DNA of 64,000 nt from Marisa cornuarietis (Eukaryota; Mollusca; Gastropoda; Architaenioglossa; Ampullariidae), in contig SMMW01000518.1 in the NCBI GenBank assembly GCA_004794655.1, forward strand, positions 882,501 through 946,500, given 5' to 3'. A program made the translations under genes and the position numbers. Below, piece after piece: positions 1-64,000 of the stretch (the first letter of the stretch is position 1; each line of letters opens with the position of its first letter). Below the pieces are notes generated by a model that saw nothing but the letters and a program-made list of their open reading frames with translations, was not told the DNA's origin and searched no databases.

Positions 1-2780
1 GGTCGATAGTCGTTGGCCTCTTGATTGAGGACGGGGGGAAATCGAGGTCAGTCGTTGTTTGTTCACATGAGAGAAGAGATCTGAAATGTCAGCCCCACGC
101 AGAGGCGGTTCTTATCCCCTACGGTACGAAATGGACATCTCCCCGGCATCCAAAAGCATTTGCCTTGTCTCTCCCGCGAGCCTGCCATTCCCACACACCG
201 TCACTCTTTGTCTCACTCTTCGTATCTGACTTATCCCCCCCTGGCACCACGCATTTCGTCGCGTGTGAAGAGTTGTCTGTCCCCGCCCCCCACATCCCCA
301 CTAAGGGCGGCCTGAGGTTAGGTGGTGCGGGTTGATGGTGTTAATGTTATTGCCTGGCTGCCATCGTCACCAAAGGGAGCACCACGGTCTGCCACGACCC
401 TGATGGGGTTATTTTGCGACCGTGCATCAGCAAGCACGTAAAGTGCTGTACGCCCGAAGGTGACAACTCTCTTGTGGCCTATTTTTCCCAGGAGTAAAGT
501 GTGCTAAAACTGACAATGGACTTATTTAATAACTCTTATCATCGAATTATTGTTTGCTATGCTTTCCTCTTTTTTTCTTTCAATGGTCGTTAGTAAGCAA
601 AGAGCGTAATGGCCTGAAACAAAGCCGGTGTGACCAGATTGGACACATGTACATAGGCACACACGCATGCTCACATGCCTTACACAAACATATGCTTATA
701 CATAAACATATGTCACACATATGCACAGACACACAGACAAACGCACACATAGAAATATGCATATTATTATACACATGCACGTTACACAGCAACAACCGCT
801 TCGTCCAGCAGCATCTTCTGCAAGATACAGTTCTGCTTTATCAGCTGTCTGCAGCATAGCGGCAGGAGGTGTGACTAACTAATCTCAGTCGCAACTCATT
901 ATCTCGTTACACGTTATCTCGCCAACTCCCTCTCTCTCCACACTTTGTGGCAAAACGGTTTCCCCAAACCTTATTTCCATTTATGGATCATAAAATCTCT
1001 CTGAGTTACCACCCTCGCCTTTCGTCCAATATTTGTGGACAAAAATCATAAGACGCGCCTGATCGGGACACGATAAAATTTCCGCTTCGAGGACGATGTT
1101 TTATCATCAAGTTGTTTGCGATTTTTGAATGGAATGTAGGGTGCATCTTCAGATCACCTTTTCGCTGCTAAGATGCGTGAAAGACACTTTCGGTTTCTCT
1201 CCTGTCGGCACTGTCCAGATACAAGTATCATAACCTCCAATGCAGTGTTCCATTTGCATGTGTTTGCACCACAGTACTCACTGTGTGCCGAGTAGTTTCC
1301 TTCTGATACGGTTTGTCTCCAAAATGTCAACACATTGAGGTAGCCACGACCTTGAAAAGGGGTATCAGTACTTGGCGGAGAAGTGCTGCCTATTTCTGAT
1401 GTTTGTAGGCGTGTATTTCGAGAACGGAAAGGAACGGGGTTATCCACCAAGATTTGAGGAAGAAATATTGTGCACTGCACTTTACAAAGTCATCGCAAAA
1501 ACAAATTGCAACCCCAGACCTTTAAAGCAGAGAATCAGACTTGAAACTGGGAAGCAAGTGCTGGCTTGAGGACTAACAAAGAATTATGCTTCTTCAAGCA
1601 GCGCTGTGTACATATTATTCAAATAAAGTCATATTTTCTTATTTTTATTCAAGGCTGCTCGGTCCTGTCTACCTTCTTGTCTGATCTAACACATACCAAC
1701 CCATAAATAAATAGAAAGCACTTTCACAGAGGCGTTAACTTTGCTAATAGGCGTATGCAGAGTTAACGAAAAGCAAACTACACAAAGGGAAATAGCCTCG
1801 TGAAAAAGTCATAAGAACTGAGAAAAAGGAAAAGTCATGCTCTAACCAAGCTCTTTTCAGATCCAGTCTTCAAGGCAAACACTCGTCTGAAATATGTTGT
1901 ATGCAACACAGAGGAATGACAAGATGGCGAGATTCCTTTAGTACAAACTGTCATCGCAGGTTTTCGAGGTACCTGGTGACCCTTCAGTGCTGCAGACTGG
2001 GAACAGACAGGAAAGGGAAATCTGTGGATTCTAGGACTCCGTCACTCCCGACGTGATTCATTCGTAAGGAACAGAGCGAAGAAGTGTTCTGATCCAGCTC
2101 CTCAGACGTCGGCCTCACGGAGGCAGATAAAACGAAGAAGTCTATTGACTAAGCTTTCAAAACTGTCGAAATAGGTAAGTTTTAAAATAAATGTATCACA
2201 AAGGCGTGAAATGATGTTAACTGATCGCACATCTTCACCAGCCGAAGTAGGTTACAGGATCAGAGTGATTTTTTGTGGGGTGTTATCAGCTACCTGAGTT
2301 GAAAGCTCAGTCATAAAAAATCACATTTTGCAGACTGGCAGACCTTTGTGCACTTGGTCCCACACCAACACTTTTCTGCAGACGAGAGCTTCGTCGCCGA
2401 AGGATATTTTGCAAAACCGTCTTGCTACAAAAATCTGAATTAACCAACATTATTTTAAAAGCTTTCATGGGCCGCAACTTTCAACAGGTAGTGGCACCAC
2501 CTAAGGTCCAACTACGGAACAGAAACAAAGACCGGAGCTCCTGCTACAAGCTCTCGTCTTGCGTCCCGTCCACAAAGAAACCTCCGAGGCAGCTGTAATG
2601 CCTCTGACGCATTGTTAAGGTTTAATTTTTCGTGGGCTAAATGCGACCAAGGGACTAATGTATCAAACTAAGAGACTACTTAAAAAAAAGCTTAACTAAT
2701 GCATCGAAGGAAGAGATTACCTAGAAACAAGTTTAACTAAAAAAGAATGAAGCGACTACTTAAAGAGAAGACGAACTCAC
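1..2780. other. No gene recognised; probable FABP intron 1
   Basis: I looked for the second FABP exon on the minus strand (expected to encode the G-x-x-x-R and K-P motifs after the phase-1 junction) and did not find it. Open frames here are short and look random. A CA/CATA-rich stretch lies at about 645-785. This is most simply the first FABP intron or intergenic DNA. Confidence 0.4.
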
Positions 2781-2853
2781 CTACTGCGTCTAGAAATGCA
2801 TCAACGTTTTCGGTACTAACTGACTCCCAGGTACCAATCAGGTTGTCCGCCAT
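2781..2853 (-). CDS. Fatty-acid-binding protein, first coding exon
   Basis: Read on the minus strand, an ATG in good context starts MADNLIGTWESVSTENVD and then AFLDAV, followed by a GTGAGT donor at 2780-2775. FABPs are about 130-residue cytosolic beta-barrel carriers of fatty acids and retinoids. The GTW motif near residue 8 and the overall spacing match the first beta strand and helix I of the family. The exon is 73 nt, ending after 24 codons plus one base, which is the classic length and phase of FABP exon 1. No further exon is seen down to position 1, so the gene probably continues off the left edge. The family call is strong; which FABP paralogue it is cannot be decided. Confidence 0.8.
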
Positions 2854-3110
2854 GGTTGCTGTGGTAGTGCCGAGCTGGGCGTTGCAAATGCTGTGTACGT
2901 GACGGCAGATGCCGGTCTGATCAGGTCAGCTGCGCGTGCGGGCGGACGGCGTAATAGCGCCAACGCTTCCGGCTCTTCGAACGTTCGGGCGCCGCTTGTC
3001 GCAAGCTGTGGTACTTCTCGCCCGGCCTCATTCGTGCTTGAATAGTCTGGGATGCGGATTTTCCTACAGCTGCGGTTGAAAGGCACTCGCCGGAAGTCGT
3101 CAAAAACGTG
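2854..3110 (-). promoter_or_regulatory. Probable 5' UTR and promoter of the FABP gene
   Basis: This is a locally GC- and CpG-rich stretch in otherwise AT-rich DNA, directly upstream (in minus sense) of the FABP start codon. Open frames through it have no recognisable protein motif and most likely reflect the base composition. No clear TATA box is seen. The assignment rests on position and composition. Confidence 0.4.
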
Positions 3111-3940
3111 ATTTTGTTTAAAACAATGATAATATTAAAACTGATGAAGTTGCTTAGCTGCCGCTTTCAGACTTAGTGGTGTTCGCGGTGGTGCGGTGGT
3201 AAAAGAAGAAGAAAAGGAAGGCAAAAAAGCTGATATAAGGTAGTCTGAGGAACCACTGCTTTAGGAAAAAAACTAAGCAAATAAACCAAGAAAAAAATTA
3301 ATAAAATGCAACCATGACGAAAGACGAAAGGTGGTGTAAAGATGAGGGTATGGTGGAACCCGCCAATTCTGAAAGCAAAACAGGCAAAATGAAGACAGCG
3401 CAGGTGATCGGAGCAATCCAAAATAGATGATTACTGCAGATTACGATATATATACATATATATCTTTTTCTGCCTCTATCCCCAGTTCTCTCTCCCTCTC
3501 TCTACCTCATAGTTATTTTTCTCGAGCATATGACGTATACCTTTGGACAAGCGTGAGAAACTCATGGTCATGAGGCTGACGAAACAGTTTACCAAAAGAA
3601 AACATAAAGAAAGAAACAGATAATTTGTTCCAGAAAATATAGTATAAAAGAAAAGCTCCAAGTTACAATTATACACATAAGCATGAACCTATTTAAATAC
3701 ATAAATAGTACACAAACTTTCACACAAACTACCAGACTTCAGAGTTGACTTCTGCAATATCCCAATTTTCATAAAGAGAAACACATTGTAACAAAACCAG
3801 TTTCTGATTTATGGAGTATATTTACCCGCATATCATTTGCTTCAGCGTAGAAAGTAGAAGAAAGGTACCCCTGGTGTGAAGAACAGACAGGGACACCCTA
3901 ACGCCCTAATGCCAGGTCAGTTGCTTTTAAAGTACGAGTA
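3111..3940. other. No feature recognised
   Basis: AT-rich intergenic DNA with A-rich and CT-rich stretches. Minus-strand open frames are hydrophobic because they read poly-purine tracts, and they show no domain. Confidence 0.4.
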
Positions 3941-3942
3941 GC

Positions 3943-3945
3943 TGA

Positions 3946-3990
<45 letters not shown>

Positions 3991-4300
3991 GATTTGCATA
4001 GCGCATATTCACACTCATAGAGAGCATGCTCTTAGCGCATAAAACAAGGAAGAGACATGGACTACATGGATAGAACACGAGGGACGGAAGAATAAACGAC
4101 AGTACTGACGACAAACAGAAAACAGAGATGGAAAACACAAAAAGGCACCAAGTAACAGGAACAGAGAATATAGTGATTCTGCACAGAAAAGATGGGTAGA
4201 AAAGTAGCAAAAGCGGAAGGGGGGAGGGTAAGAAGAACGAGCATTGTGTGAACTGTGATAGGAGCAATGCTTAAGGAAGAGGTGCGTTTTCAGTGCAGAT
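3943..4300 (-). mobile_element. LINE 3' end (CR1/L2-like) with (ATT)n tail
   Basis: An (AAT)n microsatellite at about 3945-3989 is followed by the same 3' UTR found at 9980-10175, 12766-13470 and, in opposite orientation, at 28316-29035 and 33004-34240. Shared landmarks are the tract 'gagagcatgctctta' and the PolII-like 'ctgcagaat' block. In the longer copies the coding end reads SLPFHIR-like residues typical of CR1/L2 reverse transcriptase C-termini. This copy is 5'-truncated and keeps little coding sequence. Confidence 0.7.
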
Positions 4301-6802
4301 AGCGTTGATCTGAGTACTGGATGCAGAGGAACTGTAAACTGTAATAATAGTGTTGGCTGAAGTAGTGGATTTATCAAAAATCTTGTTAAGCTGTAGCAAT
4401 GTCGCTGTTCTCTTTCTCCTGTCTCATCGTCAGTGCCCTACCCTTCTGTCACTTATTTATATCTTTCTCTCTCGTTTCTACCCGTCCAGCAAAGTTGTCT
4501 ACTTCGCTGTGACTATTCTGTATCTGCGATTACAAAGGTTCGTTTATCTGCTGGTAATTATACGCATCTTTGATTTTGTTTTTACATTGTTTTAGCCTGC
4601 ATTCATCAAATGACAATGCAGTTGCTCTTACAGGTCTTACCTTCACATAAATTCGATCTCCGCCGACCCTCTTTTCTTGTTTCCTTTCTCACATCAACGA
4701 TTACCTTATTTCTTATGTGTTGTTTCATCTTCAGATACAGCAAACAAGGTAAATACTCCATTTGTTCTTTCTCAATATCCTCTTGGTCTAGATTGAATGG
4801 TGGGATTTATAAGACCCTTTTCTCCAGTCCATCAACACGACATCATTTTTGTCTCTAATATTCACGTTTTCTTGAAGGGGAGCTGTGTGACGTGTACTTT
4901 TAAAAATGACGTTTATGGACGCAAAAAAGAAGCTTACTTTGACGTCACACAGCAGTCATAGCTAAGGGCCCAATGGTGGTTGGAACCGCCTCGTTCCTCA
5001 CTAAATAAACAAAAACATCAAGACCACCCAAACCTCCACCAACCTAGCTGTCGGGGCTGTTTGACATCCACCACCGCGCTGAGCTCTGCCCACCTGTCGT
5101 AGCCCACAGTCATATTGCTTTACAGGACTAGCAGTGCCATGTGTGGGTTCACGAACGGTAAGGTTGAGAAAAAAGGTAGTTTTTCCTTTTATGATAAGCA
5201 GGATATTTTCGTTCGCGTTGTTTCAGGTCTGTGGCAGTAGGTTTAATTTAAGTGTGTGGGGGAGTAGAAAGACGAAACGCAGTCATGCGAATTAGGCTTA
5301 ACGTGCATGTCACGTGAATGAATAAACGAAGTGTTAATTTCATTCGCACTATGCTGGTGTGTGTGTGTGTGTTCCAGAATACCCAATGAGAGCCCTTTGT
5401 TAGAGCTCCTCCAGCATCATATCAACTTTAACCATCTTCCACGAAGTCCCTCTGTTGCCTTTTATACGAGTAAGTATTTTGGGGGCTTTAGCATGATGTA
5501 TTTTAAAAAAGGTCGAGACGTCATCACACGCCATTTTGGGTAGTCCAACGTGCCAAGATATATAATAAGGATGCTGATGGAGAAGGTTTACGGTTGTCCT
5601 TTTGGGTAGACAAGATCCCTATTGGTTGAATCCATGAGAATTCAGGCAATGAGTATCAGGGACCACGTTTATAAAATTACTTTTTATTAACAATAATACA
5701 CATGGGAAAATTAACTCGAATGCGCCCACTTAGTAACAGACAATCAGTAATAATACAACGTAGACTGCAATTACCGTGATTGTTGCCCATTAAATTTTAA
5801 TCTGATTGACTTAACAGTCTGTTGAATGAAATCAGTTTGGACCATTTAATTATTTTTTTAACTTCATTCGAAGCTTCTAAATAAAGTTCCAATCTGTAGG
5901 GCTGTATTCCAAATTCAGCTGTTTCATTTTTTTTTGGGAAAAAAATCGCTTCTTGGACACGACAACCTGAGCGATGTTTCTTCATTTGACTTGAAGACAT
6001 GCGCACTCGCTGTTACAAATACTCAGGGCGCGTACGAGAACCTCCAGTACAGGAGAGTCATTTTTTCCCGCCTTCCTAGTTGCAGGTGAGAATGCTGATG
6101 TTTGAAGGCTTATATCTTTTAAAATTAAGCATAATTATGTGCTCATATTTTGGGAATTATTATTTTAAAACCAACTTAACCCGATCATAAAGAAAAAATG
6201 TTGCACTCGTTTTGTCCTTTATTAAAGTATACCGTGAAGTTAGCTCTCCCGCTATTCCTACTATAGTCGTCTTCCTAACTGTTAGGAACAGCTGAACTGA
6301 TTCTTTGTTCCACAAAAATAGCTTCGTATTCTATTTTTATTCAGACGACGCCAGCATAGACAGTGACTAGCAGGAATTATTCGAGATCTGACCAATATTA
6401 TTCTGTGGAACCTACAGATTTAAAAGCGCATGCGAAATATGCCTTCTTTGAGACGATAATAGTCTCTCGCTCTCTTTTCGTCCTAACTATAATACACCTG
6501 CGTATATTTTGTTCACAACTAGCTAGTTACTGCCATGTGAACTACTAATCATCAACTTGAAAAAATTCTGGACAAAAATCTTATTTAGTGCTTACTTAAT
6601 GCGTGAGTATATTACTAGTTTGATCGCTTTGAAATTTTTAAAGAGATAAACGCGTATACTTTCTATGACTAGGTTAACCAAAGGTCTTAAAAAATATCCC
6701 TAGTAACTGCCATCTGCTATATACCAGCCTTCAAACATCGGCAACTTCTCTACTCATTGCGCACACAAACATTGACATCCTTCGGTCTGATCAGTGCACA
6801 CA

Positions 6803-6840
<38 letters not shown>

Positions 6841-7226
6841 TTGACATCCTCTGCTCTGCTTGGCTCAGCAATGAGAAGCTTCACAAACCATGACAAAAGT
6901 CCTGCCCTGTCCTTCGTCATCTAGGTCAGAGGCAGTGAAGAAGCTGTGAGCCTTTGCTATGTATGACATGTCGCTTTGAATGCTTGTATCTTTCTAGTTT
7001 CGTTGTAGCTAGGCTTTTTATCATTTTAAAAATGCACCCTGACCAATCTTGAAGTCTCTTCAAGTGGAGCACTGCTACCTTGGGACTTCGGGTGGGCAGC
7101 AAGTGAGTGGGTGGCAGCAAGTGGATGGGTGGGAGGAATGAATGGATGAGTTATTGGCTGGTAAATTGGCTGGCTGGCTGGCTTCGTCTTGGTGATTCTT
7201 CCTTGACTTGTGCTGGTTGGTTACAG
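4301..7226. other. Intergenic stretch with simple repeats
   Basis: No convincing gene. It contains a TGACGTCA (CRE-type) octamer near 4940, a (TG)n run at about 5358-5370, a (CT)n/(CA)n microsatellite at about 6800-6840, and the block 'gttagctctcccgctatt' at about 6239 that recurs at about 11463. A short ATG-initiated reading frame at 5139-5157 ending in a GTAAGG donor could be a leader exon; see the findings. Confidence 0.4.
6088..6750. mobile_element. Candidate terminal-inverted-repeat element
   Basis: The sequence GATGTTTGAAGGCT at about 6096-6109 recurs inverted at about 6727-6740, and the match extends outward imperfectly to about 23 bp. The roughly 660-bp interior has no coding potential. 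No target-site duplication is obvious. It could be an old non-autonomous DNA transposon. Confidence 0.35.
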
Positions 7227-7228
7227 GC

Positions 7229-7552
7229 ATGGAAGATGAAGAGGACCCAACCCTTCTTATCGCAGGAGCTGTCGCCGGAGTAGTGGTTATCGTTGCTATA
7301 GTAGTTGTGATCTTTAAAAGCAGAGGTTCGGCTGCGGCTGCCGCGCCCGCAACACCCTCGCCTACATCTTCTGACACCGCTGCCGCAAAACCCGCCAAAC
7401 CCCCCGCCAAACCCGCCGGCAAACCTGGCAAACCCCCCGCAAAACCTCCCGGCAAACCCGGCAGTCCTAAGCCCGGCAGTCCCAAGCCTAGCAGTCCCAA
7501 GCCCAAAAAGAAAATGGGCTACGAAGATGATGACACAACAGATCTGTTTTAA
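7229..7552 (+). CDS. Small single-pass membrane protein, Pro/Lys-rich tail
   Basis: I do not recognise this gene. From the ATG at 7229 it encodes 107 residues. A short acidic N-terminus (MEDEEDPT) is followed by one hydrophobic segment (about residues 9-31, LLIAGAVAGVVVIVAIVVV), then an Ala-rich linker and a tail built of PAKP, GKP and SPKP units, ending in the acidic GYEDDDTTDLF. The ATG sits three bases after a good acceptor (TTACAG at 7221-7226), so this may be the only coding exon of a small protein or the last exon of a longer receptor. The acidic residues before the segment and the basic tail after it predict a cytoplasmic tail. Codon use is GC-rich relative to its surroundings, which supports real coding. 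No homologue is claimed. Confidence 0.55.
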   Translation: MEDEEDPTLLIAGAVAGVVVIVAIVVVIFKSRGSAAAAAPATPSPTSSDTAAAKPAKPPAKPAGKPGKPPAKPPGKPGSPKPGSPKPSSPKPKKKMGYEDDDTTDLF

Positions 7553-8091
7553 CACGTGCGGTGCCGCTCTTCACGCTATATAAACTATCGTCCTGTAACC
7601 AGTGAGGCTACCTCCTGCTCACCCAGAGATGGCAACATCTCACTGAAAGCGAAGAGTGTGAATGTGTGTGGGGGTACGTGAAGGCAGGCTGAGGTTGTAG
7701 CATCCCTCTGGTTGAATAAGTACTACGTGCGTGCACTTGACATGCAAGTGCCGGACAGCTTGCAATTTCTCGCTGATTGTACTGAAGGAGGAGAAGGAAA
7801 GAACATTTGTAACAAAAGCTATGCACATTAAAATTAATATCAATGTGTGTTTTTTCTTGCTTACTTTTAGAGAGAAAAAAACGTGTTAATAAGACTAGTT
7901 CAAAGAACGCGAAGATGTCGAGCCATTCGCAAGAGCTGGAAGTCTCACTTTGGCGGGACAGCCAGCCCAGATGAATGTCAAGTTCTTTTCACCCTCTGCA
8001 ATGGCGAGCTGGTCATTCGAACAGACGACGAATGAGGTGATGATGAGGACTACAATGATGGTAATGATGGAGCACATTCGCCCAAACTCTC
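7553..8091. other. 3' flank of the small membrane-protein ORF
   Basis: No gene seen. ATTAAA-type signals near 7827 could serve as the polyadenylation site. The stretch ends at the sharp left boundary of the inverted duplication at 8092. Confidence 0.35.
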
Positions 8092-8565
8092 ATTCATCCA
8101 TGAGTTTTGCCGCTTTGTTCCAGGTGTCAGTATGAATCTGAATGTAGGAGCAGTGCGTGGAACTGAAAGGTTAGCAGCGTTAGTTGTGTACACGAACGCA
8201 CGGGCAGGGACGGAGTTTGAGGGACAGTTGGCTCTTGCGGCTGATGTTGGTGCCATGCTGCACAAAACGTTTAAGGCGGCTTTAACTGGGTGATCCTTTC
8301 CGGTGTGAATATGTTAGAGGCACTTGAAGTTTCGGTCTTAATTGATTAAAAGTCGATCGATCACTAACTGGCTTCTTGTCGACGGATCATCCATGTTGAA
8401 TTTCTAAATTTGCCCAAGCCTATAACTTCATTTATCCAATATGGTTGCTTCCACGAGTGTGAATGGTGTCACAGACGACTTTAACGCGAATACCTTTCTT
8501 CCTCCATAAATAATAATGGAAAGAAAATAAAAAGTAGACGAAATGTTTGTTTGTTAACGCTTTAC

Positions 8566-8600
8566 GCCGTGCCAGCAGCAAGGGCTATATCGCGGCGAAA
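8566..8600 (-). mobile_element. LINE/SINE 3' tail remnant
   Basis: On the minus strand the sequence reads as 'gatatagcccttgctgctgg' and then 'cacggcgtaaa', the same tail seen in the SINE at 18598-18786 and the LINE ending near 23066. The matching place in the source block is about 32190-32225, so this insertion predates the duplication. Confidence 0.55.
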
Positions 8601-9971
8601 GTAGACAAAAGCATTGGGATTCAAAGCTTGCGCAGCCAGCAGGTTTGTTGTTAGGCTAGAGTTTACCTGTCATTAAGCATGTTCTCTCAAAAGTAACTAT
8701 GACAAGACACGTTCCTAATATTTCTACCCCGTAGAAGACATATTTAAGAAAACCATACCCACATAACACCCATATCAATAAAATATTTGAAGATTAAGTG
8801 AGCTGGGCCTGAAGTTAAGCTTCAAATTGCAGACACGTTAACTCTCCTTGGTGTGTCGCAAGAAGTCGTGAATTTTGTGTTTGTTATTATTACGAAAAAG
8901 ACACTTGGATTGAGGAAAATTTTAACTACAGACCTCACTGAAGACTGCAGTCATGAGAGATTAATAGTTGTCCAATCAGTGAGCTTTCTTTCATTGCTGA
9001 AATAAGGTCTGGCCTCTTTTCAAAACCCAGTGAGAACTACAGCATGTTCCCATAGGATTACACTCAACGTTTGGTAAATAGGATATTATGATGAATAAGA
9101 CCAATAATTTAGTCTATGAACATGAGTACGGTGCTCAGGATAATGCGCACGCTCAACACACACGAGCACACAGAACTAACTGTTGCAAGAACATGCTGAA
9201 TAATGATTAAGACGGCTGAGTTAAGGTAGTGCCTCTGACATCAAGTTCCAACGCAGTAGTGATAATATCATCATCACACTTTTGTATAGTACCATTACCA
9301 CTAAGGCTGAACACGCTTTACAACAGGCACACACACACAGAATAATGAAGTCCACCCAATCCATCGGATAACTGTACCGCGCGACTATCCTAACTTTATA
9401 CACCACACAACAAGATTGAAATGTTCTCGACAAAGCGAGAATGAAAGAGCAGTAAATTATGGTGACGTTAATTGACAGTTCTGCTGATTTTACACTCCGC
9501 TGTGATCATGCCCATTCACTAATTCGCAGAGATTCGAAATCTGCATCACCATCCACTGTACTTAACCATGCACCGATTGCCTTGACGGCAATATCTGACA
9601 GTCATCACTATTTCAAAAGTTATGTTTGAATCGTCGAGTACTTTTCTTCCTCTTGACAATTCTTCTGCACATTTTCTCCATTTCGGTATTAACTTATGCG
9701 ACTTACTTTAGAACAAACCCAAATGTATTAGTTTGTGATCAGTTCTAGGCTAAGCTGCTCGTGTGGTCGATTGAAAGGTTTTATCCATCTGAGAAGTTTC
9801 TTCCTAGTCAGGATAACTAGGAAAAAATAGTAACAGGGCTATTACCAGGTTATTACAATACAAAATGCGTTCAGCAGATTGTTTACTCCTGGCTTAAAGA
9901 AGTGTTCGTATAAAGTAGAATTTTTAGCAATCCATCGCTCTCTCTCTCTCTCTCACGTACACACAGATCCA

Positions 9972-10175
9972 CGAGTGTCAAAATAATAATAATAATAATA
10001 ATTAATAATAATAATAATAATAATGAAGATTTTTATAGCGCATATTCACTCATAGAGAGCATGCTCTTAGTGCTTAAAACGAGGAAGAGACATGGACTAA
10101 ATGGATAGAACACGAGGGACGGAAGAATAAAAACAGTACTGACGACAAACAACAAGCAAAGATAGAAAACACAAA
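9972..10175 (-). mobile_element. LINE 3' end (CR1/L2-like) with (AAT)n tail
   Basis: (AAT)n at about 9981-10024 is followed by the same 3' UTR as the copy at 3943-4300 ('gagagcatgctctta', then 'acatggactaaatgg'). It is truncated to about 150 bp of unique element sequence. Confidence 0.65.
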
Positions 10176-10529
10176 AAGGCACCAAGGAAGTCAAAAGGAA
10201 GTCTGTGGATCCTCGTCAACACCGATGCTTCCCGGTCAAAAGAAACTGCGCTTGGGATGGATGAGGGGATCATGTCCTAACGTCCAGCGACAGGCACGAC
10301 TCAGAATACACATCAAAACAAAGTCTAGTGACATACATCAGGCTAGACAAAAGGACAGAGAGCACTCCCCTCAAGCTGTTCTCAAGTCTTTCAAGGTACT
10401 TCGAATCGGAGTTGCACAAACTCCAGGTTCATCTTTTCTCCAGACGTGTGTCTCTTTAAAATCAATGAACGTGTTGCTGCTAGACAACGTTTGTCTAAAG
10501 TCAAGCGAAGTAACTCTTCCGGCAAAAGT

Positions 10530-10590
10530 TTCTCCCGCGGACGACTCGGTCGCGATATGATTGGTCCTGACGTCACTTTAGCAGGCGGTA
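10530..10590. promoter_or_regulatory. CpG-rich segment with CCAAT-type and CRE motifs
   Basis: ATTGG (inverted CCAAT box) at 10560-10564 lies 3 bp from a perfect TGACGTCA at 10568-10575, within a CpG-rich stretch. The arrangement resembles a TATA-less core promoter, but no transcript or coding exon is evident nearby. It lies in the part of the left block that has no counterpart in the source block. Confidence 0.25.
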
Positions 10591-11500
10591 CAGCTAGCGC
10601 CACCTGCCGAGGACGCACGACTCGGCCGATAGCATGGCAGTTGAGCAATGAATATGCTGACTTTGCATGAAGGAAGTCAGCAAATAAATCCAAACCTGTC
10701 TTTCTACAGGAGGTAAAATGGCACAGAACATAAACCACTGAGCAATCCGCTCCATAACTTTCATACAGACAACTTATCCATAGCTCAAGAATCTGATTAG
10801 TCAAAAAAATAAAAAATAAAAAAAAGAACGAAGGCCACAGAGCGGCTTATTTGGAAGCGTAAGCATGGTCACCGTGAGCACTTTTCCGTAAAAGAAGAGA
10901 TTCTTTAAGGTAGAAAACATTTTGATATACCAAATTTATTATTTGTTAAAATGGACACTTTGAGGGCGGAGGACTTCGTGGGCAAAAACCAATGAAAGTT
11001 ACGTCCTTAACAGAAGTGACGCCATCTTGACATTAATAGTTTTCTCTCTCAAATACACCAGAGACTGAGAGAGGACATTTCAAAACTACAATGCGATAAA
11101 ATCACATTTTCAGCTTTGCGAAGGAACAAGGAGTTTATATGCATCCAAAACTCCCCACCCCCGCCAAAAAAAATAAATAAACGCTTTCCAGAAGCTTTTT
11201 GTGGGTGGAGAAAAAAGCACACAAAGTGTGATATTTGTAACAGAGCTCACGTTTAATAGTATGGCATGTGTGTCACCTTTAACATTTTCCAACTCCACAT
11301 CGTTTTTCCGAATTTTGCTGTACTTCTTTCGTCATCAGAAAAGTTGTAGACTATGTTTGGTTTGAGTGTTTTGTTCCTTAAACACACACTCAAATGTACG
11401 TCTTCATTAGCTTTCACCGGATATATCCTGCTCTCGTTTGCGAACTCGCAAAGATATATTTAGTTAGCTCTCCCGCTATTCTTTCCCCATTCTTCTAGTT

Positions 11501-11945
11501 CAGGGGTGGGCAAAGTTTTCTTTTTGCGAGCCGGTCTCAAAATTGAAAACTTTGCAGCGGACCGGTAAAATACCAAAAACTCTAGCCAGGTGACTAACAA
11601 CACACATAGTAATAATGGAATGGACGGCAAATGAGGACGTTCACTTTCCGGATTTATTGTGTTAAGTGAAACTGTTTGAATTCGTTCACAATAAAACGTT
11701 ATAAAACCAGCCTGTCCTTTGAAGGCAGCCTCTCTAATGCTCTCTAACGACTCCACGTCAGCCGTCTTGTTATCTTTGTACCTGGTGTGTGATAATACAG
11801 ACTGCCGATTTCTAACGCTGTTGTACCTGATACATTAAATTTCAACCAAATTAACCTGAACTGAATTTTAAAAAAAAATGCACTTCACATATTGGCAAAC
11901 GGGTCGGTCCAAAAACGTCCACGGGCCGCACTTTGCCTACCTCTG
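11501..11945. mobile_element. hAT-type MITE with 8-bp target duplication
   Basis: Ends are CAGGGGTGGGCAAAG and, inverted, CTTTGCCTACCTCTG. The flanks TTCTAGTT (11493-11500) and TTCTAGCT (11946-11953) are an 8-bp target duplication with one mismatch, the hallmark of hAT insertion. The 445-bp interior is non-coding. A related copy lies at 53842-54315. This copy is absent from the matching place in the source block (about 29110). Confidence 0.85.
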
Positions 11946-12765
11946 TTCTAGCTGGCAGAAACAGCTCAACTGATTTTTTTTTCCACAGAAATAGCTTTAT
12001 AATGCACATTTTACTCATTATATGATGTTAACGGTCGTTTCAACGCAGAGCAAAGTTTGGCAATCATTATGTTACCAACACTGACCAGTTTCTAAGGTGA
12101 AAATGGTAAATTATTCCCTAAACCTTTCAGTCATTTGAGCTTTTCTTGGGGCCCAGCCTCATAAGGGTCAAGTACCCTTTCGAAGGCTAGGTCAGTCGGG
12201 AAAAGTATGATGTACTACATGGGCCATTTCATAGCAATCTATGTTTGAGGGAGAGGAGCGGGGGTGGGGTGGGGTAGGGAACATTGAAAAAGTAGGTATT
12301 CATGGAACAATAACTGTCCCAATTCGGACACCGCTAAAATGATGTGGCAGAGTGGCGGACCTACAACTGACAATAAAATCAGCTGGAAAGAGTTTGAAGG
12401 GCAGATTAATCTTGGGAAAACTGTGCTGTGACCAACTTGGCCAATGCCGAGGATGCCCCTGTTGGTTTACTATGAAAAGAATAAACACGATGTTACTGTT
12501 TGATTTAAATACACCTATACGTCGTTATTTGCAATATTTGGTGCACATTCATTGTTACATTCTACAAACACAGATGTGTGCATTATAAGAGAACATATCC
12601 AGGTGTACTGTTTTCTCAAAAGGTGCCTTTCTACATATCTTCCTATAAAAAAAAAGTGATGAGATCCATGTTATTTTTATCATTCAGGTAGTTTCTTATG
12701 AACTGTTGTCTACAATCACCCACTTAGCCTACATTTACTTCTACCCATGTACCATTAATAAATAA

Positions 12766-13470
12766 TAAAGGTAAGATATGTGAAGCGCATACTTACACTC
12801 GTAAGGAGCATGCTCTTAAAGCAAGAAAGTGACATGGACAACATATAAGGGACGGAAGAATAAACAACAGTACTGACGACGAATAGAAGACAAGTAACAA
12901 ATAAGAAGTGAGAATATCGTAATTCTGCAGAAGAAGACGAGTAGGAAATTAGCACTAAGCAGAAACGGGGGCGTTGGAGTAAAAAGGGACTAGCATTGTG
13001 TGGACTGATAAAAGTAATACTCAAGGAAGAGATGAGTTTTCAGAGCACATTTGAAAGATTCAATTGTAGGTAGACGGCGGATATGGAAAGGGAGAGCATT
13101 CCATTGTTTTGCAACACAGTAACTAAAACTCCTGTGACCATAATTATGTTGTTGTTCTGGTGACAATAGGATACGGTCATCAGACGAAGAGCGTAGTTGT
13201 CTGGCTAGGACACAGAGGAAAAGTAGTTCGGAGAAATAGTCAGGGCAGAAGTCTGCAAGGAAATTAAAACATTGTACGGACAGTTTGTACTGGATGCGAG
13301 AGCGGATGGGTAGCCAGTGCAGAAAATGAAGGAAGAGGAGTGACATGGTTCTGTTTCCTAACTCTAAGCACCAAATATGCAGCTGAGTTCTGTACTTTCT
13401 GGAGTTTATGGATGCTTCAAGTGCATTTGGTTAGAGAGCTTCTTACTGTACTCAAAGACTAACTAGATGA
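12766..13470 (-). mobile_element. LINE 3' half fragment (CR1/L2-like RT C-terminus)
   Basis: A minus-strand open frame (13346-12990) encodes an RT C-terminal region with LHWLPIRSRIQYKL, then PDYFSELL, AKQWNALPFHIR and ALKTHLF, the usual end of CR1/L2-type ORF2. A 3' UTR shared with four other copies follows. It is the inverted partner of 28316-29035, so it was carried within the duplication. Confidence 0.75.
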
Positions 13471-13803
13471 CACCAGCCCCCATCACTTTTCTCTCACACA
13501 CTTGCATGCCAAAGTAGACCACTGTGTCCAAGTTATTCAGATGACAATATATTTTATATATTCAAGGAAAGGCATTTATTATTTTTAACTCTATAGAAAG
13601 GTAGGCAGCTTCTCTCTCTCACACTCACACCGCCAAGCAAATATGTCCACACTAAGATGCACAAACACTGAACCATTTACACCCTTAAAATGTCATGTCG
13701 TTCACTAGTAATGACTAAAACTTCATTAACAGTTCCACAAAGGAAAGTCTTTCTCCAACGCTTAAATTAAAGAGTTTGTCAGTTTGAGCTAAGATTTATC
13801 AGG

Positions 13804-13849
13804 CTACAATTTAAGCCAAGGGTGTAACTGTATAGCAGTTTGACTTCTA
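13804..13849 (-). pseudogene. Duplicated fragment of the KMT5A terminal exon
   Basis: Minus-strand reading gives RSQTAIQLHPWLKL then stop, matching the last residues of KMT5A (RSRTAIQLHPWLKL at 27913-27958). Only the final 15 codons and the 3' flank are present, with one R-to-Q change. It marks the end of block X and the junction with filler DNA. Confidence 0.85.
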
Positions 13850-13905
13850 CAGTCGGACCTCGCTAGGTCGACCTTAGATTTTTTTTCTCTTCGGGTCAAT
13901 TTCAG
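13848..13905 (+). mobile_element. pogo/Tigger-like terminus at the duplication junction
   Basis: TA at 13848-13849 is followed directly by CAGTCGGACCTCGCTAGG, which resembles pogo/Tigger transposon termini (CAGT...ACCTCG). The last duplicated KMT5A base is adjacent. No matching opposite terminus is seen before 15107, so this is at best a broken end. Confidence 0.4.
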
Positions 13906-14161
13906 CCGAATTAATGTTCCTTTCAGGATATTTATAACTCATGTTTTAGTTTATGCATTTCTAAATAAAACTTCAAAATTTTGATGTTGGAGCACAAACC
14001 TATCTTGAGATACGGCCTTTTGTATTTAAGCCGTGGCAGAAAAAAAGGATAATTGGAGAAATTCAAGTTTAAAGATTTAAGATGTATATAACTTTTGTCA
14101 TATCAATTTCAAAAATAGTTTTTAGTGTTTATATGCTAGACTGGCCATCCTACTATATAAT

Positions 14162-15107
14162 TTAATTAAATTCTAGTATACCAGGACCATATGTTTCACC
14201 CTCACAGCTTTCTTGGTTGGCAACTGTTAGCATTTTTGCCTGCATGTTTTCTTGTCTCTGCCTCTTGGATGCAGGCATGGCCTCATGATCTGCTTGCCTA
14301 CATCTCTTTTCATCTTTCTTCTCTTGGTAGACTTTTGGAATGATTGATGGAACAATATCCAGATGTTTCATCACCTGGGAGAGGTGAGCTGAGCCTTGAT
14401 TGAACTGTGAAACAGCCGATGCAACTGCTGATTTAACACGTGCGGCACCCACAAAGATTGTCTATGGACATCTAGCCCAGATGATGGCATTTAAGGCTTC
14501 ATTGGCATTTTGGGTTCTACCATGCTGCATTCTTTTCAGAAGATTGGGGTCAGACATCCTTTGACAGATGGGGTAGATGGCACGAGCAACTTCATGTGCC
14601 AGAGGAGTGTGTATTTTTTTCTTATGCTTTCCTGCGGCTGCTGCTCTTTCAAAAAAACACCAAGACTTGGGGCCATCAGGACATCTCAGATAATGTGGAT
14701 TTTCCTCTGTTGACATGCAATTCAACAATCCTGCCCATATAGCTCTCCTAAGGATTTCCTAAAAAGGTAAAGGTCATCCCATAACCTTTTCAGGTCGTGG
14801 GGGAGTGAGGTGTTAGAGACCCCACTTTTCTCGGGGCCAGCTTTTACATGAGGGTGATGCCAATCTCCTCTCCCTCGCTGCCTTACCTTCCCCAACCCTC
14901 TATGGAGTCAGGTACCCATTCCCGTCAGCTGGGTCGACTGGGGGAAGTATGCTGTGCTTATCGGGAATTGAACCAGCGCGCTCTCGGTTCGGACGCCAGC
15001 GCTCTAACCACTCGGCCATCCGCTTCCCCAATTTTCTAGGATTTCCTAAGTGCTTTTTAATGGCAATGTTGTAGTATTTCTGTAGAGCTTTGTAGGTATT
15101 TTCAGAA
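14162..15107 (-). pseudogene. Mutator-like transposase C-terminal fragment
   Basis: Minus-strand reading, with the SINE at 14763-15037 removed, gives ENTYKALQKYYNIAIKKHLG, then ENPHYLRCPDGPKSWCFF and THTPLAHEV-like residues, then TQNANEALNAIIWARCP and a basic C-terminus ending GPGILEFN. The order CP-x-G-x-x-(S/T)-WC ... TQN-x-NE-x-LN-x-x-IW-x-x-CP is what I remember from Mutator-like transposase-domain proteins common in invertebrate genomes. A one-base frame shift lies at the SINE site, and the N-terminal and catalytic parts are missing. The fragment is joined, out of frame, to SBNO1 exon 3 sequence at 15108. Confidence 0.6.
14763..15037 (-). mobile_element. tRNA-derived SINE (family 1), copy 1
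   Basis: On the minus strand the head reads GGATGGCCGAGTGGTTAGAG (A box TGGCCGAGTGG), with B box GGTTCAATTCC about 40 nt later, like a Ser/Leu-type tRNA. A roughly 190-nt body follows, ending in 'ggatgacctttacc'. The flanks AGGATTTCCTAA (14751-14762 and 15038-15049) are a perfect 12-bp target duplication. It is inserted in the transposase fragment. A near-identical copy lies at 21534-21804. Confidence 0.88.
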
Positions 15108-17252
15108 GGGAAGATTCTGTGTGCCTGTGGGCATAGCATGTTGTGGTGTGACCAGCCTTATGTTGCCTAGCTGTCCACCTGAAGGTCGTAGAGTGATAAC
15201 TTGGATGGTAAGATTGGATGCTGGTGAGGCAGGAATGGCTGGAATCACCTGTCCAGATGGGACATTGCAGACATAGCAACATCATTACAAAATGATGGAA
15301 CAATTTAGGCATTTCTTAACCCATAACTAAACTTAAACTTTTCATAGAAGAGCAGTGACCACGCATTTACAATGCCAAATACAAACATAAAGTAATATCA
15401 GAAAAGACTACAAGAATTTTTTAACTGACTGCTCATTACTAAAATAAATGATAATAGGAAAATAAGAAAAGTACAATAAGTTAAGGCAAAGATATCTCTT
15501 CTACTAACACCGAGGATATAAATTTTCTTTATTAAAAAGACAAAAATATAAAAAAGTATCTATCAAAATCACAACAGTGACACTGATGTTTAGTGAATGT
15601 CACGAGAAACAACCCTTCACCAAACACATAAAAAATGATCTGAAAAAAAAACTTGTGAATATTAACAAGGTTTTTAAAGAGTAAGAAAATGTTGTTTACA
15701 TACAAAAATACAATAAAAGACAATAGGCCTACTACTGTTAGCTTAATTTTCTAATTATAGAAAAAAGTCAAAGTCAACATTCTTACTTGCTGTGACACAG
15801 AACTGTATGCAATGCCCCATGATTCAAAACCTAAGTCATCTTCAAAATCATTTCCAGTAACACCGGACTCATTCAAGGCAGCAGACAATAAATCAGAAAA
15901 GTCTCCAACACTCTGCAAGTACAAAACATAGCCATACAGGTATAGGTAACAATTACAAATATGTAACCAACTAAATAAAATCCCAAATAAAAAATATAGC
16001 CATTTCCTTACATTAACCCTCTTAGCACGTCTAAAAATATTTCTATGTTCAAAAACATTGGCTTAAAATTTATGATTCTGAAGACGACAGTGAAACTGCA
16101 GACCCATGCTTGTGGCTCATCGCAGTCTGCCAGTAAATACTACATAGCTACATGCAATTTTATGCACTTTATTCATTTTATTCAGTAGAATCATATATTT
16201 TTTTTAATGTCTTTGTTTCACCCAGTTCTTCAATTTCTATATAAATGCACACACAAAGAGCCAAACAATATAAAAAAGTAATGGGATAAGTAATATAAAA
16301 AAATGTGCACTTCATTATAATATCCATCAAATAACTATTTAAAATATTAAACTTCCTGCTCAATTTAATTTAGATACAGACTTACTACTCTTCAGCCTTT
16401 CTGGACTGAGAGTTAAAACTTTAGAATATTCTCTTGGCAGTTCATAGTCTTATTAGACAAACTAAACACTCAAAGTAGTCATTCATGTACTTCATACATG
16501 GCTCCAAATGCTATGCTATTTTATCCTTTAGTGTTTAGGTATCATTAACTTTTTAATTATATTTAATTTAGTTTCCTAACATCATTTTGCCCCAACCACT
16601 ACCAAAAGTCAATTCGTCCCACCAATCCATTTTGTCCTAAGACAGAAAAGTCATATCTTCCCAAGTCCAAAAGGCAAATCGATCACTGATGAAACAAGTA
16701 ACTATTAACATCAAATATTACCAGAAGAGCCATACGTTGTTCGACCAATGTAGATACGCAAGCTTAGCTGCCTATTTTAAACAGAAAAAATGGATCGACC
16801 TATGTAGGATGAAATGACCAGCCCCTGTACCAGCTTGATGATGATGATGCTGTCCAGACAAAATGGACCTACGTGGGAGGGAACGACCGGCCCCAGTACT
16901 AGCTTACATTGAATTATTTATTGTTTTGCTAAGGGGTGGGGGTGGGGCGGTGATTTAACACTAAACTTTAAGTGTGTGCACACCTCTCAATACTAAACGA
17001 GGAGAACCGTTTTATCTTGAACGAGTTTCAGCAGTATCTTTATTTTTTAAGATTGCACATTTTTACCCTTTGTATCTGCAACACGTATCTTACACGGATA
17101 ATTCTATCAACCTAAGTAATCAATGAAACTGTCGCTGCTTCTTGGGATAGAATGCAATGTGACTAAGCCACGTGGACGTAAGGATGAACCCCTTGGTTGA
17201 CTCGAAATTTGTCTTATGCGTCTTAGATAATCACGCTTGTTTCTGATTCCAT
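15108..17252 (-). pseudogene. Partial SBNO1 copy: start exon, exon 2, part of exon 3
   Basis: This is the inverted duplicate of the SBNO1 5' region. Start exon 17252-17235 reads MESETS, and its donor is changed from GTGAGT to GTGATT. Exon 2 (15912-15787) keeps an open frame of 42 codons and its donor; it differs from the true exon by I-to-V and S-to-W. Exon 3 (about 15274-15108) has lost its acceptor (TGCAAG became TGCAAT), and the SBNO1 frame meets a TGA immediately after the join at 15108. A translatable fusion is therefore unlikely, but the promoter region is present and could be transcribed leftward. Confidence 0.8.
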
Positions 17253-18049
17253 TCTTGCTTCGGAGGGAAATGTGTTTCTAAAACCGACCATACCCTCGGG
17301 CTTGTTTAAATTTACCCATGAGTCAGTGCGCTGAGCGAGATCGCGCAATCTAATTCTACTTTTATTTTTAAATGGTAATAACTTGCAATAAGTTAATTTT
17401 AATATTTAAAATACTTTATAAAATTTTAAGAATAACTTAATTTTATCATCACGCAGTTTATCATATACTCGTAATTTGAATACACCAATCAAAATGTTAG
17501 TTGGGAAGCTTCATGGCAAAGGAGGCGTTTAAACGACAGTAATCCAGCATGGTAGGAATTATTTATATCACTCGTTTTTTGTCTGTCTTAAAAAGACTGA
17601 GTTTAATATTTCTGTCGCAGTTTAATTGAAGTTTCTTTGTCACTTGACTATTTCCCGTCTTTTCTATGAACTCATCTGGGATTTTCTTTTCCTTGATCTT
17701 ATTTGGGTTCCTAAAAACGATAGTGGCAGGGTTAAAACTGAAAGGAAACTACAGTATCAAGTGTTTTGGAGTACCCACATTCAGTTGGTATTTTATAACA
17801 GACGGACTATTAATCTTCATTTGAAATAATCGCACAACTACTTTGGCTCATAAATTGGTATGTGGGGAAAATGCTGGAATTAGGAATGTTTATTTAATGG
17901 AAAGTCCTTATAATAGAATATATAATGTATGATGTTGGAACTAAAATAACGCATTATTTATCCCAGAGGGCAATTCGGGGAACTGTCACGAACTTGCACA
18001 GATTAACATTTATTGAAAATACTTTAGAAGGACCCATTACGCATTGACA
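15108..18049 (-). repeat. Inverted duplication, block Y copy (source 32701-39787)
   Basis: The minus-strand reading matches 39787 back to 32701. Anchors: 15787-15912 with 39154-39029; 16380-16500 with 38465-38390; 17060-17690 with 34990-34240; 17930-18049 with 32830-32701. Insertions found only in the source are the nested LINEs (35958-38005), the solo LTR region (32829-34240) and about 0.8 kb around 35103-35890. Block order relative to block X is permuted compared with the source. Confidence 0.85.
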
Positions 18050-18597
18050 GTTGTTAACGACTTGAAGGACGCCATGAGATACATGCAGAAACTCAAAAAG
18101 TGTACTCCAAACCCTAGGTGCTTTTAACAGTAGGCCCTATGTTAAAAAGTCTTGGTTTCCTGGGCCCTCTTAAAGTTGTGCCTATTTATTCTGTATTAAG
18201 TAGAAATGTTTCATGAATAATGAGATTATTTTAAATATTAAACAAAGTGTTATATGATTTATTAAAATAAAAAAGTTAATTTATAGGCCTATAGGTCTTT
18301 ATCCCACCATCAAAGGCCAGCTCAAAGCACCTGACCAAGCATATAAACGCACATAATAATAAGAACACATTCACAGACACACACAACATAACACGCAAAT
18401 GTTATATGTCTGTAGAATGACAAATGGGATGATGAAAGATATATAGGACTAACTTGTAGTTGCCCCCACCTTGCTCAATCCAGTTGAATATTATCCTATC
18501 CACACCACAGTTCCAGTTGTAGAATGGACCAAATAGGCACAAGCTGTTTTGTTTTTCCTGCTTTTAGAGTAGCTTACAGAATGCTTCTCTGAAAACC

Positions 18598-18786
18598 GTG
18601 GTGGTCCGGTGGCGCAACGGTTAGCGCCTGTCACCAATACAGTGAAGGTTGGCTGTCATGGGTTCAGTTCTCGTCTCGGGCACGCTGTTCTTTCTCTGCA
18701 TGTGGCATCTGTTTACAGGGCTGACTGCCTTGCCATGATATAGCCTTAGTTGCTGGCTCGGCGTAAAACACCAAATTAAAAAAAAA
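18598..18786 (+). mobile_element. tRNA-derived SINE (family 2)
   Basis: The head GGTGGCGCAACGGTTAGCGC supplies an A box (TGGCGCAACGG) and GGTTCAGTTCTC a B box. The tail reads 'atatagccttagttgctggc' followed by 'tcggcgtaaaacacc' and poly-A. The flanks TGAAAACC (18590-18597 and 18787-18794) are a target duplication. The tail is shared with the LINE ending near 23066, which suggests that LINE as the mobilising partner. Confidence 0.85.
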
Positions 18787-19600
18787 TGAAAACCTTAATA
18801 TCAAATGAACTCATAAGCCATCTGAAGGGAAACAGTGCAAATCCACTGATAAAATATTTAGAAGACATTTAAATTGTCGTCATCTGTAATACCGGTCATA
18901 CGGTGCATCTATCCTGGCTTTGAGCACTTTACATAAAAGTCTTTTTGTCTGACAGTAACGAGCAAGCAAATACACAGGCTTAGTTACTTGCAGAATGGTA
19001 AGGCATACAGTCATGTGTCATAATGACATTTAAGTTAATGGACTGCTTTTACAACAGTGGTCCCATAATATTATAATAAGACTGAGAAATTCCTATGGCC
19101 TAGTAATGTAGTTGTTGTAATACAACATGTGCTGATGGTGCGTACAAATCTAAAGAACACTGCCAGGGGTATTAAGCATAAAATTATGTATAGCACATAA
19201 TACTTGATTATAAATAAATGAGTGTTAAGTACACTTTTTGAAATTTAGATAATAATGAAATTGCCTAATGATGCATACCTCAAAAGCTGTCTCTGCTAAG
19301 CGACACATCAGTGTATTCATCCTCACATGCACTTTTCAAGGCAATTACAGTCTTAGAAAAAAGGACAGTCCAGCTGATTAAGATATGCATTTTGTTAGGT
19401 CATGGATTCAAACTGCTAAAAATTCTCACTGCCAGATTTATTACAGCTTTGAAAAAACAAGCAATAAAACCAGAGTCTTCAATTTATAATGAATTTGTTC
19501 AAGTAGATAATTTTATAGTCACAACTTATTATCATGGCAATCCCGCTTCTGCATCTAGTGACCAATTTGCCTTTTGTGCCTCACGGTTTCTTCTGAAGCT
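18787..19600. other. No gene recognised
   Basis: AT-rich sequence between the SINE and the STRAD retrocopy. The open frame that begins at 19311 is non-homologous until about 19620 and appears to be a chance extension. Confidence 0.4.
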
Positions 19601-19619
19601 CCTTAAGTCATTGTCATCA

Positions 19620-20225
19620 GAAGTCGTCATTGTACAGTTTAACAGTGTGGCCTCTGTCTATCAGCTATATACGGGAATAGGCAAAGGTCACAAAGATACA
19701 ACCACAGTGCATCTAGCTCAGCACTCACCAAAAAGACTTCAGGTGGCTGTTAAACAGACTCATCTAGAAAACTTGGGTCAAGAGTTCTCTGATCTACAGA
19801 AAGAAGCTGTATTAACCAAGAAGTTAAAACATGAGATTATTTTCCCACATTACTGTAGCTTTGTCCATCACCATGAACTGTGGACAGTCATACCTGTTAT
19901 GGGCTATGGTTCTCACCATGACCTGCTGCATGCCTGTTTCATAGCAATCTGTTGAAAAGCTATTGGTCACATATGTCTTTCCGGATGTGCTGCATGCTTT
20001 GCAATACTTGCATAGCAGAGGTGTCATATACAGAAGCACGAAGGCTAGCCATGTTTTAATATCAGCTAGCGGGCAAGTGTGTCTCACTGGCCTCCACAAC
20101 TCTCTCCACAGTTGTAGGGGGCCAGTACCCACGAACAGTCTATGACTACCCCAACATGCTGTTGATTGTCTCCAGTAGCTCAGTCTGGAAATTCTTGAAC
20201 AGAATCTGGCCATTTCTCAGTGATT
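19620..20225 (+). pseudogene. STRAD-type pseudokinase retrocopy
   Basis: A contiguous, intronless stretch reads like the kinase fold of STRADA/STRADB, the adaptor of the LKB1-MO25 complex. It has GIGKGHKDTTTVHLAQHSP (glycine-loop region), VAVKQTHLENL, LQKEAVLTKKLKH, ELWTVIPVMGYGS, VLHALQYLHSRG, STKASHVLISASGQVCLTGL and a frame-shifted YPQHAV ... LEILEQNLA. The HRS-type degenerate catalytic loop (here YRS) is typical of STRAD rather than an active STE20 kinase. Stops and at least two frameshifts (about 19953 and 20145) break the frame, and the C-lobe end is missing. It is intronless while true STRAD genes are intron-rich, hence a processed copy. Confidence 0.8.
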
Positions 20226-20363
20226 GTAAAACTAACCTAATGGCTGGTGGACAGAGGTGGGTATATAGGCCCAGCCTTAACCAGCCAGGGGGCTGCTTTT
20301 CTATCGTCGTTCAAGCTATCTGTCGACGTGTGCGCTGGGATTTGGGCCATCGATATCACTGTC

Positions 20364-21330
20364 AATCAATCAATCCTCTTCGTGCTAGTTGCACATAATG
20401 CCTCAACCAGAGCCCGCCACTGATGTGGATCAGCTGAAACTCGCTCCAGGCGACCCCATGTCCAGCCCTTTCATTTCATCTCCCTTTCCACTGTTTTTCT
20501 CCAGGTTTCCTTTGGGCGGCCTCGTTTTCTTCGGCCATCTGGAGTCCATTGTAGGGCGATTCTGGAGAGGTCTGCTGGCAAAGCACATGTTCAATCCATG
20601 GCCAATGCCTTCGTCGAACCAGCGTCGTGATGGACTCAGTTTCAGTTCTTCGGTGGAGTTCTTCATTGGTGATGGTGTTTGACCAAAAGATGTTAAGTAT
20701 GCGCCTGAGGCATCTGTTTTGGAAGACGTTTTTGCCTTCCATGTGCTCCTGAGTGAGGCGAAGGCCTGTCTGGCTTTCGCCAGTCGGGCTCGAATCTCTA
20801 CCTCCGCATCCCCGGTGTTTGAAATCTTGGACTCAAGATAGGTAAAACTGTCAACTTCTTCAATCTCTTCTCCATTTAGTTTGATATTTTCTTGGACTCC
20901 GGCATTCACTCTCATACTTTTCGTTTTCTTTGCGCTGACCTTCAAGCCAAGGTTTCTAGTTGTTTCTGAGAAGGCATTTGTTTTCTCCTGCATGTCTTGG
21001 TGGCGGTGTGACAACAGGGCAATGTCATCGGCAAAGTCCAAGTCTTCCAGCATTGTTGTTGCTGTCATAGTCATGGTCCATTTGATCCCTCTCCTCTCTC
21101 TGTAGGTGGAATTCTTCATGATCCAGCCCATGGCCAGGTTGAAGAGGAACAGCAACAGAATGCAGCCCTGCTTCACCCCAGTACTGACGTTAAAGGGGGC
21201 TGTGAGCTCCGTGTCACAGACCACCTGAGATTTGAAGTCGCTGTACAGCATTGCAACGACCTGGACAAGTTTCGCAGGGACTCCATAATGCCTCAGGATC
21301 TTCCATAAGGACTCGCGGTGGATGCTGTCT
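20364..21330 (-). mobile_element. RTE-like LINE fragment (reverse transcriptase)
   Basis: Minus-strand ORF (about 21330-20430) contains RT motifs ALLRHYGVPAKLVQ-like helix, [22 protein letters not shown] (the catalytic F-A-D-D box), GLKVSAKKTKSM and FTYLESKI. The 3' end is a (CAAT)n-type tail near 20361-20375. It lacks the endonuclease and is 5'-truncated where it abuts the plus-strand LINE at about 21330. Confidence 0.85.
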
Positions 21331-23066
21331 GTTTGGGTGCCTTCCGCACCACTCCTGTACAAAGTTTGTACACAGAAGCTGGTGAGCCTCCACTTTCTCT
21401 ACGCCGTCTAAAACTCATGCTATCCTATGTCTGTCGCTTAAAAGCTCATCCTGGAAACCCTGCTTACCGTGCTGTTTTCAGACCTCGCTGTGCTGACCTG
21501 TATGTCATTCATACCAAGGAGCAAAAACCAATAAAAAAAGGTAAAGGTCATCCCATAACCTTTTCAGGTCGTAGGGGAGTGAGGTGTTAGAGACCCCACT
21601 TTTCTCGGGGCCAGCATTTACATGAGGGTGGTGCCAATCTCCTCTCCCTCGCTGCCTTACCTTCCCTAACCCACTATGGAGTCAGGTACCCATTCCCGTC
21701 AGCTGGGTCGACTGGGGGAAGTTTGCTGCGCTTATTGGGAATTGAACCAGCGCGCTCTCGGTTCGGAAGCCAGCGCTCTAACCACTCGGCCATCCGCTTC
21801 CCCCCAAAAAACCAATATCACTCCATGTTGCACCCCATCTACAAGCAGCCGGGGTAGATATTCAGCAGGTAGAGACTCTCCCTCTCTTACCAGCTCCTCC
21901 TTGGATTCTTCCTGTTCCAGAGATCCGTCTTGATCTTTGCGCTTTCAAGAAAGGTGACACCTGTGAGCTCATCTTTCTTCAGCGTTTTCAAGAACTACTT
22001 TCGGATTATCCTGGATTCTGTTCTATCTTTAGAGATGGCTCTAAAGTCCCGAACAGTGGCCCCGTAGCTGCGGCAGCAGTTTCATCCTGCCAACCGCAAC
22101 ACGTTTCGTCTGCTCGACTTGCGGATGGCTGCTTTATCTTCTCTGCGGAACTTCACGCCATCTTGCTAGCCTTGCAGCATGTTCACTGCTCATCGGAGCA
22201 AAACTATCTGATCATTTCAGACTAGTTATCGGCTCTCCAAGCCCTTCTTTCCCAACATTTCGACCACCCCTTTGTGGTCCAGATTCATAGAATCCATGCA
22301 GCCTTACTCCGACGAAAAAAGACATTGTTTTCATCTGGGCTCCTGGCCATGCAGGTATCCCAGGCAATGTTCGAGCGGACCAGGCCACCAAGGTTGCATG
22401 TCAGTCGCCTGGTAACACTCGATAGTATCAGCAGACTGTAAATCTATCCTCTCGGCCTATGTTCAGTCCTTGTGATAACGCCACTGGGACACTCTGGGCC
22501 AAAATAAGTTACATGCCACCCTTCCCTCTCTTTCAGACTGCTTGCCTTCATGCCGTCCTGTGCGGCGGAAGGAGGTAGTTCTTTTCAGACTAAGATTAGG
22601 ACACACCTATGCCACGCAGTCACACCTTTTATGAGGTGAACCACCGCCAGTTTGTCCTTGGTGTCAAGGAACTTTTAATGTTGTACTTGTTTTAATTACT
22701 TGTCCTGGACTCCAGACTATCCGCCGGCAGTTTTATACTGCAGGCTCCTTGTTTTCTTTGTTTAGGTCCGTCCCATCAGCAGCTATTTTTACCTTTTTAA
22801 GGTGGATAGGACTTTTTATCATAGATTTAAGCTTTTTATGCCCTAATAGTTTCTGGTTTTTGGTTTGTTGGTGGCCTTTTTGGGCCACAACACTCCTTTT
22901 ACATGTTCCCGCCTCTCAAATGTGTTTCCTGCTTTTTGTGGGTATTTTTCAATTTTTACGATGTCATATTGATATCACTTTGGGTTTTTTTGCCCCCAAA
23001 CATTTTAAAATAACATTACTTTTTCTCGCCGGTATATAGCCTTAGTTGCTGGCACGGTATTAAACA
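21331..23066 (+). mobile_element. I-like LINE 3' fragment with RNase H
   Basis: It starts in the post-RT linker (GAFRTTPVQSLYTEAGEPPL), is interrupted by a SINE (21534-21804), and continues into an RNase H-like domain (FRDGSKV, SAELHAILLALQH) with several stops. The 3' UTR ends 'atatagccttagttgctggc' then 'acggtattaaac', the tail shared with the family-2 SINE. An RNase H domain after RT is characteristic of I/Ingi/Loa-type clades; the exact clade is not resolved. Confidence 0.75.
21534..21804 (-). mobile_element. tRNA-derived SINE (family 1), copy 2
   Basis: Near-identical to the copy at 14763-15037, with the same A and B boxes on the minus strand. The flanks CAAAAACCAATA (21522-21533) and CAAAAAACCAATA (21805-21817) form the target duplication. 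It is inserted in the coding part of the I-like LINE. Confidence 0.88.
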
Positions 23067-23348
23067 AAAACAAACATCATGTAGAATTAGATAGAAAGTA
23101 TTACTGAATAACAATGCATTTCAGATTTATGATTTTCAACATTATATTTTAGTGTTATTGTGGAAGTAAGCATGTTGCCTGTTAAAGAGCAAAGATTATA
23201 CTTAAAAAATGTTTAATACATTTTCCTTTTTAAGGAAATAAAATTGGAATGGCAAAAGATTGGATAAGCCAAAGTCTAGGATAGCAGTAGCAAAACTGTT
23301 ATTTTAGTTCAAAATAATAAAAAAAAAATTTTGAAAAATGTTTTGCAG

Positions 23349-26300
23349 GCAGATATCGAGGAGAAGATGAAGAAAGATGAGTCACTATCTTCATCCAAAA
23401 TCACAGACTTCTTTCCAAATGACGGAAAATCACAGAGTAGCCCAGGGCCGTCTGCTGCAGGTATTGGCTGTGCTGTTTATGGTTTAATGTAGTTTTCCCT
23501 GTCAACATGGCAGGCCTGTCTTTTTTTTTTTTTTTTTTTTGAGAGGAGGTTGGGTGGGGGACATTTGTGAAGAATGTAAAATGTCTCAGAGGAATATTGT
23601 TTGCTATAATGAAAATATTGATCTCTTTTATTTTCATTATTTCATATCCAGCCAATGAAGGTCTGATAAGCTTAAACCTTAAAATAACTGACCATTTAAA
23701 AAGTTGATTGCACTGGCAGAAAGTTTTAACTAAATAAGCAGTGTGCTGTTCAAATCACTGCAAAAGTGAAGGCTATATAATATTCAGGCAAGTAAAAAAA
23801 CCTATAAAGCAGTTTGTAGTTTATAATTTGCTATAATATAAATAAACTAGGATCCTTTTTTCTGACAAGGTTTGAATTGAAGTGCATTGACTTTAGACTG
23901 AAAATTTTTTCTTTTCTTTTCTTTTTTTTTTAACGTACAATTGACTTGCAGACTGAGCAGATTTACCTTGGCAGCATTATCCGTACAAGTTTGATGCCAG
24001 CAAAGGTTGGGTACTTCTTATGAGGATGGATATTCATGCATATTACGAAGAACATAACTACGCCATGCAGGTTCCTCCTGTGAAAAGCATGAGCATGCAA
24101 ATGAAATCAAGTAATCGTGTGCAGTATGAGAGAGCTTTAGGGGATGCTTGTGGTGTAAATACAGTGCAAAGTGCTAATGTATTTCCCCTGAATACACCGA
24201 GCTTAAGCCCACATACTGTGATTCATGGCATGAACTTGCATATTGCAAGTACAGACCAGTACCCGCAGCTAACTCTAAGTTCTGGATATCCTGTTCAAGG
24301 GTGCAACAACATAAACTTGCCTTTTTTCAGGCATGTAGTTCACGATCAGAATTTATTTGTGACTGCCAGTGATATCCCTTGCCAATCTGGCGGTGTTGGT
24401 GTCCTAAATATTAAAGATCTTGTGACACTGTATCAGGACAATGGCGGAAATGACTACAGTACTATAGCCATGAATAAGTCCTGTGGAGGTGTGCTTAAGC
24501 TACTGCCATTGCAGCAGTTGTGCTTTGTCCCAGGTACTAACTTTCAGACTAGTGTCATGAAAAACAGACAGACAGAGAAGGTGCCACAAAAAGTTTTTGG
24601 TGAACATTACATGAACATAACAAGACATGAAACAACCATTCATGGTGTTTCAGGGCCAAAGAAATCGAAGAAGCAAAAAGCACGGCCCAAAGTTACTGGA
24701 CCTAAATTGGATTCCACTGCAAAGCCAGGTCAGTCAGTGGATGTAAATAAAGGTGCCCACGAAGAAACTCCTCAACCTGTTACACAAAGCTCAGACATAG
24801 CACAATCTGATTGTACCCCTGAAACCACTCCCACTGCAACCATATCATCCCAGCATCCAGCAACTCGGACTGTACCACCTCCTAGCAGAGCCAAGGGCAG
24901 TCATAAAAAGACAAGCACCAAAGTCAAGTAAGTCAATCCATTTACCATTGATTTGCATGTACACGCTGCTCATGTGAAAGCTTCTTTATGGAGTAATTTC
25001 CCTAGAGTTTTTGAGTATGCTAAACGTCCAATTAGAGACATTTCACAATAGGAACCAATGAAATGTCCTATCTTTAGCTTATAACAAAATTAACTGCAAA
25101 TTAAACTCTTACATTTTCTCACATATTCAAACCCTTTTTTAATTTTCTTGTAATATGTACTTCTGTTGCTTGATATGCATGCAGCTCAGTGCAATGGGAA
25201 ACACCATTGAATGTGCAAACATTTCAAATTTCATTACAGATGTCTTATAATGGATTATGAAAAATAAAATGCTGAAAGTTATGTGGAGGATAAGGGCTGG
25301 TTTCTATAATGAGACCAGCATAAAAGTTTACCCTGCTGTGTTAAACTAGGTGCTTTTCTGCCTGTCTCCAAACGAAAGATGACCTAATGTCAAAAAAATT
25401 GTAAGCAACCAGTCATGTTAGCTTGTTAAATGTTAATACTAACAGGCAAGAGATAAGCAAAAATGAAGTGAAAGAGTTTTGAGTGTTGAGCTAATCAGAG
25501 AAAATGTCTATGCCCCAACAATTATGGATATAATTTAAGAATTAACGTTCAAAATTTGTTCATTCCATATTCATCATGTGTACAAATTTAGTGGGATACC
25601 CCCTCCCCCAAATTTGTTTTGGGGATTGCTGAATCTCTTTTTCTCTTGCTTGTGTTCTCTCTTAATTTTTCTATTAATAATGCTGGCTTATGTTTTCAGG
25701 AAACGAGAGGCAGAACCTCAAAAACCAATCACAGATTTTTTTCCTATACGCCGTAGTGGTCGTCGATTCACTAGCAAAGAGCTCAAGGTATATGTTAGTC
25801 CAATGTATTATAATTTTTTTTAAGTGTAAATCAAAACTAGAGATACTTTTTTGGAAAGACTGTGAAATTGTCATCCCAGGTAGGAACTGTAAGTAGAGGT
25901 TTCCTTTTAAACAGCTAACATTTGCTGGATGTGCTTTGTCCTTTGACCACAGAAAACTTTTACCTCCCTTGGGGATGAGATATCTGTCTGGTTAGCAGAC
26001 CAGAAACGGAACAAGAATCTGTGAAGGAAGATAGATTGAGTACTTTGGGGCCATTACAATACTGGTCAGTCTGTAGGTTCTGACCTGTTAATAGTAGATT
26101 GTTACGCAAATGTCTGGCCCTAGACTAGTGAACATCTTCCCATGGATTCTGTACTGAGTGTGAAGGCTGATGCATAAATCATTGTACAATACATCAGTAA
26201 GATGCCTTTTCTTGTGGTTTACAGAAAGAGAAAGAGAAAGAACTCCATCAAAAGATTCTTTCTGGCTGTGAAGAGGGCTTAGAGGTATCTCTTTCTTTGT

Positions 26301-27958
26301 GGCTTTTAAACATTAATTGTGGGCAAGTCATCACAAGATATTGCTAACCCATTTCTTTATTAGCTGTCAGTAGTAATGGGAAAAGTGCAAGCTACAAATT
26401 CGTCAGTATGTAGCTCAAATTGACTACTCTTTAAAAGAGCAGCTTGAACTTCTGGATAGTAAAACGGGAGAGGACAGCAGAGGCAATGAATGATGATTGT
26501 ACTCATTCCCAAGGTCTGGCATAATGGCTGACTGTTACCAAAGTGGTTTACCTCATTCCCTCAAATGACCAAGTTAGTCTGTCAAATTCTCTGGATAAGA
26601 AAGCCTTTGTGATACATGCATAAAACCTTGACATTCTCAGTTTGGCAAAGAAAGGAAAGGAATGGTAGCCCACGTAACATCTACTCTAAGAATTCTGCAG
26701 AGTATCAACTAATTACTGCCTTGAGGCTTTTATTTAAATTTAAAATAAAAAATACATCTGTTTACCTTTTTTGTTTATTTGCTTAAGTGGGCATGCACTT
26801 TTGTATACAGTAATAAGTACTCCAAGATAGTACACCAGTGAAGAATATATTTTACCCAAACATTCTGATTTTATCATAACATATAGAGTTTTGTATGGTA
26901 GGTGTGTGAGAATGTTTGTGTGTGTGTGTGTGCGCGCGCATGCGCAAAAAGAGTTGCAAGTTATTTGTAAATATTCTCTAAACATTGAGTTGGTGTAAAA
27001 TGTAAAATGTCCCAAAAAGAAAAAGGGAGAGAATTTTGTGTTTTGTTCAAAGCTTTTTGGAGACTATTTGAATCTTACCCATCCTAGTCTGGCTTCATAT
27101 TTGAATGATTTCATGTCCATTTGTGCAGGTTGTTGATATTGAAGGTAAAGGTCGAGGGGTTGTGGCAGCTAGGAACTTTGAAAGAGATGAGTTTATTGTG
27201 GAGTATGCAGGAGAACTTGTGAACATCACCACAGCTAAACAGCGTGAGAGTCTGTACGAATTAGATGAACAAGTGGGCTGCTACATGTATTACTTCATCT
27301 ATCAGAACAAACAATACTGGTAAGGTTTCAGCTTACCCTATATATTTAACATTTTAGGTTAGGGGTAACTTTTGGTGCAAGGTTTGAAGTATTTAACAAT
27401 TGCACTCAGGCTTTATTTACTGTAAGCAATCTTTGCTTATTGATGCAGCAGTGTTCTCTGTTACATGCTAAATGACCTGAGTATGATGGAAATTAATTGC
27501 CCATCTAAGCACAGATGTCTTATCTGTGATTTATCATTGCTAAGTGTAAAAAATTATTCAGATCTGAGATGGTCAGACCCATTTCGCTATTTGTAAAGAT
27601 TTAAATTTCCACTGGATGGGGGAAGAGATTTAAGAGCATTCAGATATATCAGAGTATCATTTTTAGGGAAACCTGAAAAAGATAACTGCTTAATCTGTAG
27701 TGTGTATTAAAAAAAATGTATGTCATCGCTTCTTTCTGTGTGAACAGTGTTGATGCCACAGCAGAAACAGGAAAACTTGGTAGACTACTCAATCATAGCC
27801 GCAGAGGAAACTGCCATACAAAAGTGGTTCCAGTGAACAGTCACCCTTACCTTGTGCTTGTCGCTTCACGGGATATTGAGAAGGGAGAAGAACTGACATA
27901 CGACTATGGAGATAGAAGTCGAACTGCTATACAGTTACACCCTTGGCTTAAATTGTAG
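23349..27958 (+). CDS. KMT5A: Histone H4-K20 monomethyltransferase KMT5A (SETD8/PR-Set7)
   Basis: Exons: 23349-23460 (23353 if the second of two tandem acceptors is used), 23961-24927, 25700-25787, 26225-26284, 27129-27319 and 27748-27958. All introns are GT-AG and all phases agree. The SET domain is complete: GKGRGVVAARNF, GCYMYYF, the catalytic-site NHS in GRLLNHSRRGNC, and YDYGD; it ends in HPWLKL as in vertebrates. The enzyme adds one methyl group to H4 lysine 20 on nucleosomes. Two PIP-type motifs are visible, SSKITDFFPN (exon 1 here) and QKPITDFFPIRRSGRR; the second has the TD and basic +4 residue of a CRL4-Cdt2 degron, predicting S-phase destruction. The long exon 23961-24927 has no recognised domain. 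The upstream start exon is not proven; 5139-5157 is a weak candidate. About 540 codons are traced. Confidence 0.93.
23461..23960. other. KMT5A intron with homopolymer tracts
   Basis: Contains a T20-type run near 23521-23540 and a CT/T-rich tract near 23905-23932 just before the acceptor. No other feature seen. Confidence 0.5.
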
Positions 27959-28315
27959 CCTGATAAATCTTAGCTCAAACTGACAAACTCTTTAATTTAA
28001 GCGTTGGAGAAAGACTTTCCTTTGCAGAACTGTTAATGGAGTTTTGGTCATTACTAGTGAACGACATGACATTTTAAGGGTGTAAATGGTTCAGTGTTTG
28101 TGCATCTTAGTGTGGACATATTTACTTGGTGGTGTTTGTGTGAGAAAGAAGCTGCCTACCTTTCTCCAGAGTTAGTTAAAAATAATAAATGCCTTTCCTT
28201 GGATGTATAATATATTGTCATGTAACTTGGACACAGTGGTCTACTTTGTTCTTTTGGGCTACAATGGCAGGAAGGCATGCAAGTGTGTGAGAGAAAAGTG
28301 ATGGGGGCTGGTGTC

Positions 28316-29035
28316 ATCTGGTTATTCTTTGAGTACAGTAAGAAGCTCTCTAACCAAATGCATTTGAAGCATCCATAAACTCCAGAAAGTACAGAACTCA
28401 GCTGCATATTTGGTGCTTAGAGTTAGGAAACAGAACCATGTCACTCCTCTTCCTTCATTTTCTGCACTGGCTACCCATCTGCTCTGGCATCCAGTACAAA
28501 CTGTCCCTACCATGTTTGAATTTCTATGCAGGCTTCTGCTTTGACTGTTTCTCTTAACTACTCTTCCTCAGTGTCCTAGCCAGACAACTACACTCTTCGT
28601 CTGATGACCATATCCTATTGTCACCAGAACAACATATGTTCACAGGAGTTTGTTACTGTGCAGCAAAACAATGGAACTTTCTCCCTTTCCATATCCGCCA
28701 TCTACCTACAATTGAATCTTTCAAATCTGCACTGAAAATGCATCTCTTCCTCGAGTATTCTAACAGTCTACACAATGCTAGTCCTTTTTACTCCTTCCCC
28801 CCATTCCCCCTTTCTGCTTAGTGCTAATTTCCTACTCGTCTTCCTCTGCAGAATTACGATATTCTCAGTTCTTGTTACTTGTCTTCTATTCGTCGTCAGT
28901 ACTGTTGTTTATTCTTCCGTCCCTTATATGTTGTCCATGTCACTTTCTTGCTTTAAGCACTAAGAGCATGCTCCTTACGAGTGCAAGTATGCGCTTCACA
29001 TATCTTTCATTTATTATTATTAATGGTTCATGGGT
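28316..29035 (+). mobile_element. LINE 3' half fragment (CR1/L2-like), source copy
   Basis: Frame-broken RT C-terminal region (LHWLPICSGIQYKL, then AKQWNFLPFHIRHLPT and LKMHLFLEY) followed by the shared 3' UTR and an (ATT)n end. It is the inverted partner of 12766-13470. Confidence 0.75.
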
Positions 29036-29482
29036 AGAAGTAAATGTAGGCTAAATTGGTGATTGTAGACTACAGTTCATAAGAAAATACGTGAATGATA
29101 AAAAAAAAACTGCAAAGTATATCTTTGTAAGTTCGCAAACGAGAGCAGGATAAATCGGTGAAAGCTAACGAAGACGTACACGTGTGTTTAGGGAACAAAA
29201 TACTCAAACCAAACATAGTCTACAACTTTTCTGATGACGAAAAAAGTACAGCAGAATTCGGACAAACGATGTGGATTTGGAAAATGTTAAATGTGAGCTC
29301 TGTTACAAATATCACACTTTGTGTGCTTTTTTCTCCACCCACAAAAAGCTTCTGGAAAGGGTTTTTTTATTTGGAGGGGAGTGGGGACAGTTTTGGATGC
29401 ATATAAACTCCTTGCTTTTTCACAAGGCTGAAATTGTGATTTTATCGCATTGTAGTTTTGAAATGTCCTCTCTCAGTCTCTG

Positions 29483-30921
29483 CCCCCATAGGCCCGGCTT
29501 CTCGTGCCGGGGGTGAACACCCACCCTCTCTGGGTCACAGAGGGTCACCCTAAAGAAAGAAAATCTATACCTAGCAACACTCTAATTTTCACTCTCTCTT
29601 CCTAAAATACCCAACTTCATTAAATGGTATTTGAAGGTAAAAGTATCTCTATTCATACCTTCTCCGTTGCGCTGCTTCAACTGCCAGCGTTATGGTCACG
29701 GGGCAAGCTTTTGCAAGTCCCAAGCCCGCTGCTTCCGTTGAACTGGCCATGCTGCAGCTGATTGCACTTCAAGCGCCAAATGCTGCAACTGTGATGGTGC
29801 CCACACAGTTTCTTCCAAAGACTGCCCAAAGTGGAAGGAAGAGGCAGCCATTCAGCGTGTACGCACGGAATCTGACGTTTCCTACGCCGATGCTCGCGTC
29901 ACGTTGGGGGGGGGGGGGCTCCCATTCTACTGTAAGTTCCACTTCCACTTCCTACTCTGCAGTCGTGGGTAAACAACCATCCACTTCTATCACCGTACAG
30001 ACATGACATGGATCTCTTTTATTGGCCCTCTCCCAGTCTGTGATGCTATGCCTCCTCCTCCTCCATACAGTGGTGGCACCCAGTCATCACAAACAATGCA
30101 AACGCCTCAGACCAGTCAGACCACACAAGCACAAATACCACTGGCCAAACAACCTTCACCCGTCAGAAAAACCACGCCCACAAAATCACCAAAAGGAAAA
30201 AGCACTACACCACAGACAGCCAAGAAAGACACACAATCAAAACCAAAATCACCAGAAAAGCTTACTACACAGCACAACCTATCTGGGGCCACTACAGCAG
30301 TCCCTTTCTCAAATCGTTTTGCCACTCTTGGTGAGCAGGGGATGGATATAGACGAGCGGCGTTTTACATCGCCTTCTCCATCCCGCTGACCCCTGCCTTC
30401 TTCCTCTCCTACCTCTGCTACTGTGAGGCGTTCAGCCTCTTTACCCCACAGATAGCATGTCTACAGTCCTTCAGTGGAACTGTCGAGGGATCTGAGTCAA
30501 CTTTGAAGAACTTCGATGCCTAGTAGCTCGTTTCACTCTTGATGTTATAGCTCTTCTTCTCCCATCTTCCATGTCTCTCTCAGCCTTCTTCTAGACATCT
30601 TCAATTTTATTTGGGTGTCCGGCTATTTCCCTCCCTCATGGAGAGAGGCAGTTGTGGTGCCCATCCCAAAACCTGGCAAGGATCCTTCTGATCCCAACTC
30701 TTAACGTCCTATTGCTCTCACAAGTTGTCTGTGCAAAACTTTAGAACGCATGGTGAATGCCTGTCTCACGTGGCATCTTGAGTCTCAAGGTCTACTCTCC
30801 AACCTGCAGTGTGGCTTCAAAAAACATCGCATTACCATGGACAATCTGGTTCATTTTGAAAGTTTTGTTAGGGATGCGTTTGTTAATAAAGAACATGTGT
30901 TAGGGGTCTTTTTCGATTTGG
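29483..30921 (+). mobile_element. I/Jockey-like LINE fragment: zinc-knuckle ORF1 and RT start
   Basis: About 29670-29830 encodes gag-like CCHC knuckles (CFNCQRYGHGASFC, then C-x-x-[stop]-x-x-GH-x-x-x-x-C, then CCNCDGAHTVSSKDC). The second knuckle has a Cys-to-stop change. ORF2 begins at about 30456 (MSTVLQWNCRGI, endonuclease start), then an internal deletion leads to an RT region with FPPSWREAVVVPIPKPGK and RPIALTSCLCKTLERM. A G13 run lies near 29906. It replaces the sequence found at 9735-11045 in the inverted copy. Confidence 0.75.
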
Positions 30922-31295
30922 GTTTGTTCTATAGTAAGTCGCATAAGTTAATACCGAAATGGAGAAAATGTGCAGAGCAATTATCAAGAGGAAGAAAAGT
31001 ACTCGACGATTCAAACATAACTTTTGAAAAAGTGATGACTGTCAGATATTGCCGTCAAGGCAATCGGTGCATGGTTAGGTACAGTGGATGGTGATGCAGA
31101 TTTCGAATCTCTGCGAATTAGTGAATGGGCATGATCACAGCGGAGTGTAAAATCAGCATAACTGTCAGTTAACGTCACCATAAATTACTGCTCTATCATT
31201 TTGTTGAGAATATCTCAAGCTTGTTGTGTTGTGTAGAGTTATGATAGTTGCGCAGTACAGTTATCCGATGGATTGTGTGGACTTCATTATTCTCT

Positions 31296-31645
31296 ATGTA
31301 TGTGTGTGTGCCTTTTTTAAAGCGTGTTCAGCCTTAGCGGTAATGATACTATACAAAAGTGTGATGATGATACTATCATTACTGTTTTAGAACTTGATGT
31401 CAGAGGCACTTCCTTTACTCAGCCGTCTTAATCCTTATTCAGCATGTTCTTGCAACAGTTAGTCCTGTGTGTGTGTGTGTGTGTGTGTTGTAAAGCGTGT
31501 TCAGCATTAGTGGTAATGGTACTATACAAAAGTGATGATGATATTATCATTACTGCTTTGGAACTTGATGTCAATGGCACTACCTTTACTCAGCCATCTT
31601 AATTCTTATTCAGCATGTACTTGCAACAGTTCTGTGTTGTGCATG
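31296..31645 (+). repeat. Two-copy tandem duplication with (TG)n
   Basis: A roughly 175-bp unit beginning in a TG-rich stretch and containing 'aaagcgtgttcagc' and 'ggtactatacaaaag' occurs twice. The inverted copy (about 9190-9360) has one unit, so the tandem duplication arose in the source block after the large duplication, or collapsed in the copy. Confidence 0.65.
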
Positions 31646-32828
31646 CAAATTAACCTATGCACCGTACTCATGTTCATAGATTAAATTATTGGTCTTATTC
31701 ATCATGATAACCTATTTAACAAATGTTGAGTGTAATCCTATGGGAACATATACTGTAGTTCTCACTGGGTTTTGAAAAGAGGCCAGACCTTATTTCAGCA
31801 ATGAAAGAAAGCTCACTGATTGGACAACTATTAATCTCTCAATCCACGTGTCTTTTTCTTAATAATAACAAATACCAAATTCACATCTTTTTGCGACACA
31901 CTAAGGAGAGTTAACGTTGTCTGCAATTTGAAGCTTAACTTCAGGCCCAGCTCACTTCAAATATTTGATTGATATGGGTGTTATGTGGGTTTGTTTTTTT
32001 TTAATTGTGACTACTTCGGGGTAGAAATATTAGGAGCATGTCTTGTCATAGTTACTTTTGAGAGAACATGCTTAATGACCGGTAAACTCTAGTGCAACAA
32101 CAAACCTGCTGGCTGCGCAAGCTTTGCTTGAAAGTTTAAATCATTATACACACAAATCCCAATGAATCCCAATGCTGTTGTTTCTTTGGCCGTGATATAG
32201 GTCTAGCTGCTGGCATGGTGTAAAACATTAACAAACCTTTTGTCTGGTTTTTATTTCCTTTCCGTTATCATTTTGTCTGGTTTTTATTTCCTTTCCGTTA
32301 TCATTTATGGAGGAAGAAAGGTATTTGCGTTAAAGTTGTCTGCGACACCATTCACAGCCATATTGGATGAATGAAGTTATAGGCTTGGGCAAAATCAGAA
32401 CCAACATGGATGATCAGTCGACAAGAAGCCAGTTAGTGACTGATCAACTTTTAATCAATTAAGACCGAAACTTCAGGTCCCTCAAACATATTCACACCGG
32501 AGAGGATCACCCAGTTAAAGCTGTCTTAAACGTTTTGTGCAGCATTGCACCAGCATCAGCTGCAAGAGCCAACTGTCCCTCAAACTCCGTCCCTGTCCAT
32601 GCGTTCTTGTTGACAACTAATGATGCTAACCTTTCAGTTCCACGCACTGCTCCTACTCACCTGGAACAAAGCGGCAAAACTCATGGATGAATCATAGTAA
32701 TGTCAATGGGTAATGGGTTCTTCTAAAGTATTTTCAATAAATGTTTATCTGTGCAAGTTCGTGACAGTTCCCCGAAATGCCCTCGGGGATAAATAAAGTG
32801 TTATTTTAGTTCCAACGTCATACAATAT

Positions 32829-33003
32829 ATATGTAACAGGGTGACCTACTACACGGCACACAACAACACTCAACGCGAGCCGTAGGTTGTTGGAACCTTT
32901 TTATTCCGGTGACCGCTTGCTGGTCAGCTGCACAGCACAGTATTCGTAACGCAGCCTAAGAACTTTATCAGCCTGGCGGCTGGCTGGCGTCCTTCTCGCT
33001 CTC
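32829..33003 (+). mobile_element. Possible LTR fragment (TGTAACAGGG start)
   Basis: TGTAACAGGGTGACC resembles the start of Ty3/gypsy-type LTRs. The stretch is about 175 bp, non-coding, absent from the inverted copy, and is followed by a LINE 3' fragment. No opposite end is identified. Confidence 0.35.
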
Positions 33004-34240
33004 TTGACTTGAAAACGCACCTCTTCCGCATTACTCCTCAGTCCACACAATGCTAGTCCTTCTTACCCTCTCCCCTTCCGCTCTTGGTACTTTCTACCCA
33101 TCTTTTGTAGCGGGGGCGCTAGGCAGCTTGTGCCGCGGACAGTGCTTTCTCCCTTCCACCCTGCACCCCCTTCCACCCTACGCTTGGTCGCGCGAGTGGA
33201 GCGTCGCGAGGCAGGCTGACCGCACAACGGGTGACGTAGCACCCAGCTATTCCAGTATAAATACCAGAGAAAAGTCAAGTCTCTGGACCTGTTTGTCGAA
33301 AGACGACTGGTCACTACAAGAGAGATACTGTTTGCAAAAAAAGGTGATTGGACCAGGCCGAAAAGCACTCCTGTCCCCCACCCCCTTCCCTCTACCTACC
33401 CTGAGTACGAGAGGTACCTGTTTGCCGAAAGGCGACTGGGCAGGCTGAAAAGCACTCTCATCACTCAACCCCCTCTTTCCCCCCCCACCCAAGGGAGTTA
33501 TAGGTGTTAGGATTTAGCTAGGTAGGTTAGTTAGAATAGGAATAATAGCAGCTGTAGGTGTAAATTATGTAAATAAATCTATGTCTTGGAACTTACTTAT
33601 TTGTGTAAGTGTCTTAGTCCGTATGCTAGCGTGATGTATGTGTCCTCGTCGTGTGAACATGATGAATGAGAATCAGTAGAGAGAAAGGAATTGTGTCGTT
33701 CATTGTAATCGTGTCGAGCAGCAGAACACACACGAAGATCAAGGAGCTGAGAGATACACCGCAGATAACACACTTTTGGTTTAGAGAAAAGCAGGGTCTT
33801 TTGTAGACTCCAAGGTCGGCTGAGTGCGGGTGCCGTAGATGGAAAAAAAGAACACAACGCGAGGCAGTATATTAGACAACGCACCCGACTAACGAGAGCT
33901 AAAACTTTTGAAAGAAAGTTCTCCTTGGGAACTTCCGTCCTCTCCCCTGGAACAAGAAAGAGGAAAGGACTGATTTATGGCGCTAGGGCAGTGTGTGTAG
34001 TACCGACCGTCACTCCGGTTACACTCTGCAGAATCACTATTTTCTCTGTTCCTGTTACTTGGTGCCCTTTTGTGCTTCCTATCTGTTTTCTATTTGTCGT
34101 CAGTACTGTTGTTTATTCTTCCGTCCCTCGTGTTCTATCCATTTAGTCCATGTCTCTTCGTCGTTTTAAGCGCTAAGAGCATCCTCTCTATGAGTATGAA
34201 TATGCGCTATAAAAATCTTCGTTATTATTATTAAAAATAA
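33004..34240 (+). mobile_element. LINE 3' end (CR1/L2-like) split by a solo LTR
   Basis: 33004-33105 and 34024-34240 together give the same LINE 3' region as other copies (LKTHLFRIT-like coding end, 'ctacccatctttt', 'ctgcagaatcac', 'gagcatcctctctatgag', ATT tail). The 918-bp LTR lies between the two halves. Confidence 0.7.
33106..34023 (+). mobile_element. Solo LTR
   Basis: Begins TGTAGCGGGGGCGC and ends CCGGTTACA, so the termini are TGTA...TACA. It carries a TATA-like box (AGTATAAATACC, about 33254), a repeated motif pair (GCCGAAAGGCGACTGG and relatives) and an AATAAA signal (about 33571). It interrupts an otherwise continuous LINE 3' end. No internal retroviral or retrotransposon coding sequence is present, and a clean target duplication is not seen. 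Confidence 0.7.
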
Positions 34241-34599
34241 AAGAAAGTCCCAGATGAGTTTATAGAAAAGACGGGAAATAGTCAAGTGACAAAGAAACTT
34301 CAATTAAACTGTGACAGAAATATTAAACTCAGTCCTTATTTTCTTAAGACAGACAAAAAACGAGTGATATAAATAATTCCTACCATGCTGGATTACTGAC
34401 GTTTAAACGCCTCCTTTATCATGAAGCTTCCCAACTAACATTTTGATTGGTGTACAGTTGTATTCAAATTACGAGTATATGATAAACTGCGTGATGATAA
34501 AATTAAGTTATTCTTAAAATTTTATAACATATTTTAAATAGTAAAATTAACTTATTGCAAGCTATTTTTCATTTAAAAAATAATATTAGAATTATATTG

Positions 34600-34693
34600 C
34601 GTGATCTCGCTCAGCGCACTGACTCATGGGTAAATTTAGATATGGCCGAGGGAATGGTCGGTCAGAAACCACGCATTACGCTCTGAGGCAAGA
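34600..34693 (+). promoter_or_regulatory. Putative SBNO1 promoter / 5' UTR
   Basis: Immediately upstream of the start exon lies a stretch conserved in the inverted copy (17250-17345) even though the flanks diverge. It contains GCGTGATCTCGCTCAGCGCA and an AP-1-like TGACTCA at 34620-34626. An upstream ATG at about 34624 is out of frame with the proposed start. No TATA box is clear. Confidence 0.4.
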
Positions 34694-37600
34694 ATGGAAA
34701 CAGAAACAAGCGTGAGTATCTAAGACGCATAAATCTGTGACAGATTTCTAATATTGGGTTTATTGTTTATTAAACATTAGTTAGAAATATTATTTAACGC
34801 TCGAAGTTTTACTTTTCTTTCATTTTTATTATCATGGATAGTGTATCGCTATGACGAGATGTCCGAGTCAACCAAGGGGGTCATCCTTACGTCCACGAGG
34901 TTTAGTCACATTGGATTATATCCCGAGAAGCAGCGACACTTTAATTGATTACTTAGGTTGATAGAATTATGCGTTTAAGATACGTGTTGCAGATAGAAAG
35001 GGTAAAAATATACAAGATTAAAAAATAAAAATTAATATACACTGGTGGCAGGATAAAAAGGTTCTCCTCGTTTTTAAGTATTGAGAGGTTTACAAACACA
35101 CACACATCTGTCTTCACACATGAAACTTCCTCCCCCATTTAATGCACGAATAACGTGAAATGTCTTACAAAAAAACTTTAAATGAATGATGGTTTGAGAC
35201 CCAAAGCTCTGTTAAGATCTTTTAGTGTTGACTTTTATTCACATGCGAAAGTTTTAGGCCCTAACTATATTTTAATTAGTAGGATTGTTTACATTTTAGA
35301 TTGTTTTACTGTATCGGTCCATTATTTTGAAATTTGTTTAAAATAAGTCGATACAGCTTTGATATGAGGGAGGACGCGACGGCCATAACAAAAATGGCTC
35401 GCGGCATTTGTCGTCTGCTCGCTCCACTCAATTGTACCTAATAACCTAACCCTAACCCTAACCCCAAACCTCTGACAAAATAACAGAGCAGCCTATGACG
35501 TCACGTCTCCCCCCCCCCCACATATCAAAGTTCTGCCAACAAGTCAAGCAAAATGAATTTAAAACTAACATAAAGGGTGAAGGGTTGAACTTGTACCTTA
35601 GAGGTGGAAGGACTGATTCAAGGTGGGAAAGGTGAGGAGCATACAGGGTGTCATCTATCCTAATAGTCATGCTTTGCAAATGGCCTCTACATGGTCCAGC
35701 AGATACCTTTACCTTCCTTGCCTCATTTGAATAATTCTTTTCTGCTAGGCTGGGGAATTGACAGAATTAAATATAGAGTTAGTCGTTTAATACTTATCTA
35801 TGTAATTATAAAAAAATAGCATGTATTGTTTTGTATTTTTCAATGTTACAAAAAAAAACTTTATTAATTTCAGAACAAGGGGCTCCCACTTAAAGCTTAG
35901 TGTTAAATCACCCTCCCAACCCCCCCCCCCCTTTAGCAAAACAATAAATAAATCAATGTAAGGAATCGTCTTAAACTCAACGACGACAAGACAGAAGCGT
36001 TACTGTGCGGCTCCAGGGCCAGAAGGGAGCAGATCGGCATTAGTGCTGTGCAGGTCGGTGATGCCTCCATAGCCTTTGCTGACTGTGTACGGGACCTAGG
36101 GCTGTTTATTGATGCAGAACTCTCCATGTGCAACCATGTTAGTTCTGTTGTGGCAAAATCCTACTACTTTTTGAGGACCTTGTAGACTATGGCCCATGCT
36201 GACTTAAGCTGCTGCCAACTCAATTGCTGTGGCTACCATCATATCAAGATTAGACTACTGTAATAGTGCATTGTGGGGTATACCTGCTATGCAGTTGGAT
36301 CAACTCCAAAGAGTTCAAAACACAGCCGCCAGAATTGTCACCCGTGCAAAGTCGTCCACTGAGCACATCACCCCTATCCTACAGAGACTTCACTGGCTCC
36401 CAGTGAACAAGCGCATTGACCACAAAGTGCTTTCGATTGCACAGTCCTGCATGTTTAAAACTGCTCCTGACTATTTGCAAGAGATAGTTCCTCCTTCGAA
36501 TCATTATTGAACAGTCCATCGAATGGCAGTCCCCACTATACATGACATTTGTGGACTTTGAGAAGGCATTTGACTCCGTAGACAGAGAGACCATCTGGAA
36601 GTTGATGCAGCACTACGGATTTCCACCAAAGTTCATTGCCATCATCCAACAGCTGTATGAGGACTCGACATGCCAGGTGATCCACAATGGGAAGCTGACG
36701 GACTCCTTTGCAGTGAGGACTGGAGTAAGGCAAGGTTGCATGCTCTCGCCGACAATCTTCCTGATCGTCATAGACTGGATCATGAGAAGAACAACCTCTA
36801 ACAGCAACACAGGCATTCAATGGACCTTTGCCATGCAACTTGAAGATCTCGACTTTGCAGACGACATCAGCCTGCTGTCCCACAAGCAACAACATGCACA
36901 GACAAAGCTCACTCGGCTCTCAGAAGAAGCAGCGACAACTGGCCTGACAATCAACATCAAGAAGACAGAGGTAATGCGGATCAACAACAAGCAAGAAGCC
37001 CCACTTCAACTACACGGGGAATGTATCACAGAGGCTGACCGCTTCACCTACCTAGGCAGCATAGTCACCAAAGATGGAGGTGCTGATGAAGATGTAAGAA
37101 GCAGAATAAATAAAGCCAGGCAAGCATTCCACATCCTGCGACCCATCTGGAATTCCAAGGCACTATCTCAACATACCAAGATCCGCATCTTTCATACGAA
37201 CGTAAAATCTGTCCTTCTATATGGGTCTGAGACATGGCGTGTAACAAACAACATCACCAGGAAGATTCAAACATTCATAAACAGATGTCTGCGGCACATT
37301 TTCAACATCAGATGGCCCGAGAGAATCTCCAATGCATACCTGTGGGAGAGAGCCAACCAGAAACCTGCCAGCCAAGACATCAAGAAGCGAAAGTGGGGCT
37401 GGATTGGCCACACCCTGCGAAAGCCGGCCGAACATCTAACACGACAAGCTCTGGACTGGAACCCACAGGGGAGACGCAGGGTTGGGAGGCCCAGACAGAC
37501 GTGGAGAAGATCGGTCCACGGCGAGGCGGAGGCAGCTGGAATGACATGGACCCAACTGGGGAGGGAGGCCCAGAACCGGGTTCGCTGGCGTGGTGTAGTT

Positions 37601-40600
37601 GCAGCCCTATGCTCCACTGGGGGCGAAAAGGAATAAGAAGAAGAAGAAGTTCCTCCTTACCAGCCATCACTTGGTCTGCGCTCTGGCTCCCAGTCACGCT
37701 TCTGTCTCCCTGCAGTGGAAGACACAAACAAGAAGCGCACTGGAGCCAGGGCCTTCAAAAACGCGGCACCTAAACTGTGGAATGCTCTGCTGTCGTCACT
37801 GTCCACCATCACCTCACCAACCACGTTTCAAAAAAGTCTGAAGACCCATCTGTTTATTTAAGATGGACTTAAACTTACTTTCCTGGTGTTTTATCTATTT
37901 ATTTACTTTATTTTTTCTTCTTATTTTTTGTATTTATTTTGTTTTTGCTGTGCAATGAGCATTCTTCTGAATGGATACCTGCCCATTAAAAATGGACATC
38001 ATCATCATCATCAAGCTGGTACCGGGGGCTGGTCATTTCATCCTACATAGGTCCATTTTGTCTCTGTTTAAAATAGGCAGCTGAGCTTGCGTATCTACAT
38101 TGGACGAACAACCTATGGCTATTTTGGTAATATTTGATGTTAATAGCTACTTGTTTCATAGGTGATAGGTTTGCCTTTTGGGGTTGGGAAGATTTGACTT
38201 TTCTGTCTTAGGGCATAATGGATTTATGGGACGAATTGACTTTTGGTAGTGGTTGGGCCAAAATAATGCTAGGAAACAATTAAACATGATTAAAAAGTTA
38301 ATGATACCTTAACACTAAAGGATAAAACAGCATAGCGTATGGAACCATGTATAAAGTACATGAATGACTACTTTGAGTGTTTAGTCTGTCTAATAAGACT
38401 ATGAACTGCTGAGAAAATATTCTAAAGTTTTAACTCTCAGTCCAGAAAGGCTGAAGAGTAAGTAGTAAGTCTGTATCTATATTAAATCGAGAAGGAAGTT
38501 TAATTTTATAAATAATAACTTGATGGATATTATTATGAAGTGCACATTTTCAACTGTTTAAGGGATTTTATGAAGATGAGGAGTATTAAATGTCCATTAC
38601 TTTTTTATATTACTTATTCCATTACTTTTTATATTGTTTGGCTCTTTATGTGGCTTGTATATGGAAAACTGGGGGAAACAAAAAGTGCCAGATTATACTG
38701 AATAAAGCAAAATGAATATAATTGCATGTAGCTATGTAGGATTTATTTTTTAACCCTTTTAGCACGATGTGCCACAATTGTGGGTTTACCGGCAGAGCAC
38801 GATGAGCCACTGTCATGGCTCATGCTCCACAAGCATGGCTCTGCAGTTTCACTATCGTCTTCAAAATCATAAGTTTTAAGCTAATGTTTTTGAACATATA
38901 AATAATTTTAGACGTACTAAGATGGTTAATTTAAGGAAATGGCCACCTTTTTATTTGGGATTTTATTTAGTTGGTTACATATTTGTAATTATAACCTATA
39001 CCTGTATGGCTATGTTTTGTACTTGCAGAGTGTTGGAGACTTTTCTGATTTATTGTCTGCTGCCTTGAATGAGTCCGGTATTACTGGAAATGATTTTGAA
39101 GATGACTTAGGCTTTGAATCATCAGGCATTGCATACAGTTCTGTGTCACAGCAAGTAAGAATGTTGACTTTTAAGCTAACAGTAGTATTGTCTTTTATTG
39201 TATTTTTGTATGTAAACAACATTGCTTACTCTTTACTATTCAAAATTTTTTTCAGATCATTTTTATGTTTTTGGTGAACGGTTGTTTCTCGTAACATTCA
39301 CTTAACATCAGTGTCACTGTTGAGATTTTGATAGATACTTTTTATATTTTTGTCTTTTTTAATAAAGAAAATTTATATCCTCGGTGTTAGTAGAAAAGAT
39401 ATCTTTGCCTTAACTTATTGTACTTTTCTTATTTTCCTATTACCATTTATTTTAGTAATGAGCAGTAAGTTAACAAAATTCTTGTAGTCTTTTCTGATAT
39501 TACTTTGTGTTTGTATTTAGCATTGTAAATGCGTGGTCACTGCTCTTCTATGAAAAATTTAAGTTTAGTTATACGTGAAGTAATGCCTACATTGTTCCAT
39601 CATTTTGTAATGTTGTTGTTACGTCTGCAAGGTCCCATCTGGGCAGGTGATTCCAGCCATTCCTGCCTCACCGGCATCCAATCTTACCACCCAAGTCATC
39701 ACTGTACGACCGTCTGGTGGACAGCTAGGCAACATAAGGCTGGTCACACCGCCACGTGCTGTGCCCACAGGCACACAGAATCTTCCCACTGTCAAGGTGG
39801 TTCAGAGTACTAATCCACAAGGATCTGGCACACCAGTCACCAAAATAATCCGTCTGTCCACCCCAAACTCTCTTCTGCAAAGGACAGGTTCTACTGTGAG
39901 TGGGGTTCAACTTTCCAATGGAAACCCAGCAGTGATCAGGCAGGTAGTGAGCTCTGCTTTGCCTGGTGCTGCTGGGGGTGCTCGTCAGCCACAGATTATC
40001 ACCATCACTCGTGTTCCACAAACATCAGGTAGTGTCTCGCTGGGCAACAAGAAGGTCATTGTGACAACTCAAGGGTCAGGCAATACAGTGGCAGGGAATG
40101 GTAGTGGGACCACTCAAAAGATTGTCTTGACTCAAAATGGCCAGACTCTATGCCCCATCAGGCCATCGTCAAATGGGCAGCACCAGGTCTTTGTGGCCAA
40201 CATTAATGGTCAGCAAAAGATACTTCAGACCACTGCTGGAGGCACACAGATGCTCATCAGTGCCAACGGACAGCAAATGGTGCGTGTTGCACCTCCTACA
40301 AAACCAGTGTCTACAACAACTGCCATTTCTGGTGGATTAGCTTCAGGTGAAAGTGTGGCAGGTCCACAACAGAGAAGCGTCCTACAGTCTGGGTCTGTCA
40401 GCAATGTGAAGACCACATCCCTTCTGAGCAACAGCTCACCTGTGCATGTTGTAAGCAAAGCAGGACTTACTGGTGGGAAAATGATCTCAGCTGCCCTCTC
40501 CTCCGTACACACACTGGGTCTTCGCAGTTCGTCCAGCAGCCCTGCCCTGGACAGCCACTCCATTTTGCGCAGTGGGTCTCCAGCTTTTGGTGGAAACATA

Positions 40601-43600
40601 CCTACCATAGTGACACAGAAGACTGGGATGAGCAGTGACAATCTGGGCCATTCATCTTTAAACAATTCTTACGGTGGGAATGTCCCAACCATTGTGACTC
40701 AACAGTTTGGCAGTGGCAGTGAGAGTTTTGGTTCAGCAAATGGGCTAAGTGTTAAAGCCAATGTGTCTGGAAAGGAGTTGTCCCGAATTTGGTCGACTGG
40801 ACACTTTCGAACGGTAAGGAGATATTTTGAGGGTGGGAGAGTTGGTTTTTTTCTCGGGGGTGTGGTTGGTACAAATGCAAATGATGTAAATGGGGGAGGG
40901 GGGATGTCACAAAACCCTATCCAACCAGAAGGCTGATGGTATTGAGAGAGATTATTCTTTAGAGAGTCGGTGTCTTTTATCAGCTGGACAAAGCAGACAG
41001 CATGATACATAATTTGCCTAATTCTGCCCCTGCACCGCCATAGCAAGAATATAACTCGCCATTTTTTTTTAAAGCACTTGTTTTAAGAATGTGTTACATT
41101 TCTGAGATGTCTTGGTAATATTTTTTCAGAAGCATTCAGACAATTTCAAAGTAATAAAAACTATTAGTGAAACCATTGGTATCCATTGTTAGATTATTGC
41201 TAGATCGTTTTCTGTGGGACATATTTTCGTATATAATATTAGCGTTTGTGCATTCTCCTTTTTGTGATAGTGTATGCATATTTATGCGACTGTCTTCCTG
41301 TTTTCTTTTGAAAACTTAAAAAAAATGTCAGGCACAGAATACTTGACACTGTTGGGTGCCATTGTTTTTGTATGTGAGACTGGTGCTATGTTTAGGTTGG
41401 TGTTCTGAACTTGCAACATTTGCAGGCCTCTCAGTTTCAAGATAATGAGGAGGAGGAAGTTGCTGAGGAGGTTGAGGAACTTGGTCATGCTGAAACTTAT
41501 GCCGAGTATATGCCTAGCAAGTGTATGTGTTAATTTGGATTCTGAGGTGGAAATTTGATGTTCACTACTAGTTTGCTTGTCGATGATGAAACTTTCAGAG
41601 CTAAAACTATCTGAATCCATCATGAATCTTTAATGATAGGCCTGAGACAAGATATTCATGTAGGCTTATCTGTGAAAGATGTTGCAGCTGCAATCCTTTA
41701 CGATACTGGTTTTGTCTGCTGTTAGAAAATTTTGGTTATACTTACACTTCTGTCTCCTAAAGGCTAACCCAGGTGTAGAATTAATTTTTAGTGAGTGGGT
41801 GTAGTTTGTTCTAAGGTAATAATTCTCAGAATTTAAATGATTTACTCTGTTCCATTCACACAATACGGGCTGTTGATATCATAGCTATGTGTGAGCATTT
41901 GCATTGGCTGTACTCATTTTCATCAGAAGTTAGAATTTAGGCCATTTAGCATGCCTCTGTTTAAAAAAAAAAGTGCAAGATCTGTTTGGGACAGACTAAT
42001 GATGTTGACTAGTACAGTAAAACTTCCCTAGTAAGATTACCTAAAATCCTCTGAAGTCAGATTGTAACCTCCAGATAAGAGCAATTGATTAATACATGTG
42101 TACCTGTGTAGACAAAGGCACTTTTTAAGGTGCACTATATTTTTCTTTTACATGATTTCTACAAAAAGGTCACAGTAAATCACAAGCAGTTGGCCATGAG
42201 TTTTATTTTTACAAACAGGTGACCTGCAAAAAGGTAATTTTTAAAACACAATCAAACATTTTGTTGGTGAACAGCAAGGAACAATTGTTTCTACCAAAAA
42301 TCCTTATAGCCCATCTATATCAACCTTAGTCAAGTTGATGTCATCATGACCATATCATCCTACATAAGACCACATCCCAGCCCTAACCCTCTTAGCACGT
42401 CAAAAAATATTTCTATCTTCAAAAACATGGCCTTAGAATTTATGATTCTGAAGACAATGGTGAAACTGCAGAGCCATGATCGGTTTAAAGTCAAATCAAC
42501 CTGATTTGAGCAGTGATACCCGTTTCATATTAATTGGACGTCTGCATATACCTTTAATAAGAACCTCCTAACTAAAGATTAATGGCAACAAAGGCTTTAA
42601 AAGAAGGAAAAAACCTAATGATTTCAGAAAAAATCGTGTTAAGCATCATCATGTGATTTGTTTTTTTTTAATATGTATTGCGGAGCAGCCATTTTGTTGT
42701 AAGATGGTGGCTGAATTTTTTTGAACAACATATGGCATTGTTGGTAATATTTGATGTTAGTAGCTACTCCTGTCATTGAAGATCAATTTGTAGTTGGGCC
42801 TGGATTTATTTGGCTTTTGGTGTATGGGTGAAATGGTCATTACAAAGTCGTGTTGGGGAGTGGTGGATGGTCATAATAGAGATATAGCAAAGTAAGTCTG
42901 TGAAAAATGTTTGGGTCCTTATTAAAAGGGGGTTGTAATTTATAAGATCTTAATAAGGAGGTTTTACTGCATTGTCTGTTAACCAAAAAACAGCTCTAAT
43001 TTTTTACCTGGGTTAGCCTTTACAAATTTCACAGGTCACACTAGTCAGTGTGTGTAAAAGCTAAATTAAATCTCAATAAAAAAATCATAGTACATATTGC
43101 AAATTATATAAATTGTAAAATCCCACTTTTTTCTTTTTAAAAGTTTTCATTTTAATGTTTCACATTGCCATGAGAAAATATATTTTGCTGTACAGTGAAG
43201 ATTGGTGAGAAGCATCCAGACCAAGTGGTTGAGACCAGCTCACTTTCAAGTGTAGAGCCCCCTGATGTACGATACCGGTTGTCAGTCCCAGAGAGTGTAA
43301 TTGACAGTGGAGTTTTGTCAGCGTTACAGCTTGAGTCGATCACATATGCATCACAACAACATGAAACTATTCTGCCAAGTGGAGAACGTGCTGGATATCT
43401 TATAGGTAATATATATCTCTATGTGGCATAATATTTAGGCATTGTGTATAACTGTCCACTCTTTGATGTATCCTTGTCTTGTGATGAATCCTAAGAGCTT
43501 TTTGCACTGATTTTACACTGATTCTCAGTGATAGGCCTGAGACAAGATTGCTTGTTTTCCAGTATATATCAGATGCAGATGGTGAGCTTTTTTGTATATG

Positions 43601-46600
43601 ATTCTTAAAAATAGTAAGGTCTGGTTAAGTTAAAAATAAAAATATTGACTGCTGACAGAAAGTCCCAATTGCGATCACATCCATTTTCATTTATACATGT
43701 AATATAGCTGGTCTGACCACCATTGATCAAACTCTAGTTAGAAACATGCTTGTCTTAAAATGTTATAACTCTCAGTTTGAAGCAAAATGCACAATATATA
43801 TATATATAAATGACACCTGTCCTAGATTCACTATTGTGCATTGGCATATGGTAAATAAACATGCATGTGGCCTTGTGGTCTGTATTTGTCCTGCTCGGGA
43901 CATCTGAAAGTGGCCTTAGTCTACACCTGGCATGTTTACTTTGTACCTATTAATGCTGTATCACCCTCAGCCAATGAGCAGTGGTCACATGAGGGGAACC
44001 GACACAGAAAGCAGCCTTGTCTGTGATGAATCCTTAGAGCTTTATAGACTGATTTCACTGTGATTCTCAATGATAGGCCTGAGACAAGGCTGTCTTTGTT
44101 GTCTGATATAAAACGAGCTTCTGCTTTTTTGTTTAAAAAAGTAAGATTTGATTAAATTTTGATCCCCCAGATTTCAATTTTGGATAAATGGCTAATTGTC
44201 GATTAAGTGATTTTGCAAGTCTTAGGTCTGCAGTACATCTGCTTTCACATGCACTGTTACTTATTGGCCAAACATTGATTGGATTTAGGCTGGGAATTTT
44301 CTTTGAACTTGTTTTGCATCAATTTCTGTTGAAGAAATATACATATTCTGTTTAACCCTATTTGCACGATGGGCCACGATCGTGACTTTGCGGACAGCAT
44401 GAGCAAGGCGATTTTCATTATTTTGATTGCAAAATTCAAGTTTTTTCTTTTCCAAAAATGTATAGGTTTCTTGGTCTAATGTTAATCTCAGAGCAGCAAT
44501 AATAATATACAAACATCATCCACTGTAGTCTTCACAGTCTTCAGTTATAAGCCAGTCATTGTAATGTTAAATTTTTATATTGTGATAAGAGGGTTAATTA
44601 ATGATGTGTAGCAGGCAGATTTGCATTTGCACATTAACATGCCACAAATGGACAAGTTGATGGCCTTCCTCAAACACTTGATCATCTTAGGATTTCTGAA
44701 CGGAGCTTAGACATTAAGGTGATAAACTGCTGTCAGCCTGTGAACATCCCTGAAAATGCTAAATGCCATTACCCATGCACTGTAACTGATCTGACCAGCA
44801 TTAAATTCTTGCTGTGAATACATTTTGTTTAATTTGTGCTTTCTATAATTTTATGATGAAAAGTTACACAGACCTTAACTCCATATATGTTAGATAGGTT
44901 AACGATTGCATATAGCACACTATGTTTGGAAATGCATCATGCCTTTCCTTGAGTGCTTGCCCTTTAAAGACTTCTAAATAGTATTAACAAGCAGCACCTG
45001 GGCTGTCACTGCTTAAATGCAACCACCATTATGTCAGTGGACAGTGGGAGAAAAGCTTTAAAAACAGCTATCCACCCATCTGTGTAACCTCTATAATGCA
45101 GCCTTGTCTGTGATGAATCCTTAGAGCTTTATGGACTGATTTCACAGTGATTCTCAATGATAGGCCTAAGACAAGGTTGATCAGTTCCTAATAAGTAATT
45201 TAACACAACTGGATGTAAGATTTGTTAATCGTTTTGGAGGAGATTGTTGACTTGTGTCGTGTAATCTAGCACATTCGTTTACTTTAAATACATATGCTAA
45301 AGCCAGTAAGACTTTTTTTTAGACATGTTTCTTCAAATTCCTTTAAGAACAAAGTGTTACATCTAGTGTATGTAAGGCAAATTTGCTGTGGCACCTGTAC
45401 TGACCACAAAAGGACATGGCATGTAGCCACACCTGTTGCCTAAGCACGATATACTTTCCACTAGTGCTTTAAGAGTGAAAGAACAGTCTGCTTTGTGCTT
45501 ATAAATATTCCTGTTTGCTATTAAAATGAAGCCTTGTCTGTGATGAACATCTAGAGCACTTTCAACTGATTTCACAGTGATTCTCAATGATAGGCCTGAG
45601 ACAAGGTTGATCAGTTCCTAATAAGTAATTTAACACAACTGGATGTAAGATTTGTTAATCGTTTTGGTGGAGATTGTTGACTTATGTTGTGTAATCTAGC
45701 ACATTCGTTTACTTTAAATACATATGCTAAAGCTAGTAAGACTTTTTTTTAGACATGTTTCTTCAAATTCCTTTAAAAACAAACTGTTTTGTTTTCTAAC
45801 ATGAAACGAAATCTGCTGGTCAGCTAGTTTTACAAAATGAAGACTAAGATTTAACATCAGTTTTGGCACAACTCTCTGGTTGACTGATTCAGCACTTGGT
45901 GTCTAATGACTTCTGAAAATGATTAACGCATTGGATGTATATTTTATCCTAAACTTCTATCACATCAACAGGCAGTGACAGTTACAGTAGATGTCCAAAA
46001 CTGGTATCTTGGAATAGGCTGTCCGCCCATGAATGTCTGTGTTAACTCAAATGCAGCCTTGTCTGTGATGAATCCTTAGAGCTTTATGGACTGATTTCAC
46101 AGTGATTCTCAATGATAGGCCTGAGACAAGGTTGATCAGTTCCTAATAAGTAATTTAACACAACTGGATGTAAGATTTGTTAATCGTTTTGGTGGAGATT
46201 GTTGACTTGTGTCGTGTAATGTAGCACATTCGTTTACTTTAAATACATATGCTAAAGCCAGTAAGACTTTTTTTTAGACATGTTTCTTCAAATTCCTTTA
46301 AGAACAAACTGTTTTATCTAGTGTATGTAAGGCAAATTTGCTGTGGCACCTGTACTGACCACAAAAGGACATGGCATGTAGCCACACCTGTTGTCTAAGC
46401 ACAATATACTTTTCACTAGTGCTTAAAGAGCAAAAGAACAGTCTGCTTTGTGCTTATATATATTCCTGTTTGCTATTAAAATGAAGCCTTGTCTGTGATG
46501 AACATCTAGAGCACTTTCAACTGATTTCACAGTGATTCTCAATGATAGGCCTGAGACAAGGTTGATCAGGTCCTAATAAGTAATTTAACACAACTGGATG

Positions 46601-49600
46601 TAAGATTTGTTAATCGTTTTGGAGGAGATTGTTGACTTGTGTCGTGTAATCTAGCACATTCGTTTACTTTAAATACATATGCTAAAGCCAGTAAGACTTT
46701 TTTTTAGACATGTTTCTTCAAATTCCTTTAAGAACAAAGTGTTACATCTAGTGTATGTAAGGCAAATTTGCTGTGGCACCTGTACTGACCACAAAAGGAC
46801 ATGGCATGTAGCCACACCTGTTGCCTAAGCACGATATACTTTCCACTAGTGCTTTAAGAGTGAAAGAACAGTCTGCTTTGTGCTTATAAATATTCCTGTT
46901 TGCTATTAAAATGAAGCCTTGTCTGTGATGAACATCTAGAGCACTTTCAACTGATTTCACAGTGATTCTCAATGATAGGCCTGAGACAAGGTTGATCAGT
47001 TCCTAATAAGTAATTTAACACAACTGGATGTAAGATTTGTTAATCGTTTTGGTGGAGATTGTTGACTTATGTTGTGTAATCTAGCACATTCGTTTACTTT
47101 AAATACATATGCTAAAGCTAGTAAGACTTTTTTTTAGACATGTTTCTTCAAATTCCTTTAAAAACAAACTGTTTTGTTTTCTAACATGAAACGAAATCTG
47201 CTGGTCAGCTAGTTTTACAAAATGAAGACTAAGATTTAACATCAGTTTTGGCACAACTCTCTGGTTGACTGATTCAGCACTTGGTGTCTAATGACTTCTG
47301 AAAATGATTAACGCATTGGATGTATATTTTATCCTAAACTTCTATCACATCAACAGGCAGTGACAGTTACAGTAGATGTCCAAAACTGGTATCTTGGAAT
47401 AGGCTGTCCGCCCATGAATGTCTGTGTTAACTCAAATGCAGCCTTGTCTGTGATGAATCCTTAGAGCTTTATGGACTGATTTCACAGTGATTCTCAATGA
47501 TAGGCCTGAGACAAGGTTGATCAGTTCCTAATAAGTAATTTAACACAACTGGATGTAAGATTTGTTAATCGTTTTGGTGGAGATTGTTGACTTGTGTCGT
47601 GTAATGTAGCACATTCGTTTACTTTAAATACATATGCTAAAGCCAGTAAGACTTTTTTTTAGACATGTTTCTTCAAATTCCTTTAAGAACAAACTGTTTT
47701 ATCTAGTGTATGTAAGGCAAATTTGCTGTGGCACCTGTACTGACCACAAAAGGACATGGCATGTAGCCACACCTGTTGTCTAAGCACAATATACTTTTCA
47801 CTAGTGCTTAAAGAGCAAAAGAACAGTCTGCTTTGTGCTTATATATATTCCTGTTTGCTATTAAAATGAAGCCTTGTCTGTGATGAACATCTAGAGCACT
47901 TTCAACTGATTTCACAGTGATTCTCAATGATAGGCCTGAGACAAGGTTGATCAGGTCCTAATAAGTAATTTAACACAACTGGATGTAAGATTTGTTAATC
48001 GTTTTGGAGGAGATTGTTGACTTGTGTCGTGTAATCTAGCACATTCGTTTACTTTAAATACATATGCTAAAGCCAGTAAGACTTTATTTTAGAGATGTTT
48101 CTTCAAATTCCTTTAAGAACAAAGTGTTACATCTAGTGTATGTAAGGCAAATTTGCTGTGGCACCTGTACTGATCACAAAAGGACATGGCATGTAGCCAT
48201 ACCTGTTGCCTAAGCACGATATACTTTTCACTAGTGCGCAAAGAGCAAAAGAACAGTCTGCTTTGTGCTTATATATATTCCTGTTTGCTATTAAAATGAA
48301 GCCTTGTCTGTGATGAACATCTAGAGCACTTTCAACTGATTTCACAGTGATTCTCAATGATAGGCCTGAGACAATGCTTGCTTGTAATATCAGAAAAGTG
48401 CTGCTGTTGAGCTACTTCTGCTTTCATGTGGATTTTCTGTGATAGGCTTGAGACAGGGCTATTTTGTTTTCTAACATGAAACAAAATCTGCTGGTCAGCT
48501 AGTTTTACAAAATGAAGACTAAGATTTAACATCAGTTTTGGCACAACTCTCTGATTGACTGATTCGGCACTTGGTGGCTAACGACTTCTGAAAATGATTA
48601 ACGCATTGGATGTATATTGTATCCTAAACTTCTATCACATCAACAGGCAGTGACAGTTACAGTAGATGTCCAAAACTGGTATCTTGGAATAGGCTGTCCG
48701 CCCATGAATGTCTGTGTTAACTCAAATGCAGCCTTGTCTGTGATGAATCCTTAGAGCTTTATGGACTGATTTCACAGTGATTCTCAATGATAGGCCTGAG
48801 ACAAGGTTGATCGGTTCCTAATAAGTAATTTAACACAACTGGATGTAAGATTTGTTAATCGTTTTGGAGGAGATTGTTGACTTGTGTCGTGTAATGTAGC
48901 ACATTTGTTTGCTTTAAATACATATGCTAAAGCCAGTAAGACTTTTTTAGACATGTTTCTTCAAATTCCTTTAAAAACAAACTGTTACATCTAGTGTATG
49001 TAAGGCAAATTTACTGTGGCACCTGTACTGACCACAAAAGGACATGGCATGTAGCCACACCTGTTGTCTAAGCACAATATACTTTTCACTAGTGCTTAAA
49101 GAGCAAAAGAACAGTCTGCTTTGTGCTTATATATATTCCTGTTTGCTATTAAAATGAAGCCTTGTCTGTGATGAACATCTAGAGCACTTTCAACTGATTT
49201 CACAGTGATTCTCAATGATAGGCCTGAGACAATGCTTGCTTGTAATATCAGAAAAGTGCTGCTGTTGAGCTACTTCTGCTTTCATGTGGATTTTCTGTGA
49301 TAGGCTTGAGACAGGGCTATTTTGTTTTCTAACATGAAACAAAATCTGCTGGTCAGCTAGTTTTACAAAATGAAGACTAAGATTTAACATCAGTTTTGGC
49401 ACAACTCTCTGATTGACTGATTCGGCACTTGGTGGCTAACGACTTCTGAAAATGATTAACGCATTGGATGTATATTGTATCCTAAACTTCTATCACATCA
49501 ACAGGCAGTGACAGTTACAGTAGATGTCCAAAACTGGTATCTTGGAATAGGCTGTCCGCCCATGAATGTCTGTGTTAACTCAAATGCAGCCTTGTCTGTG

Positions 49601-52600
49601 ATGAATCCTTAGAGCTTTATGGACTGATTTCACAGTGATTCTCAATGATAGGCCTGAGACAGGACTGTCTTGTTAGCTGCTCATATTTGCAAATTGGTGG
49701 TGATAAACACTCAGGTTACATGACCAGGTACAAGAACTGGCACAAAGTAACATGTAAACAACAGGTTTGCCCATGTACTATAGCTGATCTTCCAAGAGCT
49801 GTTTTAATTCTAGCACTGAATGCATTATCTTTCAGTTTGTATTTTTTATAACTTTCTGTTAAAAACAGCACAGACATTTTACTCATGAATATTATTCAGA
49901 TTGTCTATTGTGGATTCAAACACTACAAAAAGACAGGCATAACCTTGCCTGAAATGTTGATGTGTCAGTGGACATTAATAGCTTTAGTTGATAGCCACAG
50001 CTAGTGTGTTTAAAAAAAAAAGTGGAGACATCCATTACAACTCTGTTATAAGCCTTGTCTCTGATAAGTCCTCAGACTGATATATATATTTCATAGTGAT
50101 TTTCAGAGATAGGTGTACGAAAAGTTTTGGGGTTTTTTCCATTTAAAAGAAGTTGCTATTAAAGAGTAAGATGCAATGATTTTGGCTAAAAATTTACATT
50201 TCTTACTAACTGCTGGCTGGTAACATGATCTAGCAGCTAGCTTGTTCTACTTCTGGTGTGCGCTGCTCTTACATTTTCATTTGCACACATATTGTGCCCA
50301 ACGCAGATCAGATTCTTGCTCTAAATACTTTTCCCTGCTTGCATACATTTCAAAATGTATATCTGACTCTAGTGTGCGTTTCCTATTGGACATGTACAAA
50401 GCACAAATAGACATATATTGGTGTGATCCTGCCTCTAAGTACTCAGCAATTCAGAATTAGGCATTTAGAGCTACCTACCATTGATCATCTGTAATAATGT
50501 GAACATGCAGCCTTGTCAGTGATGAATCCTTAGAGCTTTTCGGACTGATCTCCGTGATTCTCAATGATAGGCCTGAGACATGGCTGTCTTGTTAGCTGCT
50601 CATATTTGCAAATTGGTGCTGATTACCACTCACACATTTTTCCCTCTGCCTTCCCTAGCTTTGTTTTAAATTTCTTCCTATTTGTTGACATGGCTGAAAT
50701 CACTGTTACTTTTAATTTCATAGTTTTTCATGATAAAGTGGTTTTTTTAACCTTACCAGAAGATAACTGTCAAATTTTGTCTAAGCATGAATTTTAACCA
50801 ATGGCCAAGATTTCTGTAGTATCATACAATTAAAATTGGTTTTATTGTTTCGCATTTTGCAAGAGAAAAGTTTGTTGAAAGGCTTATTTTGTTTACAAAT
50901 TTGATTGAGCTTTCCCTGTCTGCTTTGTTCAATGGCCAGCCTTGATGATGACACCTAGAGCCTTTTATAATGACTACAAACTGATTGTTAATGATAGGCC
51001 TGAAACAGGGTTATGCTCATCATCTGTAAATAGTCATTCTTTTTGTGAGGCTTATAGAGTTTTATTTGTCATCATAATGTTTGTCAAGTTCAGTTGACCT
51101 ATCCTCAAGTTTAAGGATCATCTTCCGCACATTCAGTTTTTAGCAACTTTGCTCACAGTAAAAAAAGGTTGGCTGCCCTCATAATGTTTAGATAGGAGGC
51201 ATCATTTACTTTTCAGCACAAATAAAGGCGCTAACTTCAAGCATTCATTAATATCATGTTTTTTGTGTGCATTTTACAGGGAAGTAGCTACAATATCTGT
51301 GTTCACAGACCAAATAGCTTTTTTTTACAGTTGATCCCCAGTCATTATTAACATTCAAGTATATGCTATCTTTAAAAACCTGTTGGCTTTTTAATTTTCC
51401 AGGTGATGGTGCTGGTGTAGGCAAGGGTCGAACAGTGGCTGGAATAATTTATGAAAATTATCTTTTGGGTAGAAAGCGTGCTCTGTGGTAAGTCTGCTAA
51501 GAATTTGCAGCTGCTTATATTTCTTGAAATAATCATCGATTGAACAAGGAATAGTTTTAACAGTTGAGGAAATGCATGAGTATGCTGTTTAAACATCATC
51601 TTAGTTGCTCATTGATTCCTTTAGATGTTTCTGTTTGTGTAAAAGCCAGTCTTTGTACAAATTATAAACCTACTGGTGCTACATAAAGGAGTTTTTGACC
51701 TCATTGATGATGACAAATTCATGAGCCAAATACATTATTTGTCTTTAATGTGTAATGATAGGCCTGAGATGACATTCAAGAATGTGAATTAATTTTTCTG
51801 AAATGAAAATCTTTTCTCCATTCAAACAGTCAACAAAAATGTTGCATTTATTTCAGGGGATCTCATTATATAGTTGCTAGGCGTTTTTGCCACCCTACTT
51901 ATCTCAACTGATATTAATTTTTAATGCCCTTTCTAGCTAGCCGTAAAAAGGGCACAGCAGTATATGTTTGTTATTAGATGACCTTTATCTCCGATTTCAC
52001 GTTTTTTATGTAATATGATGTTACTGAAATTTGAAAAACAAGTAATGACATGTCCAAGTTAATTACACAGCATTGTATACAATGAGACCTCAACATTTTT
52101 TTTTTTACCATTTTTAGACTTCAGTGCCAAATTGTTCATAATCTCAAACCCCTTACACAATTTTTCATATGTTATTTGGAACATTTTTATAACAATGACA
52201 GTGACCAACTTTATTTGTCCCAGTGGGCAATTTGAATATGGGAATGTGCTCTAGTCGCAAGTAAAAGTTAGAACTAAAAGTAAGAAATAAAGAAATGAAA
52301 AATGTAAAATGGAGTGGGCAAGTGGCAATCATATCATATCGATCATATATATATATATATATAAAACTTACATTAAGGATAATCATGTTTGCACCTACAG
52401 CATCATACACACGCACACGCTCACCATTGACAGGTCATCTAAGATTGAGCAGCTGGACTGCAAATGGTATAAATCTGAAATAATTTCAGGTGCCTGTTAC
52501 TTTTACATATAGGCATGGCATAACTTTTTACCTTGAGCTTAATAATACAAACTCTTTTGTTAATACATGCTGAGGTAATGATAAAATGCATGAAGCTTTT

Positions 52601-55600
52601 ATGAGTTTTCCATGTCGTTACATGATGCAAGATGCTTTAGCTAGGTCTTTCGCACCTGTTGTGAGGTATTTCTTGAAGCATCACAAATACTGTCATTGGC
52701 TTTAAGCTTAATGGCTGTTATTTGCACTAAATACCCAGGCGTAACAAGGTTTTAAAATTTGGTTGTTTTATGCACAGGCTCAGTGTGTCAAATGATCTTC
52801 GAGTTGATGCAGAGCGAGATTTGCGAGACATTGGTGCTGGAAAAATTGAAGTCTATCCCCTTAACAAAGTAAGATTAAATGCATTCACTGCTCTCTATTC
52901 TCCATATTCCCTTTTTTTAACACCTAGGAATTTTCTGCACATCAAATTATATAAAGTTTTGTGGACATTTTGATGAAATGAAGACCAGTAACTGATTGCA
53001 TTTATTTTTCATCATTATAGTTCAAGTATGCAAAGATTTCATCCAAAGAGAATGGAAGCGTCAAAAAAGGTGTCATATTTGCAACATATTCCTCGCTGAT
53101 CGGAGAGAGTCAGTCAGGTGGAAAATATCGTACCCGTTTAAAACAGCTACTAAAGTGGTGTGGAAAGGACTTTGATGGTGTTGTATCCTTTAATCACAAG
53201 GTGGAATATTGTGCTTTTTTTTTTTTTCACCCCTATGCATACCATTTTCATGGTGCAGATATAATTTATACTTATTCAGACAGCAGTTTTGAGGTTCAAA
53301 TTGAAATTTTTTTAATAGGAATCAAGTGGGTTTTCATTATCATTTCTAAAGAGGAAATTTACATGAAAGAGGACAAGTAAGGGAAGGGGACTCCAAACAC
53401 ATACTCTTAACATGACGTTAACATCATCATTTTAAGATGTTTCTGCTGATGTAATAACCATTCATTCTTTGTACAAATAATAAACTACTGGTGCTACATA
53501 GCAGAAGTATTTTTTGTTTTGTTTTGGTGTTTTGGGAAGAGGGACCTCATTGATCATGACAAGTTCATGAGCCAAATACATGATTTGTCTTTGATGTATA
53601 ATGATAGGCCTGAGAGGAGGTTAAAAATGTGAATTAAATTTTCCGAAACGAAAAAGAAAGTCGTCAACTTTAGAATCATCTTTATATTATAATCATTTTC
53701 ACAAGCAGACTTGTAGCTTACTGAAAGTCATCTCAACAGAAAACTGATGTGTTGCATTTTCTTTTTTTGACATTTTTATGTCCAGTGTGAAAACATATTT
53801 TTATAGAAGGTAACAGAAGTCAACATTTTCTTCCCTCATAGTAGGGGTGGGCAGGGTTTTCTTTTTGCGGGCTGGTCTGAAGAGTCTAATCTATGTGACG
53901 GGCTGGTAAAATAAGGAAAACCTATGCAAAGTGACTACACAACAAACAAGTGATAATGGAATGAACAATAAATGAGTATATAAAGGCATTCACATACCAA
54001 ATTTATTGTGTAAAGTGAAACTCTTTGAATTCGCTCACAGTAAAACTTTAAAATCAGCCTTTCCTTTGAAGGCAGCCTCCCCCTGATGCTTTCTGACGCC
54101 TCCATCAGTCAGCTTTGTTATTTGTTATCTTTGTACTTTATCTGTGTTAGAATGTTATGGACTGTGAATTTCTAACGACAAGTCCTATTTGATAGATTTC
54201 AATCAAATGAAGCTAAGTTTATTTTTTAAAAAAACGAGTACACTGCACAGTTTGGCAGACAGGCTTGTCCAAAGATATCTGCAGGATGCCTGTGGACCAT
54301 ACTTTGCGCACCCTTGCCTTATACGGTCAGTGATTCTCCAGTTATAAAACAATTGTTCATATTTTATTTGTAAGACCGTTTGTGGACCATTGAGGTGTGA
54401 CATGGGAAATTAGTAATAATCTTATAGGGCTATAGGCTATTTAAATTTGTCCTTTTAATCTGTGCAGTTTCTGTTTTAACTCTTTCCTTACCGTGATCTT
54501 CGCCTGAACCCGGTTCGCACCCTATGGTGTGATGCAGGTTTTAAATGTTGTTACTCTTAAACATCGTTTTTTTTTTTAGAAGAAAAACTTAATAAATAAG
54601 ATAGCTTATTCATTTCTGAACACAATTGTCTTTCTTAAAAAGTGTAAGAAGTAAGTTTTAACAGGAAGTCTTTGCATTTTCCCACGCTACCTGTCTTTCT
54701 GTTTTGTAAAAGGCTAGCAAATTCCCGGTATTGAAATTTCGACCGGCAGCTTTTAAAATTTATATTTATTAATCTACAGTAAAGATAACCATCTGTAATA
54801 CACCGTTTTAAAGAGCTTTTTTAAAACATTCCCTTGGTGTAAATTTTAAGATACATAAGTTTTGTCTTCGAGTACTAAAATCAAATGAACTGTACGTGTT
54901 TTAGATTATTTGAACGTAAATTTCAGAAATTAAAAAAAAAATTATTTATTCAATATATACAGACATAAAGTACCAAACAAACATATGTTTTATTAGAATA
55001 TACATTAGAATTTAAAAATTACTTACTATTTTCTTCTCCTTTGCGGTTGTTGAAGTACAAATCCATGTCAAATTGAGTAAACCGCAACGTACTTTCGATA
55101 ATTCAAAATGGCACTCGACCATTTGTTTACATTTTTCCCTCTTACAAACGAATTTTTTGATTGGCTGGACTAGTTTTTAGAGGGAGGGAATCATGGTGGA
55201 CTATTTCCGAAAGATTTCAGTAGTTTCTTCCCTTGTTATTTTCATTTACGTTGCGGGAGTTTTTTTTAGCTCATTATCATGGAATTACTTGTTGGGAATG
55301 CTATAAAAGTGTGTTTTCAAGCAAACACAAGGTTAGGCTGCTCCTTTTCTCTACATTTTGATCTATCATTATCAATTTGAGTTGTTCTTCTACCTCTTTT
55401 AGTTAATTTTTTATGATTTTTTGAAAAAGGGGTAAATACATCCGTTCAAGGGTTCAGAACCGCCGCTTAAGACTTCCGTAGTGTTCAGTATAGATCGAGT
55501 TAAAAAGCAGTACTGTGTGACAAAAATTAATGATCATTTCTGGTATTGTTTACCTTTTGTAACGTTTCTTGTGTTGACCTTGACTTCAAAGATCGTGTTT

Positions 55601-58600
55601 GATGAATGTCACAAAGCCAAAAATTTGTGTCCGACGGGATCCAGTAAACCTACCAAAACAGGGCAGACAGTACTAGAACTTCAGAATCGACTGCCAAAAG
55701 CTCGTGTTGTCTATGCCAGTGCCACTGGTGCTTCTGAACCAAAAAACATGGCGTACATGACTCGCCTCGGTCTCTGGGGTCCTGGCACACCCTTCAAGGA
55801 GTTTAATGACTTCATTCAGGCTGTGGAACGTAGGTATGTGCCTTTTCTCATTGCCATGCCATTGGTTACTTTTTTGTTGCCAGCAAATTCTATGTAGTAC
55901 TTTAACCATGTATCCAATTTTTGCAATGCAGCAACCAGAAAAAAATGTTTTAAATCTTTGCATTTACTAATGTTCTTTTGCTGATGAATTGAAGGTGTGG
56001 GAGAAATCCTTTTTTTCTTTTTATGATGGTATGGCTGTTGGCTGGGGACAAATTTATCAGAATTGAAAGATCTGATAATACTTTGTGTACAGGGGAGTTG
56101 GTGCCATGGAGTTGGTTGCTATGGACATGAAGCTCAGGGGCATGTACATTGCACGCCAGCTTAGTTTCCAGGGAGTCACATTTCGCATTGAGGAGATTCC
56201 ACTGGAATCTGAATTCAAGAAAGTTTATGATGATGCAGCTGAGTTGGTGAGTGTTGAGTATGATCTAGCCCTCTGTCTGCTTGTCAAATGACCATTTTTG
56301 TAAATATTCCTGAGAGAACCCATCCTTGTTGGATGCTACGTTTGATGATTTGAGCTGTTAGCGGTATACCTTCAGTTTGCTATTTTTGCTAGTTTTTTTT
56401 TTTTAATGTAATCTGAAGAAATGTCTTACTGACAGATTGCTTAATGTCTCAAGCACTTACAATGTTTGTGTTGACAGTGGATGGAGGCACGAGCCATGTT
56501 TCAAAAAGCTGCAGATTTGATTCAAGCCGAGCACCGAATGCGAAAGTCAATGTGGGGACAGTTTTGGTCTGCTCATCAGCGGTTTTTCAAATACCTGTGC
56601 ATCTCTGCTAAAGTCCCACATTGTGTGTCATTAGCTCGGGAAGCTGTCAAGGCAGGAAAGGTAAGACAGAGCAGCTCTATTTCTGGCTTGAATATACACT
56701 TAGAAAAGAGTGGTGTGGAGTTCTGATGTAAAGTTTATGTCATAGGGTATATTCCCCGCCATTGGCAAAATCTTTAATGGTGGTTCGTCAGTTGTTTTTT
56801 GTGTTTGTTATTTGCGAATTCTATTTTTGTTCCTTTTTTTGGTGTACAGAAACGAGGTGTTTAAAATCACATTCATTTTACTTGTTTTGTAAGAGATAAA
56901 TCAGTAATGTCTGGCATACAAGAAAAGGAACAGCAGTAAAATGAAATAGTTTATTAGGTATCTGATATCCTACTCCCCAATTTTTTTTTTTTTGTTGAGG
57001 GTGGTTAAACCTTGCAAAATAATTTCTTTTATTCTGTTAACAAATATTTTTCACATTATTTTAATTTGCAAGGTAAGTGAGATCAGCATTTCTAATAAGA
57101 AAATTCCATCTTGGTAGCTTAAATTGCTATTAATTACTATTAATATTACATTTTAAGTACTAGCTTGAACAGGAATCTATTCTGGTAGGCTGGTTGTTGA
57201 GGAAGGAAGATTGTGGTCAAAGCTAAGAGAAAGCCACCTCTGTTGCAGTGTGTTGTCATTGGCCTACAGTCAACAGGGGAGGCAAGGACTCTGGAGCAGG
57301 TGGAGGAGATGGGAGGAGAGTTGAATGACTTTGTGTCCACAGCTAAGTAAGATCTCTCATTGGTTATATTTCAGCTAATTGAAATGTGAATGTTTAATTT
57401 TTCCATTATTTCTTTGTTTAGCTTATTCTTGACATGCATGCCAGGTATGATTTTAAAACAGCATCTTATAGACTAAATTTAAGTGCAAAATTATTCCAGA
57501 TGGGTGTAATTTATTTTCATATGCTTACTACAGAAATTGGAGAGAAGAACTAGTCTGTACCATATATAAGATCCACGCCTTTGTAGGGTTGAAAAGTCAC
57601 AAAGTTGACTCTTTGATTGAGCATTGCTTATTAGAATGTACCCAAAACTGAAGTGGCAGCCTTCATTACATTAAATTTAGATCAATCATCTTGTGAATTT
57701 CTGGAAGAAAATTAAAATTAACATTGCAGTTTTGTAAAACTAGTTTACAGTGCTGTAGTCTCCTCAGCAGCTTTAAGCTTAATTACATATTTGATTTATG
57801 GTAGCCTTTGAAGGGGTTAATCCTTCAGCGACGGTAGGCTAAGCGGCCGTTTGACCCCTTTGGACGGATGTATTTACCCCTTTTTCAAAAAATCATCAAA
57901 AATTAACTTAAAGAGGTAGAAGAACAATTAAAATTGATAATGATGGATCAAAATGTAAAGAAAAAGTACAGCCTTACCTTGTGTTTGCTTGAAAACACAC
58001 TTTTCTAGCATTCCCAACAGAAAATGCGATGATAATGAGTCCATACAAAAATGCCCGCAGTGAAACATTAGCTGCTTTCACAATCTTAAACGAAAATAAC
58101 ATAAGGGAGGAAACTACTGAAACAATTAGTATGTTCCACTATTATTCCCTCCCTTGAACTGGCAGATAATCAAAAAATTGTGTTTTGTAACAAAGAAAAA
58201 AATGTAAACATTGGTCAAGCGCCATTTTGAAGTATCGAAGTGCATTGCTGTCACTCAATTTGACATGGATTTGTACTTCAACAACCGCAGAGGAGAAGAA
58301 AATAGTAAGTAATATTTAAATTCTAATGTATATTCTAATAGAACATATGCTTGTTTGGTACTTTGTGTAAATAATTTTTTGTTAATTTCTGAAACTGACC
58401 TTCAAGAGCTCTAAAACGTGTACAGTTCATTTAATTTTAGTACTTGAAGACAAAATCTGTGTATCTTACAATTTACACCAAGTGAATGTTTTAAAAATGC
58501 TCTTTAAAACGGTGTATTACAGATGGTTGTCTTTACTGTAGGTTAATAAATATAAATTTCCAAAGCTGCCGGTCGAAATTTAAATACCGGGAATTTGCTA

Positions 58601-61600
58601 GCCATTTTCCAAACAGAAAGACAGGTACCGTGGGAAATCGCAGAAAATTACTGTCAAACGTAAAAACTACGTCATGAAAAGAAGATCACTCGATAGAAAA
58701 GTGAATCAGCTATCGAATTCATTAATATTTTATCTGAAATAACTCATTTTAAAAGGTTAAAAAAAATTAGAAAAAAGTCCCTGGCAAATTCGCCAGGTAC
58801 GTGGCCAGGCGTTGTCCACGCTCCCCGGGGAATTCACCTGCGACGTCGCGATTCGATTAAACCTCCGTACTTATAGTCTCCCAGATACAGCATCTGTTGG
58901 CCAAAGTACATTCTTTTGAACTAGTCCAGTTAGTGTATGCTATCAAACTCCAGCACTAAACCATGTTGATCCCTTGTTACCTATGTTCCCTTAATGACTA
59001 AAATTATTTTTTCTCTGTTCTCAGGGGTGTTTTTCAAACACTGGTGGAGAAACACTTTCCTGCTCCAGATCGTCGCAAGGCATTTGACATGTTAGGGCTT
59101 GGCAACTATGCTCAGCGTGACAATGCTGACAGCCATGATGGCACAGGATTCAAGAGGAAAAGAGGTCAGTTCTATGTCTTGATAATCAAATATATATATT
59201 CTGCAGAATGACACCCACCTTTGTTGATGTTATGGTCCCCATCACATTTATACATATTAATGCATTTGTTAATAAATAAAATATCACTTTGAATACTTCT
59301 TGCCACAAATAACAGAAATCGCTCAGATAATCAGGAAAAGTTTCATGACTACTTTTCAGCCAAACAAGTTTTAGCTTTAGTTCTTTTATAATTTCATTGC
59401 AATACACATTGGTTTAAAACAGGCAACATAAATAAAGTGTTCTTATCTCTCAAACAGAAAGTGATATTCCAGCGACAAAGCGCCAGAAAGTTGACAGTAG
59501 TGACTCCAGCGATTCCAGCTCCTCAGCTTCAGAAGCTAGCGATTTTGACTTGAGTGCGAATTCTGACTCTGACAGTGATGATGATCACAATCCTTTCGGT
59601 CACGGTGGTTCCGACAGTGATGACGGTAAGTTACTAGCTTGAAAACTTTCGTTGATTCTGAAATGGTTTGACAGTGCATAACTAATCTTAAGATAAACAA
59701 AGCATTTGATTTTCTAGCTAATTAACATGATGGTGTATTTTTTAAAACCCATTTTTAATGCTTGGCCTTGACCTTGGTTGATATATATTTGGTATTAACC
59801 CATCCTTAATGCTTGGGCTTGATCCCCTGGTTCTGATGTTCATACTTGTTTTTTTGTGTGTGCGTGTTTTTTGAAGATCCATGGTTGAAGAAATCCAAAA
59901 AGAAAACTAAACCTCCAAAAAAGAAAAAGGAAAAGAAAAAAAAAGTGAAAAAGTCATCTTCAGATGAAGAAGATAATCAGCTTGACAAAGCTCTGGCAGC
60001 CGCTGGTCTCTTGAAAAAAAGCAATTCCTATGCTGGCTTCAGTGATAAACTAAATGGAAGCTCTTCCAATGAGCCTATCAATGGTAAGATAACACTGAGA
60101 TAGTATTTGATAAATTCTGACAATAGGGATGCAATCCATGATGATTTATAGCACTAGGAAATCAGTACTTGATAAAGTGTGTCACTAGGAACCAGTGTTT
60201 GTACTATCTGCACGACTTATATGCAGTAGCTATGGGGAGGGGAACATTTTTAGTTAAGCCAACAACTAAGGTGGAAAATAGTACTTGCTTAAGTTTAAAA
60301 CATGCCTTTATTGTCAAGTGCATTTTTTGTTTTCAAGGGATGGATGTGTGGGAAAAGGCATTTTCTATGAAGTCTGAGCTTCTAAACCTGATCGAACGCC
60401 TTGGTGAGAGGCTGCCACCTAACACGTTGGACCAGCTGATTGATGAACTTGGTGGCCCAGACAATGTTGCAGAGGTTTGTTGCAGTTTAGGGTTACAGAT
60501 TACAGGTTGCCTGTTGGAATAACTTTTAAGCTAAAGGAAAATATTTTAGGGGGGAAGGACATAAACTTTTACTGTCACATCTAAAAGGGTTATGCTGGTG
60601 GATGCCTGCAAAATAACATTTTATCTAGTTAGATGTTTATTGGGACATTGTGAACAGTTTCTATACATTGTAGAGGTGAGTGATTTGTAACCAATAATTT
60701 CTTTTTAGTAATGTCGAAAGAAGTGATAGATCTTATTCCTGAAAACTATTGTACTGTAGATTCACTGGTAACTCAAATTATGTTGTTTTTTTAACCCAAA
60801 AAATGTTTTGAACATAGATGACAGGCCGGAAGGGACGAGTTGTTCAAGGAGATGATGGCATTCAGTATGAATCTCGTAGCGAGGCTGACGTTCCTCTGGA
60901 AATTCTTAACCTTACAGAGAAACAACGATTCATGGATGGTGAGAAGGTGAGCATCAGTATTTTGCTTCAGGGTATCTCTGGGAGTTGATAAGTAATGAAG
61001 GGGAGAATGTAAAAGCTACCTTTGCATTTTATCAATATTGTTTTTTACCACATGATATCCAATTGCTGCACCTTACGAGTAAAAAAAAATCTGCTGAAAT
61101 CGATAAAAGATGGAATGATAATAAGGTAAGATCTAAGAGCTGACATTGTAATTGTTTAAGTTCCCAGATGATTAGAAAGAACAAACAAACTGCAGCTTAG
61201 TTGTTTGAAACATGCCAGTTCTTGTTGGCCATTGGTGCAGAAAAATTGCCAGATGGTTAGTGACATAAAAGTACTTTCAATTTCATCTCATTGTTTGCCT
61301 TAATGTTTTTTATCTGCCATAGCTGAAAGCTGATGTTTGTGTTTCAGAACATTGCCATAATATCTGAGGCTGCTAGCTCCGGTATCTCACTTCAAGCTGA
61401 TCGTAGGGCTGTAAACCAGCGTAGGCGTGTTCACGTCACCCTGGAGCTGCCATGGAGCGCCGACCGTGCCATACAGCAATTTGGTGAGCTGTCATTTTTC
61501 TTTGTTGTGATGCACTTAAAAATAATAGAAGTGCATTCTCTACTGGCTAGTGGCCATGCAAAGCATTGCTGCATGAGTCATGATTTTGTTATTGTCTTGT

Positions 61601-63762
61601 TTACAGGGCGAACACACAGATCTAACCAAGTCAGTGCCCCAGAATACGTTTTCCTGATCTCGGAGCTTGCTGGCGAGCGACGTTTTGCAGCGACTGTTGC
61701 AAAGCGTCTGGAAAGTCTGGTATGCGTCAGAGGAGTTATAGAAGCTAATAAATAAGCATTTAAAAATTGCTAGCCTTTTTTCACTAAATCTAGGAATGAC
61801 AGACAAGAAGTAATCTGTACCATGATGCTTTTCAACAACTGTACATAGTGCAGAGTCAGAATGCTGTACTTAATAAACGGACATTTTTTTAAATTATCCC
61901 ATGTGATAAAATGTGGCACAGCCTCCCTTTTCTAGGTTATGTTTCTCTGTAAATTCCTAAGTGTTGAAATACACAATAAAATAATTCAGAGATTATAGCT
62001 GTTTCTGGATACCAATATAAACAGAATTTATTTGTGCTTTAGGGGGCCTTGACTCATGGTGATAGGAGGGCCACTGAGAGCCGTGATCTTAGTCGCTTCA
62101 ACATCGATAATAAATATGGACGATCAGCGCTCGATTCTGTCATGAAATCAGTCCTCAACCTGAATGTAGATCAGCCCCTGGTGGCACCTCCAGCATCATA
62201 CAAAGGCAACTTTTTGCAAGGTCAGTTAAACATGTTCTGCTGTCATCAAAAGGATATTTATGAGTGTATGTCCTCATTTATTATCTTTGCTTGAAAGAAA
62301 AACAAAATGTATTGTTCGTCTTTAAAAATTGCTCATTGCCCTTTAGTCTTTTGAATGCGAAATCTTGAGGTGTATATTGCAGGATGCATTTGTTTCCTGG
62401 TTTTTATTTCAGACGTGAAGCAGTGTCTCGAAGGTGTTGGTCTGATCAGCACTGATGATCGCACGGGTATCACAGTTCTTGAAAAGGGTGTGTTAAAATT
62501 ACTTGCAATTTCTTTCACAGTAAATGTTTTTTTTAATAACTTAGTCACAATGTATGTATGCATTTTATCACTAATTTGTTCTCCTGTGTGTTTTCAGCAG
62601 ATTTTTTTAATTAAATATGTGTCATTACCATATGAATAAAGATTTTTAAACATAGTTTTAGACAAAATGATCACTGTTCATCTTCTCAGATGGTGGCTGT
62701 GATGTTTTCAGATTACAACAACATTAGCAAGTTCCTAAACAGATTACTGGGCTTGCCAACTACTGTACAAAATGCAATGTTCGACTACTTCAACACAAAT
62801 CTGACAGCCATTATTTTGGAAGCAAAACGCAGTGGACGCTGGGACATGGGAATTTTGGGTAAGCTTGCTGACATATGTTTCCTGTTGATTTTAGTTTTTA
62901 ACCCTCTTGGTTCAAGATAAAAATGAACATTACACTGACTGGCTTATACAGAGAAAGACGACAGTGGTGAAGTTTGTTTTTTTTTATTATTGCTGCTCTG
63001 AGATAAACATTAGATCAAGAAACCTATACATTTTTGGAAAACAGAAAAGTTGAACTTTGCATTAAAAAGTAATGAAAATCACCTTGCCCATGCTAGCCGG
63101 CAAAGCCACGATCATGGCCTTTCAGACCAAGAGAGTTAAAATGCTTTATGTCTTGAATATTTTGGCTTTTGCTTATGAAAGTCAGAATTGATCAGAAGAT
63201 TCTACATATTGTTTCTTTATTTTGACAATTAATGGATTCAAATAATTAATTTACTTGTAGTTAGGCAAAAATCAGATCATCCAATGAAAGCATATTATAA
63301 AAGGTGCATATTCTTATGATGCGATCTTGCATTTAAAACGGGGAAGGGCAGACAGTTAATAAAGGCAACTGACAAGCTCGGTTTTTCATTCAATGGCATA
63401 ACTGGTGAGAAGATGGAAAAACTATTACAAGGACAAGCTTTGGCTTTTAAAATTAGGACATTTTTTCTGACAGAAGCTCAGGTTGAGCTTGATGAAACAA
63501 CTCTGGCAGTCATTGCAGATCTCTAAGTTATGGGAAATTTCTCTGTATCTTATGTTTTGATTTGTGTTCAAAAGAAGCTAGTTACGGGTTGAATCACTTG
63601 CAAGCTTATTTTTCAGGCTGAAGATATATTTAAACAGCATTACTGAGCTTATCGTGACATTTTGCAGACTTGGGGTCTGGACAGGAACAAGTGAAGCGGT
63701 TGGAGACACGAGTTTTTGTGGGCAATACAGCTACCAACACAGCCAAGACAGAACTCGCCACT
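34694..63762 (+). CDS. SBNO1: Strawberry notch homologue, DExD/H-like helicase (3' end off window)
   Basis: Exons: 34694-34711, 39029-39154, 39632-40813, 41426-41522, 43196-43405, 51403-51487, 52778-52868, 53021-53182, 55592-55833, 56093-56246, 56478-56660, 57249-57346, 59025-59164, 59458-59625, 59877-60083, 60338-60474, 60818-60946, 61348-61483, 61607-61719, 62043-62220, 62413-62487, 62712-62858, 63668-63762. All have GT-AG borders and phases agree throughout (1391 codons). SBNO proteins are nuclear SNF2-related helicases acting in Notch/Hippo-linked transcription. Visible motifs: [11 protein letters not shown]; Walker [12 protein letters not shown]; motif [12 protein letters not shown]; motif [12 protein letters not shown]; a Ser/Asp- and Lys-rich linker (exons 14-15); [16 protein letters not shown]; helicase [13 protein letters not shown] and [14 protein letters not shown]. 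The Gln/Thr/Ser-rich 394-codon exon 3 is unlike vertebrate SBNO1. The 6-codon start exon (METETS) is inferred from phase, a strong donor and conservation in the duplicate. The C-terminus lies beyond 64000. Confidence 0.95.
35443..35468 (-). repeat. Short interstitial telomere-like repeat
   Basis: AACCTAACCCTAACCCTAAC reads as about three TTAGGG units on the minus strand. It lies in a segment missing from the inverted copy. It may be chance or a repair scar. Confidence 0.5.
35958..38005 (+). mobile_element. CR1/L2-like LINE 3' fragment interrupted by an RTE LINE
   Basis: RT palm-to-thumb residues appear as [53 protein letters not shown] and [11 protein letters not shown] (35958-36496). After the nested RTE element they resume as [17 protein letters not shown] and [10 protein letters not shown] (37659-37860). 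It ends in (ATC)n at 37998-38012. It is absent from the inverted copy at 16870-16910. Confidence 0.85.
36497..37648 (+). mobile_element. RTE-like LINE, 5'-truncated, with target duplication
   Basis: An open frame of 364 codons (36542-37636) has [25 protein letters not shown], the catalytic [36 protein letters not shown] and the C-terminal [10 protein letters not shown] ... [10 protein letters not shown] block. The 3' end is (AAG)n. The flanks GTTCCTCCTT (36487-36496 and 37649-37658) are a perfect 10-bp target duplication, and the intact frame suggests a recent insertion. Confidence 0.9.
38750..38929. mobile_element. TTAA-flanked MITE (piggyBac-like)
   Basis: Ends TTAACCCTTTTAGCACG and CGTACTAAGATGGTTAA form inverted termini with TTAA at both sides. 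Same family as 44352-44597 and 62898-63139. The inverted copy at about 16013-16133 keeps only part of it. Confidence 0.7.
41576..41651 (+). ncRNA. Box C/D snoRNA, SBNO1 intron 4
   Basis: Terminal stem CTTGTC (41576) / GACAAG (41646), C box GATGATGA, D' CTGA within TATCTGAATCC, and D box CTGA at the end. It carries the family's conserved guide AATGATAGGC before the D box. It begins 54 nt after exon 4. Its D'-side sequence differs from all other copies. Confidence 0.75.
42384..42480. mobile_element. Fragment of the TTAA MITE family
   Basis: 'ccctcttagcacgtc' followed by 'ttctgaagacaatggtgaa' matches parts of 38750-38929 and 16013-16133. Only one end is present. Confidence 0.5.
43473..43546 (+). 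ncRNA. Box C/D snoRNA copy, SBNO1 intron 5 (type 1 variant)
   Basis: Stem CTTGTC/GACAAG; C box GTGATGA; D' CTGA in GCACTGATTTT; D box CTGA. The D guide is CAGTGATAGGC, one A-to-G change from the family (would still pair as G-U). Confidence 0.75.
44015..44089 (+). ncRNA. Box C/D snoRNA copy, type 1
   Basis: Extended stem CAGCCTTGTC / GACAAGGCTG, C box GTGATGAA, D' CTGA in TAGACTGATTTC, D box CTGA, guide CAATGATAGGC. This is one of the best-paired terminal stems in the family. Confidence 0.85.
44352..44597. mobile_element. TTAA-flanked MITE (piggyBac-like)
   Basis: Termini TTAACCCTATTTGCACG and AAGAGGGTTAA. The 246-bp non-coding interior is homologous in inverted orientation to 62898-63139 ('aggtttcttggtctaatg' block). 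Confidence 0.75.
45102..45176 (+). ncRNA. Box C/D snoRNA copy, type 1, D box mutated
   Basis: Stem CCTTGTC/GACAAGG, C box GTGATGA, D' CTGA and guide CAATGATAGGC are intact, but the D box reads CTAA instead of CTGA. It is probably non-functional. Confidence 0.75.
45532..45606 (+). ncRNA. Box C/D snoRNA copy, type 2
   Basis: Stem CCTTGTC/GACAAGG, C box GTGATGA, D' CTGA preceded by AGAGCACTTTCAA (type 2), C'-like AGTGATT, guide CAATGATAGGC, D box CTGA. Confidence 0.85.
46057..46131 (+). ncRNA. Box C/D snoRNA copy, type 1
   Basis: Stem CCTTGTC/GACAAGG, C box GTGATGA, D' CTGA preceded by AGAGCTTTATGGA (type 1), guide CAATGATAGGC, D box CTGA. Confidence 0.85.
46487..46561 (+). ncRNA. Box C/D snoRNA copy, type 2
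   Basis: Same boxes and stem as the copy at 45532-45606, with type 2 D' guide. Confidence 0.85.
46917..46991 (+). ncRNA. Box C/D snoRNA copy, type 2
   Basis: Type 2, all boxes intact. It is exactly 1385 bp after the copy at 45532. Confidence 0.85.
47442..47516 (+). ncRNA. Box C/D snoRNA copy, type 1
   Basis: Type 1, all boxes intact. It is exactly 1385 bp after the copy at 46057. Confidence 0.85.
47872..47946 (+). ncRNA. Box C/D snoRNA copy, type 2
   Basis: Type 2, all boxes intact. It is exactly 1385 bp after the copy at 46487. Confidence 0.85.
48302..48376 (+). ncRNA. Box C/D snoRNA copy, type 2, weaker stem
   Basis: Boxes intact; the 3' stem strand is GACAATG rather than GACAAGG. A half-copy relic ('gtgataggcttgagacaggg') follows at about 48440-48459 and lacks a C box. 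Confidence 0.8.
48732..48806 (+). ncRNA. Box C/D snoRNA copy, type 1
   Basis: Type 1, stem and all boxes intact. Preceded by a longer spacer that contains the half-copy relic. Confidence 0.85.
49160..49234 (+). ncRNA. Box C/D snoRNA copy, type 2, weaker stem
   Basis: Same GACAATG stem variant as 48302-48376, and again followed by the half-copy relic (about 49298-49317). This shows that an 858-bp segment (48302-49159) was duplicated as a unit. Confidence 0.8.
49590..49664 (+). ncRNA. Box C/D snoRNA copy, type 1
   Basis: Type 1; boxes intact. The 3' strand reads GACAGGACTG, so the stem pairs with one G-U and one bulge. Confidence 0.8.
50053..50120 (+). ncRNA. Degenerate C/D snoRNA relic
   Basis: Keeps CCTTGTC and a C-like CTGATAAG, but the guide and D box have decayed (AGAGATAGGTGTACGA). 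Probably dead. Confidence 0.5.
50511..50584 (+). ncRNA. Box C/D snoRNA copy, type 1 variant
   Basis: Stem CAGCCTTGTC / GACATGGCTG, C box GTGATGA, D' CTGA preceded by AGAGCTTTTCGGA, C' CGTGATT, guide CAATGATAGGC, D box CTGA. Confidence 0.8.
50940..51010 (+). ncRNA. Diverged C/D snoRNA copy
   Basis: C box GATGATGA, D' CTGA in CAAACTGATTG, guide TTAATGATAGGC, D box CTGA; weak terminal stem CCTTG/CAGGG. It is the last copy before exon 6. Confidence 0.65.
51699..51773 (+). ncRNA. C/D snoRNA-like copy in SBNO1 intron 6
   Basis: C box TTGATGATGA, guide GTAATGATAGGC, D box CTGA; 'gagccaaatacat' is shared with the copy at 53544-53621. The terminal stem is short. Confidence 0.65.
52340..52365. repeat. 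(AT)n microsatellite
   Basis: A pure AT run in SBNO1 intron 6 beside 'gatcat' palindromes. Confidence 0.8.
53544..53621 (+). ncRNA. C/D snoRNA-like copy in SBNO1 intron 8
   Basis: Stem ACCTC/GAGGAGGT, C box TTGATCATGA (one change from consensus), guide ATAATGATAGGC, D box CTGA. Closest to the intron 6 copy. Confidence 0.6.
53842..54315. mobile_element. hAT-type MITE, second copy
   Basis: Starts TAGGGGTGGGCAGGG and ends GCGCACCCTTG. The interior matches 11501-11945 ('tttattgtgt', 'aagtgaaactctttgaattc', 'cctttgaaggcagcctc'). The flanks CCTCATAG and CCTTATAC are a decayed 8-bp duplication. Confidence 0.8.
54476..55503 (+). mobile_element. TTAA-flanked element (piggyBac-like), copy 1
   Basis: About 1 kb in SBNO1 intron 8, bounded by TTAA (54476-54479, and 55467-55470 or 55500-55503). 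It contains no transposase frame. It is homologous in inverted orientation to 57817-58860; for example 'aagtgtgttttcaagcaaac' here is matched inverted near 57985-58004. Confidence 0.6.
57817..58860 (-). mobile_element. TTAA-flanked element (piggyBac-like), copy 2
   Basis: TTAA at both ends (57817-57820, 58857-58860) with imperfect inverted termini TTAATCCTTCAGCGACGG and, inverted, TTAATCGAATCGCGACG. Opposite orientation to copy 1; it lies in SBNO1 intron 12. Confidence 0.65.
62898..63139. mobile_element. TTAA-flanked MITE (piggyBac-like)
   Basis: Termini TTAACCCTCTTGGTTC and GACCAAGAGAGTTAA; TTAA on both sides; 242 bp, non-coding. It is the inverted relative of 44352-44597 and lies in SBNO1 intron 22. 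Confidence 0.8.
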
Positions 63763-64000
63763 GTAAGCAATTTGAAATACTTTGGCTTTGACTCTAGTCA
63801 GATGTGACCTTTGTTTACTTCAGTGGTGGCCATTATTATGCAGAAAATAAATGTGGCGGTGTGGTGAGGGCCACAGTCAGTAGCCACAACTTGTATATGT
63901 TTTGATGACACTCATGTTGTCAAATAAGGCTAGTTTAGTCAAATTAGTTTTGTTGGACAAAAAACAAAATGTTGGAATGTAGTATTGGTTTGGTTTTGTT

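Follow-up and report, generated by a model that had tools for sequence, protein, structure and literature searches.

A tandem array of predicted box C/D snoRNA units in one strawberry notch intron of Marisa cornuarietis, with a candidate target in 28S rRNA

One intron of a helicase gene in the snail Marisa cornuarietis carries a run of related repeats, which a first-pass annotation read as an amplified array of box C/D snoRNAs. We asked what these units are and what they might act on, using the window, a stretch of 64,000 nucleotides of contig SMMW01000518.1. The exons on either side of the array intron carry Pfam AAA_34, and Helicase_C_4 (‘C-terminal domain on Strawberry notch homologue’) lies downstream, so the annotated host gene, SBNO, is borne out. 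A protein search with the 441-aa exon returned one unnamed protein.

Scanning the 64-kb window with profile R1 gave 18 full-length units at 62–92 bits, all on the strand of the SBNO gene. R1 was built from nine units, which therefore match it by construction. Fifteen full-length units share the big intron; three further introns of the gene, in which relatives had been annotated before, hold one apiece (41576, 51700 and 53546). The array itself also stands, but the earlier count of 14 units in one intron becomes 15 full-length and three decayed ones (50054, 48377 and 49235). Outside the array, the top R1 score is 17 bits. The core motif ATGATAGGCCTGAGAC, allowing up to three mismatches, matches the window 20 times, always on the plus strand and within 41633–53616, against 0.45 matches expected from shuffles. 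The features are as follows, with R1 scores in bits.

41576–41651, plus strand: full-length C/D unit of the intron upstream of the array (71.7 bits; best ceN53 match)
43406–51402, plus strand: putative SBNO intron with the array, delimited by GT/AG and reading frame, AAA_34 on the preceding exon
43473–43546, plus strand: distinct full-length copy (81.2 bits)
44016–44088, plus strand: A-like full-length copy (92.3 bits)
45103–45175, plus strand: core A unit whose D box reads CTAA, probably inactive (87.3 bits)
45533–45605, plus strand: core B unit (87.4 bits)
46058–46130, plus strand: core A unit (91.8 bits)
46488–46560, plus strand: core B unit (87.4 bits)
46918–46990, plus strand: core B unit (87.4 bits)
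47443–47515, plus strand: core A unit (91.8 bits)
47873–47945, plus strand: core B unit (87.4 bits)
48303–48375, plus strand: core B unit, terminal stem shortened to 5 bp (81.2 bits)
48377–48457, plus strand: relic unit without C box, D box TTGA (17.0 bits)
48733–48805, plus strand: core A unit (91.8 bits)
49161–49233, plus strand: core B unit, terminal stem shortened to 5 bp (81.2 bits)
49235–49315, plus strand: relic unit, copy of 48377, without C box (17.0 bits)
49591–49663, plus strand: core A unit (87.1 bits)
50054–50124, plus strand: decayed unit (28.9 bits)
50512–50582, plus strand: distinct full-length copy, 4-bp contiguous stem (75.9 bits)
50936–51009, plus strand: unit with guide and boxes, without terminal stem (62.2 bits)
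51700–51773, plus strand: unit of GAGCCAAA type in the next intron (73.9 bits; TtnuCD20 20.2 bits, E 3.9)
53546–53619, plus strand: unit of GAGCCAAA type in an intron further downstream, C box TGATCA (74.7 bits)

The anatomy of the units is that of box C/D snoRNAs. Box C is TGATGA in 17 of the 18 full-length units (53546 is the exception), and box D is CTGA in an equal number, with 45103 deviating. The terminal stem has at least 5 bp in 14 of 18 units, 4 bp in three and 1 bp in 50936, and stems of at least 5 bp occur at 8% of random places. Core copies also contain CTGA and TGATT as candidate D′ and C′ boxes, which are imperfect in 50936, 51700 and 53546. The annotated C and D boxes and stem are thus present overall, although the altered D box of 45103, the altered C box of 53546 and the stemless 50936 show that some units depart from the snoRNA pattern.

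Conservation singles out the same parts. Among nine distinct copies (the A type being represented by 46058, with the D-box mutant 45103 left out), TGATAGGCCTGA and GAGC form the longest runs without any change; they comprise box D plus two stretches complementary to neighbouring 28S rRNA. Because gapped identity was uninformative for the flanks (shuffles give 0.72–0.84, like the flanks themselves), we used an ungapped anchored profile instead. By this measure the C box, the GAGC element and the guide plus D box all exceed the flanks: identity is 0.98 at the guide and box D and 0.96 at the C box, compared to 0.20–0.33 in the upstream and 0.24–0.41 in the downstream flanks. The contrast between boxes and spacers that the first-pass annotation had named as a test across related species is seen here across paralogous copies of one genome. 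Covariation in the stem is weak, with two pairs changed on both sides, a number matched by 218 of 500 shuffles, and a covariation score matched by 58 of 500.

The guide upstream of box D suggests a target, for which the earlier reading had made no proposal. In all 18 full-length units, the stretch at −2 to −11 from box D is complementary to CCUAUCAUUG in this snail’s 28S rRNA, with at most one G-U pair; the ten pairs are contiguous and Watson-Crick in 13 units, and nine plus one G-U in the other five. The relics 48377 and 49235 break this pairing (50054 lies outside that count). Under permissive scoring the core D guide reaches 12.0, compared to 9.1 ± 1.1 for shuffled guides (maximum 11.6 of 60), and it is the sole D guide that exceeds all shuffles by itself. 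Tested singly, the D guides at 41578 (9.4), 50940 (9.4) and 51702 (10.8) fall within the shuffled range at the 28S site, and the one at 50940 scores 10.2 at another place in 28S against 9.4 at the proposed site. We put the 28S site forward as a predicted target.

By the D+5 rule, the 2′-O-methylated base would be the A of 28S CCU[A]UC. We take this A to lie 34 nt 5′ of the uridine in the A-loop (Um4468 in human, Um2921 in yeast), which would place it at about human A4434 or yeast A2887, presumably near helices 90/91. We know of no methylation at the equivalent A in yeast or human. It is also absent from the methylations tabulated for Dictyostelium (PMC8817022). In the accessible portions of avian, leafhopper, acanthocephalan and nematode studies, published 28S primers contain GGCTCTTCCTATCATTG or its complement, and CTCTTCCTATCATTG occurs likewise in 28S primers of a human-cell study. 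Searches of viral contigs and genome contigs with the 28S strings found nothing that matched.

The invariant GAGC, 7–12 nt after the C box, is complementary to GCUC within GGCUCUU, directly 5′ of the D-guide target. One unit illustrates both elements:

46110–46119, plus strand: D guide CAATGATAGG, 10 bp with 28S CCUAUCAUUG, from pairing with the species’ own 28S
46078–46082, plus strand: AGAGC as candidate accessory element; its complement in 28S, GCUCU, lies one base 5′ of the guided stretch

Together, across the kink-turn, these two elements would grip neighbouring stretches of 28S. We draw this by analogy with yeast snR13 and U18, in which a second snoRNA stretch pairs beside the guided rRNA site; according to the part of that work available, snR13 methylates more strongly with such additional pairing (PMC5389607). 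In the SBNO units, however, the element follows the C box, and it is predicted from complementarity and conservation.

Comparison with known snoRNAs points the same way, at low scores. No unit reaches a gathering cut-off in an Rfam search, but some show sub-threshold likeness, at best 41576 to ceN53 of Caenorhabditis (RF01641; 33.1 bits, E 0.0012 with 15 kb searched, gathering 50), and 53546 to TtnuCD20 of Tetrahymena (RF02296; 23.1 bits, E 0.95 with 2.1 kb searched, gathering 80). Both families have AAUGAUAGG-Y-CUGA and GAGCC/AGCC in common with the units. ceN53 resembles them in size and architecture, with a D guide AAUGAUAGG-U-CUGAG and a GAGCC element after its C box; it differs in matching at only 33.1 bits and, in the accessible part of its description, in being treated as a locus that has an upstream motif to itself (PMC2527325). 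TtnuCD20 has the CAAUGAUAGGCCUGA guide and box and the AGCCAAAAAC element of units 51700 and 53546, but its body is unlike theirs. We found no stated target for ceN53 in the literature.

The boxes, the host gene, the conserved 28S guide and the likeness to two known snoRNAs uphold the box C/D reading. Most likely, the locus holds a conserved rRNA-methylation guide that was tandemly amplified inside one protein-gene intron, and we think it probable that the units are transcribed as guides for 2′-O-methylation of a single 28S adenosine.

The annotated 1385-bp higher-order period is recovered as two adjacent copies:

45525–48294, plus strand: 1385-bp higher-order repeat in two copies with unit order B-A-B, 1374/1385 identical

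All 11 differences between 45525–46909 and 46910–48294 fall within the last 210 bases, and 48295 and 49153 are identical over 428/428 positions. The core copies are thus as near-identical as described, but recent unequal crossing-over may explain this as well as ongoing homogenisation does. We suggest that the copies arose by unequal crossing-over, and gain of copies in this way would increase snoRNA dosage. Outside the core, 44016 and 46058 are 97% identical in the body, with flanks at 28% and 31%, near chance.

Several other readings of the array must be weighed. A miniature transposon or other dispersed repeat, with terminal inverted repeats that only look like a snoRNA stem, would account for CCTTGTC/GACAAGG and for similar bodies amid unrelated flanks, but we consider it highly improbable. 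Two core-motif pattern searches of the 534-Mb assembly hit 17 separate places beyond the SBNO gene (4 plus 15, two shared; reversed-pattern controls gave 2 and 6). We inspected all 17, and none has snoRNA shape or scores above 17 bits by R1, which argues against a dispersed element; TGATGA lies upstream at two of them (about 58 and 40 nt away, at L031 and L051), without a matching stem or GAGC. The motif in snoRNA shape is confined in these searches to the SBNO gene and to one strand, and the stems vary, whereas boxes and guide are constant. A genome-wide search with RF01641 gave no match at E ≤ 0.001 among the 60 scored of 218499 candidates. A more serious contender, still unlikely in our judgement, is a snoRNA-derived tandem repeat in which one or a few genes work (for example 41576 or 51700) and the big-intron copies are mostly inert. 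Decay in 50054, 48377 and 49235 and the D-box mutation of 45103 fit such a history, as do duplications so recent that selection has had no time to act. Yet 43473, 44016 and 50512, whose flanks are unrelated, retain boxes, GAGC and guide, and 13 of the 15 big-intron units (all except 45103 and 50936) keep both boxes and a stem of at least 4 bp.

The D′ guides might point to a different function. Types A and B differ almost only there and are maintained next to each other within the B-A-B repeat, and 44016 retains an A-like D′ guide despite its unrelated flanks, as expected if this were an orphan family whose true targets are set by diverging D′ guides, like SNORD115/116 neofunctionalisation. 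We give this little weight: the invariant parts are the D guide and GAGC, whereas D′ regions differ between distinct copies, and seven D′ guides (those of units other than 51700 and 53546) had no rRNA match above shuffles in full 18S and the 5′ 1668 nt and 3′ 1050 nt of 28S. Release from the intron raises a further issue, in that exonucleases alone cannot free internal intronic snoRNA units. These would have to leave the shared intron by endonuclease cleavage or remain in longer, snoRNA-ended RNAs. Cryptic host exons giving each unit its own intron are unlikely, since within the core repeat the splice sites score no more than modestly by a simple matrix; stronger single sites lie near the array edges (43582, 50659). 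The array might act in cis or as long RNA, its snoRNPs capping lncRNAs or tuning SBNO splicing, and sno-lncRNAs can form from two snoRNAs in an intron, according to the portion of a review available (PMC11028025). This too seems improbable, as it leaves unexplained the 28S complement in 18/18 units and the likeness to ceN53 and TtnuCD20, and the relatives stand singly in other introns.

Insects and plants can carry several snoRNAs per intron, but these clusters usually hold different snoRNAs, whereas the SBNO intron holds 15 copies of one. In the accessible part of PMC11028025, intronic clusters are described, and SNORD115/SNORD116, SNORD113/114 at eutherian imprinted loci and rat Bsr are likewise tandem C/D repeats with subfamilies and homogenisation. 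Arrays of the SNORD115/116 type, however, occupy repeated lncRNA introns, have orphan targets and are imprinted; the 15 units of the SBNO array appear to share a single protein-gene intron and have a conserved rRNA guide. More tentatively, it may be an invertebrate counterpart of SNORD115/116, a still-homogenising one-intron array whose ancient two-part grip on 28S (GAGC plus a 10-nt guide, common to a ciliate and a nematode snoRNA) would place a 2′-O-methyl group beside the peptidyl-transferase centre, at the A near human 4434, with copy number setting dosage.

If the locus is an rRNA-guide array, it would be a test case for the way in which internal snoRNAs leave an intron that they share and for whether methylation is tuned by snoRNA copy number. 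Its guide, common to a nematode and a ciliate, may then mark a neglected site beside the catalytic centre of the ribosome.

Our covariance model R1, built from nine distinct units that match it by construction, gives 18 full-length box C/D snoRNA-shaped units in the window, each about 73 nt long and scoring 62-92 bits. Fifteen of them lie inside one SBNO intron (43406-51402). A search for ATGATAGGCCTGAGAC with up to three mismatches returned 20 matches in the window, all on the plus strand between 41633 and 53616, where 0.45 would be expected. The first-pass annotation had described an array in this intron with relatives in three other introns of the same gene, and both points stand. Its reading was correct in substance, although its count of 14 units becomes 15 full-length ones under R1.

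Single, decayed and relic units, as scored with R1
41576: full-length single unit, in one of three other SBNO introns
51700: full-length single unit, in one of three other SBNO introns
53546: full-length single unit, in one of three other SBNO introns
50054: decayed unit, 28.9 bits
48377: relic without a C box, 17 bits
49235: relic without a C box, 17 bits

The host gene is, by its predicted domains, SBNO (strawberry notch). Pfam places AAA_34 on the exon preceding the array and on exons following it, and Helicase_C_4 ('C-terminal domain on Strawberry notch homologue') on a downstream exon; exon ends were inferred from GT/AG and reading frame, not from RNA. Elsewhere in the window, 8144-17690 is inverted relative to 27913-39787 (84-91% identical in pieces), a large duplication that carries a piece of the apparent SBNO 5' exons (15108-16115 and 38827-39787), and 54678-55479 and 57831-58637, apparently in SBNO introns, form an inverted repeat of about 0.8 kb with 83% identity. 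Frames that by eye resemble non-LTR reverse transcriptases lie close to the gene (20433-21398, minus strand; 36488-37633, plus strand). A SET-domain exon at 27105-27320, with a likely second within 27105-27955, perhaps belongs to a KMT5A/SETD8-type gene.

A typical unit consists of the stem CCTTGTC, the C box GTGATGA, AGAGC, the D' box CTGA and a C'-like TGATT, followed by CAATGATAGG, C, the D box CTGA and the stem GACAAGG. The C box TGATGA and the D box CTGA each occur in 17 of the 18 units (53546 has TGATCA, 45103 CTAA), and GAGC is present 7-12 nt 3' of the C box in all. The terminal stem reaches at least 5 bp in 14 units, as it does at 8% of random places, 4 bp in three and 1 bp in 50936; its covariation is weak, with two pairs changed on both sides, as many as in 218 of 500 shuffles.

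Aligned without gaps, the nine distinct copies, all from one genome, show an identity of 0.98 in the guide and 0.96 in the C box (each anchored there), against 0.20-0.33 upstream and 0.24-0.41 downstream; the downstream excess is partly a spacer common to A and B copies (97% over 100 nt). Boxes and guide stand out from the flanks among these paralogous copies. TGATAGGCCTGA and GAGC are the longest stretches shared by all nine, and identity in the interior, from C box to guide, is only 0.3-0.65. Units 44016 and 46058 have bodies 97% identical and 100-nt flanks 28% and 31% identical.

The two core types, A and B, differ almost solely in the D' guide, and the 11 core copies comprise five distinct bodies. 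Their B-A-B order forms the higher-order period of 1385 bp noted earlier: 45525-46909 and 46910-48294 agree at 1374 of 1385 positions, and all 11 mismatches fall within the last 210. The repeats starting at 48295 and 49153 are completely identical over 428 bases. Such near-identity fits recent unequal crossing-over or conversion, and assembly error in repeats this alike may contribute.

The species' own 28S reads GATGTCGGCTCTTCCTATCATTGCGAAGC in all eight fetched loci (L001-L008), retrieved by a pattern that includes part of GATGTCGGCTCTTCCTATCATTGCGAAGC and gave 10 places in the assembly. Guide positions -2 to -11 from box D are complementary to 28S CCUAUCAUUG, with 10 Watson-Crick pairs in 13 of the 18 full-length units and nine plus one G-U in the other five; both relics lose the pairing. 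The core guide scores 12.0, compared with 9.1 ± 1.1 and a maximum of 11.6 among 60 shuffles. At this site the three other D-guides scored, 41578 (9.4), 50940 (9.4) and 51702 (10.8), of units 41576, 50936 and 51700, fall inside the shuffled range, so the case for the target weighs on conservation and not on individual matches; 50940 reaches 10.2 at a different place. Published 28S primers from avian, leafhopper, human-cell, acanthocephalan and nematode work contain the matching stretch. In the two 28S copies inspected there, L009 and L043, what by eye seems a non-LTR retroelement end joins the 28S at GGGTCAGAAAAGTTACC, about 90 nt 5' of the guide target.

Applied to this guide, the D+5 rule predicts methylation at the A of CCUAUC in 28S, and we know of no methylation site at the equivalent A in yeast or human. 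This A sits 34 nt upstream of the A-loop U, given as yeast Um2921, human Um4468 and Dictyostelium Um3254 in the accessible part of PMC8817022, an offset that would place it near yeast A2887, human A4434 and Dictyostelium A3220. The table in that part, which covers Dictyostelium sites, has no methylation entry at A3220. GAGC is complementary to GCUC in GGCUCUU, immediately 5' of CCUAUCAUUG, and with its neighbours can make at least five Watson-Crick pairs, one or two bases off the guided stretch. The guide and GAGC contacts could form next to each other, because the kink-turn would bring the C and D boxes together. Extra base-pairing raises methylation by yeast snR13 and plays no role in U18 constructs, according to the accessible text of PMC5389607.

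No Rfam family matched at the gathering cut-off, and the units are therefore not assigned to any; the covariance search proposed in the first-pass annotation did yield weaker matches. Under the cut-off, 41578-41649 scores 33.1 bits against Caenorhabditis ceN53, with an E of 0.0012 over 15 kb, and 53544-53615 scores 23.1 bits against Tetrahymena TtnuCD20, with an E of 6.8 over 15 kb and 0.95 over 2.1 kb; the remaining weak matches on these units, all to box C/D families (SNORD25, SNORD99, SNORD70, snoZ196 and more), have E of at least 0.9. Like the units here, ceN53 and TtnuCD20 both carry AAUGAUAGG-Y-CUGA plus a GAGCC or AGCC element. The downstream units 51700-51773 and 53546-53619 make up a separate subfamily, GAGCCAAATACAT, with an element closer to Tetrahymena AGCCAAAAAC than that of the core array is.

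In the 534-Mb assembly, ATGATAGGYCTGAG occurs at 19 places (15 in this gene, four outside; reversed control 2) and AATGATAGGNCTGA at 31 (16 and 15; reversed control 6). None of the 17 distinct outside places has the snoRNA layout or exceeds 17 bits with R1, in pattern searches that diverged copies could escape; two have TGATGA upstream, but their stems do not match and GAGC is absent. According to the accessible part of PMC11028025, animals tend towards one snoRNA per intron, and large tandem C/D arrays occur at eutherian imprinted loci and in rat Bsr. A comparable array did not appear in literature covered by titles and abstract openings, subscription papers being mostly outside its scope, which makes this a weak absence; SBNO1, snoRNA and intron are mentioned together in one paper, on splicing factors.

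The 51702 guide, lying inside the shuffled range, slightly lowers our confidence in what we nevertheless regard as the best and a reasonably probable reading of these sequences, namely that the array is an amplified intronic box C/D snoRNA, likely to guide 28S methylation through two-part pairing.
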